Source: Ipomoea triloba
Taxonomy: Eukaryota > Streptophyta > Magnoliopsida > Solanales > Convolvulaceae
Assembly: GCF_003576645.1 (NCBI RefSeq)
Contig: NC_044923.1
Coordinates: 4,036,481 to 4,100,480, forward strand
Reading direction: 5' to 3'
DNA length: 64,000 nt
This document shows positions 1-64,000 of the stretch, in pieces. The notes beneath the pieces were generated by a model. The model made no database searches. It saw nothing but the letters and a program-made list of their open reading frames with translations, and was not told the origin of the DNA. The first letter of the stretch is position 1, and every line of letters begins with the position of its first letter. A program made the translations under genes and the position numbers.

Positions 1-321
1 GTAGCCGAGGTGCTTGCCGGCGAGAGATTTGGGTCGGTTCGCGAAGATGATGTCGTTGGTGGTGAAGCACTGCTCGGCGGCGGAAGGGGATGAAACGACG
101 ACGATTGCGCGTGAACCGAAGCGGAGGTGGACGACGGCGCCGTGTTTTTGGGAGAGGGCTTGAAGTGCCCGGTGCGGCGGCGGTTGGAGGAGGTGGAGAT
201 GGCCGAGGATTGGAAGCGCAAATGGAGTTGGTGGGGAGTTGTTTTTCCTAGGTTTAATTAGGAGCCAAGAGATTGAAACTATGAAGATTATAGTGCATAA
301 TGACCACCCAAAGATCTCCAT
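1..321 (-). CDS. Cytochrome P450 CYP81-type, N-terminal part (runs off left edge)
   Basis: Reading the minus strand from an ATG at 319-321 gives 107 open codons that leave the window at base 1. The product begins MEIFGWSL, has a hydrophobic membrane anchor (about residues 5-23), a proline-rich hinge (NNSPPTPFALPILGHLHLL), then the A-helix/beta-1 region (LRFGSRAIVVVSSPSAAEQC) and FANRPKSLAGKHLGY. These match the N-termini of the other CYP81-like genes in the window, although this copy is clearly more divergent. CYP81 enzymes are ER-anchored monooxygenases acting on specialised metabolites such as flavonoids, lignans and glucosinolates; the substrate cannot be told. The heme region lies outside the window, so integrity is unknown. 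Confidence 0.85.
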   Translation of the reverse strand, partial: MEIFGWSLCTIIFIVSISWLLIKPRKNNSPPTPFALPILGHLHLLQPPPHRALQALSQKHGAVVHLRFGSRAIVVVSSPSAAEQCFTTNDIIFANRPKSLAGKHLGY

Positions 322-954
322 ATTTTGGAGAAGAGCTTTGAGACTTTCCTCTTTGGTAGTAAGAAAGAGAGTTTAATTTGGAATTAAAGGGGTATTGGGC
401 TAAATGAAAAAGAGTTTTAGTCAATTAAACATGAGTTTTGAGGATTCCAACACATACAAATAACATTAATGTGTTTCGTAGGGTGGAAACTAGAGAACTA
501 TCTTTGGTCACAACCATAGACCATGTCTTCAGGACTAGGTAGGTATTGGCCTCGAAGAGCCCAAAGTATTTGGTATCAAAGTGATCGACCAGCGCTTGGA
601 GCTCACCACAATGGGTATAACTTGTGCAGACCACAACCTAAGTATTTGGTATCAAAGAGACTGACCAATGCATAATTAGCCCATCACATTAAGTGTAACT
701 TCCACACTGTGACTACCAAGGTTCGATCTGATATTCTTATCCACAATCTACAATCTAAGAACAACTTTCTATTTTCACAATAGAATTAACATTTACGAGT
801 TGTTTATTTTAAATTGAACGCACCATTACAATCAAATTACCATTATTTCAACTAAATTTATGACAATCAAACCTTAGACACCTTTCATAAAACTAACACC
901 ATCCGACTAAATTTATGATGATCTGACCTTAGACACCTTTAATAAAAGTAACAC

Positions 955-957
<3 letters not shown>

Positions 958-1004
<47 letters not shown>
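958..1004. repeat. (ATT)n microsatellite
   Basis: About 15 uninterrupted TTA/ATT units. Confidence 0.95.
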
Positions 1005-1007
<3 letters not shown>

Positions 1008-1642
1008 TGTTGGAGTGTTTCGTGGAACCAATTAAAAGTCAATTTAACAGATGAACAGCGCAGCACTATCATTGACTATGTTTTAATATTAGTACAAATC
1101 CTGTTACAGAAATCTGTTTGGGATATGTCTGTAATTCTGTCACATGACAACAGCTGACAACATAAATTTACAGCTATCTTTTTTTTCTTTAAAAAGTTAA
1201 TTTTCCCGGTCAGGGAAAGGATAGATTAAGATCTACTCAAAAAGATATGTAAGTTGATGAAATTCAGCTCTAAAATATTATTAATTAAATTATAACTTAC
1301 TTTGAGACTTTCCAAAAGATAGAGAATCTACTTGGTACTTGCTTCCATAAAAAAAAATAAAATTAATTAAGGGTATGTTTAGAAATTTAAAAAATATTTT
1401 TTAGAAAATAAATTATTTTTATTTTCAAAAAAAAAGAAAATAAATTATTTTTAATTATAGCTCGTTGTCACTTCTATGACTCTCTCAAATGGCACGTGGA
1501 CAGAGATATAACATTGTAACGGAGATAGAAGTACTAAAAATAATTAATTTTTTTAATATTTAACTAAATGTCAGAAAATTATATTTTTTTATTTGGCTGA
1601 AAGTTAAAATATTGTATTTTTAATCCATTTTCCTATAAATGA

Positions 1643-1684
<42 letters not shown>
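1643..1684. repeat. (AAT)n microsatellite
   Basis: About 14 units of ATA. Confidence 0.95.
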
Positions 1685-1686
<2 letters not shown>

Positions 1687-2489
1687 GAGAGAGAAGATAA
1701 ATACCAGAAAATAAATAATAAGAAAACTGTCTTCAAACACCAAATCTAGAAAGACATTTTTCGTCAAGGCCTTTTAACAATATTGATAATCATTCCCATT
1801 CCACCATACTACCAAACATGCAATAACAAAAACTCATTACCATTACCAAGCATTTGATACCCATTCTGGTCCGATTCCATGTGCGAACCAAACACTCCCT
1901 GAGTTTATTTAAAGGGAAAAGGGGACAATATGCCCTTAAACTTTACTTGAAATTACAATTAGGTTCTTAAACTTTTTTTTAAAGTACAATTAAACACTAA
2001 AACTTGTCATTTTGGTGCATCTAAACCTAATAGCATGTTATCCACCTAGAATAGTCGGTCATTAGGGTTTCAGCGACAATTCCAATGATAATTTTGGCGA
2101 CTGTAAAAATTTAAAATAAAAAAGAAAAAAAAGAAGCCGAGTGGCCTTCTCCATAGGAAGTTGCATTTTTGTTTTTGATGGTAGTGAACAGTGGTTAGCG
2201 GCAGTCAATGATGGCCAATGTCGTAAATCGGACTTATTTGTCTCATTTTGACAAAAGACCTAATTGAGTATTTAATTGAGTAGTGGAATACGGTGTCCAG
2301 TTTACATTCCCACATGAATGATGAGAGTGGGTTCGAGCAAGTTCAATAGTCTATTTGATCTTTTTGTCCTTATTTAAATCACGTAAATACATCACACTAA
2401 TGATAAAATTTAATCCAAATATGACATGATCAAACCACTTTATATAGATGATATAAGATCACAATATCCTTGATTATTCCGTACATATA

Positions 2490-4077
2490 TCTACTATACT
2501 AATAAGAGCCAAAGAGAGTTAGGCCTAAAATGGGTAGAAAAAATGGCGGTCAAATTATTTAATCAAATGGATGGTTCAGATGAATTATTTAATCAAATAG
2601 ATGGTTAAAATAATTAAGATTAATATTATTAATAGAGATTACCTAATTTAACATTACTTTTATGATTATCCGTTAAGTTTTTCGTTAAATATTCTCTTCT
2701 CCATTAATATTCCGTTAACTTTTAACTTACCCATTAATTTCTATAAAAAAGGTCTTAGGTTCGAACCTCATCTCAATCAAATTTGACATAATTAAGTCCT
2801 CACTATTCTCAAAAAAAAAAAAAAAAAGTCCCCACTCTATTTACTCTTATTAAATTAAATAAATTAGTAGCTACAACAAAAAATGATACATATGTATTTC
2901 TTTAATTTAGAATTATGTGTCTACAATACCTTTATTTGAAAAAATTATTTATTATCAAAAAATTAAATTAAATAAGAGAAATAATTTCATTAGTTATATT
3001 GTCTTTATTTCTCTCATGCAAAGATTCTTTACATTCAAATTTATCAATTGATATTCATTACATTGTCCATTATCTTATTTTTACAATATCTTGTAATTAA
3101 ATATCAAAGTTATATTACAAAATAATGTTATATATTTATTTACCAAGTATTTTATTAATACTATGAAAAAAAAATTTTAAAATAATTTGAAGCTAATTAT
3201 ATTAACTACTTGGGGATTGGTTGACAAAGAGAGTACTCAAATAACCCAACAAGTTGAAGCGGAATCCCTCTATTTTTACTCTTATTGAATTAAATAAATT
3301 AGTAGTTACACCAAAAAATGATACATATGTATTTCTTTAATACCATGAAAAAAATAATAAAAAAAAAGAATAGTTTGAAACCAATCATATTAACTACTTG
3401 GGGGATTTGTTAACAATGAAAGTACTCAAATAACCCATTACCCAACAAATTGAAGCGAGAAACTACCTTTTAATATTTTTGGAATATATAATATTTTAAA
3501 TTTTTAAAATTTTATTAATTTATTTAATCTTTTTTCTTAAACTAGAGATTTCTTTATCCACAATAACTCATTCAACAATAATGGTTGAACCAAATGAACC
3601 CCAAGCAGAACACCTAAAGGAAAGTCCATAGTTCCTATATCATAATCTCATTGCATGACGTTGTCATCTATGCCACCAACAATAACCGAATTGCAAATAA
3701 CAGACTACCAACAAAAAGGAAGAGAACAAATAGTAAAGATGAAGACAATGACAATGTTACTCAAAAGAGAATTAAGAACACTTAGAAAAATTCAAATGAA
3801 AAGTAGTATTTATTTAGATTATCATTTTTAGACCAAATATTTAGACTATCGATTTTACAAGGTTGCAAACATTTATTTTAGTAATAATTATAATGAATTT
3901 TCTATATTATCTTGGATTCATATACTTTGAGTTAGATATTTAAATAAAAAAATTTGACATTCAATTACCCATGTATAAACTTCTCCTATATAATCTTGCA
4001 TTTATATACTTTCAAATATTTATTTAAATATAAACATTGGGCATTAACCCATTCGCGCAATGCGCATATAAAACCAG
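2490..4077 (+). mobile_element. Non-autonomous Helitron, copy A (about 1.6 kb)
   Basis: The 5' end reads TCTACTATACTAATAAG. The 3' end has a GC-rich hairpin (GCGC-AAT-GCGC) followed by TATAAAACCAG, a CTRR-like terminus with one change. It sits between A (2489) and T (4078), as Helitrons do. It encodes no RepHel. A nearly full-length copy lies in inverse orientation at 51731-53308 and matches along its whole length, with the same ends, which fixes the boundaries. Truncated 3' ends of the same family lie at 26500-26837, 41690-42030 and 50690-50990. Confidence 0.8.
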
Positions 4078-4078
4078 T

Positions 4079-4150
4079 ATATGAAATAAACAAGGATAAT
4101 AGATGTAGCACAACTCAAATTTGAGAGAGAATTTGAAGACTATTACTTGG
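4079..4150 (-). pseudogene. Relic of a CYP81 3' end
   Basis: Immediately after the Helitron 3' end, the sequence 'tatgaaataaacaagg...cacaactcaaatttgagagagaatttgaagac' aligns with the stop-codon region and 3' flank of the CYP81 genes that end at 26876 and 42074. On the minus strand it reads LQILSQI-stop, against LQFLSQL-stop in those genes. Homology stops after about 70 bp, so only the extreme tail remains. Confidence 0.6.
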
Positions 4151-4499
4151 CCACACTATTATATTATCGCTTTTACAATTTTTGACTATTTTCTAAGTAT
4201 ATATACCCCAACCCCCCTAGGCTAACTCCACCTATTTAATTTGTAGTTAAATTAGAGCATAATTGTATCTCTGCTATAGTCTCACAGTCTCACTTGGTCA
4301 CTATTATATTATCGCCTTTACAATTTATCACTATTTTCTACGTCCCTAAAATTCCAATTCACTAGCTTTCAAAATATAATATAATAATACTTTAATTATA
4401 GCATTTAAAAGGTATTAAAAAAAAAAGAGTTAACAAAACAGATTTGTAAGTCTTGCATTTTGTGAAAATTTAAAAAATTTCATGTATAAAATTTGATAT

Positions 4500-4699
4500 T
4501 TCAGTGTCATGCCAGTGGGGATAGTGTGTGGGTAGCATATAGGGATACAGACAATATTACTTTAATTTTTTGGGGGTTTCTATGTGTGGGGATAGTGTGT
4601 GGGTAGCATATAGGAATACAGACATACAGTACAACATTACCAAATTGATAACAGTAAATTGTATGTACAATCATAGTATTGGACAGGACCACCCTGTTG
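4500..4699. repeat. MULE left flank, related to 24714-24840
   Basis: Holds two direct repeats of 'ggggatagtgtgtgggtagcatatag' spaced 71 bp apart (starting 4517 and 4588), then a stretch matching 24714-24820 ('acagacatacag...', 'atagtattggac'). The match breaks where the Mutator-like element begins. The last nine bases, ACCCTGTTG (4691-4699), resemble ATTCTGTTG at 20596-20604 and are a candidate target-site duplication. Confidence 0.5.
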
Positions 4700-4845
4700 G
4701 GGTTCTTTTTCCGGTCAAGAGGCAATTGATATTGGTTTTCCAAATAGTGACCAACCTGAGAAGGTTACAAAAAGAGGAAAAGAGACTTTGGGAAAGGCTT
4801 GTTCTCCTGTGCAAAAAGCCTACCCTTTAGGCTTTTTCTATTTTT
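4700..4845 (+). repeat. Left terminal inverted repeat of the MULE
   Basis: Pairs with 20450-20595 in inverse orientation, degenerate but colinear. The inner part contains AGGCTTGTTC (4796-4805) and a perfect inverted repeat at 4813-4837 (arm AAAAAGCCTA, 5-bp loop, arm TAGGCTTTTT). Confidence 0.65.
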
Positions 4846-4874
4846 GGTTTTTTTTTTTTTTTTAAAACAGGGCC

Positions 4875-4918
4875 ATTAAATACGGTAGGTGTGAACCTGT
4901 ACACCTACCGTATTTAAT
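4875..4918. repeat. 18-bp inverted repeat with 8-nt loop
   Basis: The arm ATTAAATACGGTAGGTGT is followed after GAACCTGT by its exact reverse complement. It lies just inside the left MULE end, within a segment whose lead-in ('tttttct atttttg... taaaacagggccatta') is repeated at about 4958-5000. Confidence 0.8.
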
Positions 4919-5039
4919 TAGTCAACAAATACTTTTAATACTCCAATTTTAATTCCTTTTCTATTTTTGTTTTTTGTTTTTTGTAAAACAGGGCCATTAA
5001 TACTCCAACCAATTTCTGTAGATGTGAACTTGTGCAGCA

Positions 5040-5345
5040 ACCATAATTCCTTTTAAATTACTCCAATCACTCTCCTCTCTCTACCCCACTTCAAACCCCA
5101 CTTCCTCATCCAAATCTCCAATCTTCCCATTCTCTTCACCCACCACTTTCAAACCTTTTTTTTTTTCTACAAATTTTGTGGTCCTTCTCAAGTCCCTTTC
5201 ATTCTTTTTGCTTGTGGTCCCAACCAGCAGCAATAGCAGATCGAGAAGGAACAAGCCTCACAAATTCGGCCAGCAGATCAGTTCAATTGCCATTGCTGCT
5301 TGGAATGTGATTTTTGGCTTTTTCCTTGTGGTAACACCCTATACT
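5040..5345 (+). other. Possible captured host exon fragment inside the MULE
   Basis: A C/T-rich leader like a plant 5' UTR precedes an open frame (ATG-like start near 5178) encoding FGQQISSIAIAAWNVIFGF and reaching a possible splice donor (CTTGTG|GTAACA, near 5332). Base composition differs from the surrounding AT-rich DNA. MULEs often carry pieces of host genes. I do not recognise the protein. Confidence 0.3.
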
Positions 5346-6239
5346 CACCATTTCTTTCAATGATGCCTGGCATTTTAATTAGAGTGCATGTAGATTTGAT
5401 AGTTGTTTCCATGTGATTACTTTTAGTCAGATATCCCTGCTTTTGCCATAGATGATGGAAGGGTGTGAGCTTGCTACGTCTTAATATCTCACTGCTTTTT
5501 GACTGTTTGAGAATGAAAATTCAGAGTTGAATCAAATCATAGTAGGTGTTTGAGCTCTTGTGTATTCTTTTTTTGTTTCATTGTACAATAGCGAGTTGTC
5601 CAGTTGTTGTCTTGTTCTTTTGGACCCTATATTTCCTGTTAGAATTCCAAGTGGAGTCTCCAACCACTAGCTGCCATCCACTTTGAATGACTTCTTTGAT
5701 ATGTATGTTGACTGACTGCCAGCCATAGATTTTCTTCAAATCCCATTTATATTTTGCAAGTCCATAGTCTATTATATTAATTTTAATCACTTATTGGATT
5801 GTCATTTGTTAACCATATAATGTATAAATAACATATTTATTAAAAAAACACATCTTAGGACTCATTTTATTGTTAGTTCTAATTGAAAAATAAAAAAACT
5901 GTAAAAGCAATATAATTTCTCACTTAGTTCTAATTGAAAAAAAAAACTGAAAAAGCAATATAATTTCTCACTGACTTTAACATATAACTATACTTTTTAC
6001 TGTATATAAAATTGAAACCAAAACAAAATTTTTATTTATGCATTTAAAAATATATTTACTAATATACCTCACTTTTTACACATTTACCCTACTAAACTAC
6101 TATTATACTTGAGGAAATTAATTTTAATTGATTATAAATAGTAAGTTATTATTTTTTCTTTTAGTAATTTATTTTTTTAGCATTAGTCAAATAAATAAAA
6201 TAAATTTAGCTATTTGACTAAAAAAATTCGGTTATATTT

Positions 6240-6376
6240 AACCGACCGAAAACTGTCGGTTTCGGTTATTTCGGTTATGAATGTTGATCGGTCGGTTATG
6301 AAGGTTCAGTTAAATTTTCGATTATTTCGGTTATTAACCGAAAACCGACCGAAACCGACCGATGCTCACCCCTACT
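6240..6376. mobile_element. hAT-like element end (CCGACCGAAACCGACC repeats)
   Basis: Repeated CGGTTTTCGGTTA/CCGAAAACCG words end at 'gatgctcacccctac', the reverse complement of the GTAGGGGTGAGC terminus common in plant hAT-type non-autonomous elements. I could not place the other end or an 8-bp target duplication. It is nested in the MULE. Confidence 0.5.
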
Positions 6377-6642
6377 GATATGTATCACCTGCAGCAAACT
6401 AGACCCAAATCTTTTATCACTGCACAAAGCACGCCGATCGAAACTATATTGTCTTGTAATTATGCAGTAAAGTCGTGATTATCATGCAAACATTGTATGC
6501 TACGACACTCTATTTAACTATTTTCTTATTAATTGGATAATGTTGCAAATAGTAATAAAGTGAGATTATTAAAAACACAGAATTTTGTATACTTCTCACT
6601 AATGCAGCATGTAACAAGCGTATTTTAATAATGTTAAAAATA

Positions 6643-6695
6643 AATAAGGCTTATTCATTGAACAAGCCTATTACTTATGCTTGTTCAAGAATATT
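6643..6695. promoter_or_regulatory. AAGCCTA/TAGGCTT motif cluster upstream of the PMD gene
   Basis: Three motif copies in 50 bp (AAGGCTTATTC, GAACAAGCCTA, TGCTTGTTC), 150-200 bp before the PMD start codon. Same word family as in the MULE ends and the other internal promoter gaps. Confidence 0.5.
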
Positions 6696-6844
6696 TTGTG
6701 TTTTAAATTAACAAGATTGATTTCTAATTTATTAATTAGAATAAATGAATTAAATTTAGAATCACATGATTGATTTGAATGTATTTTTGAAGTAGAATAT
6801 TTTATTTCAAATAGTAATGAATATTTTTATTATCTTTTACAGTT

Positions 6845-9404
6845 ATGGCTGCACGAAGGCAATTACATCCGGGCCCGATGGATCCGTCGGTGCTAACATT
6901 TCAGCATAGGCATCGGTCTATGTCCATATGGATGGATCCAGATTTTAATGCACGTATTAAACCGTGCCGATACGATGGCCAAACAGTGGTGCCCAGTGAT
7001 GAAAGAATGATTAATTACTTGCGTATTGCTGGGTTCTACGGGGTATCTCATCTTAGAGATATAAGGTTGGACCATTCATTAATCGCCGCTTTGATTGAGC
7101 GGTGGCGGCCTGAGGTTCACGCGTTTCACCTACCGTTTGGGGAGGTAGGTATAACACTTCAAGATGTTGAAGTGTTACTTGGGCTTAAGGTGGACGGCCT
7201 AGCTATTACTGGACGTGTCAAGCGTTCTACCGAACAATGGAAGGAATTGTGTCGTCGTTTGTTGGGATTCACTCCCCTTGATGGATTTTTGAAGCAGTCG
7301 AAAATTAATTCGACTGCAATAGGACCCGTTCCAGTACTAACCGCGGATAGCACAGATCATGAGGTGCAAATTGCTACGCGGATACAATTGATGCATTTGT
7401 TAGGAGGACTTCTTTTCCCCGAATCAACAAACATGGCGGTAAATTTGGCCTTGTTGCCTTTCATTGAGGATTTTGAGGTGTGTGGCCAGTACAGTTGGGG
7501 ATCAGCTGTGTTAGCCTATCTTTATAGGGGGTTGTACAAAGGAGCTGACCACCATACTTCAGTTGTCGGTGGTTGTATGCTACTGCTGCAACTTTGGGCA
7601 TGGGAGAGGCTCCCTATACTTAGACCAGAGGGCGTTATAGCAGAATTAAATATTCGTGATTTGCCAGTTGGTGCCAGGTAAGTTGTAATAGTTAATTTTT
7701 AAAAACGTATTGAATTCACTTTGTGTTGAAGTAGTCATGAATTGTTGTTGCAAATGTAGGTGGGTAGGTGCACATTTTTGGGGGAATGTGCCTCATCACG
7801 TGATTCGGGCATATCGCGACCAATTGGATCGCGTTAACCAACAAATGGTACGTTTGTTTAATGTTGGCGTTACTATGATCATTTATATAATCATATTTTG
7901 TGGTAATCATAACATTTTTTTAACGTCTTTCGCAGTTTGTCTTCCAGCCTTACAATGAATTATTTCCTCAATTGCCTGACTATTGCACGGCCGGCCAAGC
8001 GATTTGGACAGCTCGAGTGCCTTTGATCTATTTTTATATCATTGAGCACTACTATCCTGACCGATTCTACAGGCAATTCAGTGGTTTCCAAGATGTCCCG
8101 ATTGAAGTCGTGTACAGTGAGGAATTGCACGCATTTGACGGGCGATCTGGCAATTTTGATTGGGCTGACAAGCACGCTCAGCCTTTGTACTGTTGGAGAC
8201 AACGGGGAGGTTTCATCCACCCAATGCAAGTGATGAACAATCCCGTTACAAGTGATGCATACCGTGTATGGTATCATATCCATGGCATTACAAGTGATGC
8301 ATACCGTGTATGGTATCATATCCATGGCAAGCTTTTCATTGGCAACCCTGAACACCGACAAGATCAGGGTTATGTCCAATGTGGTGCCTCGTTAAATGAA
8401 GCAGTTAGTATGTTCAATAACGGATAACGTTTTTTTTTAAATGGGGTGATTAATAGTTTATGATCATAAATATGTTATGTGAATAAATGTTGTATATTTG
8501 ATGCAGATGCACTACATTCGTGAAATGCATATAAGTACCGGAGAGGCTCGCGAGGATAGAGCGCGAGCTCTTGATCTCGTTCGGGAACTTCACATTAGCT
8601 CGCGCGAACATTTAGAGCGTGCTGGCTATGCTTACTATGCGGACGTCCCCCCACATTTATTCAATAACGCACCGGTATACGAGCCAAGGGTGCAACATCG
8701 CCGTCCAGATTTACGACGACATCGAGAGAACATGCGGGGGCAACCTGGGCGCGGTGGTAGGCGTATGCGCGCGGTCAACCAGGCTTTGCAAGCCGAGGCA
8801 GAACAACAAAGACATGACGCCGAGGACGACGATGACGATGATGAGGATGGGAATGCGCTAGCACTTGTGCCTATTCAATACCAGGGCGGTGACCAAAACT
8901 ATGACTCACAGCGTTTTACTATGTCAGGCCCCAGCTCAAGCTTTTGTGGTCCCTATTCACAGGCCGACTTTGGTGGTTTGTCTCAGTATACTCCAGCTAG
9001 TCAAGTGTATGATCCCTCACAGCCGGGGTCATCCCACCATAATGCACCATCGAATATAATCCCGCAATTTGGAGGTCAAAATCGGCCGGCATACAACACC
9101 TCACCTTGGTCCCATCCAGTTGGAGATTTTATTGTAGAAGACTCTTCTAGTCAACCCGGTATTGGGAGCCAAAACATCGGTATGCCGAGCACTGCTGACT
9201 TCCTTGATATACAGGAGCCACAGGAGGTGCAGGAGCCACAAGAACCACAGAGACGACAATCAACCCGAATCAGATTTCCTACAGTTTGTGGAACGCACCC
9301 GCGTCAAAGGTATATTTAATTTGTTAAGTAAATTTATTATTAAATAATTATAGTTGTTAAAATATTAATTGATTATATTCTTTCATGTTTGTAGGTACCT
9401 GTAA
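6845..9404 (+). CDS. Plant mobile domain (PMD/MAIN-like) protein, five exons
   Basis: Exons: 6845-7677, 7760-7847, 7936-8403, 8507-9309, 9395-9404; phases fit throughout and the sum is 734 codons (733 aa). The N-terminal two thirds is a PMD: LRIAGFYGVSHL, then LIAALIERWRPEVHAFHLP, GEVGITLQDVEVLLGLKVDG and LLGGLLFPESTN, all hallmarks of MAIN/MAIL1 and of transposon-borne PMD proteins. The C-terminal part is low complexity, with an acidic run (D/E, about 8822-8850) and Q/P-rich stretches. The domain is thought to help heterochromatin silencing in host MAIN proteins; in transposons its role is unknown. The exon 3 donor (GCA|GTTAGT) is weak; without splicing the frame stops at 8427. Exon 3 contains an in-frame 42-bp tandem duplication. 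The last intron only swaps RYI-stop for RYL-stop. Confidence 0.8.
8248..8331 (+). repeat. 42-bp tandem duplication in PMD exon 3
   Basis: The 14 residues starting TSDAYRVWYHIHG occur twice in tandem; DNA units start at 8248 and 8290. See the finding on exact 42-bp duplications. Confidence 0.95.
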
Positions 9405-9624
9405 TTGACACGGATGTGCATGGTTTATATTTTGACATTTTGTTACTTCATGTTGTCATTAGATAATATTTTGACATGTTATCACCACTGTTTTCCTCTC
9501 CAACACGAAGTAGACTAATCCGACTAGCTATGAATATTAATTCTATCTAGCTATGCTGTGTTTTCACTTTTTGCATTTCCGCATTTGAATCGGCGATGTG
9601 TCTGTCTTTTACAGGTTTTCATGA

Positions 9625-9670
<46 letters not shown>

Positions 9671-9781
9671 CTAATACTAATACTAATAATAATACTAATA
9701 CTAATACTAATAATAATAATAATAATAATTAAAAAAAACTAATATAAAACAACTTCTTAATTCAATTGAAATAGAGCCTTA
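9405..9781. repeat. Short intergenic gap with interrupted (AAT)n microsatellite
   Basis: Between the convergent PMD and B3-like genes. 9626-9732 is an AAT/ACT trinucleotide array. Nothing else recognised. Confidence 0.9.
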
Positions 9782-10960
9782 TTACACACCAACATCAACA
9801 TTTGCATAGTCTTCAATATTATAGACGTACAAATCTTCCGTCATTATTTCCATCCCGCACATGTTGAATGCTATTAGGTGAACCTCCCCAACTTCATAAT
9901 TGAAGAACACCAAGCTCTTGATAACACGGCGACGGCTCCAAAGCATACGCATGAGGAATGCATACTGTTCAGCGTAATTGATTAACTCTCCGACATTTAT
10001 GAACGTAAGGGTGAAAGTGCCGTGTCTAAGAGCAACACTATCACCCTCACTCTCGGTCCAAAAAATGAAGTTACACAGAGTTGATTGGTCGTCACAGAAT
10101 TCATCAAAACCAATCATTAACGTCCTACAACCTGACAGTGTGGTCAATCCAACATCAAAATTTATGCTGGACCTGGCTGGTACATAGATAGCTTCCCCAT
10201 CCTCCGCGGGTTCGCGCTCAACACCATCGCCATGCACCTCAGGCAGAACTAGTTGTTGTTTATTTCGTATGACAAAAAAATGAAATTTAAAATAACCAAC
10301 GTGTCTAAATATTAAAACATCATCCTCTTGAATTCCATGCGCGAGATAGAATTCCTCAAGTCCGTGATAAAAATCTAAGTTTTCAACAGGTAACTCCCAC
10401 GGATGTGCATGTCCATGAAATAGTTGGGCAGTACGGTTGACATGTTGAAGGAGATGTATGTGCATGCAGTTGGGAAATTGTAACATCCAGGGCGACCACA
10501 CATGCCCTAAAAACCAAGTAATCGTCTGAACAGAGGGATGGTGAGGATGGCCGACGGTCCCAGTATAGAAACAAGCTAAATGAAAAACAATTAATACAAT
10601 TAAATCAAAAAAAATGTTGCGATTATAAATGTAAAATATATATGTAATTGAATGCGTACGATGGCTGCCAAGTCTCCCAAAGTCGAAATTGATAGACCCT
10701 CGAAGGAAGCTGTCGAGGAATTGTTCAGCACGACGTTTTGTGTTGATGTTCGCAGGAAAGGTTAGTTGGAATCCCATCACTTTCATGAGAACTAACCACA
10801 TTTGAGCAATGGCTAAGGTGTATTTTGACTGTGACCGTTGTCTACTCATTTCAAAAATGCAGTAGCGACGGCCATGCAGTGTGTGAAGGAAATATGAAAT
10901 AGTATCACCTTCTCTGTTGTGTTGAACCTCCTCATAACTAAAGCGTGTAAACATATCCAT
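9782..10960 (-). CDS. B3-like domain protein 1 of the MULE, two exons
   Basis: Exons (minus strand): 10960-10660 and 10575-9782, joined by an 84-nt intron (GTACGC...TTTAG) that is itself open in frame; 364 aa. I start at MDMFTRFSYEEV because it aligns with MDIFVEFSKVSC of the gene at 15482. Both share the blocks YFLHTLHGRR/YFAHTISGRK, TITWF/TIVWF and CMHIHLLQHV/CMYRHLMQHF. The middle (PWELPVENLDFYHGLEEF, AHGIQEDDVLIFRHVGYFKF) follows the plant B3 DNA-binding pattern W.V...F..GW.EF, then GD.L.FR..G...F. A second, weaker B3-like repeat follows near the C-terminus (FTLTFINVGELINYAEQY). B3 domains bind DNA in the major groove. I infer a DNA-binding accessory protein; the domain call rests on pattern reading, not on a profile search. 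Confidence 0.6.
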   Translation of the reverse strand: MDMFTRFSYEEVQHNREGDTISYFLHTLHGRRYCIFEMSRQRSQSKYTLAIAQMWLVLMKVMGFQLTFPANINTKRRAEQFLDSFLRGSINFDFGRLGSHRTHSITYIFYIYNRNIFFDLIVLIVFHLACFYTGTVGHPHHPSVQTITWFLGHVWSPWMLQFPNCMHIHLLQHVNRTAQLFHGHAHPWELPVENLDFYHGLEEFYLAHGIQEDDVLIFRHVGYFKFHFFVIRNKQQLVLPEVHGDGVEREPAEDGEAIYVPARSSINFDVGLTTLSGCRTLMIGFDEFCDDQSTLCNFIFWTESEGDSVALRHGTFTLTFINVGELINYAEQYAFLMRMLWSRRRVIKSLVFFNYEVGEVHLIAFNMCGMEIMTEDLYVYNIEDYANVDVGV

Positions 10961-11060
10961 TTTGTGGATGGGAATAAGGTTTTGTAAGCACAAATAATCT
11001 GTAGAATTTTTTCGAACTTATCAAGCTGTGTATTATCATCAACATTCGTCGAATCATATA

Positions 11061-11182
11061 TAGGAGCCAGAATTGTAAACAGTGAACAAGCGTGACTGTT
11101 AGTAGGAGCCAGAATTGTAAACAGTGAACAAGCGTGACTGTTAGGCTTGTTCGACGAACAAGCCTAACTCTTAGGCTTGTTC
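11061..11182. promoter_or_regulatory. Motif cluster upstream of B3-like gene 1, with a 42-bp duplication
   Basis: Units starting at 11061 and 11103 are identical 42-mers (taggagccagaattgtaaac...) each holding GAACAAGCGTGACTGTTAG. Next come TTAGGCTTGTTCG and GAACAAGCCTAA/TTAGGCTTGTTC to 11182. It lies 100-220 bp upstream of the start codon at 10960. Confidence 0.6.
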
Positions 11183-11375
11183 AACGATTCATGCCTATTC
11201 ATTGGTAGTCAAGTCCGCACGTTCTTTTTTTTTTATTTCTGTTTTTTTAAACATATTAGTGTTATTAGTATTGAATCGAACAAAAAAAATTAAAAATACG
11301 AATGGTAAATAAGAAATTAATTTTTTTTAATACAAAGCCACAACATTGATTTTATTTAATGCGTACATGATAGCT

Positions 11376-11781
11376 TTATTTTCGAAACATTTGCTTAAAT
11401 TCTTCCATTATCGCATCGATTTTCATTGCATGTTCATGAATTTCGTGCGATAACTCATTCTGAACACTTGATAAAATTTCCATCGCAGCCGATGAATTTT
11501 GCGAAGTTGAAGTCGAAGCCGCATTGGTGCCAGCGAATGATGCAGATGAATATTGTTGCCTTTCGGTGAAGGTATTAAAAGCAGAAATAGCTTCCTCTTT
11601 AGATGTGTAAGACTTATATAAATTGTCACTAAATCGATGAACTTGTGCCTTTGCGTCATCCCAATTGTCATATACTCCAGGACAACGACCAACAAATACA
11701 ACATATGTTTCTTTCCCTATAATAAAAATTAGTTTTAATCAAACATTAAACAAAAAAAAATTAAAATGAAATTATTACCAT
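11376..11781 (-). pseudogene. Hybrid-binding-domain gene, first (frameshifted) copy
   Basis: Same gene as 14555-15045 (start-codon exon at 11779-11781, main exon ending with the stop at 11376-11378). One A is missing just after the splice acceptor (GGAAAGAAACAT against GGAAAGAAAACAT), shifting the frame. The rest translates cleanly in the proper frame as YVVFVGRCPGVYDNW and onward, and keeps the canonical Pro of the GRxPGVY motif (Leu in the other copy). Probably a sequence error in a duplicated contig end rather than a real second gene. Confidence 0.6.
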
Positions 11782-11960
11782 TAATGTAGACCGACTTGCT
11801 TGAAACTTGTTTTGAATGGCTGAGCTTGAGAAATCAAGGAGTTTGTTTGGACTGACAATTCGCAAATAAAACACAGGTATATATAGGCTTTAAGATTATT
11901 ATTATTGTTATTATTAGTCTGAACAATAAAAAGTGAATTGGCCCGGTCGGTGTGAGGAAA

Positions 11961-12483
11961 CTATGAAAAAGCCTAACTATCAAGCTTTTTCACTGAAAAA
12001 GCCTAAAACTTAGGCTTTTTCTGAGTTTTGAAGTGACAATTCCCTCACTAGTGAAATTGAAAGTAATTCATCTGAACAATAGGACTTCAAAGGACGTTTG
12101 AAATTACAATTCTTGTGTTGTGGATTTGAGTTAACTATGAAAAAGCCTAACTATCAAGCTTTTTCACTGAAAAAAGCCTAAAACTTAGGCTTTTTCTGAG
12201 TTTTGAAGTGACAATTCCCTCACAAGTGAAATTGAAAGTAATTCATCTGAACAATATGACTTCAAAGGACGTTTGAAATTACAATTCTTGTGTTGTGGAT
12301 TTGAGTTAACTATGAAAAAGCCTAACTATCAAGCTTTTTCACTGAAAAAGCCTAAAACTTAGGCTTTTTCTGAGTTTTGAAGTGACAATTCCCTCACTAG
12401 TGAAATTGAAAGTAATTCATCTGAACAATAGGACATGACTTCAAAGCAATATTGAAAAGACAATTTCCTCACCCGTGAAATTG
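11961..12483. repeat. Triplicated 174-bp unit carrying the AAGCCTAA palindrome
   Basis: Units begin (CTATGAAAAAGCC) at 11961, 12135 and 12310. Each contains GAAAAAGCCTAACTATC, then AAGCTTTTTC, then a near-perfect palindrome (arms GAAAAAGCCTA / TAGGCTTTTTC). The array lies in the gap between the divergent hybrid-binding-domain and B3-like-2 genes. The second copy of the region (15228 onward) has only one unit. Confidence 0.9.
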
Positions 12484-12566
12484 AAATTTTCCCGCACGCT
12501 ATTTAAATTGCACGAATAGCCGAATTATCATTTCAATATTACATTCATTCAGTAACGTAAACACTC

Positions 12567-13979
12567 ATGGATATATTTGTAGAGTTTTCGAAGGTCTCAT
12601 GTCTTAACCGACAACGTTATACCACAACAAACGTTATTTCGCACATACAATAAGCGGAAGGAAATTATTGTATGCAATTGTAGAGCGTACTTCGCGAGAT
12701 GAATATATTTGTTTTGCGCCTCCATCATGGGTAAAATATATGAACATGTTAGGACTAAATGTGTCGGATCCAATGACTTTTCAAAATTTTCAAGATGCTG
12801 AGCGATATACGTATGAAACCCTACAGCACAGCTTACAAACACTGCTCCTTCCATCGCGTAAGTAATTTTATATTTTTTAATTTTATATTTTGGGTATTAT
12901 TTTAAATGTGAATTTGTAACTATATTTTTCTATGGTGTAGCTTGTAATGATCAAAAACATTTGCCAGATATTACTAGATGCACTATTGTATGGTTTTCTA
13001 TTACAATTACATCGCGTGTGACAATGGTAATTTTATGAATTTTACTTCAATCTTTTATTTTTTTATAATGCAACTGGGTTTCTAACTATATATATTTTAG
13101 AAAATTCCACAATGCATGTATCGACAATCTAATGCAGCACTTCACAACAACTGCCATTTTGAAACATGGTCCGTGGTTCGCAATAGAAGTTTCAATTGAA
13201 AACATGCACTTCACTACAGGAGTTGCTGAATTCATTACTGCGAATTCGTTGAACCGTGCAGACAGGGTGCTTTTCAGACATACGGGTTTCCTTACTTTTG
13301 AAACCTTCTTCTATGACGTATTGGCACGTTAATAACGTACCCCTGCCGTCGTATTACAAACCAACTTCCTTCTCGCCCCATACCACATCAAACAGGTAAC
13401 TACATACTATAATGTGTCGCCTCTTTGTAACAAATTTATTGTTACATATTATACAACAATTAATTACTTTTTTTATGCATTAGACCGAATACGTGTTAAG
13501 GCAAAGTCTGCTCTGCCCCAAGCATATTCACTTGATGTGCAAAGATGTCGTTCATTCTATACTGATTTCTCAAGACCTCTTGCGGTGAGGAACAATATTC
13601 AATTTTAATATTTTACCTCTACATCGATCATCTAACAATTATTTACTTATTAATTACCTTCTTACGTTTGTCTAGATGGATAAATTATCTAAATTCTTAG
13701 AGATTCAGATGCGTTTTCTGATCAGACGCTGAAAATACTAGTTGGAACTCGAAAGCTGGAGGTCTACTTTGACACAACTTTTTTCGCAGAACAGTGGGAG
13801 GAAATAACAACGCATTTTAACATTAATACAACAGATGATGTTGTTTTATTCACAATGGAGGATAATGTTGTACGACTCATGGTTCTTGGTCAATGTCAAG
13901 TTGAAAATATTTATCCTTGGTCGGTTAAATATTTCATTCAGGACATGTGTATGGTGAACTTAACTCATTAAATATATGA
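12567..13979 (+). pseudogene. B3-like gene 2, first copy with several frameshifts
   Basis: Collinear with 15482-16898, which is intact. Relative to it this copy lacks single bases near 12617, 13322, 13694 and 13943 and has one extra base near 13122, so no continuous protein can be read. Differences are mostly one-base indels, consistent with sequencing error. Confidence 0.65.
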
Positions 13980-14142
13980 TTTGAAATATGAACGAATCGT
14001 TCGACGTGCACTATTGTGTTATTGTTGGATTTTTTTCCAAAGTGGTTTTGTTATTGTTGGATAAGTATGACTATTCATAACACTAACATTAAAAAAACAA
14101 AAAAAAAAAAAAAAACAAAAGTTGGGAAAAATAATGAAAATA

Positions 14143-14450
14143 AGCCTAAAGGTTAGACTTGGGTAGGGTTTAGGGTTTTTCAGTACAAACTGAAAAAGCC
14201 TAACATTTTGGCTTTTTCAGTACTTTGAACAAGCCTAACATTTTGGCTTTTTCCCCCAATGAACAAGCACCGTAACTTTTGTTTATATATATCATGCAAC
14301 ACCAACTCATAATGTCTCCAAAACAAAGAACGTACTCCGAATTTTGTAATTCTTCCTTGTAAGTCGTCCCCTACCACAATCTTGTCACACAATATGGCCA
14401 ATGTTTCAGATAACAATTGTCAATTGTTCATTTTTTGGGGTGGTGAAATT
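14143..14450 (+). other. Truncated MURA 5' end with its motif-rich promoter, cut by the gap
   Basis: 14143-14270 repeats the promoter seen at 17062-17190 (AAGCCTAA words plus a telo-box-like TAGGGTTTAGGG). The start codon at 14394 opens the first 19 codons of MURA (MANVSDNNCQLFIFWGG) before the N run. Confidence 0.8.
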
Positions 14451-14475
14451 NNNNNNNNNNNNNNNNNNNNNNNNN
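14451..14475. other. Assembly gap, 25 N
   Basis: Run of 25 N flanked by overlapping sequence. Confidence 1.
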
Positions 14476-14554
14476 TACGAATGGTAAATAAGAAATTAAT
14501 TTTTTTTAATACAAAGCCACAACATTGATTTTATTTAATGCGTACATGATAGCT

Positions 14555-15045
14555 TTATTTTCGAAACATTTGCTTAAATTCTTCCATTATCGCATCGATT
14601 TTCATTGCATGTTCATGAATTTCGTGCGATAACTCATTCTGAACACCTGATAAAATTTCCATCGCAGCCGATGAATTTTGCGAAGTTGAAGTCGAAGCCG
14701 CATTGGTGCCAGCGAATGATGCAGATGAATATTGTTGCCTTTCGTTGGTGCCAGCGAATGATGCAGATGAATATTGTTGCCTTTCGGTGAAGGTATTAAA
14801 AGCAGAAATAGCTTCCTCTTTAGATGTGTAAGACTTATATAAATTGTCACTAAATCGATGAACTTGTGCCTTTGCGTCATCCCAATTGTCATATACTCCA
14901 TGAACTTGTGCCTTTGCGTCATCCCAATTGTCATATACTCCAAGACAACGACCAACAAATACAACATATGTTTTCTTTCCCTATAATAAAAATTAGTTTT
15001 AATCAAACATTAAACAAAAAAAAATTAAAATGAAATTATTACCAT
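14555..15045 (-). CDS. Small protein with RNase H1-type hybrid-binding (viroplasmin) domain
   Basis: Minus strand: an exon holding only the ATG (15043-15045), an intron (GTAATAAT...ATTATAG), then 14980-14555, giving 142 aa. The start MGKKTYVVFVGRCLGVYDNW, then QVHRFSDNLYKSYTSKEEA, matches the roughly 45-residue domain at the N-terminus of eukaryotic RNase H1 (Pfam PF01693), which binds RNA/DNA hybrids. There is no RNase H catalytic domain. The remainder is Ser/Thr/Ala-rich with a helical C-terminus (HEIHEHAMKIDAIMEEFKQM). Two in-frame tandem duplications of 42 bp (14703-14786 and 14859-14942) lengthen it by 28 residues relative to the first copy, and the second duplicates part of the domain. 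It is divergently arranged with B3-like gene 2 across a motif-bearing gap. Role in the element unknown. Confidence 0.65.
14703..14942. repeat. Two exact 42-bp tandem duplications
   Basis: Units at 14703/14745 (TTGGTGCCAGCG...) and 14859/14901 (TGAACTTGTGCC...). Neither is duplicated in the parallel copy at 11376-11781. Confidence 0.95.
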
Positions 15046-15227
15046 TAATGTAGACCGACTTGCTTGAAACTTGTTTTGAATGGCTGAGCTTGAGAAATCA
15101 AGGAGTTTGTTTGGACTGACAATTCGCAAATAAAACACAGGTATATATAGGCTTTAAGATTATTATTATTGTTATTATTAGTCTGAACAATAAAAAGTGA
15201 ATTGGCCCGGTCGGTGTGAGGAAACTA

Positions 15228-15286
15228 TGAAAAAGCCTAACTATCAAGCTTTTTCACTGAAAAAGCCTAAAACTTAGGCTTTTTCT
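15228..15286. promoter_or_regulatory. Single AAGCCTAA palindrome unit in the divergent gap
   Basis: Same 57-bp core as at 11965-12021, here present once, between the hybrid-binding-domain gene (minus) and B3-like gene 2 (plus). Confidence 0.55.
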
Positions 15287-15481
15287 GAGTTTTGAAGTGA
15301 CAATTCCCTCACTAGTGAAATTGAAAGTAATTCATCTGAACAATAGGACATGACTTCAAAGCAATATTGAAAAGACAATTTCCTCACCCGTGAAATTGAA
15401 ATTTTCCCGCACGCTATTTAAATTGCACGAATAGCCGAATTATCATTTCAATATTACATTCATTCAGTAACGTAAACACTC

Positions 15482-16898
15482 ATGGATATATTTGTAGAGT
15501 TTTCGAAGGTCTCATGTCTTAACCGACAACGTTATAACCACAACAAACGTTATTTCGCACATACAATAAGCGGAAGGAAATTATTGTATGCAATTGTAGA
15601 GCGTACTTCGCGAGATGAATATATTTGTTTTGCGCCTCCATCATGGGTAAAATATATGAACATGTTAGGACTAAATGTGTCGGATCCAATGACTTTTCAA
15701 AATTTTCAAGATGCTGAGCGATATACGTATGAAACCCTACAGCACGGCTTACAAACACTGCTCCTTCCATCGCGTAAGTAATTTTATATTTTTTAATTTT
15801 ATATTTTGGGTATTATTTTAAATGTGAATTTGTAACTATATTTTTCTATGGTGTAGCTTGTAATGATCAAAAACATTTGCCAGATATTACTAGATGCACT
15901 ATTGTATGGTTTTCTATTACAATTACATCGCGTGTGACAATGGTAATTTTATGAATTTTACTTCAATCTTTTATTTTTTTATAATGCAACTGGGTTTCTA
16001 ACTATATATATTTTAGAAAATTCCACAATGCATGTATCGACATCTAATGCAGCACTTCACAACAACTGCCATTTTGAAACATGGTCCATGGTTCGCAATA
16101 GAAGTTTCAATTGAAAACATGCACTTCACTACAGGAGTTGCTGAATTCATTACTGCGAATTCGTTGAACCGTGCAGACAGGGTGCTTTTCAGACATACGG
16201 GTTTCCTTACTTTTGAAACCTTCTTCTATGACGTATTTGGCACGTTAATAACGTACCCCTGCCGTCGTATTACAAACCAACTTCCTTCTCGCCCATACCC
16301 ACATCAAACAGGTAACTACATACTATAATGTGTCGCCTCTTTGTAACAAATTTATTGTTACATATTACTACAACAATTAATTACTTTTTTTATGCATTAG
16401 ACCGAATACGTGTTAAGGCAAAGTCTGCTCTGCCCCAAGCATATTCACTTGATGTGCAAAGATGTCGTTCATTCTATACTGATTTCTCAAGACCTCTTGC
16501 GGTGAGGAACAATATTCAATTTTAATATTTTACCTCTACATCGATCATCTAACAATTATTTACTTATTAATTACCTTCTTACGTTTGTCTAGATGGATAA
16601 ATTATCTAAATTTCTTAGAGATTCAGATGCGTTTTCTGATCAGACGCTGAAAATACTAGTTGGAACTCGAAAGCTGGAGGTCTACTTTGACACAACTTTT
16701 TTCGCAGAACAGTGGGAGGAAATAACAACGCATTTTAACATTAATACAACAGATGATGTTGTTTTATTCACAATGGAGGATAATGTTGTACGACTCATGG
16801 TTCTTGGTCAATGTCAAGTTGAAAATATTTATCCTTGGTCGGTTAAATATTTCATTCAGGACAATGTGTATGGTGAACTTAACTCATTAAATATATGA
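15482..16898 (+). CDS. B3-like domain protein 2 of the MULE, five exons
   Basis: Exons 15482-15773, 15857-15942, 16017-16311, 16401-16501, 16593-16898; all phases fit and the sum is 360 codons (359 aa). Residues 1-97 (MDIFVEFSKVSC...) are homologous to the start of B3-like gene 1. Exons 2-3 encode a B3-like fold: IVWFSITITSRVTMKIP, CMYRHLMQHF, WFAIEVSIENMHFTTGVAEF, ANSLNRADRVLFRHTGF. Exon 5 holds a second such repeat: LEVYFDTTFFAEQWEEI, NINTTDDVVLF, VVRLMVLG. The order of a hydrophobic strand, W/F-V, an F..GW.EF-like turn, then DxVxF fits plant B3 domains. A nuclear DNA-binding accessory factor is my inference. It precedes MURA on the same strand by about 0.4 kb. The first copy at 12567-13979 is frameshifted. 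Confidence 0.6.
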
Positions 16899-17061
16899 TT
16901 TGAAATATGAACGAATCGTTCGACGTGCACTATTGTGTTATTGTTGGATTTTTTTCCAAAGTGGTTTTGTTATTGTTGGATAAGTATGACTATTCATAAC
17001 ACTAACATTAAAAAAACAAAAAAAAAAACAAAAAACAAAAAGTTGGGAAAAATAATGAAAA

Positions 17062-17190
17062 TAAGCCTAAAGGTTAGACTTGGGTAGGGTTTAGGGTTTT
17101 TCAGTACAAACTGAAAAAGCCTAACATTTTGGCTTTTTCAGTACTTTGAACAAGCCTAACATTTTGGCTTTTTCCCCCAATGAACAAGCA
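17062..17190 (+). promoter_or_regulatory. Motif-rich promoter region of MURA
   Basis: Contains AAGCCTAAAGGTTAGACTT, a telo-box-like TAGGGTTTAGGG, then two blocks of AAGCCTAACATTTTGGCTTT preceded by TGAAAA or TGAAC, and ends 126 bp before the transposase start codon. Short tandem words of this kind in MULE promoters can be targets of element-encoded binding proteins. Confidence 0.5.
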
Positions 17191-17315
17191 CTCGTAACTT
17201 TTGTTTATATATATCATGCAACACCAACTCATAATGTCTCCAAAACAAAGAACGTACTCCGAATTTTGTAATTCTTCCTTGTAAGTCGTCCCCTACCACA
17301 ATCTTGTCACACAAT

Positions 17316-19907
17316 ATGGCCAATGTTTCAGATAACAATTGTCAATTGTTCATTTTTTGGGGTGGTGAAATTTGTCAATATTCAACACCACCTCAACTTT
17401 ACTACACAATACCGCCCCAGTTGGTCATTACTATTCATGTCAATTTCGGATTACCTTATGTAGCCAATCTGATCCGGAATGCAATGGGAGTAAGTTCGGA
17501 TTGCATATTACAAATTACTGCCCGGCTCCTAATCGATAGCTCAATGGGTGTCATGCAAATGGCATATCGTATAACCAATGATGCAGAGTGGGAATACTAT
17601 GTATTCCAATCAAAAAATCTTGGTGAGCTACACGTTTATGTTACGCAAGAGCTTCACAACCCTGCACCTTCGCAAAACACATTCACTGCTTTGTTAGCCG
17701 AGAATGAATCATCCTCTACAGATTTTGGTGCATACGAACCGTATGTCGAATTCTTTCGCCATGACAATCCCTTGGAGAGCCTAACCATTCATACAGAACA
17801 ACTTCCTGGTCAGACATTCTTACCAGAAAGCTCCGAGCAAATCGATTCATCAGAGAGTAGCTCATCTGAAGAGCTAGTTTCAGGCACCTCAGACAGTTTA
17901 GATGAAGGAACTAAAAATCACGACAACATGAATCAATTTTCATTCCCGTTTGATTCATTTCAACAAGTCAGACAGGAGGATGCACAACCAAGCCGGGGAA
18001 AGAGGGTGGCTGATTCAGAAATCCCGTTTTTTCATGCCCCCGTATCATTTAATACCGGGTTTGAAGAAGAAGACGACTACACAATGCCATCTTACGATGC
18101 TGAATCTGGGGTGTTTCAGATCGGAATGGTTTTCTCCGACTTCGAGGAATTACATGAAGCTGTTTCCATTTTTCACATCCGCGAAGGGAAAAAATTCAAA
18201 TCTTCCTACAAAAAAGGCACCTCTTGGCGTGCGGAGTGTGTGAACTTCATGTCGAAAGAAAACCCTTGTTATTGGATGTTGTCTGCAAGTAAACTGAGAG
18301 GGCCCACAGGGGAATGGCAGATCAAGAAATTGACTAATACCCATGTATGCAGACATGATTTCAATGACGGTGGGGTCGACAAAATGTGCAGAAGCAAACT
18401 TATCGCCGCTCTTGTCAGGCATAAGATCCGTGACGATCCGCACTATAAAGTTAAACACATACAAAGTGATGTGAAAAATGAGTACGGAATAGACGTGACG
18501 TATCGAAAGGCTTGGTACGCTCGTCAAAAATGCATTGAACAAGAGTACGGCAAATTTGGAGATTCCTACAACGAGCTGCCCCTTTTCTTGCAGTCAGTGC
18601 AAACAACAAACCCAGGCACGGTGGTAGAAATTGAATACACGGAGTCCAACCAAGGGGCACCGTACTGCGATTTCTTGTATGCTTTTTGGGCTTTTAAGCC
18701 CGCCATAGATGGATTCCGATTTTGCTTCCCGGTTATTTCAGTGGATGGAACACATCTATATGGAAAATACAAAGGCCACCTTCTTTTAGCGGTCGGGATG
18801 AACGCTAATCGAGAAATCTTTCCACTCGCGTATTCAATTGTTGACTCAGAAAATGCAGCTAGCTGGACTTGGTTCATGACACTACTCGCCACACATGTCT
18901 TCCCCGATCATGAGTCGGTGTGCATCATTTCGGATAGGCATGCTGGGATCGATGCGGCGTTCAGGGATTTGTCTGCATTACATCCCCCACGAGTCCAACG
19001 TCGATATTGTCTTAGACACATCCGGAGTAATGTCATGACCCGAAATAGGAATAGGAGACTGCGAGCATTAATCTGGGAAGCTGGTACTGCAACCACACGC
19101 CGAGATTTTGGGAACAAAATGGAGAGAATAAGAGCTGAATGGCCTGCAGCATACAATTATCTAGCAAGTATTGACGCTGAAAAATGGGCGTTGTCTCACG
19201 ATGGTGGTCACCGATATGGCATTATGACAACCAATTCATCTGAATCGTTTAACAATTCTCTTAAGGGTTGTCGTATGTTGCCAGTGGCTGCGCTTGCAAG
19301 ACTCACTTTCCATAAAATAAGGGTAATGTTCGCCGATAGGAGAACAGCTGGGCAAAGGATGCGGGACGCAGGGTTGTGTTGGCCCAAGAAAGTTTTTGAC
19401 GAGTTGGCACAACGAGAGCAACAGGCATCCAATGCAACCATTGAGAGGTATAATGACTCAACGGGGTTGTACGGGGTTGCTCTTGAAAGACGGCATGCCA
19501 CACAACGTCCCCTGCGCTTTCATAAAGTTTGTTTGAACAGCTCTAGCTGCGATTGTGGAAAGTGGAACGCAAACACCTCCTTACCTTGTGCACACATCAT
19601 TGCAGCATGCCACTTTAAAAAAGTTACGTATGACTCGTTTGTGCCAAATGTTTTCTCCATGGAACATTATATGGCGAGTTATGCAGCTGATTTCTTTCCA
19701 CCGTGCAATGAAATTCAATGGAGGAGTGAGCGCATTCTACTTCCACCGTCTTCCGCTAGACGAAATTCACGTCCAGGCCAGCGACGAACTCGTCGCTTTC
19801 AAAATGAAATGGACTTTGGGAATACGACAGCAACGCGACGATGTAATTATTGTCGGGCACGAACTCATGTTTCAAACCAGTGCCCAGCGTTAAATTATCA
19901 CTCGTAG
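17316..19907 (+). CDS. mudrA-like: MURA-type transposase of a Mutator-like element
   Basis: A single uninterrupted frame of 863 aa from the ATG at 17316 (MANVSDNNCQLF). In order: an N-terminal PB1-like region (about 35-108); an acidic/serine linker; a MuDR DNA-binding domain (about 268-346, with Cys/His ligands around AECVNF, ENPCYW and NTHVC); the MULE DDE domain with D477 (SVDGTHLYGKYKG), D540 (ISDRHAG) and E643 (TNSSESFNN); a SWIM zinc finger CDCGKWNANTSLPCAH (about 745-760); and a C-terminal CCHC zinc knuckle CNYCRARTHVSNQC (about 843-856). It catalyses cut-and-paste transposition by cleaving at the terminal inverted repeats. All catalytic and zinc residues are present, so the protein looks functional. 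A TTG four codons upstream is not a likely start. Confidence 0.95.
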   Translation: MANVSDNNCQLFIFWGGEICQYSTPPQLYYTIPPQLVITIHVNFGLPYVANLIRNAMGVSSDCILQITARLLIDSSMGVMQMAYRITNDAEWEYYVFQSKNLGELHVYVTQELHNPAPSQNTFTALLAENESSSTDFGAYEPYVEFFRHDNPLESLTIHTEQLPGQTFLPESSEQIDSSESSSSEELVSGTSDSLDEGTKNHDNMNQFSFPFDSFQQVRQEDAQPSRGKRVADSEIPFFHAPVSFNTGFEEEDDYTMPSYDAESGVFQIGMVFSDFEELHEAVSIFHIREGKKFKSSYKKGTSWRAECVNFMSKENPCYWMLSASKLRGPTGEWQIKKLTNTHVCRHDFNDGGVDKMCRSKLIAALVRHKIRDDPHYKVKHIQSDVKNEYGIDVTYRKAWYARQKCIEQEYGKFGDSYNELPLFLQSVQTTNPGTVVEIEYTESNQGAPYCDFLYAFWAFKPAIDGFRFCFPVISVDGTHLYGKYKGHLLLAVGMNANREIFPLAYSIVDSENAASWTWFMTLLATHVFPDHESVCIISDRHAGIDAAFRDLSALHPPRVQRRYCLRHIRSNVMTRNRNRRLRALIWEAGTATTRRDFGNKMERIRAEWPAAYNYLASIDAEKWALSHDGGHRYGIMTTNSSESFNNSLKGCRMLPVAALARLTFHKIRVMFADRRTAGQRMRDAGLCWPKKVFDELAQREQQASNATIERYNDSTGLYGVALERRHATQRPLRFHKVCLNSSSCDCGKWNANTSLPCAHIIAACHFKKVTYDSFVPNVFSMEHYMASYAADFFPPCNEIQWRSERILLPPSSARRNSRPGQRRTRRFQNEMDFGNTTATRRCNYCRARTHVSNQCPALNYHS

Positions 19908-20449
19908 GGTTCATTTCTTATTTACTTGCAAACATTGTATCACAAATTTGCAGTTTGTATTCAAAAAATCACTCATTAGTTTTTCTTTTAAAATTTGTTC
20001 TCTTCAATATTTACTAGATGACAGAACTACACTAAATATTTGAACCATATTTATTTTTATCAGTACCAAAAATTAGATATTCATACTAACCAAACAAAAT
20101 TTATTCTAGTGAAATTAACTACATAAATATTTGATAATAAATTTTAACGACTTTATATATTTACCTTATTATATGTCAATTTATACTTTTTATTCATTAA
20201 CAAATCATAAATATATTTATTAACTATAGACAATTATTACTAATCATTAATATAATTAATACAATCATAAATAATTAGTTTAATCATTACCTAATGAATA
20301 CTTTAAGAAATCAAATCATAATTTTTTTTACTAATTATACACAATTATTTTTAAACATTACAATCATAAATAAATTTTGTAAACACCTATACACATGTGT
20401 ATTTTGTTCATTGTATTCTGTCGTATTTTGTTTTTTTTTTAATAACAAA
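19908..20449. other. AT-rich 3' region of the MULE
   Basis: Downstream of MURA; no gene or clear repeat seen. Confidence 0.5.
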
Positions 20450-20595
20450 AAAAAAGCCTAATGTTTAGGCTTGTTTTACAGAAAGAAGACTTTCAAACAA
20501 GCCTAAGCCTTAGTATCTTTTCCCTAGTTGGAATCCCACCACAATCCGCTCCTATTTGGGAAACCATATCAAATTTGCTCTCCGTTCAGTTAATG
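20450..20595 (-). repeat. Right terminal inverted repeat of the MULE
   Basis: Begins with AAAAAGCCTAATGTTTAGG and CAAACAAGCCTAAGCC, then AGTATCTTTTCC and CCATATCAAATTTGCTCTCC, the inverse of the words at the left end in the same order and spacing. Confidence 0.65.
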
Positions 20596-21591
20596 ATTCT
20601 GTTGAAAGTAGGTAACAACAACGTTTTGCATGTGCTGCACCAAAACAAAGAAGATAAAGGGGGCCGTAATTAGTCTTCAATTAAACTATTAAGATCCATC
20701 CACTTAGTGATTCTTATTGTATTTGTAGTTAACGTGTTCTGTACATGTAAACAAATTACACTTTGAGAGGTTGTCACACTGTCATTTGTGAGACTCGATC
20801 CGTGATTTCTTCTCTCAGTTGAATTGCCCATGCGGGCTCTTCCCGAACACCCTACCTATATTCTTGCTTGTACTATTGATTTTTTTTTACTTTTCTTTTA
20901 ACAGTAAATTACGGGATATGTAGTTTCAGCTAGCCTATATGTCCCCAAATGCTTGTATACCAGTACCTACAACAAAGTCAAATTCAGACTTTTTTTTAAA
21001 ATCCTTTTGCACCCTACAATTACTAGCTAAGTAAAGCTTCTCAACTCAATTTTAATTTGTTGACTAGTTGAGTTGTACCCATAAGCAATAGTATCTTAAC
21101 ATATTGGTATGAAAAAGTGTGTTTTTTGAATAGTTTGGCCTAGATGGACAACCTCTCTAATAAGTAATAACTCAAGAGGTTTTAAATTTAATTAACTCGG
21201 AGATAAAATTTATGATTGATTTTTAAAATGTCAATATAGTTAAGCTCAAAACTTAACTTTCGCTTTAACAAAAATAGTTGATACTTAGCTTGATAATAAT
21301 AGAATGAACCAAAACTCATACACACTACCATAAATTTGAAAGTTAAAAATCATGACGACAACAATAAGATCACCAATAATAACAATGAGAACAACAACAA
21401 TAACAACACGAATTTTTGTGACAAAAATGTGGAATCGTCCACCACTCCACCCCAGATGTCCCCACATCTCGACTCGTCATTTTATGGAAGAGTAAATCAT
21501 GATAACTTATTGATCTGTTGTAATAAGTTTCACCACTCCAACCAATTGAGCTGTCTGGCCATGCGAACAACAACAACAAGAATTCTATCCT
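20596..21591. other. Intergenic DNA between the MULE and a CYP81 gene
   Basis: Right MULE flank (ATTCTGTTGAAAGTA at 20596), then AT-rich sequence. 21541-21591 is the 3' flank of the CYP81 gene and recurs beside the pseudogene at 48887-48933. Open frames over 21336-21854 are shadows of the P450 exon. Confidence 0.5.
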
Positions 21592-23966
21592 TTAAAGTTG
21601 GACGAGAAATTGATGACAATTCTTGCGCAAAGTGCACACTACTTCCACTCGCTCAGCCCTTTGCAAAGCTTCTCGAGAGAGACGAGCAGCAGACATTTTG
21701 TCCTCACCAATATTTTCCCACTCATAACATTGAACAAATGCCCCCAATGCCAACGAGACAGTCCTTAATCCCATATTATTCCCGGGACAAGCTCTTCTCC
21801 CCATCCCAAACGGAACAAACTTATAGTTCAACCCTTCTCCCTCCCCAATCATAGCCTCGAATCTCTCTGGCTTGAACTCTCTCGGCTCTTCCCACACCTT
21901 GGGATCACGATGCATAGCCCAAGTATTCACCACTAGTATTGTGTGTTTAGGAACATCGAAACCTGCGACTACACAGTCTTGTAATGAATAATGGGGTATC
22001 AAAAGTGGAACGGGAGGGTATAGCCTTAGAGTTTCATTAACAATGCATCTTAGGTAGGGGAGTTTTGAGAGATCCGACTCATTTAACAAACGTTCATGTC
22101 CTACGTTGTTGTCGATCTCATTTCTTAACTTGCCTAACACCTCTGGTTGAGATAAAAGAAGCGACATTGCCCACTCGATGGTTGCTAATGATGTCTCTGT
22201 TCCTGCCACAAACATAGTCTGCACAAATTTGTTCTAATTCCATTAGTCCAAAGATTTATTTTTCCCAAAATTTTATAATCTTAATGCAAATTGTTTAGAA
22301 TGTGCATGGAGATAACTTATTTCCAATTTTAGACAATGACTTTTAAAGCTATTAAATTTAGCCTTGAATCATTTTCAGTTCTAATCAACCTGTGTGAATG
22401 GTTAACAGTGAGAGTGAAATTAGGGCGGTTAGAATAAGGAAATTCGGACTTTGTTGTTCGGGTGTGAGAAACAATTAGCATAACGGTCATAACTTTCTAA
22501 TTTTACTCTCAATGTTAATGATTTACACAGGAAAAACTAATAGGTAATTACAATTGAAAATGATTTGATACTTAAATCACTAAATTGGTAATTTTAAAAT
22601 GAGCTAATTACTTAAATGATTCCTTGACTATAGCAAAATTACTTATTTAGTCATTGGCTATTTTTTTCACCAATTAAGTCTCTAAACTTTAAAATCTTAA
22701 CCAATTTGGTCTTTTGTTTGTTTTGCCGTAGACATCCTTTAATTCCGGGCCAAATTAATAATTTAGCTATAATCAAGAGATCATTTCAGTAATTAACTTT
22801 TCGGAGAAAATGATGCATGTGATGATCGAAATGGTCCCTAGCTTGACTATAGCAAAATTACAAATTTAATCTCAAGTTAACAAAGGTTTATCGGCAAAAC
22901 AAACAGATGACTAAATTAGTTAAAAATTTTAAAGTTGAGAGATTTAATTGGTAAAAAAAAGTAGTCAATGACTAAATCTATAATGAAATCTATAATTTCG
23001 CTATAGTAAATAAATGACGGGTTAGATGAAAATGACGACAGGCAAGAAGTAGTTTACCAGTATGATACTCATAACAACATCATCTGTGTAAAATTCAGGC
23101 TCCGATTTTTGCAGCCGCAACAGAGTTCCAATCACTGTTGTTTTCTCATCGCCGTCTGAATCCGAAAATCCGACATTTTTCCGGCGAAATTCGTCAAGAA
23201 GGCGGCTGACCAGCTCGATTCTCCTGTCACTAACTGCCGCCATCTTCTTCTCCAGGCCTCCGTACCCAAACCACCTCAAAACCGGGAAGAAATCACAGGC
23301 ATTCATGCCCAGAATACTGGCGAAGAAAAGCTCTCGAAGCCCATCAATTATCTCTCTCCCTTTCTCCCCTCCCATCTCTTCTTCTTCCACAAACCGTTCC
23401 CCGCTTATGATTCTCATCATGGCATTGAAAGTGAACGCGCCGGCCAGAGAGCTGAAATCAACGGCTGAGATTCTTCCGATTTTGGTCCGTCTGAACAGTG
23501 ATCGGATCACCGTCCGAATCTCGTCCTCCCTGATAATTGAAGATCTCTGGAGGCTGGCCGCCGATAACAGCTCGACGGCGGCGAGGCGGCGTTGGGTTCT
23601 CCAGAGATCGCCGTACGGGGCCCACACTAAGGCTTTGTAGTTGAAGGAGAAGTTGTCGCCGGCCATTGTCCGGGGGCGGTTCGCGAAGACGATGTCGTTT
23701 TTGGTGAAGCATTGTTCGACGGCGGACGGGGAAGAGACGACGAGGAAAGAGCGGCGGCCGAACCGGAGGTGAAGAACCGGGCCGTGTTTGGCGGAGAGGG
23801 AGGCGAGGGATTGGTGAAGGGAGTTTTTGATGAGATAGAGGTGGCCGACGATTGGGAGAGCGAGTGGAGTCGGCGGTGGGTTTTTGCCGTGACCGGAAAA
23901 CAACATTCTTATTAGTACGATGAGGAGAACAGATAGTAACGGTGCAATGTAGTATTGGATCTCCAT
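21592..23966 (-). CDS. Cytochrome P450 CYP81-type, complete two-exon gene
   Basis: Minus strand: exon 1 23966-23058, exon 2 22218-21592, with an 839-nt phase-0 intron (ACTG|GTAAAC ... TGCAG|ACTATG). Product 511 aa. An ATG six codons upstream (23984) is possible, but MEIQYY matches the sister genes. Seen in order: membrane anchor (about 5-22), proline hinge [19 protein letters not shown]-helix [14 protein letters not shown]-helix oxygen-binding AGTETS (about 307-313), K-helix ETLR (365-368), PERF, and the heme loop [10 protein letters not shown] with Cys447. Everything needed for a working ER-bound monooxygenase is intact. Unlike the genes at 26876 and 42074 it has no intron after LFRR, so the first two exons are fused. 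Substrate unknown; CYP81s act in flavonoid, lignan and related specialised metabolism. Confidence 0.93.
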
Positions 23967-23984
23967 GTCGGAAATGACAATCAA

Positions 23985-25739
23985 GCTTTTCGAGTGGCTT
24001 CCATGTTATAGGGCGTTGGTTGGAATGAATTGTAATTCGGTGGAAATAAAATAATAATTCAAACTTGTTTGGCAGGGAAAAATAAAATTATTAGGAATGA
24101 GAAGGGAATGAGGGATATAAAAATAAAATGTCATTGTTTAGTAATAATCAAGTAAAATTTGTGGTTCAATGGTACTCGATTGCACTTAAGGGGTGAATTC
24201 GAGTCTCAGTGGGACGATAGTTATAAACAGATACTACACACATAGTAATTCGAGGATAAAATTGCATTTTACCTTATTCCGAGTATACTTTCATACATAT
24301 GTCAGTATATGAATACGAGTATTAGCTTAGCCCTATATAAGGAACCTGCAAAGGGCTTTTTCCCTTCTCTTCTCTAGAAACACCGTACCCTAGAAACCAA
24401 GCTCTCTCCTCTCTCGAAATGATTCAAGATTAAGCAATAAAAGAGATGAATTGAGGGTTAATTTTCTAATCTACATCATGCTTTACATACAACTTCTATA
24501 CATATTTTGTACACTGTAATGCATGAGGGAATTAACATCACCATTAGCCATCTTTGTTAAATGGTGAAATGACAAAAATATAAAGAATGGTGCAATTATC
24601 ATAAACAAATAGAAGTTAAGAATGTAATGAGACAAATTTTAAAAAAAAATATTAAGTTAAAAATGACAATATAACAATAATTAATCACTAAAAGGAAAAT
24701 TTACTATTTCGTTATGTCTGATAGTGTGTTGTCGGTAGCATATAGTGGTACAGACATACAGAACAAGTTTACCAAATTGGCAACACTAAAATGTATGTTC
24801 AAACAACATAGTATTGGACCCCATGTTGAAAGTAACATAACGTATGATACCATACATAGGTGTAACAATGTTGGGGCAATTATTATTATTATGGAGTGAG
24901 TGAGTGACGGCTGCTGGCCACTTTATAGTTAATGTAAGGAGAGTTACATCAATTTTAAGAATGGAATAGTGAGGTAATGAGTGATTTCTGTTATCCTCAA
25001 AATGCAAAGTTTCTCGTCTCTAGAGTTTTCATATTTTGACATAACAGAATTGTGAATGGGTAAATTGACAACTTTTTATGTGTAGACTAGTGCCTAGTGT
25101 TCACAAGAGCCCAATACATTTAGTGAAACTCTCACACTATGCTCGTTAGGATTCAATCTTAAGTTCTTATTCTATGAGTGATTGATGTTAATTTTTTTAT
25201 TTACAAGAAAATGTGTAGCTTCTTTCTAAAAGTATGTTTTAGGTGAAACATACATTGTGACTTTAGCTGATAAAAAATTATAAAAAGACAAACCAATTTA
25301 AGTACGTAATACATAACTTATCGACTTAAATAAAGAAGGCTAATAAGCCACTCCCCAAGGAATTTATCTTAATTCTCTGTGTTAGGAATAGTCTGGTAGT
25401 TTCGCTCTCCACGTTGAAAATGGCAATCTTTTAAAGTGGCTGGTACAAACCAAGAACCTTAACCATTTGAATACTACTTTTGAATATTTGGAGAAAAATG
25501 TGAATATTTTAAAAGGTATTCAGATATATAGCAAATACTAGCTAGTTTGGGAAAAGGTGAGGGATAAAGATGTACAAAAAATTGTCTTTTTTATTTTATT
25601 TAAATTATTAGACATACATCAAAAAACACTTTTTTCTAAACTAGTATTTTGTCTATTTGTCCATTCTTCAAACACATTTCAAAAAAAAAAAAAGAAGTCA
25701 AACTAATACTCTAAGGTGTCTTAATCAAGGAGTGGTTCT
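23985..25739. other. Intergenic DNA upstream of the CYP81 gene
   Basis: AT-rich; no gene. 24340-24430 resembles an LTR-like promoter/UTR remnant ('tatataaggaacctgc...cttctctctagaaac'), weakly. 24714-24840 is described separately. Confidence 0.4.
24714..24840. repeat. Sequence resembling the MULE insertion site before insertion
   Basis: Matches 4570-4690 up to AGTATTGGAC and then reads CCCATGTTGAAAGTA. The MULE's left flank ends ACCCTGTTG and its right flank continues CTGTTGAAAGTA, so this locus looks like a related site without the element. Confidence 0.45.
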
Positions 25740-26240
25740 AGTGCGAAGAGTCTCCTAGATGAAACATGGGGTTAGATCCGAGCCGTTGATCAAATATAGA
25801 TCAACGACTCAAATCAATGAAAATAAATATTAAAAAAAAACTGCTTCCTGGGAATACAAAAGCTAAGTGTTAAAATGGCACACTTAGGTCTTACAATGAC
25901 GCACCTTAAGTATCAAAATGGTGCACCTTAAGTGCTAAAATGACGCACATTCATAGTTAAAAATGCCGCACTTAAGTGTAGAACTTATGCACCTTAAGTG
26001 TATAACTGACGCACCTTAAGAGTTAAAATGACGCACCTTAATAAATTGAACGCACCTTAAACTTTACAATTACGCACCTTAAGTTTTCAAGTGTAAAACT
26101 GATGACACACCTTAAGTTTTAAAATGGCGCATCATAACTCATAAGTGTTAAAACGACGCACCTTAAGCTTTGCAAATATGCATCTTAAGGTTTCGGCAAT
26201 AAGCAAAATTATCATAATGTTACCGCATTTTTTAAAAAAA
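25740..26240. repeat. Degenerate 21-24-bp minisatellite (ACGCACCTTAAG core)
   Basis: From about 25869 to 26195 the words AAAATGACGCACCTTAAG and variants recur more than a dozen times with a spacing of about 21-24 bp. The lead-in ('gttagatccgagccgttgatc') is a common edge of plant non-autonomous DNA elements. No coding frame. Confidence 0.75.
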
Positions 26241-26499
26241 ATTATGTTCATTCTGGGCGATTGATATTGGCAAGATCAATGACTATAATTAATTTGCATG
26301 TTTTACCTGAAGACCTCCTTCGCATTTGATCTGTAGTCTATATAATCATGATCAAATGTGAACTAGGTTTCTCATGATAAGCGTGGACCAATTTAATTGA
26401 TTCATGCATCTAGTATGATCAATGGCTACAAAATGACGGGGTCAATTTTATAAATATTAGTATAAGGGAATTTAATCAATTAGGGATTTCATGCATCTA

Positions 26500-26837
26500 T
26501 TTGTTTAATGTAACAAAACTAATTAGACTAAATATGTTCTTTTTGCAAATTAGCACTAATAACCCAATTACACATGAGACACCACCAAAAAAAAAAAAAA
26601 AAGCGGACACACAATGAAGACGAAGACAATAAGTATTTAGTTAATTGTTTTTAGAAAAGTGCAAATTAAAAAGTAATCTTAATATCAACTATAATGAACT
26701 AATTATCCTATATAATCTTGTATTGATATACTTTAAATTATTCCGTGCTTATTTAAATACAACTTTAAATTATTCCGTGTTTATTTAAATACAAACATTA
26801 AACATTAAATCAGTCCCACATTTCGCTTGTAAAACTA
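26500..26837 (+). mobile_element. Helitron 3'-end fragment next to a CYP81 gene
   Basis: Related to the 3' 400 bp of Helitron copy A, ending TTCGCTTGTAAAACTAG|T just downstream of the P450 stop codon. The same arrangement occurs at 41690-42030 and 4077. Confidence 0.6.
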
Positions 26838-26875
26838 GTATATAAAATAAACATTGAAAACATATGCAACACAAT

Positions 26876-29800
26876 TCAAAGTTGGGAGAGAAATTGAAGG
26901 CAATTTTTGCGCGGCGTGCATATTACTTCCAATCGTTCAGCCTTTTGCAAGATGCTTCGAGATAAATAAGCTTCGCACATTTTATCCTCCTTAGTATTCT
27001 CCCAATCAAAACACTGAATACATGCTCCAAGTGCCAATGAAACAAGCCTTAACCCCATGTTATTCCCGGGACAAGATCTTCTCCCGATTCCAAACGGAAC
27101 AAACTTGTAGTTAAACGACCCTTCTCCTTCCCCTTCCACGGCCTCGAATCTTTCTGGTTTGAATTTCTCCGGCTCTTCCCATACTTGGGGATCGTGATGT
27201 ATAGCCCAAGCATTAACCATCACTGTGGTGTGTTTGGGAACATCGTACCCTGCAACTACACAATCCTGTAGGGAATAATGGGGTAACAATAGTGGCACTG
27301 GAGGGTATAGTCTTAGTGTCTCGTTAATAACGCAACGCAAATAAGGGAGCTTTGAGAGATCAGACTCGTTTAACAAATGTTTGTGTCCTACGTTGTAGTC
27401 AATCTCATATCTTAATTTGCGCAGTACTTCTGGATATGATAGCAGAAGTGACATTGCCCACTCAATTGTCGCTGTTGCTGTCTCCGTTCCTGCAACAAAC
27501 ACCATCTGCCATGCACAATTGCATAAATTTGTTTTAATGTGAGGATTCAATTGTTATATTGTGGACCGGGTCCATAGTGCACTAAACCCTAGTCCAATAT
27601 ACAGAATTTGACTGATACATAATTAATTTTCATAATGCACAAAATTATATAGCTGATGACACACACTTAACATGATACACATAAAAAAGAAATTGAAGAC
27701 AGTGAAGAATTATATTGAAGTAGCTTACCAGTATGATACTCATAATAAGATCATTTGTGTAAAATTCAGGCTCCAATTTTTGCAGCCGCAACAGAGTTTC
27801 AATCACTGGGCTTTTCTTCTTCTCCCTGCAGCTCTTCATCATCTCATCATCACCTTCAGAAAATCCGCCATTATTTCTCCGTCCAAACTCGTCCAGAATG
27901 CCGTTTAAGAACTCAATTCTCTTCTTGTGCAGTGACACCATCTGCTTCTCCAGGCCTCTGTAACCAAACCACCTCAAAACTGGGAAGAAATCGCAAACAT
28001 TCGTGGCAGAGATACTAGCAAAGAAAATCTCTCTAAGCCCATTCACAATCTCTTTCCCTTTTTCCCCTCCAATCTCCTCTTCTTTCACGAACTGTTCCCC
28101 GCTCATGATTCTCATCATAGAATTGAAAGTGAAGATGCCAGCCAGGTTGTTGAAATCCACGGTTGAGTTCCCGTTCCCGTTCTTTGACGCTCTGAAAATG
28201 TTAGTTATTATTATTAACTAACCTAAACTGAAGGATAACTTAAATCCCAAAGAATTTGACTCATAACAACGAAAGCTTTAGAATCGTCTCATGTTAGTGT
28301 TTTGTCTATCACTTCTCTCCTGAATACTAGATAGTGTGTATACAGGAGTTTGAGAGAATTATTTGGGTGATATTCAGTTAAAGCTAAATTGAATATCCTA
28401 AATTACCTAACAGACTAAGGGTGCATTTGGAAGTCCGAAAAATAATTTCCGAGTTTTTGGATGTTTGGCAACCGCGGAAAACCCAGTCAACGAAAAATAA
28501 TTTCCGTTGACAGGGAAAAATAAGGCCAATATGGCAGAAAATGACTTCCGCCCTCCGCCTTTCACAGGACACGTTTCAAAAAGGGCACCGTGAAGGTTTC
28601 CGACGAAAGACGACAGCTACGAGCTTCCAAATGTTTCCGGTGGAAGGTTTCTGCCAGAAACCAAAGTGCTCTGGTTTCCGCCGAAAACGGGGATGGTGTT
28701 TTTTGTTTTGTTTTGTTTTTTAACTATAAATATTATTTTTAATATTATTATAAATATTTTAATTAAATAAAATAATAAAAATATATAATTATACATTTTC
28801 ACTCATTTTTTGAAAAATAAACCAAACACACAAAGACAGTTTTTCAGAATGCAGCCAAATATGGGAAATGAAATCATTTTTGAAAAAATGACTCATTTTC
28901 CTACTTTCCAAACACACCCTAAATTACTAATTCACTTTTTTTTTTTGAGTACTAATTCACTTAATCATTTGCGTGCATCACAACTACTTAATAATACAAT
29001 ACAATATATATTATATTATACTAGTATTTTCACCCGTGCGTTGCACGGAATGAATTTGTTATAATATTTTAAGAAATATTTGAATCGATATACAATTATA
29101 TAAATTATAACATCGAATATGAGTATGAATAAGTGTATAAATGCAATTATAGTATGAGTCTTCCTTGCATGCAACAAATATCACAAAAATTCAGTGTTCT
29201 AAAATAAGTGTATAAATGCAATAGGTAGATACTTTACATTATTGCATCATATTCATTAATTTAATTACTTGTCGATTAGTTATTGCATGATCTTGAGGTA
29301 CACTTATATTTTGATATTCAGTAAGTATAACTATATTAGAGAAAAATTTACATGGGAGGAATGGGATAATCAGTTGAGTAATTGTTGGTTGACCGTAGAG
29401 CGTTGTGTTGGAGGAAGAAGATGATATATAGTGAAGATGATATTGCCCTTCACTATATATCATCTTCTTCCTTCAACACGTTGATATTCTCTGGACAAAT
29501 AACTGTTGGAAAAAATTAGCATAAAATGGCATTTTACTGGCAATATTGTGGTACAAATATATGTGGGGTCCACTTTCGATTTGGGTCGGGTCAAAGTGGA
29601 TTCGTGTTCTTCGTAGTTAGACGAAAAGATTGATATATTGTACGTTCAAAACTGATAATGGGTGAATGAGAAATTGGTTCTCAAAGTTGACCCATTTGAG
29701 TTAGAAAAATTTAGAGAAAAACCTTTCAAGTAACTTTTGTCCCACATTGGTTTGAGAAGTGGTTTGCACCACTACTTATACAAGAGTTTTTCTAAGGCTT

Positions 29801-32800
29801 ATTGAATTGTATAGCATAGAGGCTCTCTCTCGCGCGCAAAGGGGGGGTGCAAATGAAATCCCAAAATGAACTTAAAAAGGCTTGACTCGTGCGCCGACAA
29901 CTGCGGAAAATTGGTTGGCCTTGCGGGTTGAATTATGCCAAATTTTCATATTTTTTACAATAACTATCGGTCTATTTTGGGCGGGAAGTTAAAACTAAAG
30001 ATATTGTTTTTATTAACAGTATAGATTGCATTGCAGAGAAATATATATACTGAATTACTACCATTAGTAATTCTAGTCTAGAATTGTATTACGAATAGGA
30101 ACGTAGGGAAGAATATATTTTATTAGGAATTCTATTTTAATTTACAATTGTATTAGAGATAGGAATTGTATTACCATATTTTACAATATTACACAAACCA
30201 TAATATTATAGGTCTGTTTTGGGCGTGAAGTTAAAACTGAGGATATTGTTTTTATTAATAGTATAGATTGCATTGCAGAGAAATATATATACTGAATTAT
30301 TACCATTAGTAATTATAGTCTAGAATTGTATTACGAATAGGAACGTAGAGAAGAATATATTTTATTAAGAATTCTATTTTAATTTACAATTGTATTAGGG
30401 ATAGGAATTGTATTACCATATTTTACAATATTACGCAAACCATAATATTATAGGTCTGTTTTGGGCGAGAAGTTAAACCTGAGGATATTGTTTTTATTAA
30501 TAGTATCGATTGCATTGCAGAGAAATATATATACTGAATTATAACCATTAGTAATTCTAGTCTAGAATTGTATTACGAATAGGAACGTAGGGAAGAATAT
30601 ATTTTAGAATTGTATTACGAATAGGAACGTAGGGAAGAATATATTTTAGAATTGTATTACGAATAGGAACGTAGGGAAGAATATATTTTCTTAGGAATTC
30701 TATTTTAATTTACAATTGTATTAGAGATAGGAATTGTATTACCATATTTTACAATATTACGCAAACCATAATATTATAGGTCTGTTTTGGGCGTGAAGTT
30801 AAAACTGAGGATATTGTTTTTATTAATAGTATAGATTGCATTGCAGAGAAATATATATACTGAATTATTACCATTAGTAATTCTAGTCTAGAATTGTATT
30901 ACGAATAGGAACGTAGGGAAGAATATATTTTCTTAGGAATTCTATTTTAATTTACAATTGTATTAGAGATAGGAATTGTATTACCATATTTTACAATATT
31001 ACGCAAACCATAATATTATAGGTCTGTTTTGGGCGTGAAGTTAAAACTGGGGATATTATTTTTATTAATAGTATAGCAAGAAACAGCATTTGATAGCTAC
31101 AAGTACCGCTGAGGCAGAATATGTAGCAGTTGGAAGTTGTTGTGCTCAGATTTTATGGATGAAGCAACAATTACTGGATTATGGTGTTGAATGTAAAGAG
31201 GTTAATATTATGTGTGACAACACTAGTGCCATAGCTATTACTCAGAATCCGGTACTACATTCAAGGACAAAGCACATTGACATAAAATATCACTTCATCC
31301 GAGACCATGTTGAGAAAAAGGATATAACTTTGGAATATGTTGCAACGGAGGAGCAACTAGCAGATATTTTCACAAAGGCGTTATGTGAAAATAGATTCTC
31401 TCAACTAAGGTTAGAATTGGGAGTGATAGAATTGGGTTGAACGGTCAAATCTTATCTCCTTGTATTTAGTGCCATGAACTGTTTCGCATGTGAGGAGCGG
31501 TTTCATCAACTTTATGGCAGCTTTGGAGTTACACAGCATTGAATGGTCATTTATTTAGCATCCCGTGACTCAACAGTGCTAAGTTTTTGGGCTATAAATA
31601 GAGGGGTTTTCTCAGCAATTCATGTCATCGACTTCTTCATGGAGAAGAAGAAAGGAAAAGACGATGTACCATTCTGGTATAGAGGAAGGAAATCGGCAGC
31701 CAAGTCCAAAGACTTTCAAGGAGAAAACTATCCAGAATCAACTAAGGGTGAACAGATTGCGGAGTTTCCTGATAATCCAAGCAAGCATCCTATTTCTATC
31801 CAAGGTGAATGGATCCCCAAATGCGTGGAGATCCACAATGATGGGATACTGGAATCAGGAGAAGAGTCTCGTATAAGTGGGACTCTTACAGCTGCACATT
31901 CCGGAAAAGGATCTCCCTCAACCAAATGGAGAACCAAGGAAAAGGGAGATGGAGCCTGTGAGGAGTGCAGCAGCGGAGAGGTAGAGAAGAACAAGAAGAA
32001 TTAGCCACCTCTAGTTCTGTTACTAGAATAAATAGGATTTTAGATGGCTAGTTCCTGCTCTAACGTTAGATTTCTATATGGCTTTCCAAGGCCAAACAAA
32101 AGTTTCTAGGAAATCTAATAGTATATTGATTCATATGTAATGTATCTGGAAATCACTAAGTGAACTTAAGGATATGTTCCAAGTGATATCTTTTGGATGA
32201 ATCAATCTTGTTCTTCTTGCAATCTGTGTTCAACAAGTAGTTCGAGAGATACTTAATCAGTTTGCCTATATATACTTTATGTCTCGAAGAAGGGGAGCTC
32301 GAGAGATCACTTCGAAAGATAACAAACTGGTTCTGTGTGTATCTCTAAATGGAGGAATAAGGAGGGTTAGGGATCAATCACTCAGGGGGAAGATCCTTAA
32401 CCATTTGAATGCGTTGTTATTGGATATACCAGATCAAGACGGAGGAATAAGGAGGTTTAGGGATCAATCACTCAGGGAGAAGATCCTTAAACTAGTACAG
32501 CTGAATGTTCACCTTCGAAAGGTGAAACTAATGTGTTCAACGGATATATGTGGAACGGCTATTAATGTTAACCACATGGTCTTCGGTTACTGACGGTTTT
32601 CCAAATTTTAAGGGCACTATCTTGATTAATGGGAGCATGCTTCAGTTATCTTATCTTATAACCCCACTTTTAAGGAGCATGCTTCAGTTATCTTATCTTA
32701 TAACCCCACTTTTAAATTCTAAACCGTAGTTATCTTATCTTATAACCCCACTTTTAAATTCTAAACCGTCACATACTTATCTTATAACCCCACTTTTAAA

Positions 32801-35800
32801 TTCTAAACCGTCACATACTTTCCCAAAAATACCCTTTTTAAATTCTAAACCGTCACATACTTTCCCAAAAATACCCTCACCATATGTTATACTCCTAACC
32901 GTTATAAATGGGTATTTCTAACCTTTCACCTCTTTTAAATCAACCGGGATCACCTGTCGGGTCAAACTCTCAACCCTACCCATATATTCGACCCAAATCC
33001 ACAAGATATAAAAGCCAAATCCATCATCCTTACCCGGATTCAAGCTCAAACCGAATATCCAAAATCCCCAATTTACAAACACTGTACACATTCCCTCCAA
33101 AACACCAAGCTATCAACAATGGCGTCCGAATCATCTTCTTCAACCTCATCTTCTGAAGCTTACTAGAAAGAGTTGGCCCATATTCGAACTCTCATCAAGC
33201 AAGTCAAGGCGGGGAGCATCCTTGACAGAGAAGGTTTCGTCAATCACTCGACGAACCCAAAGCAGACGGAGAAAGTCCTCAAGAAGTTCGAAAAGGTCAG
33301 GCTCATGAAATACATGACGCATGATTATCGAACCATCCACGACCTCGACTACACCGAATGGTTCGCGAATGCTAAGGTCACAAAGGGCAAGATTGAGAGC
33401 CGGTTCAACGAAATTGATATCACAACATCAGTTGGTGACCTAAGGGCAGCATTCGATTTTGCTGCATCAGAGGAGATAGTCAAGCACCTCTCGGATTACA
33501 ATTTGAACAAGCAAGCTTTTTGGGGCAAAATCCAACTGGAGAATGCACCGTCCAGCGCAACCTCTGCCCTCCGCAAATACCATCTGAAGGAGAGGTTTGC
33601 TATTGCAGCTGATCTCATCATGAAATTCATCCTCAGCAAGGCATCTGGAACCGATGAGATCAATCTGGACATCCTCAAAATCCTCCATGCCATCTGGAAC
33701 AACGTTCAAATGGACTGGGCGCACATCATCTTCAACTTTCTAAAGCACCCAAGTCCCCTCCGACTAAAGGTACTTCTCAACCTTCTTCTCCTCCTTTTGA
33801 TTATTATCGACAGGCCGAAGAAGCTTTCGTTGGCGAGGTGCGCCAATTCATGGCCGATCAATCTCAGAAGATGGCTCAAATTGAGCGCATACTCACTGTT
33901 GTTCGCAACGCATCAATGCCTGCTGCTGGTACAAATGAATCCCAAGCCAGCCATGCAGAACTTCTCGAACAAGCGGAGTGGGCTGAAGATGCAGCACGAC
34001 GAGCCGCAAATGAGGCTGCGGAAGCTCGAGCAGAAACTGCAGGAGTAAAGGCTGAAGTGGCAGAACTAAGAGCTGAACTTCGAGCCTTCCAGAACTACAG
34101 TGAACTTCGACAGGACGTAATCAAAGCACTACTCGATGATCTGTCGAACCAAGTACCTGCCCAGCTTCAATTACTTTTCGAAGGTATGTCCACTCTCCTT
34201 TCCCGTCAGGATGATGCCAACAAGGGGGAAAATCAAGGGAATCAAGGGCCAAGAGGGACATCCACAAGCAAGAAAAGGGCAGCCAGTGAACCATTAACCA
34301 CTGGACCTCCTCCGAAAGTTCCNACCCCACTTTTAAATTCTAAACCGTCACATACTTTCCCAAAAATACCCTCACCATATGTTATACTCCTAACCGTTAT
34401 AAATGGGTATTTCTAACCTTTCACCTCTTTTAAATCAACCGGGATCACCTGTCGGGTCAAACTCTCAACCCTACCCATATATTCGACCCAAATCCACAAG
34501 ATATAAAAGCCAAATCCATCATCCTTACCCGGATTCAAGCTCAAACCGAATATCCAAAATCCCCAATTTACAAACACTGTACACATTCCCTCCAAAACAC
34601 CAAGCTATCAACAATGGCGTCCGAATCATCTTCTTCAACCTCATCTTCTGAAGCTTACTAGAAAGAGTTGGCCCATATTCGAACTCTCATCAAGCAAGTC
34701 AAGGCGGGGAGCATCCTTGACAGAGAAGGTTTCGTCAATCACTCGACGAACCCAAAGCAGACGGAGAAAGTCCTCAAGAAGTTCGAAAAGGTCAGGCTCA
34801 TGAAATACATGACGCATGATTATCGAACCATCCACGACCTCGACTACACCGAATGGTTCGCGAATGCTAAGGTCACAAAGGGCAAGATTGAGAGCCGGTT
34901 CAACGAAATTGATATCACAACATCAGTTGGTGACCTAAGGGCAGCATTCGATTTTGCTGCATCAGAGGAGATAGTCAAGCACCTCTCGGATTACAATTTG
35001 AACAAGCAAGCTTTTTGGGGCAAAATCCAACTGGAGAATGCACCGTCCAGCGCAACCTCTGCCCTCCGCAAATACCATCTGAAGGAGAGGTTTGCTATTG
35101 CAGCTGATCTCATCATGAAATTCATCCTCAGCAAGGCATCTGGAACCGATGAGATCAATCTGGACATCCTCAAAATCCTCCATGCCATCTGGAACAACGT
35201 TCAAATGGACTGGGCGCACATCATCTTCAACTTTCTAAAGCACCCAAGTCCCCTCCGACTAAAGGTACTTCTCAACCTTCTTCTCCTCCTTTTGATTATT
35301 ATCGACAGGCCGAAGAAGCTTTCGTTGGCGAGGTGCGCCAATTCATGGCCGATCAATCTCAGAAGATGGCTCAAATTGAGCGCATACTCACTGTTGTTCG
35401 CAACGCATCAATGCCTGCTGCTGGTACAAATGAATCCCAAGCCAGCCATGCAGAACTTCTCGAACAAGCGGAGTGGGCTGAAGATGCAGCACGACGAGCC
35501 GCAAATGAGGCTGCGGAAGCTCGAGCAGAAACTGCAGGAGTAAAGGCTGAAGTGGCAGAACTAAGAGCTGAACTTCGAGCCTTCCAGAACTACAGTGAAC
35601 TTCGACAGGACGTAATCAAAGCACTACTCGATGATCTGTCGAACCAAGTACCTGCCCAGCTTCAATTACTTTTCGAAGGTATGTCCACTCTCCTTTCCCG
35701 TCAGGATGATGCCAACAAGGGGGAAAATCAAGGGAATCAAGGGCCAAGAGGGACATCCACAAGCAAGAAAAGGGCAGCCAGTGAACCATTAACCACTGGA

Positions 35801-38800
35801 CCTCCTCCGAAAGTTCCAAGAACAATGAGCAAGGCAATGGAGGAAGCCAAGAGGAAGGAGGATCTAAGGGTTCAGCGCACACTGGAAATGGAGAAGAGGA
35901 GAGAAGAAGACCGAGAAAGGAGAAGAAAGAGGCAAGAACAACAAACGGCCAAGGAGAAGAAAGATGAGCAATTTATGAAAAATTACAGAATGGGAATCAA
36001 GGAAAACTCTACAGAATTTCTAAATGGAATCATCGTAAGTCTTCTCAACAAAACTGACTTATCTTCTCACAGTGGCCTCACTGCCAGCGAATGCATCGAA
36101 TGGTGGAGAGATGGGGTAATCGAAGGAAGTTTCATAGGTGAAGCCTTCATCAACTACCTTCACCTTAACGTATCAGATGAGTACCTAGATCTGGTAAACT
36201 CCAAAGACCCCATCAAGACACGAGCAGCTATCAACGAGAAAAGGAAAGCAGACAAGCAGTAAGCTCTCGATGTCTACATGCATTCTCAATTATGTTGTTC
36301 TTTGCTTTTTGGTATTTCTTTTTCTGCTAAAGATCTTTTCTTTGTAAAACACTCCTTTTATCTTAATATATATATATATATATCTTTTGCTGAGGGTGTT
36401 GCGTGAGTTTTTACTTCATGCTTTAGCAGATTAGTTTCCATGTCAAACTTACCGTATGCGCTGAAAATAAAATCAAAGTCAATATTTTCTTACAAATCAG
36501 CCATATAAGTAAGTATAGTGTTGGCATCATCAAAAAGGGGGAAATTGTTAGGAACATACTGTAATAGGTTTTGATGATACCAAATGTAATGTTCAATCCC
36601 CTAAGTCTCGATAGATAGGAAATATATGTAAGTTCGACAGGTAAACTAAGAGCGAAAATACAACCGGGTAATTGAGCTCAACTCGGAAAATATTTAAGCT
36701 TAAGGTGAACTTGTTTGAACATCTTAGAAGTTTCGTGTTGTAAGCTTATAGATAGATCAGAAGAAGGCACGAGACATCACTGGAGGAATAAGGGTCTGCG
36801 AGACATCAACTAAGTTTCGAGACATAAGCAGAGTTCGAGAGATGGAATCTCTCGAAACATCAATCTAGTTCGAGACATGAGATCGAGACATCAAGTAGTC
36901 GAGACATCAATTTTTGGTCTCGAAAGACTAGCACTTCTCCAATGAACTGAACGGCAATTAACACGCATAGATAAAGTAATCTAAGTTTGGAGAAATAGAA
37001 TATCATGGAGATAAAATATTAAGGAGGTGCTGACAGAGTATTATGGGAAAATAGAACAGCCGGAAGTGGATGCCACGTCAGAACTCCACAACCAACGGAT
37101 AGAAGATGCACCAATCAGAGGTCGGTCTTATTCCTTAAAACAAGGATCAATGGGAATATAAAAAGAGTAACTTTTACCAAAAGAAGCAAGTGGAGTATGG
37201 ACTCAAGATAGTGGAATATGAGATATTCACTACAAGACAAAAGGTTCAAGTTACAAGACTACACTCCATGAAACATGCTAAAAATATGCAAGTCCCATGA
37301 TCGGCATGGGAGACAGATTTCAAATGGAATAATTTTCCCTCCAACGAAATTATTCCTCAACTCTCATATATAAGGACATGAAGACACAAATTCAATCAGG
37401 GGTTTTAAAAGGTTCGAGAATTCTAAGCTATCATAAGAGGTGTCTAGTTCAAACGTTCAAAAGTGCAAGTGCTTAATCTGGAATATCATACTTGATATTC
37501 ATAACAGCGAGAAAACACATCTTAGTGTTTTGAGAGAGTTACAAAGCTTAAACTACTACACATCTAGAAGGTGATCGAAGCTGCACTACAAGGAAGATTA
37601 TCCAACGAAAGCTTTTGGTCAGATTCGAGATTGTTACACTCAACCTGTGACAACCGGAACAACCTTGCTTTGGAGAAGGCAAGAAGAGGCGGAGTAACCT
37701 GGGAGCTGTCTTGTGAAGATCCTGAGGCTTGAGGCGGGCTTGGTGATCCAAGCTCAAGTGCTCGAGAGGTGGAGTAACAAGAAGCGGGGCGAAAAACCTG
37801 AGGCTTGAGGCGGGCTTCGTGATCAAAGCTCAAGCGCTCGATATTGTACTAAAAAGGGAAGTTTTAGTGCAATCCTTCTAGCGAGTTTCTAGAAGAAGAG
37901 TGGGCGTAGGCGGGTTGGCCGAACCACTTAAAAATCTCTCTCGCATTTACTTTCTGTTTTTTCCTCTCGCTAACTATCTCTCGAACTGCACTGCATATAA
38001 CCACACCTCTCGAACTAACTCAAACTCGTGCAAATTAAAAGGGGATAACTTTTCTGCTGCGCATAAAACTTTGTCTTCATCTTGTGAGGTATCGGACCTA
38101 AACATCTTAAGTCCAATACACACGAGAGGTCGAAAAAGATTTGCAAAAATCTTATACAAGTCTATTCACCCCCCCCCCCCNCGACAGGTAAACTAAGAGC
38201 GAAAATACAACCGGGTAATTGAGCTCAACTCGGAAAATATTTAAGCTTAAGGTGAACTTGTTTGAACATCTTAGAAGTTTCGTGTTGTAAGCTTATAGAT
38301 AGATCAGAAGAAGGCACGAGACATCACTGGAGGAATAAGGGTCTGCGAGACATCAACTAAGTTTCGAGACATAAGCAGAGTTCGAGAGATGGAATCTCTC
38401 GAAACATCAATCTAGTTCGAGACATGAGATCGAGACATCAAGTAGTCGAGACATCAATTTTTGGTCTCGAAAGACTAGCACTTCTCCAATGAACTGAACG
38501 GCAATTAACACGCATAGATAAAGTAATCTAAGTTTGGAGAAATAGAATATCATGGAGATAAAATATTAAGGAGGTGCTGACAGAGTATTATGGGAAAATA
38601 GAACAGCCGGAAGTGGATGCCACGTCAGAACTCCACAACCAACGGATAGAAGATGCACCAATCAGAGGTCGGTCTTATTCCTTAAAACAAGGATCAATGG
38701 GAATATAAAAAGAGTAACTTTTACCAAAAGAAGCAAGTGGAGTATGGACTCAAGATAGTGGAATATGAGATATTCACTACAAGACAAAAGGTTCAAGTTA

Positions 38801-40901
38801 CAAGACTACACTCCATGAAACATGCTAAAAATATGCAAGTCCCATGATCGGCATGGGAGACAGATTTCAAATGGAATAATTTTCCCTCCAACGAAATTAT
38901 TCCTCAACTCTCATATATAAGGACATGAAGACACAAATTCAATCAGGGGTTTTAAAAGGTTCGAGAATTCTAAGCTATCATAAGAGGTGTCTAGTTCAAA
39001 CGTTCAAAAGTGCAAGTGCTTAATCTGGAATATCATACTTGATATTCATAACAGCGAGAAAACACATCTTAGTGTTTTGAGAGAGTTACAAAGCTTAAAC
39101 TACTACACATCTAGAAGGTGATCGAAGCTGCACTACAAGGAAGATTATCCAACGAAAGCTTTTGGTCAGATTCGAGATTGTTACACTCAACCTGTGACAA
39201 CCGGAACAACCTTGCTTTGGAGAAGGCAAGAAGAGGCGGAGTAACCTGGGAGCTGTCTTGTGAAGATCCTGAGGCTTGAGGCGGGCTTGGTGATCCAAGC
39301 TCAAGTGCTCGAGAGGTGGAGTAACAAGAAGCGGGGCGAAAAACCTGAGGCTTGAGGCGGGCTTCGTGATCAAAGCTCAAGCGCTCGATATTGTACTAAA
39401 AAGGGAAGTTTTAGTGCAATCCTTCTAGCGAGTTTCTAGAAGAAGAGTGGGCGTAGGCGGGTTGGCCGAACCACTTAAAAATCTCTCTCGCATTTACTTT
39501 CTGTTTTTTCCTCTCGCTAACTATCTCTCGAACTGCACTGCATATAACCACACCTCTCGAACTAACTCAAACTCGTGCAAATTAAAAGGGGATAACTTTT
39601 CTGCTGCGCATAAAACTTTGTCTTCATCTTGTGAGGTATCGGACCTAAACATCTTAAGTCCAATACACACGAGAGGTCGAAAAAGATTTGCAAAAATCTT
39701 ATACAAGTCTATTCCCCCCCCCCCCCTCTAGACTTGTACCCCATCCCCTTGGGAGAATATATTTTATTAGGAATTCTATTTTAATTTACAATTGTATTAG
39801 GGATAGGAATTGTATTACAATATTTTACAATATTACGCACACCAAAATATTATAGGTCTGTTTTGGGCGGGAAGTTAAAACTGAGAGGATATTGTTTTTA
39901 TTAATAGTATAGATATAGATTGCATTGCAGAGAAATATATATACTGAATTATAACCATTAGTAATTCTAGTCTAGAATTGTATTACGAATAGGAACGTAA
40001 TAGGAACGTAGGGAAGAATATATTTTATTAGGAATTCTATTTTAATTTACAATTGTATTAGGGTTAGGAATTGTATTACAATATTAGGCACACCAAAATA
40101 TTATAGGTCTGTTTTGGGCGGGAAGTTAAAACTGAGGATATTGTTTTTATTAATAGTATAGATTGCATTGCAGAGAAATATATATATTGAATTATTACCA
40201 TTAGTAATTCTAGTCTAGAATTGTTTTATGAATAGAAACGTAGGGAAGAATATATTTTATTAGGAATTCTATTTTAATTTACAATTGTATTAGAGATAGG
40301 AATTGTATTACCATATTTTACAATATTACGCAAACCATAATATTATAGGTCTATTTTGGCGGGAAGTTATAACTGAGGATATTGTTTTTATTAATAGTAT
40401 AGATATGTGGAAAATTACTTACAGTTTGAACAAGGATCGTATCACAGTTCTAATCTCGTCTTCCCGAATAGCGGCAGAGCGCTGGAGGCTGAGCGTTGAA
40501 AACAGTTCCACCACCGTCAGCCGGCGTTGGACCCTCCAGAGATCGCCGTATGGGGCCAAGGGGAGGGCTTTATAGTCGAAGGAAAAGTTATCGCCGGACA
40601 TGCTCCGGGGCCGGTTCGCCATGATGATATCATTGTTCTTGGTGAAGCAATCTTCAACTGCCGCCGGGGATGAGACGACGAGAAAAGGCCGGCAGCCGAA
40701 TCGGAGATACAGAACCGGGCCGTGTTTGGCCGACAGGGCGGCGAGAGCTTGGTGAAGGGAGTTTTTGATGAGATAGAGATGGCCGACGATGGGGAGAGAA
40801 AGTGGAGCCGGCGGGAGATTTTTGCGGCGATTGGAGAACAACTTTGATAGTACGAGGAGGAGAATTGACAGGAAAACTGCAACGTAGTATTGGATCTCCA
40901 T
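26876..40901 (-). CDS. Cytochrome P450 CYP81-type, three exons with a 12-kb transposon-filled first intron
   Basis: Minus strand exons: 40901-40423, 28191-27729, 27505-26876; phases 2 and 0 fit exactly, the sum is 524 codons (523 aa) and all three exons are open. Exon 1 ends TTCAAACT|GTAAGT, and exon 2 starts after CATTTTCAG, as in the compact sister gene at 42074-44393 with matching exon lengths (479/482, 463/463, 630/630). Motifs: anchor, [52 protein letters not shown]. The intron (28192-40422) holds a MITE, a Helitron end, a 242-bp satellite and a copia element; about 3 kb of it is assembly duplication. Whether such an intron is still spliced is unknown; the alternative is that the gene is dead but young. 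Confidence 0.7.
28418..28920. mobile_element. MITE-like element in CYP81 intron 1
   Basis: Starts AGGGTGCATTTGGAA and ends with the inverse of AGGGTGTGTTTGGAA, about 500 bp apart. The GGGTG(C/T)(A/G)TTTGG ends are typical of plant hAT-type MITEs. It interrupts intron sequence that is otherwise homologous to intron 1 of the gene at 42074-44393. No clear target duplication. Confidence 0.6.
29021..29050 (-). mobile_element. Helitron 3' terminus, a second family
   Basis: On the minus strand: hairpin CCGTGC-AAC-GCACGG, then GTGAAAATACTAG followed by T. This is the classic hairpin plus CTAG end. The matching 5' TC end was not found. Confidence 0.6.
29405..29479. repeat. 32-bp inverted repeat with 11-nt loop
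   Basis: The arm 29405-29436 (begins GTGTTGGAGGAAGAAGATG) pairs with 29448-29479 with one mismatch. Loop 29437-29447. An RNA from either strand would fold into a strong hairpin. Confidence 0.9.
29690..29960. mobile_element. Possible LTR remnant
   Basis: 'TTTTGTCCCACATTGGTTTG', then 'cttatacaagag' and 'gaggctctctctcgcgcg' resemble the promoter/leader part of plant LTRs. No pairing LTR identified. Confidence 0.35.
29965..31076. repeat. 242-bp tandem satellite, left block
   Basis: GGTCTGTTTTGGGCG-type starts near 29970, 30211, 30453, 30779 and 31021: spacing about 242, except one interval of 326 that contains two extra 42-bp units (30564-30689). The array is interrupted at 31077 by copia sequence and resumes at about 39753. 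Confidence 0.85.
31077..31440 (+). pseudogene. Copia polyprotein C-terminus (RNase H)
   Basis: The frame entering at 31078 reads [20 protein letters not shown], then [30 protein letters not shown], and ends [12 protein letters not shown]...LGVIELG. These are the hallmark ends of Ty1/copia pol, including catalytic Glu (AEAEY) and Asp (CDN). Everything upstream is missing. Confidence 0.9.
31441..33118. other. Copia spacer between pol and the downstream gene
   Basis: Contains a 153-codon frame (31543-32004; hydrophilic, Lys/Glu/Ser-rich, unrecognised), a roughly 110-bp imperfect direct repeat ('ggaggaataaggagg...cactcaggg', starting near 32350 and 32440), and the serial 42-bp duplications at 32633-32880. 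Confidence 0.5.
32633..32880. repeat. Four overlapping 42-bp tandem duplications
   Basis: Word pairs 42 bp apart: GAGCATGC 32633/32675; GTTATCTTATC 32687/32729; TTATCTTATAACCCC 32735/32777; TAAATTCTAAACCG 32797/32839. The parallel copy after N34323 begins directly with the unduplicated sequence. Confidence 0.95.
33119..34322 (+). pseudogene. Env-position gene of the copia element, first (cut) copy
   Basis: Identical to the start of 34614-36262 and ends at the single N at 34323. See that entry for the protein. Probably the same locus assembled twice. Confidence 0.75.
34323..34323. other. Single N joining overlapping sequence
   Basis: About 1.49 kb before it (to 34322) recurs after it (to 35817), offset 1495. 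Confidence 0.95.
34614..36262 (+). pseudogene. Env-position gene of a Sirevirus-like element, with a stop and a frame change
   Basis: ATG at 34614 ([15 protein letters not shown]), then an in-frame TAG at 34659, then a long frame ([45 protein letters not shown]) that resembles the plant 'putative transposon protein' domain found downstream of pol. Near 35240 the reading must change frame to continue as [17 protein letters not shown] and then a long helical coiled coil ([20 protein letters not shown]...), a basic KRRE-rich stretch, and a C-terminus ending in EKRKADKQ at 36262. A stop plus a frameshift means it is not intact, unless the element uses recoding. Function of this class is unproven. 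Confidence 0.6.
36532..36545 (+). other. Polypurine tract of the copia element
   Basis: AAAAAGGGGGAAAT directly before TGTTAGGAAC. Plus-strand DNA synthesis primes here. Confidence 0.7.
36546..39752 (+). repeat. 3' LTR of the copia element (contains a contig-overlap duplication)
   Basis: Starts TGTTAGGAACATACTG. Contains many TCTCGA/TCGAGACAT words and a late segment 'gggcgtaggcgggttggccgaaccac', then TCTATTCACCCCCC, features shared by Sirevirus LTRs. 36635-38180 is repeated at 38182-39727 (offset 1547) across the N at 38181; collapsing it leaves an LTR of about 1.65 kb. The exact end is uncertain. Confidence 0.6.
38181..38181. other. Single N joining overlapping sequence
   Basis: The sequence after it restarts at the equivalent of 36635, and the poly-C tract before it recurs at 39717-39727. 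Confidence 0.95.
39753..40404. repeat. 242-bp tandem satellite, right block
   Basis: Continuation of the array at 29965-31076 (unit starts near 39854, 40106, 40348), ending 18 bp before the exon 1 donor of the CYP81 gene. Confidence 0.85.
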
Positions 40902-41503
40902 GTCTGGGATCGGAGGTGACAAGCTGCTAGAGTGGGCAGAACAAAGCAGAGCCAGTGAATTTAATAAAGATATCCTTCAGTGACTTTCAAGGAGAAGACA
41001 AGTAATACCCGCTTTCTTAAGAAATTGAATTATATATTTTTGTTTATTAAAAGAAGTGAACAAATCAAAGTAGTACTCGAAAAAGAAGTGAACAAGTCAA
41101 ACATTATTAAATTTGATACTCCTTATTACATTAAATTATTCAAGGAGAAAACAAGTAATACCCACTTTCTTAGAAATTCTTTACCCTTAAAAGATTAAAG
41201 AACCATTTTTATCTTTAGCTCAGTATTGTGTGGACTATATTATCAAATAATATACATTTAGTATAAAAATAATGTACATTCAGTATAAAAATAATATACT
41301 ACAGATTAGTGTCACAAAACACTTCAAAATGCACCGCACACTAGCATGTAATGCACTGCAAAAATATACATAGTGCAAGAAATTACGAAATTTTCACTGC
41401 ATATTTTCTCTTCTTCATTGATTTCCATCCATTTGATGTCAGCTCATCCTACGGTTCTAATGTATCCGCAAGACCGCACGGGAGAGCAGCGCTGCACCAA
41501 AGC

Positions 41504-41506
<3 letters not shown>

Positions 41507-41533
<27 letters not shown>
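41507..41533. repeat. (TA)n microsatellite
   Basis: About 13 TA units. Confidence 0.9.
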
Positions 41534-41534
<1 letters not shown>

Positions 41535-41689
41535 ATCATGATCAAATGTGAACTAGGTTTCTCGTGATAAGTGTGGACCAATTTGATCAATCAATCTAGT
41601 ATGATCAATGACTACAAAATAACAGGGTCAAATTTATAAATATTAATTAGTATAAGGGAATCAATTTAAGGATTCCATGCATCTATTAG

Positions 41690-42030
41690 TTTAATGTAAC
41701 AAAATTAATTAGACCAAATATGTTTATTTTGCAAACTAGCACCAGTAACTCAATTGCACATGAAACACTACTAACAAAAAAAAAAAGGAGCGGACAAGCA
41801 ATGAAGACGAAGACGGTGACAAACATATTCAAAAGCGAATTAACAAAATTTAGAGTAATTCTAACCAAAAGTAGTATCTACTACTTAATACCTACCAACT
41901 ACAATAAGTATTTAATAATTATTTTTAAAAAAGTACAAATTAAAAATTAATTTTAATACTATAATGAATTTCTCTTATATAGTCTGATATGCATTGAATT
42001 ATTTATTTAAATATCAGACATTAAATCAGT
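41690..42030 (+). mobile_element. Helitron 3'-end fragment next to the third CYP81 gene
   Basis: Homologous to 26500-26837. The final CTAG hairpin has decayed ('cagtcgcatatatataaaataaac'), but the junction with the P450 3' flank is at the same place. Confidence 0.55.
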
Positions 42031-42073
42031 CGCATATATATAAAATAAACATTGAAAACATATGCAACACAAT

Positions 42074-44393
42074 TCAAAGTTGGGAGAGAAATTGAAGGCA
42101 ATTGTTGCGCGGCGTGCATATTACTTCCAATCGTTCAGCCTTTTGCAAGATGCTTCGAGATAAATGAGCTTCGCACATTTTATCCTCCTTAGTATTCTCC
42201 CATTCAAAACACTGAATACATGCTCCAAGTGCCAATGAAACAAGCCTTAACGCCATGTTATTTCCGGGACAAGATCTTCTCCCGATTCCAAACGGAACAA
42301 ACTTGTAGTTAAACGACCCTTCTCCTTCCCCTTCCATGGCCTCGAATCTTTCTGGTTTGAATTTCTCGGGCTCTTCCCATAGCTCGGGATCCTGATGTAT
42401 AGCCCAAGCATTAACCATCACCGTAGTGTGTTTGGGAACATCGTACCCTGCAACTACACAATCCTCTGAGGAATAATGGGGAAACAATAGTGGCACTGGA
42501 GGGTATAGCCTTAGTGTCTCGTTAATAACGCAACGCAAATAAGGGAGCTTAGAGAGATCAGACTCGTTTAACAAACGTTTGTGTCCTACGTTGTTGTCAA
42601 TCTCATATCTTAATTTGCACAGTACTTCTGGATGAGATAACAGAAGTGACATTGCCCACTCAATGGTCACTGATGCTGTCTCTGTTCCTGCAACAAACAC
42701 CATCTGCACAATTGCATAAATTTGTTTTAATGTGAGGATTTGAATCCGCCAACCCGTTCAGTTTCAAACTAGTTCTGTTTTGTTGTTAGGCTTATCAGTT
42801 TCGGCTAACCGATTTTTTAGGTCAGGTTTAAAATTTCGGATATTTTCAAATTATATTGAAGACAGTGAAGAATTATATTGAAGTAGCTTACCAGTATGAT
42901 ACTCATAATAAGATCATTTGTGTAAAATTCAGGATTTTGCAGACGCAACAGAGTTTCAATCACTGGGCTCTTCTCCTTCTTCTCCCTGCAGCTCTTCATC
43001 ATCTCATCACCTTCAGAATTCTCAGAAAATCCGGCATTTCTCCGTCGAAACTCGTCCAGAATGCCGTTTAAGAACTCAATTCTCTTCTTGTGCAGTGACA
43101 CCATCTGCTTCTCCAGGCCTCTGTAACCAAACCACCTCAAAACTGGGAAGAAATCGCAAACATTCGTGGCAGAGATACTAGCAAAGAAAATCTCTCTAAG
43201 CCCATTCAGAATCTCTTTCCCTTTCTCCCCTCCAATCTCTTCTTCTTTCACGAACTGTTCCCCGCTCATGATTCTCATCATAGAATTAAAAGTGAACACG
43301 CCCGCCAGATTGTTGAAATCCACGGTTAAGTTCCCGTTCCCGTTCTGGGACCCTCTGAAAATGTTAGTTATTATTATTAAGTAACATAAACTGAAGGACA
43401 ACTTAAATAAGGAGGAACTTGACTCGTAACAGCTAAAGTTTTAGGATTGACAATATTAAACCTGCAGAATAACATTAGTGTTTTGTCTACCACTTCTCTT
43501 CTAAATGCTATATGGTGTGTATGCGGAGTTGTGGGAGAACTGTTTTGTTAAAGCTAAACTGAATATTCTAAATTACATAACAGATGCCAAATATATCACT
43601 ATGTATACAAATATACACTAGTTAGAAAATGCACCACAATAAAAATATACAAAAATATCAAAAAAAAAAAAAAAACTACCACACCCAAAATAATGCACCA
43701 TAACTCTCCCTTGATGCATTTCTAACACTGTGTGATGTATATTTGAAGATGTATATTTGCATACCATATGTTTTTTGGTGATGCTTATATAATTGTACAT
43801 ATTTGTGTTGTGCATTTTTTAACATTAGTGTATATTTGTATACATAGTTGTGCCGCTACACTGATGGGACTGCGGCCCTGATTATGACTATATATATGGG
43901 GAAATACTTACAGTTTGAACAAGGATCGGATCACAGTTCCAATCTCGTCTTCCCGAATAGCGGCAGAGCGCTGGAGGCTGAGCGTTGAGAACAGCTCCAC
44001 CACCGTCAGCCGGCGCTGGACCCTCCAGAGATCGCCGTGTGGGGCCATGGGGAGGGATTTATAGTCGAAGGAGAAATTGTCGGCGGACATGCTCCGGGGC
44101 CGGTTCGCCAGGATGATATCGTTGTTCTTGGTGAAGCAGTCTTCGACGGCCGGCGGGGATGAGACGACGAGAAAACGGCGGCAGCCAAACCGGAGATACA
44201 GAACTGGGCCGTGTTTGGCCGACAGGGCGGCTAGAGCTTGGTGAAGGGAGTTTTTGATGAGATAGAGATGGCCGATGATGGGGAGAGAAAGTGGAGCCGG
44301 CGGTAGATTTTTGCGGCGATTGGAGAACAACTTTGAGGATAGTACGAGGAGGAGAATTGACAGTAAAACTGCAACGTAGTATTGGATCGCCAT
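42074..44393 (-). CDS. Cytochrome P450 CYP81-type, complete three-exon gene
   Basis: Minus strand exons 44393-43912, 43354-42892, 42703-42074 (phases 2 and 0); 525 codons, 524 aa. Starts MAIQYYVAV with a membrane anchor, proline hinge [18 protein letters not shown]-helix [13 protein letters not shown]-helix AGTETA (about 320-325), ETLR, PERF and heme loop [10 protein letters not shown] with Cys460. No disruption. Very close in coding and flanking sequence to the gene with exons at 26876-28191 and 40423-40901, so the two arose by recent duplication that included 5' flanks (40980-41200 is like 44470-44660) and 3' flanks. Intron 1 is only 557 bp and holds a MITE. Confidence 0.93.
43598..43850. 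mobile_element. MITE with about 45-bp inverted repeats in CYP81 intron 1
   Basis: The left arm (ACTATGTATACAAATATAC, ACTAGTTAGAAAATGCACCAC) pairs with the right arm 43801-43850 with few mismatches. About 250 bp in all. Confidence 0.7.
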
Positions 44394-44694
44394 GTCTCGG
44401 AGGTGACGAGCTTCTAGAGTTGCCAGAACAAAGCAGAGCCAGACAAAGATGATGAATGAAGATATAGTTCAGTGACTTTCAAGGAGAAGACAAGTTATAC
44501 CCGCTTTCTTATAAATTCAATTATATATTTTTTTATGAAATGAAGTAAACAAGTCAAAGTAGTACTAAAAAAGGAGTGAACAAGTCAAAGCTTATTAAAT
44601 TTGATATTACACAAAATTATCCAAGGAGAAGACAAGTAATACCACTTTCTTAGAAATTCTTTACCCTTAAAATTAAGGAACCACTTTGGTCTTT

Positions 44695-44930
44695 GGAAGC
44701 GATTGTTATGTCATTGAGTCAACGTGGACTCAAGTCTATGTTCACAATTTTTAAACTCTATATTCAGAATTTTATAACTTTATATTTAAATTGTGAACAT
44801 TTAATATGTAAATTTGTGAATATTTATCATATAAAAATTATGAACATTCATTATATAAATTGTGAACATTTAATATATAAATTGTGTAATTTTTAATTTT
44901 ATATCTGGTCCATACCTCAGGTCCACAGCA
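44695..44930. mobile_element. Short element with a 22-bp minisatellite core (ATTGTGAACATTTAATATA)
   Basis: AT-rich repeats of about 22 bp, ending with 'ggtccatacctcaggtccac', which is the inverse of the GTGGACC-type end of the neighbouring element. Confidence 0.5.
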
Positions 44931-44980
44931 AATTTACCTCCATACTGGGTCCTTATTTGGTCCATTAATATTTGGCAAAT

Positions 44981-45588
44981 TATGCTGTGGACCTAGGTCC
45001 ACCTTGCAAGGTGGGTCTGGGTCCAAAACTACGCCGTTTTTGTCTTCTTTTTTTTTTTTAAAAAAAAAAGAAAAAAATAGTAAACATATTGTTGAATATA
45101 GAGTTGTCCAAAAATGTGTGAATGTAGAGGTTTCAAAGTGTGAATGTAGAGTATAGAAATCGTGAATGTAGATTTATGATTGTGTGAATGTAGAGTTGTC
45201 CAGAAATGTGTGAATGTGGAGGTTTCAAATTGTGAATATGGAGTATAGAAATCGTGAATGTAGAGTTACGCATGTGTGAATCTGTAATAGAGTTAAGAAA
45301 TTCTAGCAACTTGTAGCCCTGTAATGTGTGAATGTGGAGTTCTCAAGTTGTGAATATGGAGTATAGGACCTATGAATATAGAGTTTTGAATGTGTGAATG
45401 CATAACAGTGGTAATATAGTTACTAAACATATAATCCTGTAATGTGTGAATGTGGAGTTTAACAAAATATGAATGTAGAGTATAGTGTATGTGAATGTAG
45501 AGTATAGTGTATGTGAATGTAGAGTATAGTATATGTGAATGTAGATCCAGGTCCACCTTGCAAGGTGGACCTGGGTCCACGGGCATAA
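44981..45588. mobile_element. Short element with inverted ends and a GTGTGAATGTAGAG minisatellite core
   Basis: The left end TATGCTGTGGACCTAGG and the inverse of the right end TATGCCCGTGGACCCAGG agree, and both run into GTCCACCTTGCAAGGTGG, itself palindromic. Between them the word GTGAATGTAGAG recurs at about 22-24-bp steps. Confidence 0.7.
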
Positions 45589-45668
45589 CAACCCTTAATT
45601 TTTGTACTAGTCCGTTCAATTAAATAAGTGGTAGTGAGAGGAACTTGTAGATGTGTTCCTGGGGTTTC

Positions 45669-45935
45669 AGGGCAAATTATTGTGTGGACCATGGTCCACA
45701 CAGCTATGTGGACCATAATTAAATGTACATTTTTAATGTATTAAATGTACATTATTTTTGTATTGAATGTACATTATTTTTATACTATAAAAATAATGTA
45801 CATTCAGTACACAAATAATGTACATCCCCTGAATATAGTGTACATTATTTTTATACTGAATGTACATTACTTTTATATTGAATGTGCATTATTTAATAGT
45901 ATGGTCCGCACAGCTGTGGGGACCATGATTGGGGT
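45669..45935. mobile_element. Short element with inverted ends and an AATGTACATTATTTTTATA minisatellite core
   Basis: Left GGTCCACACAGCTATGTGG; the inverse of the right end is GGTCCCCACAGCTGTGCGG. The core is about eight steps of 21-23 bp. 41221-41340 holds a fragment of the same type. Confidence 0.7.
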
Positions 45936-46207
45936 TTTAGTCCCTCCTTTCTGATCAAAAAATAAATAAATAAATAAATAAGTGATTTCTTAGCGGCCCA
46001 ATTTCTTTTGTCCGTTTCATTAAATCTGTTACCCTTAATTATATCCCGATTTATTGTGAATCTTCCTAATTCTTCCCCAATAAAACATTCGTCTATTATT
46101 CCTTTTTTATTTTTTATTCTATTTTATGCATCAATTAGAGACTTTAAAATCCAACAGTAATATTGAATCAACTTACGATATACTCAGGAGTGTTTGATAA
46201 ATAGTTA

Positions 46208-46454
46208 CTCCCTCCGTCTCATCTCATTTTATGTGTCTGGTTTAGGTAATGAAGCTTGACTGGAGTTATTTTTAATCTAATTTTTCATAATATTAAGTTT
46301 AGTATTATTATACAAAATTTATATATTTAAAAATTACATTAAAAGTACTATTAAACACAAAATTTAATTTAAAAATAAGTAAAAAATACCAAAGAAAATT
46401 AACAAAGAAGAAAGAGTTTGTTTGACAAATGAATAGTAAGTGGGACAGAGGGAG
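46208..46454. mobile_element. Stowaway MITE
   Basis: Inverted ends CTCCCTCCGTCTCAT / GGGACAGAGGGAG, flanked by TA on both sides (46206-46207, 46455-46456); 247 bp. A truncated copy of its right end and flank lies at about 46540-46615. Confidence 0.9.
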
Positions 46455-46619
46455 TAAAAACTAATTAGGTTAGCGGGTTAGTTGTCTTAACTGATTGTAG
46501 AAAGATGTTTGGTAAATTAGTTGATAGCTTTTTTTTTTGAATAGTAAGTAGGACAGAGGGAGTAAAAACTAATTAGGTTAGCGGGTTTGATTAGTTGTTT
46601 TTACTGATTGTAGAAAGAT

Positions 46620-46762
46620 GTTGTCCATCATCTTGAGCTAGACTCCGCGTTGGGGAGATTGTAGGCAATTGGCCTGGAGATTTAAAGTTGCTGGCCAAGG
46701 ATTGAACCCTTGACCTTTGGTTAAGGATGAATGAGTCTCTTCCACTCAACCACCCCCTCCAG
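46620..46762 (-). mobile_element. tRNA-derived SINE
   Basis: On the minus strand an A-box-like GTGGTTGAGTGG and a B-box-like GGTTCAATCC are spaced about 40 bp apart, preceded by CCTGGAGGG. Confidence 0.65.
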
Positions 46763-47952
46763 GTTTTTGTAGTTGATAGCTGATTACATGCAAAATGATT
46801 TTATCAAAAAGTTAATTTAAAAGGTTGCTTTTAGAAGCTTTAATTTTTTTTGAATTTTAGCGTTTTGGAGCAATAAATTATTACAAAAAACTAATAAATC
46901 AAACACTCATATTGACTGTTTAACCAAATCAAACGGCTAATAATAGTCAAATAAATCAAAATTGGCTGATAAGATTCATTTTTCCTTATCTTCTCTAGTT
47001 TGTTTTATCTCTTTCATTCCTTCACAAGATAAATTAAATATTTTTTAGTCTACTTTTTATGAATCATTTAATTAATGTAATATACAAGTGTATATTATAT
47101 TTTATTTATTCGAATTAATTTAGAAAAACTTAAAGGTTATCTAACTAAAAGAAATTAAAATTAAAAAGTATTTATGAATATAGTGTTATTTAAATTATTT
47201 TATCTCATTGATTATGTTTCATATTTTTTCATAAATATTTTCATATTTTCATCCCAACTAAAGTATTTTTTTTTTGGCTTCGACCTAATCTATCAAAAAA
47301 AAATCTATTGTAATTTATAATATATTTTGTATTTTAACCTCTTATTATGCATGTTTGATATTTTGTCATTGATACTTCTAAAGTCATAACTGCTCCACAC
47401 ATATAATTTTTGATCTGTCCCGTAACTCCAGCTAGTAATGTTTTAGAAAAAATCACAAAAACAATTACTAGTAAATAGAATAGAGAAGAATCACTTAAAA
47501 CAAATTTAGAAGGTAATCGTTGAATTCATTCGTCACTTCTCATCACGGGCAAAGATTGAGGTACATGCATGTTGTACTCCAACCCACAATACTTCATCAT
47601 GCATGCCTACCTCACCAACACAATAAAGATGAAACAAGTACAGAAAGATAATCATGCATATACCCAAAGAGGAAAAGAGGCCGGTAATAACATTTGAATC
47701 AATTGAAACAAGTTTGATCCATTTTTTTTTTAAATTAACGTTTCAAGTTTGAATCTTCTGCATAGAGTAAACAACAGGACAAACGTAACTGTCAGACTAT
47801 TAAATTAGTAATCACAGTGTTACAATTTTGATCAACTCCCAAGTCTCAACAGGCCTATATATTGACCTTCATTCTTAATCTGAACTTGACAGTTATATAG
47901 GCAATTTAAGCTGATTTACGAATAGACTGTTCTGGCCCGTGGGTAGTGGAGC
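46763..47952. other. AT-rich intergenic DNA
   Basis: No gene or clear element seen. Confidence 0.5.
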
Positions 47953-48207
47953 TCACCGGTTGTGAAGAGGGTTCAAAGCGTTTGGGACTCTCCTCTTGGT
48001 CGGATAGAAAACGTCGGACGAGTGGTTGTGCTGAGGATCTGTTTCAGGTGCAGGTTGCGTTTGTACCAAAGCTGGTGGCTTCTTTTCCGAGCCAGCAACC
48101 ACGACCGCCTGTGCAGAAATGGCCAACCAGTACATTATGACACTTAAAACCAGAAATTTTCTGTCATACATATTCAAACCAATTTTCATAGCTTTCTGGA
48201 TTCTCAT
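47953..48207 (-). CDS. CLE-type secreted signalling peptide precursor with altered core
   Basis: An 84-codon frame on the minus strand ending in TGA at 47953. The N-terminal half has a signal-like hydrophobic stretch (KFLVLSVIMYWLAISAQA, about residues 17-34); cleavage after SAQA is likely. A variable, Pro/Gln/Ser-rich middle follows, and the protein ends TKRRVPNALNPLHNR-stop. That is the position and shape of the CLE ligand (consensus R-x-V-P-x-G-P-x-P-x-H-N), closest to CLE25/CLE26-type ends. CLE peptides are processed 12-13-mers sensed by LRR receptor kinases in meristem, vascular and root control. Here the usual Gly6-Pro7 pair is Ala-Leu, so the hydroxyproline-7 site is lost. An internal ATG (residue 13) is an alternative start. 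No intron, as is common in the family. Confidence 0.75.
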   Translation of the reverse strand: MRIQKAMKIGLNMYDRKFLVLSVIMYWLAISAQAVVVAGSEKKPPALVQTQPAPETDPQHNHSSDVFYPTKRRVPNALNPLHNR

Positions 48208-48301
48208 TTTGGTGCTGCGTTTTGGAACCCTCGAAAGTCGAACCAGAAGGGAAAGAGAATTATCGCTTCTCTTTGGAGTAGGGAAAGGGGCTGGGGAGAA
48301 T

Positions 48302-48690
48302 GTGAAATGGGTTTCTTGACTGGCCGGTCTAGGGGGGTGTGAGGTAGAAGAATGGAAGGTAAGATGAAAAAGTATATATTATACTTTGTACTATACAATA
48401 TTGGCAATGAAATTTTTTGGTTTTTTTTTTTTTAATGTCATATCAAACAATGATTTTTTTTTTTTTTGAGAAATACATTAAAAAGATTATGTGTTTTTTT
48501 TTTTTTTTGAAATTTTGTTCTAAGGGGTGGAGAGAAGTTTAAACTTTGTGATTATTAACTTGGTTGAAATGCAATTTAATGAACTTATAATACACTAAAA
48601 ATTGTAAAACTGCTTGCAAAACTCGCCAATCCATGTGTGGAGGTTTTAATTTCTTTGGCTCGTGAAAGGCCTACCAAAATTATAGCTGGT
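48302..48690. repeat. Segment duplicated at about 50993-51413
   Basis: TGTGAAATGGGTTTCTTGAC to CAATATTGGCAATGAA recurs at 50993-51106, and the following part (GTTTAAACTTTG..., GTGAAAGGCCTACCAA) at about 51260-51413. It lies directly upstream of the CLE gene, so the other copy is an orphan upstream region without the gene. Confidence 0.8.
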
Positions 48691-48933
48691 CCGAAACGAC
48701 GTCGTTTCGATGTTAGTGGACGTGGATGCGAATGACTTCATGGAATTTATTGTCTATAATACACATAATGATTTGAGTGAATACACAGAATATTGGCACA
48801 ACTACACAGAAATCATCCTCCTAACATTCCGATACACAAAACACGTCACAACCTATGTTTAAGTACCCCTAACATGAATAAACAGAGTTGAGTTGTCCGG
48901 CCATGCAAACAACAACAACAAGAATTCTATCCT

Positions 48934-49567
48934 TTAAAGTTGGACAAGAAATTGGTGGCAATTTTTGCGCAAAGTGCACACTACATCCACTGCTCAGCCC
49001 TTTGCAAAGCTTCTCGAGAGAGACGAGCAGCAAACATTTTGTCCTCACCAATATTTTCCCACTCAAAACACTGAACAAATGCCCCCAAAGCCAACGAGAC
49101 AGTCATTAATCCCATATTATTCCCAGGACAAGCTCTTCTCCCCATCCCAAATGGAACAAACTTATAGTTCAACCCCAATTCTCCGTCCCCTATCACGGCC
49201 TCGAATCTCTCTGACTTGAACTCTCTCGGCTCTCCCCACACCTTGGGATCACGATGCATAGCCCAAGTATATATTCACCACTAGTATTGTGTGTTTAGGA
49301 ACATCGAAACCCGCGACTACACAGTCTTGTAATGAATAATGGGGTATCAAAAGTGAAACCGGGAGGGTATAGCCTTAAGGTTTCATTAACAATGCATCTT
49401 AGGTAGGGGAGTTTTGAGAGATGAGACGCGTTTAACAAACATTCATGTCCTACGTTGTTGTCAATCTCATTTCTTAACTTGCCTAACACCTCCGGGTGAG
49501 ATAAAAGAAGCGGCATTGCCCATTTCATGGTTGCTAATGATGTCTCTGTTCCTGCCACAAACATAGT
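48934..49567 (-). pseudogene. CYP81 last-exon pseudogene
   Basis: A copy of exon 2 of the gene at 21592-23966, with its downstream flank (48887 onward) and its intron (49568 to about 50400). Early part: [20 protein letters not shown] and ETLRLYPP. An extra base then shifts the frame (CCCGGGTTTCA region near 49365), a 4-bp insertion near 49270 shifts it again, and a deletion near 48993 removes the proper C-terminus. The heme loop [10 protein letters not shown] is still legible. The exon for the N-terminal 300 residues is absent. Confidence 0.9.
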
Positions 49568-50689
49568 CTGCACAAATTTGTTCTACTTCCATTAGTCCAA
49601 AGATTTATTTTTCCCAAAATTTTATAATCTTAACGCATATTGTTTAGAATGTGCATGGAGATCGATTGTTGCGTACGCTACTGTATATATAGTTTCTCCA
49701 TATCTACAAATTAGAGTTAATTCTAAATTTAGTACTATAACTTAGCTTATTTTCAATTTTAGTCAATAATTTTTAAAACTATTAAATTTAGGCTTTTAGT
49801 ATTGAATCATTTTCAATTGTAATCAACTTGTGTGACTGGTTAACGTTGAGAGTGAAATTAGGACGGTTAGAATAAGGAAATTCAGACTTTGTTGTTCGCG
49901 TGTGAGAAACAATTAGCATAATCTAACGGCCATAACTTTCTAATTTCACTCTCAATGTTAATGATTTACACAGGAAAAACTAATAGGGAATTACAATTGA
50001 AAATGATTTGATACTTAAAGCACTAAATTGGTAATTTTAAAATGAGTTAATTACTGAAATGGTCCCTTGACTATAGCGAAATTACTAATTTAGTCATGAC
50101 TATTTTTTGACAAATTAAGTTTATCAACTTTAAAAATCTTAACCAATGTGGTCCTCCGTTTGTTTTGCCGTTAGACCTCCGTTAATTTTGGACCAAATTG
50201 GTAACTTATCTATAGTCAATGGATCATTTCAGTAATTAACTTTTCGGAAAAATGGTGAATGTGATGACTGAAATGGTCTCTTGACCATAGCAAAATTACA
50301 AATTTAATCCCGAGTTAACGAATATTTAACGGCAAAACAAACAGATGACCAAATTAATTAAAAAAATTTAAAGCTGAGGGATTTAATTGGTCCAAAAATA
50401 TAGTCAATAACCAAATCGATAAGGGCATTATTAAAGTTGAGGGATTATTATTACTATTACTACTACTATTACTACTACTTCTATTACTACAACATCTACC
50501 ACAACATAAGGGCATTTTAGTCATTTTGTCACTTCTTACCTTCCAATTCCCTGTACTCCTATTTCTGCATACCAAACACTGTAATTTCAATTCCTACATT
50601 ATTCATTGAATTGCAATTCCACCGACAATTATTTTCCACCCTAATTTCCTCCTCCCAACCAAACGCCATGTTAGGGATTTCATGCATCT
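49568..50689. other. CYP81 intron remnant and intergenic DNA
   Basis: Homologous to the intron 22219-23020 up to about 50400, then a short (ATT/ACT)n array at about 50443-50490 and unassigned sequence. Confidence 0.65.
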
Positions 50690-50990
50690 ATTTGTTTAAT
50701 GTAACAAAACTAATTAGACTAAATATGTTCTTTTTGCAAACTAGCACTAGTAACCCAATTACACATGAAACACTACCAACAAAAAAGAAGCGGATACACA
50801 ATGAAGACGAAGACAATAAGTATTTAGATAATTGTTTTTTATAAAAGAGCAAATTAAAATGTAATCTTAATATCAACTATAATGAGCTTCTCATATATAA
50901 TCTTGTATTGATATACTTTAAGTTATTCCGTGCTTATTTAAATACAACTTTAAATTATTCTGTGCTTATTTAAATACAAACATTAAGTAG
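50690..50990 (+). mobile_element. Helitron 3'-region fragment
   Basis: Homologous to 26500-26800, but cut before the terminal hairpin and joined directly to the duplicated CLE-upstream segment at 50993. Confidence 0.6.
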
Positions 50991-51730
50991 TATGTGAAAT
51001 GGGTTTCTTGACTGGCCGGTCTAGGGGGGTGTGAGGTAGAAGAATGGAAGGTAAGATGAAAAAGTAGTATATATTATACTTTGTACTATACAATATTGAC
51101 AATGAATTCCCATGTTACTCCTTCCCTCTATTATTATTATTAATTTTTTTTTAAATTACAATTTTTGTTTTTATTTGACAAATTTGCAACGGATTGGAAT
51201 TTCTACTGAGGAGTCGTCAAAATAAAAAATAAGAATGAACCAACTCCCTTGGAGAGTGAAAGTTTAAACTTTGAGATTATTAAATCGATTATTTAACTAG
51301 CTTGCAAAATTTTTAAAATAAATTTTAAAGCCAGCTTGTAAGACTCGCCAATTTATATGTGGTAGTTTTAATTTCTTTGGTCCGTGAAAGGCCTACCAAT
51401 ATTATAGCTCGTCATGGGGCGTCCAGACGAGTATACCCCATTGACACCCTTAGAATGAACATCACATTACAAGAAAAGTCAATTTTACTAATGAACTGTT
51501 GCAAGTAAAATATCAAAATTTATATATAAGTATTTAAGTTGTAACTATTTAAACGAGTGCTAAATTTATTGGTATTTTATTATTTTTTATATGAATATAT
51601 AATCGGTCAGCTTTATTACGCAATAGCAAAACTTTCTCAATCTATTGAAATACCTCGAACCCACCCATATTTTCACATGGGGTGCAACCAGATGCCACTA
51701 TACCACAATGTCATTGCCAAAATACTAACA

Positions 51731-53308
51731 CTAGTTTTATACGCGCATTGCGCGAATGAGTTAATGCCCAATGTTTATATTTAAATAAATATTTGAAAGT
51801 ATATCAATGCAAGATTATATAGGAGAAGTTTATACATGGGTAATTGAATGTCGAATTTTTTTTATTTAAATATCTAACTCAAAGTATATGAATCAAAGAT
51901 AATATAGAAAATTCATTATAATTATTACTAAAATAAATGTTTGCAATCTTGTAAAATCGATAGTCTAAATATTTGGTCTAAAAATGATAGTCTAAATAAA
52001 TACTACTTTTAATTTGAATTTTTCTAAGTGTTCTTAATTCTCTTTTGAGTAACATTGTCATTGTCTTCATCTTTAGTATTTGTTCTCTTCCTTTTTGTTG
52101 GTAGTGTGTTATTTGCAATTCGGATATTGTTGGTAGCATAGATGACAACGTCATGCAATGAGATTATGATATAGGAGCTATGAACTTTCCTTTAGGTGTT
52201 CTGTTTGGGGTTCATTTGGTTCAACCATTATTGTTGAATGAGTTATTGTGGATAAAGAAATCTCTAGTTTAAGAAAAAAGATTAAATTAATTAATAAAAA
52301 TTTGAAAATTTAAAATATTATGTATTCCAAAGATATTAAAAGGTAGTTTCTCGCTTCAATTTGATGGGTAATGGGTTATTTGAGTACTTTCATTGTCAAC
52401 AAATCCCCCAAGTAGTTAATATGATTGGTTTCAAACTATTCTTTTTTATTTTTTTCATGGTATTAAAGAAATACATATGTATCATTTTTTGGTGTAACTA
52501 CTAATTTATTTAATTCAATAAGAGTAAAATATAGTGATTCCGCTTCAATTTATTGGGTTATTATTTGAGTACTCTATTTGTCAACCAATCACCAAGTAGT
52601 TAATATAATTAGTTTCAAATTAGTATTCAAAAAATTAGCTTCAAATTATTTTAATTTTTTTTCATAGTATTAATAAAATACTTGGTAAATAAATATATAA
52701 CATTATTTTGTACTATAACTTTGATATTTAATTACAAGATATTATAAAAATAAGACAATGGACAATGTAATGAATATCAATTGTTAAATTTGAATGTAAT
52801 AATCTTTGCATGAGAGAAAATAAAGACAATATAACTAATGAAAATATTTCTCTTATTTAATTTAATTTTTTGATAATGAATAATTTTTTCAAATAAAGAT
52901 ATTGTAGACACATAATTATAAATTAAAGAAATACATATGTATAATTTTTTGTTGTAGCTACTAATTTATTTAATTTAATAAGAGTAAAATAGACTGAGAA
53001 ACTTAATTATGTCAAATGTGATTGAGATGAGGTTCGAACCTAAGACATTTCTTATAGAAATTAATAGGTAAGTTAAAAGTTAACGGAATATTAACGGAGA
53101 AGAGAATATTTAACGGAAAACTTAACGGATAATCATAAAAGTAAGGTTAAATTAAGTAATCTCTATTAATAATATTAATCTGAATTATCTTAACCATCTA
53201 TTTGATTAAATAATTCATCTGAACCATCAATTTAATTAAATAATTTAACCGTAATTTTTTCTACCCATTTTAAGCCTAACTCTCTTTGACTATTATTAGC
53301 ATAGTAGA
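51731..53308 (-). mobile_element. Non-autonomous Helitron, copy B
   Basis: Inverse orientation to copy A (2490-4077) and alignable along its length. Minus-strand 5' end TCTACTATGCTAATAATAG at 53308; 3' hairpin CGCGC-AAT-GCGCG, then TATAAAACTAG at 51731. Flanked by A and T. Carries no coding frame of note. Confidence 0.85.
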
Positions 53309-53545
53309 TATTTACTTACGGATGCATCGGATAAATCCTTAATTGTGTCATCTAAGGCTACTTTAGTCATTTCATCTCCTCCCTCCAAATCTGTCGATGG
53401 CGATGAAGCTCCGTACCGATGCGATATTTATTTATGTGTAGCGCTTCGTTCCTCTTCTCTCTTCCAAAATCTCTCCGGTTTCTAGCTGCTCGCATACACC
53501 TTATCGGCCATATACATTCGCCGTCGCCGGTGGCGATTCGCGAGG

Positions 53546-56500
53546 ATGCTCTCCATAACGTCGGAGGACCTGAACTACCTCATTTTCCGCTACCTTCACG
53601 AATCCGGTAATTCTCGCTCGTTCTAATTTTAGCTACTTAGGGTTCAGTTTAAGAAACGGTATGCATTTCCATGTTGTGGAACGAAGAATAGCAGGTGGAA
53701 ATGGAAAAAAAGATTGCTGCTTTAGCTAATTAGGGTTTCTTTTGAAAACATTCATTTCGTTGTTTTGAGTTCCTGGTTTGGTAATCCCTGTATCTTGCTC
53801 AAATTGAACTTGTTTCGGTATTCTTCCATGTCCAATAACTTGGTATTTTTGAACTTTGATTTTGTTTTCACTGGTAAAAAGAGTTGAATGTGTGGGGGAG
53901 TTTGTGTATATGTTTTAGTGGGTTTAACTTTGAGGAAGCTGGGATTTTTGCTTCTGGTTATGGAATTGAAATATGTTCTGAGTAGGATTTGAAGATGAAT
54001 TGATGCAACTTTGTTAAGATATGGCCTCTAGCTAACCAGCCTGTATTTAAAAAATCAGATTGAGTTCTGAAATACTCCTGTATTTCATACAGTATAATTG
54101 ATGACATGCATGGAGTAATAAAGAAGGATGATGTTTGAATTAGCTTGAAACAATCAAAATCGATTTTATGGTGCATTTTCCTTACTAGAACTTGAACCAC
54201 CGTTGTTAGCAAATACCTAACATGAAAAATAAAAATATGAAGTGATTACAGTTATTCCACAAAAGGGGTATCCTCCAAAAGTTCAGAGAAATCAACTTGT
54301 ATTTAGAATCTTCTGCTTTGAATTATTCTCACTCTATATTCCACTGCTTGGTTTGCTAATTGTTCTCAAATAATCTCTTTTTCAGGTTTTACTCATACTG
54401 CTTTTGCCCTAGGATATGAGGCAGGGATACATAAAAGCACTATAGATGGAAATTTGGTTCCTCCTGGTGCTCTTGTTAAATTTGTGCAAAAAGGAATTCA
54501 GTACCTTGAATTGGAAGCAAATTTGAATAATGTATGCTTAACTTTTTCCTTGTTTGAAATTTTTTTTCTTGTCCCTATGGAAACTCTTTGGTGACTGATA
54601 ATGACTATATCCAGGATGATGCAGACCTGGATGAAGATTTTCAGTTTCTACAACCTTTGGACCTGATTACCAAGGATGTAAATGAACTTCAAAAGATCAT
54701 TAAAGAGAAAAAGGAAAATCTCCATAAGGGTAAATCCCGCGGCAAGGATAAAGGTAATAGTGAAAATGACCATCATGAACGAGAACCTGTGAGAGAAAGG
54801 GAGAAGGAAAAGAAGCAAAGGGATAAAGATCGAGAACGTGATAGAGAGAAGATGGAGAAGGAGAAGGAGAAGGAGAAAGAGAAAGAGAAGGAGAAGGAAA
54901 AGGAGAAGGGCAAAGACAAAGAAAAACCTCACGAGGATCTTATGATGGAAGCCAAACAAAACAATGATAAAATTAGTATCAGACATGAAGAGAATGAAAC
55001 TGCTGGAGGTAACATATGATTCTGTCTCCCTATGCACACACTTCATGCAAAACACCCTAGACTAAGCGCATTTATCATTGTTTATTTTTTTTTTTCTTTT
55101 TTCTTTTTTTTTTTGGTTTTTTTTGTTTTCCATATTGTTGATGCTATTATCTTTGATTTGATTTCCCTCACTTTATTTGTTGACATTCAAAATAGAGCCA
55201 GAACCCATGGAGATTTGCACAAGCTTGACATCCTTATCCTGTGAAATCCCAAGTTCTGATATCATGGTTTTAGAAGGGCACACATCTGAGGTTTAATTGC
55301 ATACCATGATTCTTTTTTGGGAGATAATGTTTATGTAATCATTAATCAAGCTATTCTTGATTAATGTGGCAGGTATTTGCATGTGCTTGGAGTCCAACAG
55401 GTTCACTTCTTGCATCTGGGTGGGTATATGGCCTTGAATTTTCACTGCTTTTCTCAGGAATAATAACCATTTATGCATTATTTTGTGGTTTAGATTTATT
55501 ATCCTATTTATGTCTAGCTAATCATATCACTTTTACTAATGGCCACTATGTCTTGGGTGGGAGGCTAGTAAGGATATTGATCAATTCCACCTCAATTGTA
55601 TTAGTTTTGTTGGGTTTGGCTATCTTTCTGGGCTGAAAACAGTATTATGTTACTGTAATACTAGGTTCACTTGAAAGGGTGATAATCCTTTTTTCCTTTC
55701 ATATTAAAGGGTTTTTTTTGTTTTTCCTTTATTGTTGATATGTATTACAGGGAAATTATAGTAGAGAACAATTATCTGCTATCCCCCTAATTTATGTCAA
55801 ATGTAAAAACACTCTTGGAGTTGGGAACTTTCTAAACACCCCATGTCTTTAGTAATTTAGGTGATGTATAATATTTCCATTTCATTTCTGAGATTTAAGA
55901 TGGCTGTAATAAGAGTCTGCTGTACTTATCTCATTGGTTGGGACCAATAGCCCCATGTGTGAAATTTTCATTGCCTTTATTCTTCTTTCAAGCTTAATAT
56001 TACATATATACTCCTCTTTTTAGGTCTGGAGATTCAACAGCTCGAATTTGGACAATTGGAGATGGGCCATGCAGTTCTAAAATGCAGACTGAACCAGTAA
56101 ATGTTGTTTTGTTGAAGCATTTCAAAGGTCGAACTAATGAGAAAAGCAAGGATGTTACAACACTTGATTGGAATGTGAGGCTAACATTCTTTGTTGTGCC
56201 TCTTGTCTTTTACCAATGCTTTTATATGATGGGTCAGCTTGGGTTGCATGTATTGTCAACAAGACTTCTGCGTTTGTGAATTTTTTTTTTTTGGCCTGTT
56301 CTCTATGCAGGGCGATGGTACGTTACTGGCTACTGGTTCTTATGATGGTCAGGCAAGAATATGGAACCGGGATGGTAAGCTGTCTACTTCAATCTTAGTA
56401 ATGTGGAAATAGTAGACTATTTCTATGAAGAGAGTTATTATTAAGGAATTGCACTGAAAAAAGTAGTAGCAACTTCTTGACAAATCTCCACCTCTGCTTT

Positions 56501-58646
56501 TTACACTTTAGGTGTTGATTTAACTGCCTGGAAAGCCTTTTCTTCATTGATTAGACATTTGATTGATCCCCCTTTCCTCTCCATCTACTTTGTTCTCTGA
56601 TTGACAAAAGGGGGGTTCATTTAAGGACTGACTTAAAAAAGCATTTTGTTTTTTTTGCTTTTTGTTGTTTGTTTGTTTTATTTTTGACAATTATGATCAG
56701 CTATGATGATACTGAAGCTGTCTCTTTGTCTAGGGGAGTTGATAAGTACATTGAATAAGCATAAAGGGCCAATCTTCTCTTTGAAATGGAACAAAAAAGG
56801 TGACTATCTTCTAAGTGGTAGTGTGGATAAAACTGCTATTGTGTGGGACATAAAGGCAGGCGAATGGAAGCAACAATTCGAATTTCACTCAGGTTGTTCA
56901 ATGACATTTTCTGTGATTCTCTTTTACCTTTATCTTACTTTAAACAGGTAACGTTGTATTATATGAGGGCTTTGAAGCAGCTATAAAGTATAAACATAAT
57001 TTCTACCACAGCCCCCACACTTGACGTTGATTGGCGAAACAATACCTCATTTGCAACCTGCTCCACTGACAACATGATATATGTCTGCAAAGTTGGGGAT
57101 AACAGACCAGTGAAATCTTTCTCTGGGCATCAGGTTCATTTTGACAGTTACCTTCTCTCTCTCTTTTTTTATTTTAATCTCCCCCCACCCCACCACCACC
57201 CAAAAAAAAAAGAAGAAAATCTTCTGAATAAAAGAATGTAGAAGACAAGAACTTTATAATGAATAATACAATGACTTCAAGAAATGCCAATATATAAATG
57301 ACATTTGAACTGCTTGTACCAATTTTTTTAAACTTCCTATATTACCATTGCCTAATAGGTACTCCGTATAATATAAGGCGTGTGCATATTTCTCTTGCTT
57401 AGTTCATGGACATCTAATTTTGATCTACATTCTCACTTTGAGCATCTTTGATATTTATCTTAGGGTGAGGTTAATGCTATCAAGTGGGATCCCTCAGGTT
57501 CCTTGTTGGCTTCATGTTCTGATGATTCCACAGCTAAGGTGGTTTTGCTATTTCCCCTTTCTGATTTATGAGGATTCTATCCATACAGTAAAAGAATTGA
57601 AATTCCTGCATCCTACTAGCCACTATATATCAGGAATACTCTAGCAACTCAAATTTGTTATGGTGCAGATATGGAGCTTGAAGCAGGATACATGTGTGCA
57701 GGATTTGAGGGAACACGCTAAGGTGTGGCGTGCACATGAGTTTCATTCACAGATTAACATCTATTTCCTCTTTTTCACTTATACAGTCATTAAAGTTTTG
57801 TAATGAATTGCTATTTTTCAGGAGATATACACAATTAGATGGAGTCCGACAGGACCAGGTACAAGCAACCCAAATCAGCAGTTGATGCTGGCAAGGTAAT
57901 TGATTTAATTTAATGATACAATGTTATCTCTCTAAGAGAAGTAGAGAGGTAACTATTATCATTTTGTTGATACTAATTGCATCACAACAGTTGTAATAAT
58001 GATCTATACCTTTTGTTTTGTAATAAGATCACTTAGCTTTCTAGTACTCTGATGCTACTATTCTAGTGTCCATAGAACCGTGAATACTTACATTTGTTAT
58101 TTTCTTTGAATTATACTTAGCGACTTCTTTTAACTTGAAAAATAATCTTCCAATGTTTTATAGAATTCTGTTTAAACTCATTATGTGATTTCTTGTATAG
58201 TGCCTCCTTTGACTCAACCATTAAGCTATGGGATGTTGAAGTAGGGCGAGTTATCCACAGCTTGAATGGCCACAGGTATCAGATGTATTTTTGGTTGCTT
58301 CAATTCTGGGAATGAAATGCTGGGGTGAAGTCCGACCTTTGAATGGGACTCGGAGAACTGATTTTATGAAACATCCCTTTGACATCTTTGTACTTACTAA
58401 CGCATTTCACTCTATTTGAAAACCAGGGATCCTGTTTATTCTGTTGCATTTAGCCCAGACGGTGAGTACTTAGCCAGTGGATCGTTAGACAAATGCCTGA
58501 TCATATGGTCGGTGAAGGAAGCCAAGATTGTGAAGACCTACAGCGGGAATGGTGGGATTTTCGAAGTTTGTTGGGACAAGGAAGGCAAGAAGGTTGCTGC
58601 TTGTTTCTCAAACAACGTGGTTTGTGTCTTGGACTTCCGTATGTAG
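53546..58646 (+). CDS. HOS15: HOS15-like LisH/WD40 protein (TBL1-type corepressor subunit), 14 exons
   Basis: Exons 53546-53606, 54386-54531, 54615-55008, 55196-55290, 55373-55419, 56024-56174, 56311-56374, 56734-56892, 57012-57133, 57464-57538, 57669-57722, 57822-57895, 58201-58275, 58427-58646; GT-AG throughout, 579 codons (578 aa). A LisH motif at the start ([19 protein letters not shown]), a Lys/Glu/Arg-rich low-complexity region (about 90-175, coded by GAGAAG repeats at about 54850-54915), then WD40 repeats from [15 protein letters not shown] to the C-terminus VCVLDFRM. In Arabidopsis HOS15 recruits histone deacetylases such as HDA9 and acts as a CUL4-DDB1 substrate receptor in cold and flowering control; a nuclear role here is by homology. 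The ATG at 53546 matches the Arabidopsis start. No damage seen. Confidence 0.95.
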
Positions 58647-59970
58647 AAAATGTAGAACCTATACTAGGCATGGGATAGCAATTCGGGACGTGTGAACTTT
58701 GTCGAAATGTAGCTGCAGCGTTGCATATAGAATCTCGGTGTAGAAATTCGAGTGAGTGATTCAAAACATTGGTGATATTAGCTTACTAAAACTTAGGTGG
58801 ATAGTTCTGCAACTGTAATCTTCACCTCCTTTGATTCTATTAGACTTTGTGTAGTTTTAACTATTGATATAATGGCTTTTATTATGGCAGCTAGGAGCCT
58901 GGGGGATGCACTAATGGTGTGCTCTGCAAATTTGATTAGCGCAGTAAAATTGCATTTTTATCAATGAATTATAATAAAGCCTTTACCATGTCAAATTGAG
59001 GCAATGAAGTCCAATAGCGGGTAAATAACCTGTAATACAGTTTAGTATAACAAACACTAGGTTTACTCAATTTTTTACATGATTTAAATGTTATAAAAGG
59101 CGTTAGGCGCTAGTCGGGCGCCTATTGCCTAGACGGGCAAGTAATAATAATAAAAAAGTGTACACATTACACACTAAAAAAACACTTAATTGAGTTGAAC
59201 TAGTTGAGCGTGGAATTGGCTGACTCAAACGCCGAGATTACCAAGTCAGGAGTCGAGTTTGGCTAACTAAGGCGCCGAATCCCTAAATCGCCTAGTTGAC
59301 TGACTAATGTCCGCCTGAAGATAAAATTTTCTCGGCCTTGTATTTGCTACATCAAACAGTAAAAATATGGAGTTCATGACTTCATGTAGTAGAATTTTAG
59401 AGAAAATTGTATCTTTCGTCCTTAAATTCTAAGATAATTATACAATTTGTTCGTAAGTGTTAATCTTGCTCACTTTTTGTCTTTATGCTAACTTCTCGTG
59501 CTTACTTTTCGTCCCTACGTTAACTTCTCGTGCTCATTTGTCGTCATAATATTTTGTTAGTAAAGAGATGAGAAGTGTCCTTATGCTAACTTCTCGTGCT
59601 TACTATTCATCCCTACGTTAACTTCTCGTGCTCATTTTTCGTTCTAATGTTTTATTAGTAAAGAGATGAGAAGTGCAACATCGATAATAGTTTAACAACA
59701 AATTTTACCATTATCAAGACAAAAAGTGTAATTTTTTCAAGAAAAAGAAAAAAAAAGGAAAAGAAAAAAAAAAAAAAAAAAAAAAGAACCCTTGGCTGGG
59801 CCCCGTGTTTTCTTGTTCGACATGATTAATGATCAAATTTCAAAAGCTGGCGGATTTGCCTGAAAAAAAAGCGGTCCGTGTCTGCGTGACGGATAAGCTG
59901 AAATGAAATGGGTGTTCACAAACAAGTCGGAATAGGTTCGTAATGCCGCTGCCTTTTCAGGCCATTTGAT
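58647..59970. other. Intergenic DNA between HOS15 and NRAMP genes
   Basis: HOS15 3' region, a dispersed-repeat remnant ('gcgctagtcgggcgcc', about 59100-59340), an approximately 97-bp direct repeat ('cttatgctaacttctcgtgcttac', near 59482 and 59579), a long A-rich run at 59740-59786, and then the NRAMP promoter. Confidence 0.6.
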
Positions 59971-62793
59971 ATGCGTAATGCCGTAGCCTTTGCGTCTCAG
60001 AGGAACATTATATTATCGCCGGTGGAAATGCGGGACGAAACGATGAGCATGAACTCACGTTCGCCGGATCCGATAACCACCCTGCATTATGAAGACATCG
60101 TCGACGGAGAATCCCTCTTTCTCTTACCCTCCGACGATGACGAGGCGGATGAGGAAGAGGAGGAGAAAATCAGGGCAATGGAAATGGAGGCCGCCGATGA
60201 GCCCCCGCCGCCGTTCTCGTGGAAAAAGCTATGGGAGTTCATGGGCCCAGGGTTTTTAATGAGCGTAGCGTTTCTAGATCCGGGGAATTTGGAAGGCGAC
60301 ATCCAAGCCGGAGCAATCGCCGGGTACTCGCTCCTCTGGCTCCTCATGTGGTCCACCGCCATGGGGCTTCTCATCCAGCTCCTCTCGCTCCGCCTCGGCG
60401 TCGCCACCGGGCGCCACTTGGCCGAGATTTGCCGCGAGGAGTACCCTTACTGGGCCACGCTTTTGCTCTGGTTTATGGCTGAGTTGGCTTTAATTGGGGC
60501 CGATATTCAAGAAGTCATTGGCAGCGCCATTGCCATCAAGATTCTCAGTGATGACTTCATCCCTCTCTGGGTTGGTGTCCTCATCACTGCTTTTGATTGG
60601 TAAATCTTTCAGTCTTCCCTTTTAAATTGATAGTGATTGCATACCTTCTGTAACAATAGGAGTATTAATTAGTATACTAATCCATAGTTTCTGAACAAAA
60701 CTAATGTTCAACTAGCAATAATGTTAGCTTATTATGGCCCGCACATGTAGCTCAGTTGATTATTAGGTGACAGATTATTGTAAAGGATGTATATCCAGCC
60801 CCGGTAGCGGCAGTGTGGTGTTTCACCCTTTGGGATGGCCCTTTGTGGGCACCAGGCACATGTTGTCCCACCTAATGAGCTGTTGAGTCACCGTGATTGA
60901 TAATTAGGTGATAGATTATTGTCAAGGATGTATATCGAGCCCTGGCAGTGCCAGTGTGGTGTTTCACCCTTTGGGATGGCGCCCTGGCAGTGCCAGTGTG
61001 GTGTTTCACCCTTTGGGATGGCTCTTTGTGGGCACCAGACTGGTGTTTCACCCTTTGGGATGGCTCTTTGTGGGCACCAGACTCAGGTTCTCCCACCTAA
61101 TAAGCTGCTGAGTCACCGTGATTGATAATTAGGTGATAGATTATTGTCAAGGATGTATATCGAGCCCTGGCAGTGCCAGTGTGGTGTTTCACCCTTTGGG
61201 ATGGCGCCCTGGCAGTGCCAGTGTGGTGTTTCACCCTTTGGGATGGCTCTTTGTGGGCACCAGACTGGTGTTTCACCCTTTGGGATGGCTCTTTGTGGGC
61301 ACCAGACACAGGTTCTCCCACCTAATGAGCTACTGAGTTACCCTGATTTATCCTCTATAATCTTGGTGGATTGAAATGTGGGGCCCTTGGGGCGAGGATT
61401 TTGCCTGTTGTGGGGAAGTTTATTATTATAGTGACATCTTTAATGATATTAGTGGAGAACAGGCTTTAGATGAGCTCCCAAAGTCCCATGAGATCTAATA
61501 ACAATTCAACTCTGAATTAGTCTAGAGTTTAATGTACCTATCAAACAGTGTGCTATTGTCAAGTATTAGTGTAATAGATGTTGTTGACTTGTTATCAATA
61601 TGCACTGAAAGAGTATTGAATTGAAGTTTCCTTTTTTTTGCAGTTTTATTTTCTTGTTTCTTGAAAACTATGGAGTTAGGAAGCTAGAAGCATTTTTCGC
61701 GGTTTTGATCACAACAATGGCATTATCCTTTGCGTGGGTGTTTGTAGAGACGAGGCCGAGTGGGGAGGAAATCACGTTAGGCCTGTTAGTGCCAAGGCTT
61801 AGCTCACAGACAATTCAACAGGCTGTTGGGGTTGTGGGGTGTGTGATAACGCCTCACAATGTGTTTCTATATTCTGCTTTAGTACAGTCGAGGCAAATTG
61901 ATCCGAAAAAGAAAGGGAAAGTGCAAGAGGCTCTCAACTATTACACCATCGAGTCATCTGTTGCTGTTCTCGTGTCGTTCTCGCTCAATCTGGCTGTGAC
62001 GACCATCTTCGCCAAGGGATTTTATGGAACTTCTGAGGCGGAGAGTATAGGGCTTGTGAATGCAGGGCAGTATCTGCAGGATAGATACGGTGGAGGGCTG
62101 TTCCCGGTTTTGTACATATGGGGCGTTGGCCTTCTGGCAGCCGGGCAGAGCAGCACCATAACGGGTACTTACGCTGGACAGTTTATAATGGGAGGCTTTC
62201 TCAATCTTAGAATGAGGAAATGGCTGAGATCATTGATCACGAGAAGCTGTGCTATCGTCCCAACCATGATAGTGGCTGTTGTTTTTAACAGGTCCCAGTC
62301 TTCTTTGGATTCTCTAAACGAATGGCTTAATGTGGTTCAAGGTATGCAGATTCCATTCGCGATTATACCTCTGCTAACCTTGGTGTCAAACGAGCGAATC
62401 ATGGGAGTCTTCAAAATCGGAACCACCATAGAGGTAAACACACATAAACTTCGTGGCTTAATTTCTTCACATTGTGGTTTAATTTGATTCACTACGCAAT
62501 TCTTGATTCGTTTTTTTTTGCTGCAGAGGATCGTGTGGTGCATAGCAGCCATGGTAATCGTGATAAACGGATACGTTATGCTCACCTTCTTTCTTTCTCA
62601 AGTTGATGGGCTGCTGGTCGGTTTCGCGATGTGTATTGTAGCTGCAGGATATGTAGGCTTCATCGTCTACCTCATTTCTCGCCATGGCACCCATTCTTTG
62701 CCGTGGTCTAGCAACACCAATGGATTTTCGCACCTCGAGGGCTTGAATGAAGTTGAGCAGATGAGCCGTCAATCTTTCCAATCAACTAGATAG
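59971..62793 (+). CDS. NRAMP metal transporter, NRAMP2-like, three exons
   Basis: Exons 59971-60599, 61644-62433, 62527-62793 (phases 2 and 0); 562 codons, 561 aa. An acidic, dileucine-rich cytosolic N-terminus ([21 protein letters not shown]) is followed by the multi-pass core. TM1 carries the metal-binding DPGN ([15 protein letters not shown]); the transport signature [19 protein letters not shown] is intact. TM6, normally xMPHN, reads [17 protein letters not shown]: the selectivity methionine is Thr. Blocks such as [22 protein letters not shown] and [10 protein letters not shown] are nearest to AtNRAMP2, a trans-Golgi Mn transporter; I infer an endomembrane divalent-metal/proton symporter. 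A second ATG 19 codons in ([10 protein letters not shown]) is a possible start. Intron 1 is filled with tandem repeats. Confidence 0.93.
60770..61340. repeat. Tandem repeat array in NRAMP intron 1
   Basis: A unit beginning 'ggtgatagattattgtcaaggatg' and ending 'gtcaccgtgattgataatta' occurs three times; the last two (60905-61129, 61130-61354) are 225 bp and nearly identical. Inside each are two exact 42-bp tandem duplications: CCCTGGCAGTGCC at 60940/60982 and GTGTTTCACCC at 61001/61043 (and 225 bp further on). The first unit (60770-60900) lacks these. Confidence 0.9.
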
Positions 62794-64000
62794 AATGGGA
62801 TTGGACTAATTTAGCCTAGTCTCGATCAGATCACGTTCAGATAGCTCTCTCAAAGTCGTTGCTGCATACACATCACGTTCAGATAGCTCTTTCAAAGGCG
62901 TTGCTGCATACACATGATATAAACAGGTGTATTTTGTGTTTGTTGAACATAGAAGTATAGTTGTTATTCCTACTATAAACATTGTGTAGATCATAAGCAA
63001 GATTGGAATGCAAATGCCTCTACTGATATTCATAGAAAGTAAATTTATAAAATATTTACTCATCTTTGAATTAAAACATGTAAATATTACATCATGTGAA
63101 AGTTTGGACAATGGCAACATGAATATTTGCAATGAGTGTATAAATTTATAAGGGAAGAGTATGGTGTTGATCAATGTTAATACGGATTATATTGAGTATA
63201 TTTTTTTTTTTTTTGAATACAACTGACCCGATTATATTGAGTATAATTCAAGAAGTTTGGAGTTCTACCGGGTACAATGAAGACAATGTACTCCATATAA
63301 ATTTGAAACCTTTTTGCATTAACTTTTTGATTTTGTCAGGTGCAATTAATACTAGTGTTGAACAACATCTTAGAATTTTCTTAAATTTATATAAAGTATT
63401 GAACATTTGATTTCTGTGTAAATATTATTATGTAATGAGTAGATGAATATTACATATTAGTTGTGTTAATATTACGAAACCTCCTTGAGGAATGTTGTTG
63501 TTTGTTGGGAAGGTAATGGGTAGTCAAGATTACTCTTGTATTTAGAGAACAAAATAAAATTATATGTAATTCGGGTATTCACTTAAACAATCTTCTAGAA
63601 TACCTCTTAAAGATTTTGACAAATAATGGTGATAGTGCCTGGGTTCAATTTTGCCTCATGTGAGGAATTGAATTATTCATTGCTTTGATATTTCTATTGT
63701 TTCATTTTTTCTAAAAAAAAAAGAAAAAAAAATAGATCCTTGAACTTTATACAGGAAGTCAATTAGATCCTTGAACTTTTAAAAATTGCAATTAAGCTCA
63801 TCAACTTGTTATTCTTGAGCATCGAAGCCCACACACTAAATAATAACATGTAATAGCATGTCACTAGGGTTCCAGCAAGCTCCAATGACGTTTCGACTAC
63901 TAAATCTAGTGACCAACTATCGCCTTCTAGTCCAAAAGAAAGTGACCAAAATGGTCTCCTTCTTCTGGGGAAGATGACCAAAATGGTCGCTTTTTGTCGG
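62794..64000. other. NRAMP 3' region and intergenic DNA
   Basis: 62831-62914 is a 42-bp tandem duplication with two mismatches in the NRAMP 3' UTR region (TCACGTTCAGATAGC at 62831 and 62873). The rest is AT-rich, with a dispersed repeat near 63720-64000. No gene recognised. Confidence 0.7.

Follow-up and report, generated by a model that had tools for sequence, protein, structure and literature searches.

The MuDR element of maize has a Mutator transposase, two genes, and long near-perfect terminal inverted repeats (TIRs) in which regulatory sites are situated. Among transposon proteins that lift silencing from their own family only, VANC serves as the standard example. In Arabidopsis, VANDAL21/Hiun and VANDAL6 carry short family-specific motifs which are dense in non-coding DNA and partly arranged as tandem repeats, with motif and family diverging together (available portions of PMC5735166 and PMC10398659). 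The VANDAL group is characterized in the accessible part of PMC6446971 by 9-bp duplications, SWIM and CCHC, and, in half of its members, PMD and/or a DUF. The same part describes PMD-bearing MULEs as common, including MUDR, MUDRAVI2, MDR, MULE-Solanaceae_1 and others, and the capture of PMD by MULEs is treated in excerpts of PMC5418596. Auxin response factors act as B3 dimers on IR7/IR8 sites, with a palindrome of 7-bp spacing (sections of PMC10690724 and PMC6797205).

We present a MULE from Ipomoea triloba that carries five genes, namely MURA, PMD, one coding for a PF01693 protein, and two coding for diverged B3-like proteins, B3A and B3B (Table 1; the window is the entire 64-kb stretch of DNA that was analysed). 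Like MuDR it encodes a Mutator transposase and carries putative regulatory sites in its presumed TIRs, but unlike MuDR it has five genes, and those TIRs are degenerate. With PMD-bearing plant MULEs it shares the combination of MURA and a PMD gene, target-site duplications of 9-10 bp and a putative SWIM domain (PMC6446971, accessible part); it differs from them in its B3 pair and PF01693 gene, which are unmentioned for those groups in the available text of PMC6446971 and PMC5418596. In the mainly open-access literature searched, none of the available portions of PMC5735166, PMC10398659, PMC6446971, PMC5418596, PMC13317346, PMC10690724 and PMC6797205 describes a MULE that combines a B3 pair with a PF01693 gene.

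Table 1. Features of the element and of its assembly, in window coordinates
Feature	Position	Strand	Remarks
Whole element, GGGT...GATTC	4700..20599	+	ends recur in copies with unrelated surroundings; target-site duplications flank other copies
Left putative degenerate TIR	4700..4837	+	one dyad inside, 4816-4834
Dyad upstream of PMD	6664..6682	.	
PMD gene	6845..9319	+	exons 6845-7677, 7760-7847, 7936-8427 (model of this analysis); possible further exon 8508-9319
Exact 42-bp tandem duplication, PMD exon 3	8246..8329	+	probable assembly artefact
B3A gene, 364 aa	9782..10960	-	exons 10960-10661 and 10575-9782
Two dyads upstream of B3A	11130..11178	.	
False duplicate of 14476-17372	11297..14450	.	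second, partly frame-shifted PF01693 gene, B3B, MURA start; dovetail across N gap
25-N assembly gap	14451..14475	.	between two versions of one sequence
PF01693 gene (RNase H1 N-terminal / hybrid-binding type)	14555..15045	-	start codon 15045, one intron
Two dyads between PF01693 gene and B3B	15233..15281	.	upstream of both
B3B gene, 359 aa	15482..16898	+	exons 15482-15773, 15857-15942, 16017-16311, 16401-16501, 16593-16898 (model of this analysis)
Three dyads upstream of MURA	17063..17170	.	
MURA transposase, 863 aa	17316..19907	+	PF10551, PF00872, sub-threshold SWIM match
Right putative degenerate TIR	20451..20599	-	dyads 20454-20472 and 20499-20517 (3 mismatches)

The preliminary description had proposed a self-contained unit at 4700..20595 bounded by colinear degenerate TIRs. 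These boundaries are borne out almost exactly, with the right end now placed at 20599 by copies at other sites: the alignment with the copy at C15:13.57 Mb starts at 4700 and stops at about 20599, the flanking DNA being unrelated on either side, and both ends are seen again in further copies. An exact target-site duplication of 9-10 bp is present in five of the seven copies with both ends read (the window copy and six others), and one of the six non-window copies has a duplication with one mismatch; at the ends of the window copy a 9-bp duplication was sought and none was found. The TIR signal alone is marginal, its local score of 47 barely exceeding the null maximum of 45 from 600 random comparisons. 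We accept the ends because other copies share them, and not from this score. The self-contained nature of the unit is upheld by the shared boundaries, the target-site duplications, and the recurrence of the same five genes in a gap-free copy on C12, in which MURA is broken, and together in a distant relative on C7.

The apparent second copies of B3B and the PF01693 gene did not survive. A real tandem duplication was considered and rejected, as the block 11297-14450 dovetails with its other version across an N gap and is undoubled in both the C15:13.57 Mb and C12 copies. Between the two versions there are three substitutions and some dozen indels of a single base, many of which fall in homopolymers; two 42-bp duplications and a repeat difference of 349 bp also set them apart, and the difference in repeat number may be truly allelic. 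All three N runs in the window are flanked by the same kind of doubled sequence. Our analysis marks which apparent duplications of the assembly are false. Since the block is a false duplication, the element has one B3B gene, which is also single-copy in the C12 element, and one PF01693 gene; its true length is about 12.7 kb.

Profile searches with PF10551, PF10536 and PF01693 confirmed the intact MURA, the PMD and the hybrid-binding protein that had been read in the window copy. MURA lies in a single open frame (17235-19907) with a PF10551 match of E 4.4e-18 (66 bits against a Pfam cut-off of 27.6), and shows candidate D/D/E motifs as well as a putative CCHC knuckle and SWIM-type motif; scanning viral contigs with MURA brought up nothing related, in keeping with a plant origin of the element. 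PF10536 matches two PMD exons (E 1.3e-49 and 9.5e-15). Relatives of all PMD pieces, the possible last exon among them, follow one another in the same order in C12. The PF01693 match (E 4.1e-15, 56.2 bits against a cut-off of 21) was measured on frame 11379-11738 of the false duplicate.

The common ancestry that had been claimed for the two B3-like genes holds, with 29% identity over 207 aa (E 4e-24). Their assignment to the B3 fold is putative: PF02362 scores are 15.6 bits for B3A and 15.0 for B3B, below the Pfam cut-off of 30.1; a match at E <= 0.1 was obtained for seven of 15 Ipomoea relatives, the best value being 1.5e-5. The closest relative of B3A is a 93% identical protein of Ipomoea batatas (P0121), and the end of B3A exon 1 is 100% identical to P0124. 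The predicted model of the B3 domain is weak (mean pLDDT 60), and in Foldseek it returned nothing at E <= 0.001, with ribosomal proteins ranked first (best E 0.14); the full-length fold of P0121 had a pLDDT of 34 and was set aside. Searching PDB sequences with profiles was uninformative, Pfam reported no ARF domain in B3A or B3B, and none of 509 candidates in a B3B protein search reached E <= 0.001, though the genome holds DNA copies. Neither P0121 in a viral contig scan nor a B3B exon in a plasmid search had any relatives, which is what one would expect of a plant element.

The feature that is new here is a family-specific palindrome, GAAMAAGCCTAA-N3-TTAGGCTTKTTC, which is found near both ends of the element and before each of its five genes, 146-253 bp upstream of the start codon in every case, and nowhere else in the 64 kb. 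Other recurrent palindromes of the window occur mostly at tandem arrays and none has a spacer of 7; strong odd-centred dyads elsewhere in it number 12 per 43 kb. Palindrome and subfamily have changed in concert: in a sister subfamily the palindrome is altered at two bases, in matching positions, and three more distant families have palindromes of their own with the same spacing. In all families showing recurrent palindromes the geometry is constant, with 6-bp half-sites 7 bp apart within longer arms, and the sites are situated close to the ends and ahead of genes.

We posit that a dimer encoded by the element, either a B3 protein or MURA itself, binds the dyads of its own family. Such binding would activate all five genes jointly, probably in opposition to silencing, while the bound dyads near the termini would mark the ends of the element; each family would thereby act on its own copies, by analogy with self-recognition by VANC. 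We favour this explanation as a whole with moderate confidence. By our rough estimates the predicted binder is quite possibly a B3 protein, slightly less probably MURA, and with low probability another factor. The resemblance to VANDAL elements extends to a MULE with a transposase plus accessory proteins, putative degenerate TIRs, and family-specific motifs concentrated in non-coding regions, and the family specificity makes the VANA/VANC analogy of the preliminary description more plausible as regards self-recognition. Unlike those of VANDAL, however, the motifs of the Ipomoea element are palindromic, and while binding by VANC has been demonstrated, here it is predicted from sequence. VANC carries DUF1985/DUF287, whereas Pfam scans of both spliced B3-like proteins and of 10 frames, 9 of which belong to the element, gave no match of that kind above cut-off, the weak match to DUF1985 in PMD exon 1 (18.3 against 35.1 bits) being sub-threshold. 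Auxin response factors resemble the system of this element in the B3 fold, which is putative here, and in a palindromic site whose spacing is 7 bp; the half-sites are not TGTCNN, and dimerization of B3A/B3B is conjectural.

An alternative, which we consider somewhat unlikely, is that the dyads are MURA binding sites, those at the ends serving transposition and the internal ones autoregulation, with the B3, PMD and PF01693 genes being passengers or otherwise employed. This would fit the presence of dyads close to either end of the window and C12 elements, and the element at 18.85 Mb of C15 (C15:18842626-18856159), whose own dyads form outer clusters and also occur upstream of MURA, and which possesses PMD and MURA; tblastn found no B3 or PF01693 relative in it. 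Because this element has dyads with no detectable B3, the dyads seem not to need B3. Moreover, dyad type follows the MURA family, being of the C14 type in the distant-family loci L016 and L027 and of the C7 type in L023. Conversely, end recognition would not require that each of the five genes be preceded by a cluster of its own, and in 5 of 17 distant-family loci (L016, L017, L020, L021, L023) a B3B relative is present no more than 1.5 kb from the MURA match, which would be odd for passengers.

Several observations tell against the explanation that we favour, among them the low B3 scores, the weak domain model with no Foldseek hit at E <= 0.001, the recurrent palindromes and strong odd-centred dyads elsewhere in the window, and the 16 strong even-centred dyads that the element at 18.85 Mb of C15 has besides. 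So does a scan of 14 distant-family loci, which extend only 1.5 kb past the MURA match: it recovered a spacer-7 dyad recurring three times in L019 and L020, and none in the other 12 (L010, L016, L017, L018, L021, L023, L024, L025, L027, L028, L029, L030), including four with a B3B relative (L016, L017, L021, L023). L021 sits within the C14 stretch, where dyads do occur. In the four near-identical copies L010-L013, which span 4.8 kb, no such dyads and no B3 gene were seen.

If these elements lift silencing from their own kin by means of B3-type proteins and palindromic sites, transposon self-recognition like that of VANC arose more than once. In its fullest form this would be a second, independently evolved anti-silencing self-recognition, in which element-borne B3-type dimers act on family-specific IR7 palindromes placed close to the ends and ahead of the genes; the specificity of the protein and the sequence of its operator would have diverged in step in five MULE families or subfamilies of one genome. 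We advance this version tentatively and regard it as rather unlikely. The families offer a natural series of matched element/operator pairs in which the half-site varies and the geometry is kept, and the pattern, with operators ahead of every gene as well as close to the two ends, is directly testable even if MURA is the binder.

It is improbable that the palindromes are instead RNA hairpins or DNA cruciforms concerned with termination, processing or small RNA production. Arms of at least 12 nt with a short centre would, to judge by their sequence, fold; nonetheless, the dyads are placed upstream of start codons and near the ends, and of 11 independent window sites, 8 have an exact left arm, AAGCCTAA, and 5 an exact right arm. 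As the left arm is kept more often and the arms are often mismatched, sequence rather than pairing seems to be conserved. Least probable is the chance nesting of separate accessory-gene insertions beside MURA, for although gene content varies (C15:13.57 Mb is without about 7866-11962 and C5:30.45 Mb without the 5' part of PMD), in the C12 copy the order and the orientation of all five genes are unchanged and dyads lie outside the outermost ones, gene models in other Ipomoea genomes fuse the PF01693 gene to B3A (P0132, P0133, P0142) and B3A to antisense PMD (P0131, P0136, P0140, P0143), and for 15 of the 21 PF01693 clusters a MURA match is present no more than 25 kb away, where about 0.7% would be expected for each.

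The exact 42-bp tandem duplications are probably also assembly artefacts, there being 13 of exactly this period in the 64 kb as against one of any other period from 20 to 299. The copy of the PF01693 gene listed in Table 1 holds two of them, and the one in PMD exon 3 adds 14 residues that are absent from the C12 and C5:30.45 Mb alignments.

The five genes of the element, namely those for the MURA transposase, the PMD protein (PF10536), the hybrid-binding-type PF01693 protein and the B3-like pair B3A and B3B, are one set belonging together. In the gap-free copy of a sister subfamily at C12:13152501-13169000, on another contig of the same genome (462 Mb in 17 contigs), we observed PMD (+), B3A (-), PF01693 (-), B3B (+) and MURA (+), in the same order as in the window. 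The two versions are 65% identical for PF01693 and, piece by piece, 66-76% for PMD (45% in its last piece), 66-77% for B3A, 67-91% for B3B and 81-91% for MURA; the C12 genes are not all intact, with frame changes and stops in the MURA matches. A more distant family on C7 (MURA 61% identical) has relatives of all five genes within 12.3 kb in a different order, and one on C14 (59%) has MURA, B3A, B3B and PF01693 within 10 kb. At least 15 of the 21 PF01693 clusters listed are no more than 25 kb away from a MURA match, as are at least 26 of 48 PMD clusters from the first 51 of 142 PMD entries. Gene models in other Ipomoea genomes span the PF01693 gene into B3A (P0132, P0133, P0142) or B3A into antisense PMD (P0131, P0136, P0140, P0143). 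Some copies are incomplete: that at C15:13.57 Mb lacks ~7866-11962, and that at C5:30.45 Mb the front of PMD. PMD and motif-guided anti-silencing are already known in MULEs. Our literature search found neither a MULE whose five-gene set includes PF01693 and two B3-like genes nor palindromic, family-specific putative operators of such elements.

Similarity between the window and the C15:13.57 Mb copy (~C15:13569446-13579943) runs from window 4700 to ~20599, and the flanks of that copy are unrelated. Of the seven copies with both ends read, one being the window copy, five display an exact target duplication; the window copy has none. The preliminary description had delimited the element correctly to within a few bases, since its ends recur in other copies, most of which have target duplications; the TIR by itself would not have proved them. 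The element sits inside a cytochrome P450 cluster, with further P450-like frames between the four tabulated. The 22-bp arrays may be the subterminal repeats of a different DNA transposon.

Features of the element, its copies and its surroundings
Feature	Location	Strand	Detail
P450 matches (PF00067)	window 1-372, 21592-22233, 23022-24005, 42074-42757		four frames
22-bp repeat arrays	window 25864-26195, 44735-45894
PMD	window 6845-9319	+ (as in C12)	spliced gene
PF01693 gene, B3A		-
B3B		+
MURA	window 17235-19907, Met at 17316	+	single open frame, PF10551
Dyads	left end		1
Dyads	right end		2
Dyads	before PMD		1
Dyads	before B3A		2
Dyads	between PF01693 and B3B		2 (upstream of both)
Dyads	before MURA		3
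Target duplication	C15:13.57 Mb		TCTTTCTCA, exact
Target duplication	C5:30.45		GGCAATTTAC, exact
Target duplication	C5:18.08		CAAATTTCT, exact
Target duplication	C5:12.25		TTCTAAATA, exact
Target duplication	C15:14.34		TCATTTTTT, exact
Target duplication	C13:10.54		AATAGTGCA/AATAATGCA, one mismatch
Dyad CTACCACGGCGG type	C14		4 sites
Dyad ATGGAC-N7-GTCCAT	C7		20 places at <=2 mismatches, some doubled by N-gap duplication
Dyad ACGCAT-N7-ATGCGT	C15:18.84-18.86 Mb		17 places at <=1 mismatch
Period-42 duplications	window 8246, 11061, 14703, 14858, 30563, 32632-32877, 60939-61307		exact

The nearest relatives of the window's proteins come from Ipomoea: one protein of I. batatas is 93% identical to B3A, and the best-scoring named relative of MURA (56%) is from I. 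nil. Parts of B3A also occur in I. batatas P0132, P0133, P0139, P0141 and P0142, which are named resistance protein, ribonuclease HI, EXO70 or ABC transporter; these annotations may therefore mislead. In MURA we take the motifs at residues 476, 539 and 641 onward as the candidate catalytic D, D and E; the protein also has a CLRH motif, a SWIM-type stretch and a CCHC knuckle. By our splice models, B3A (364 aa) and B3B (359 aa), 29% identical over 207 aa, share the alignment position of their first intron. The PMD exon at window 6845-7675 gives a weak, sub-threshold match (E 0.0023) to DUF1985, the domain of the VANC anti-silencing proteins of VANDAL elements, a possible distant link.

The pattern AAGCCTAANNNTTAGGCTT, a dyad of 6-bp half-sites 7 bp apart, occurs 20 times in the 64 kb at <=3 mismatches (0.41 expected), always inside the element, and 11 times once a falsely duplicated stretch (11297-14450) is excluded. 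Each of the 11 is either 146-253 bp away from a start codon or no more than 150 bp from one end of the element. Their likeness is confined to ~27 bp (GAAMAAGCCTAA-N3-TTAGGCTTKTTC), and an unbiased count returned AAGCCTA as the top enriched 7-mer of the non-coding part. No dyad recurred three times when the window element, C12, C14 and loci L019, L020 and L024 were each shuffled 40 times. The rest of the window, used as a real control, contains recurrent palindromes, attributed mostly to tandem arrays, and none with spacer 7.

The C12 copy has 13 dyads at places matching the window's; 11 carry the left arm GAGCCTAA, seven of them as GAATGAGCCTAA. Such GAG-type dyads also occur in loci L005, L007, L015 and several left-end loci; many distinct sites thus have the half-site change in common. 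Different palindromes recur in three families whose MURA identity is 50-61%, and the geometry of 6-mers 7 bp apart is common to all. One of these, the PMD and MURA element at C15:18842626-18856159 (L068, L019, L067), has outer clusters of the palindrome ACGCATTT-N3-AAATGCGT and more upstream of MURA; no B3 gene was detectable in it. PIF1-type helicase frames lie just outside. A 175-bp unit repeated at window 11959-12434 bears the dyads, and five C12 dyads lie between PF01693 and B3B, reminiscent of the tandem-repeat growth of VANC targets as described in PMC5735166.

The false duplicate stops at a 25-N gap, after which the sequence begins again at 14476; its frames are broken by single-base indels, the right copy is clean, and B3B is single in both the C15 and the C12 copies. 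Doubled sequence also flanks the window's other two N runs, single N's at 34323 (1487 bp, 100%; window 32836-35817) and 38181 (1546 bp, 99.9%; window 36635-39726); as near-perfect dovetail duplications, these stretches were doubled by assembly. C7:11785871-11788535 (L066) shows two copies of the PF01693 gene with its dyads next to the N at L066:3516, probably another gap duplication. Exact tandem duplications of period 42 number 13 in the window, against one of any other period from 20 to 299. They are probably an assembler artefact; this is not certain, because two positions in the PF01693 gene are apparently doubled in the C5:30.45 Mb copy also. In a gene predicted to encode Nramp, four of the 13 duplications lie between its two frames.
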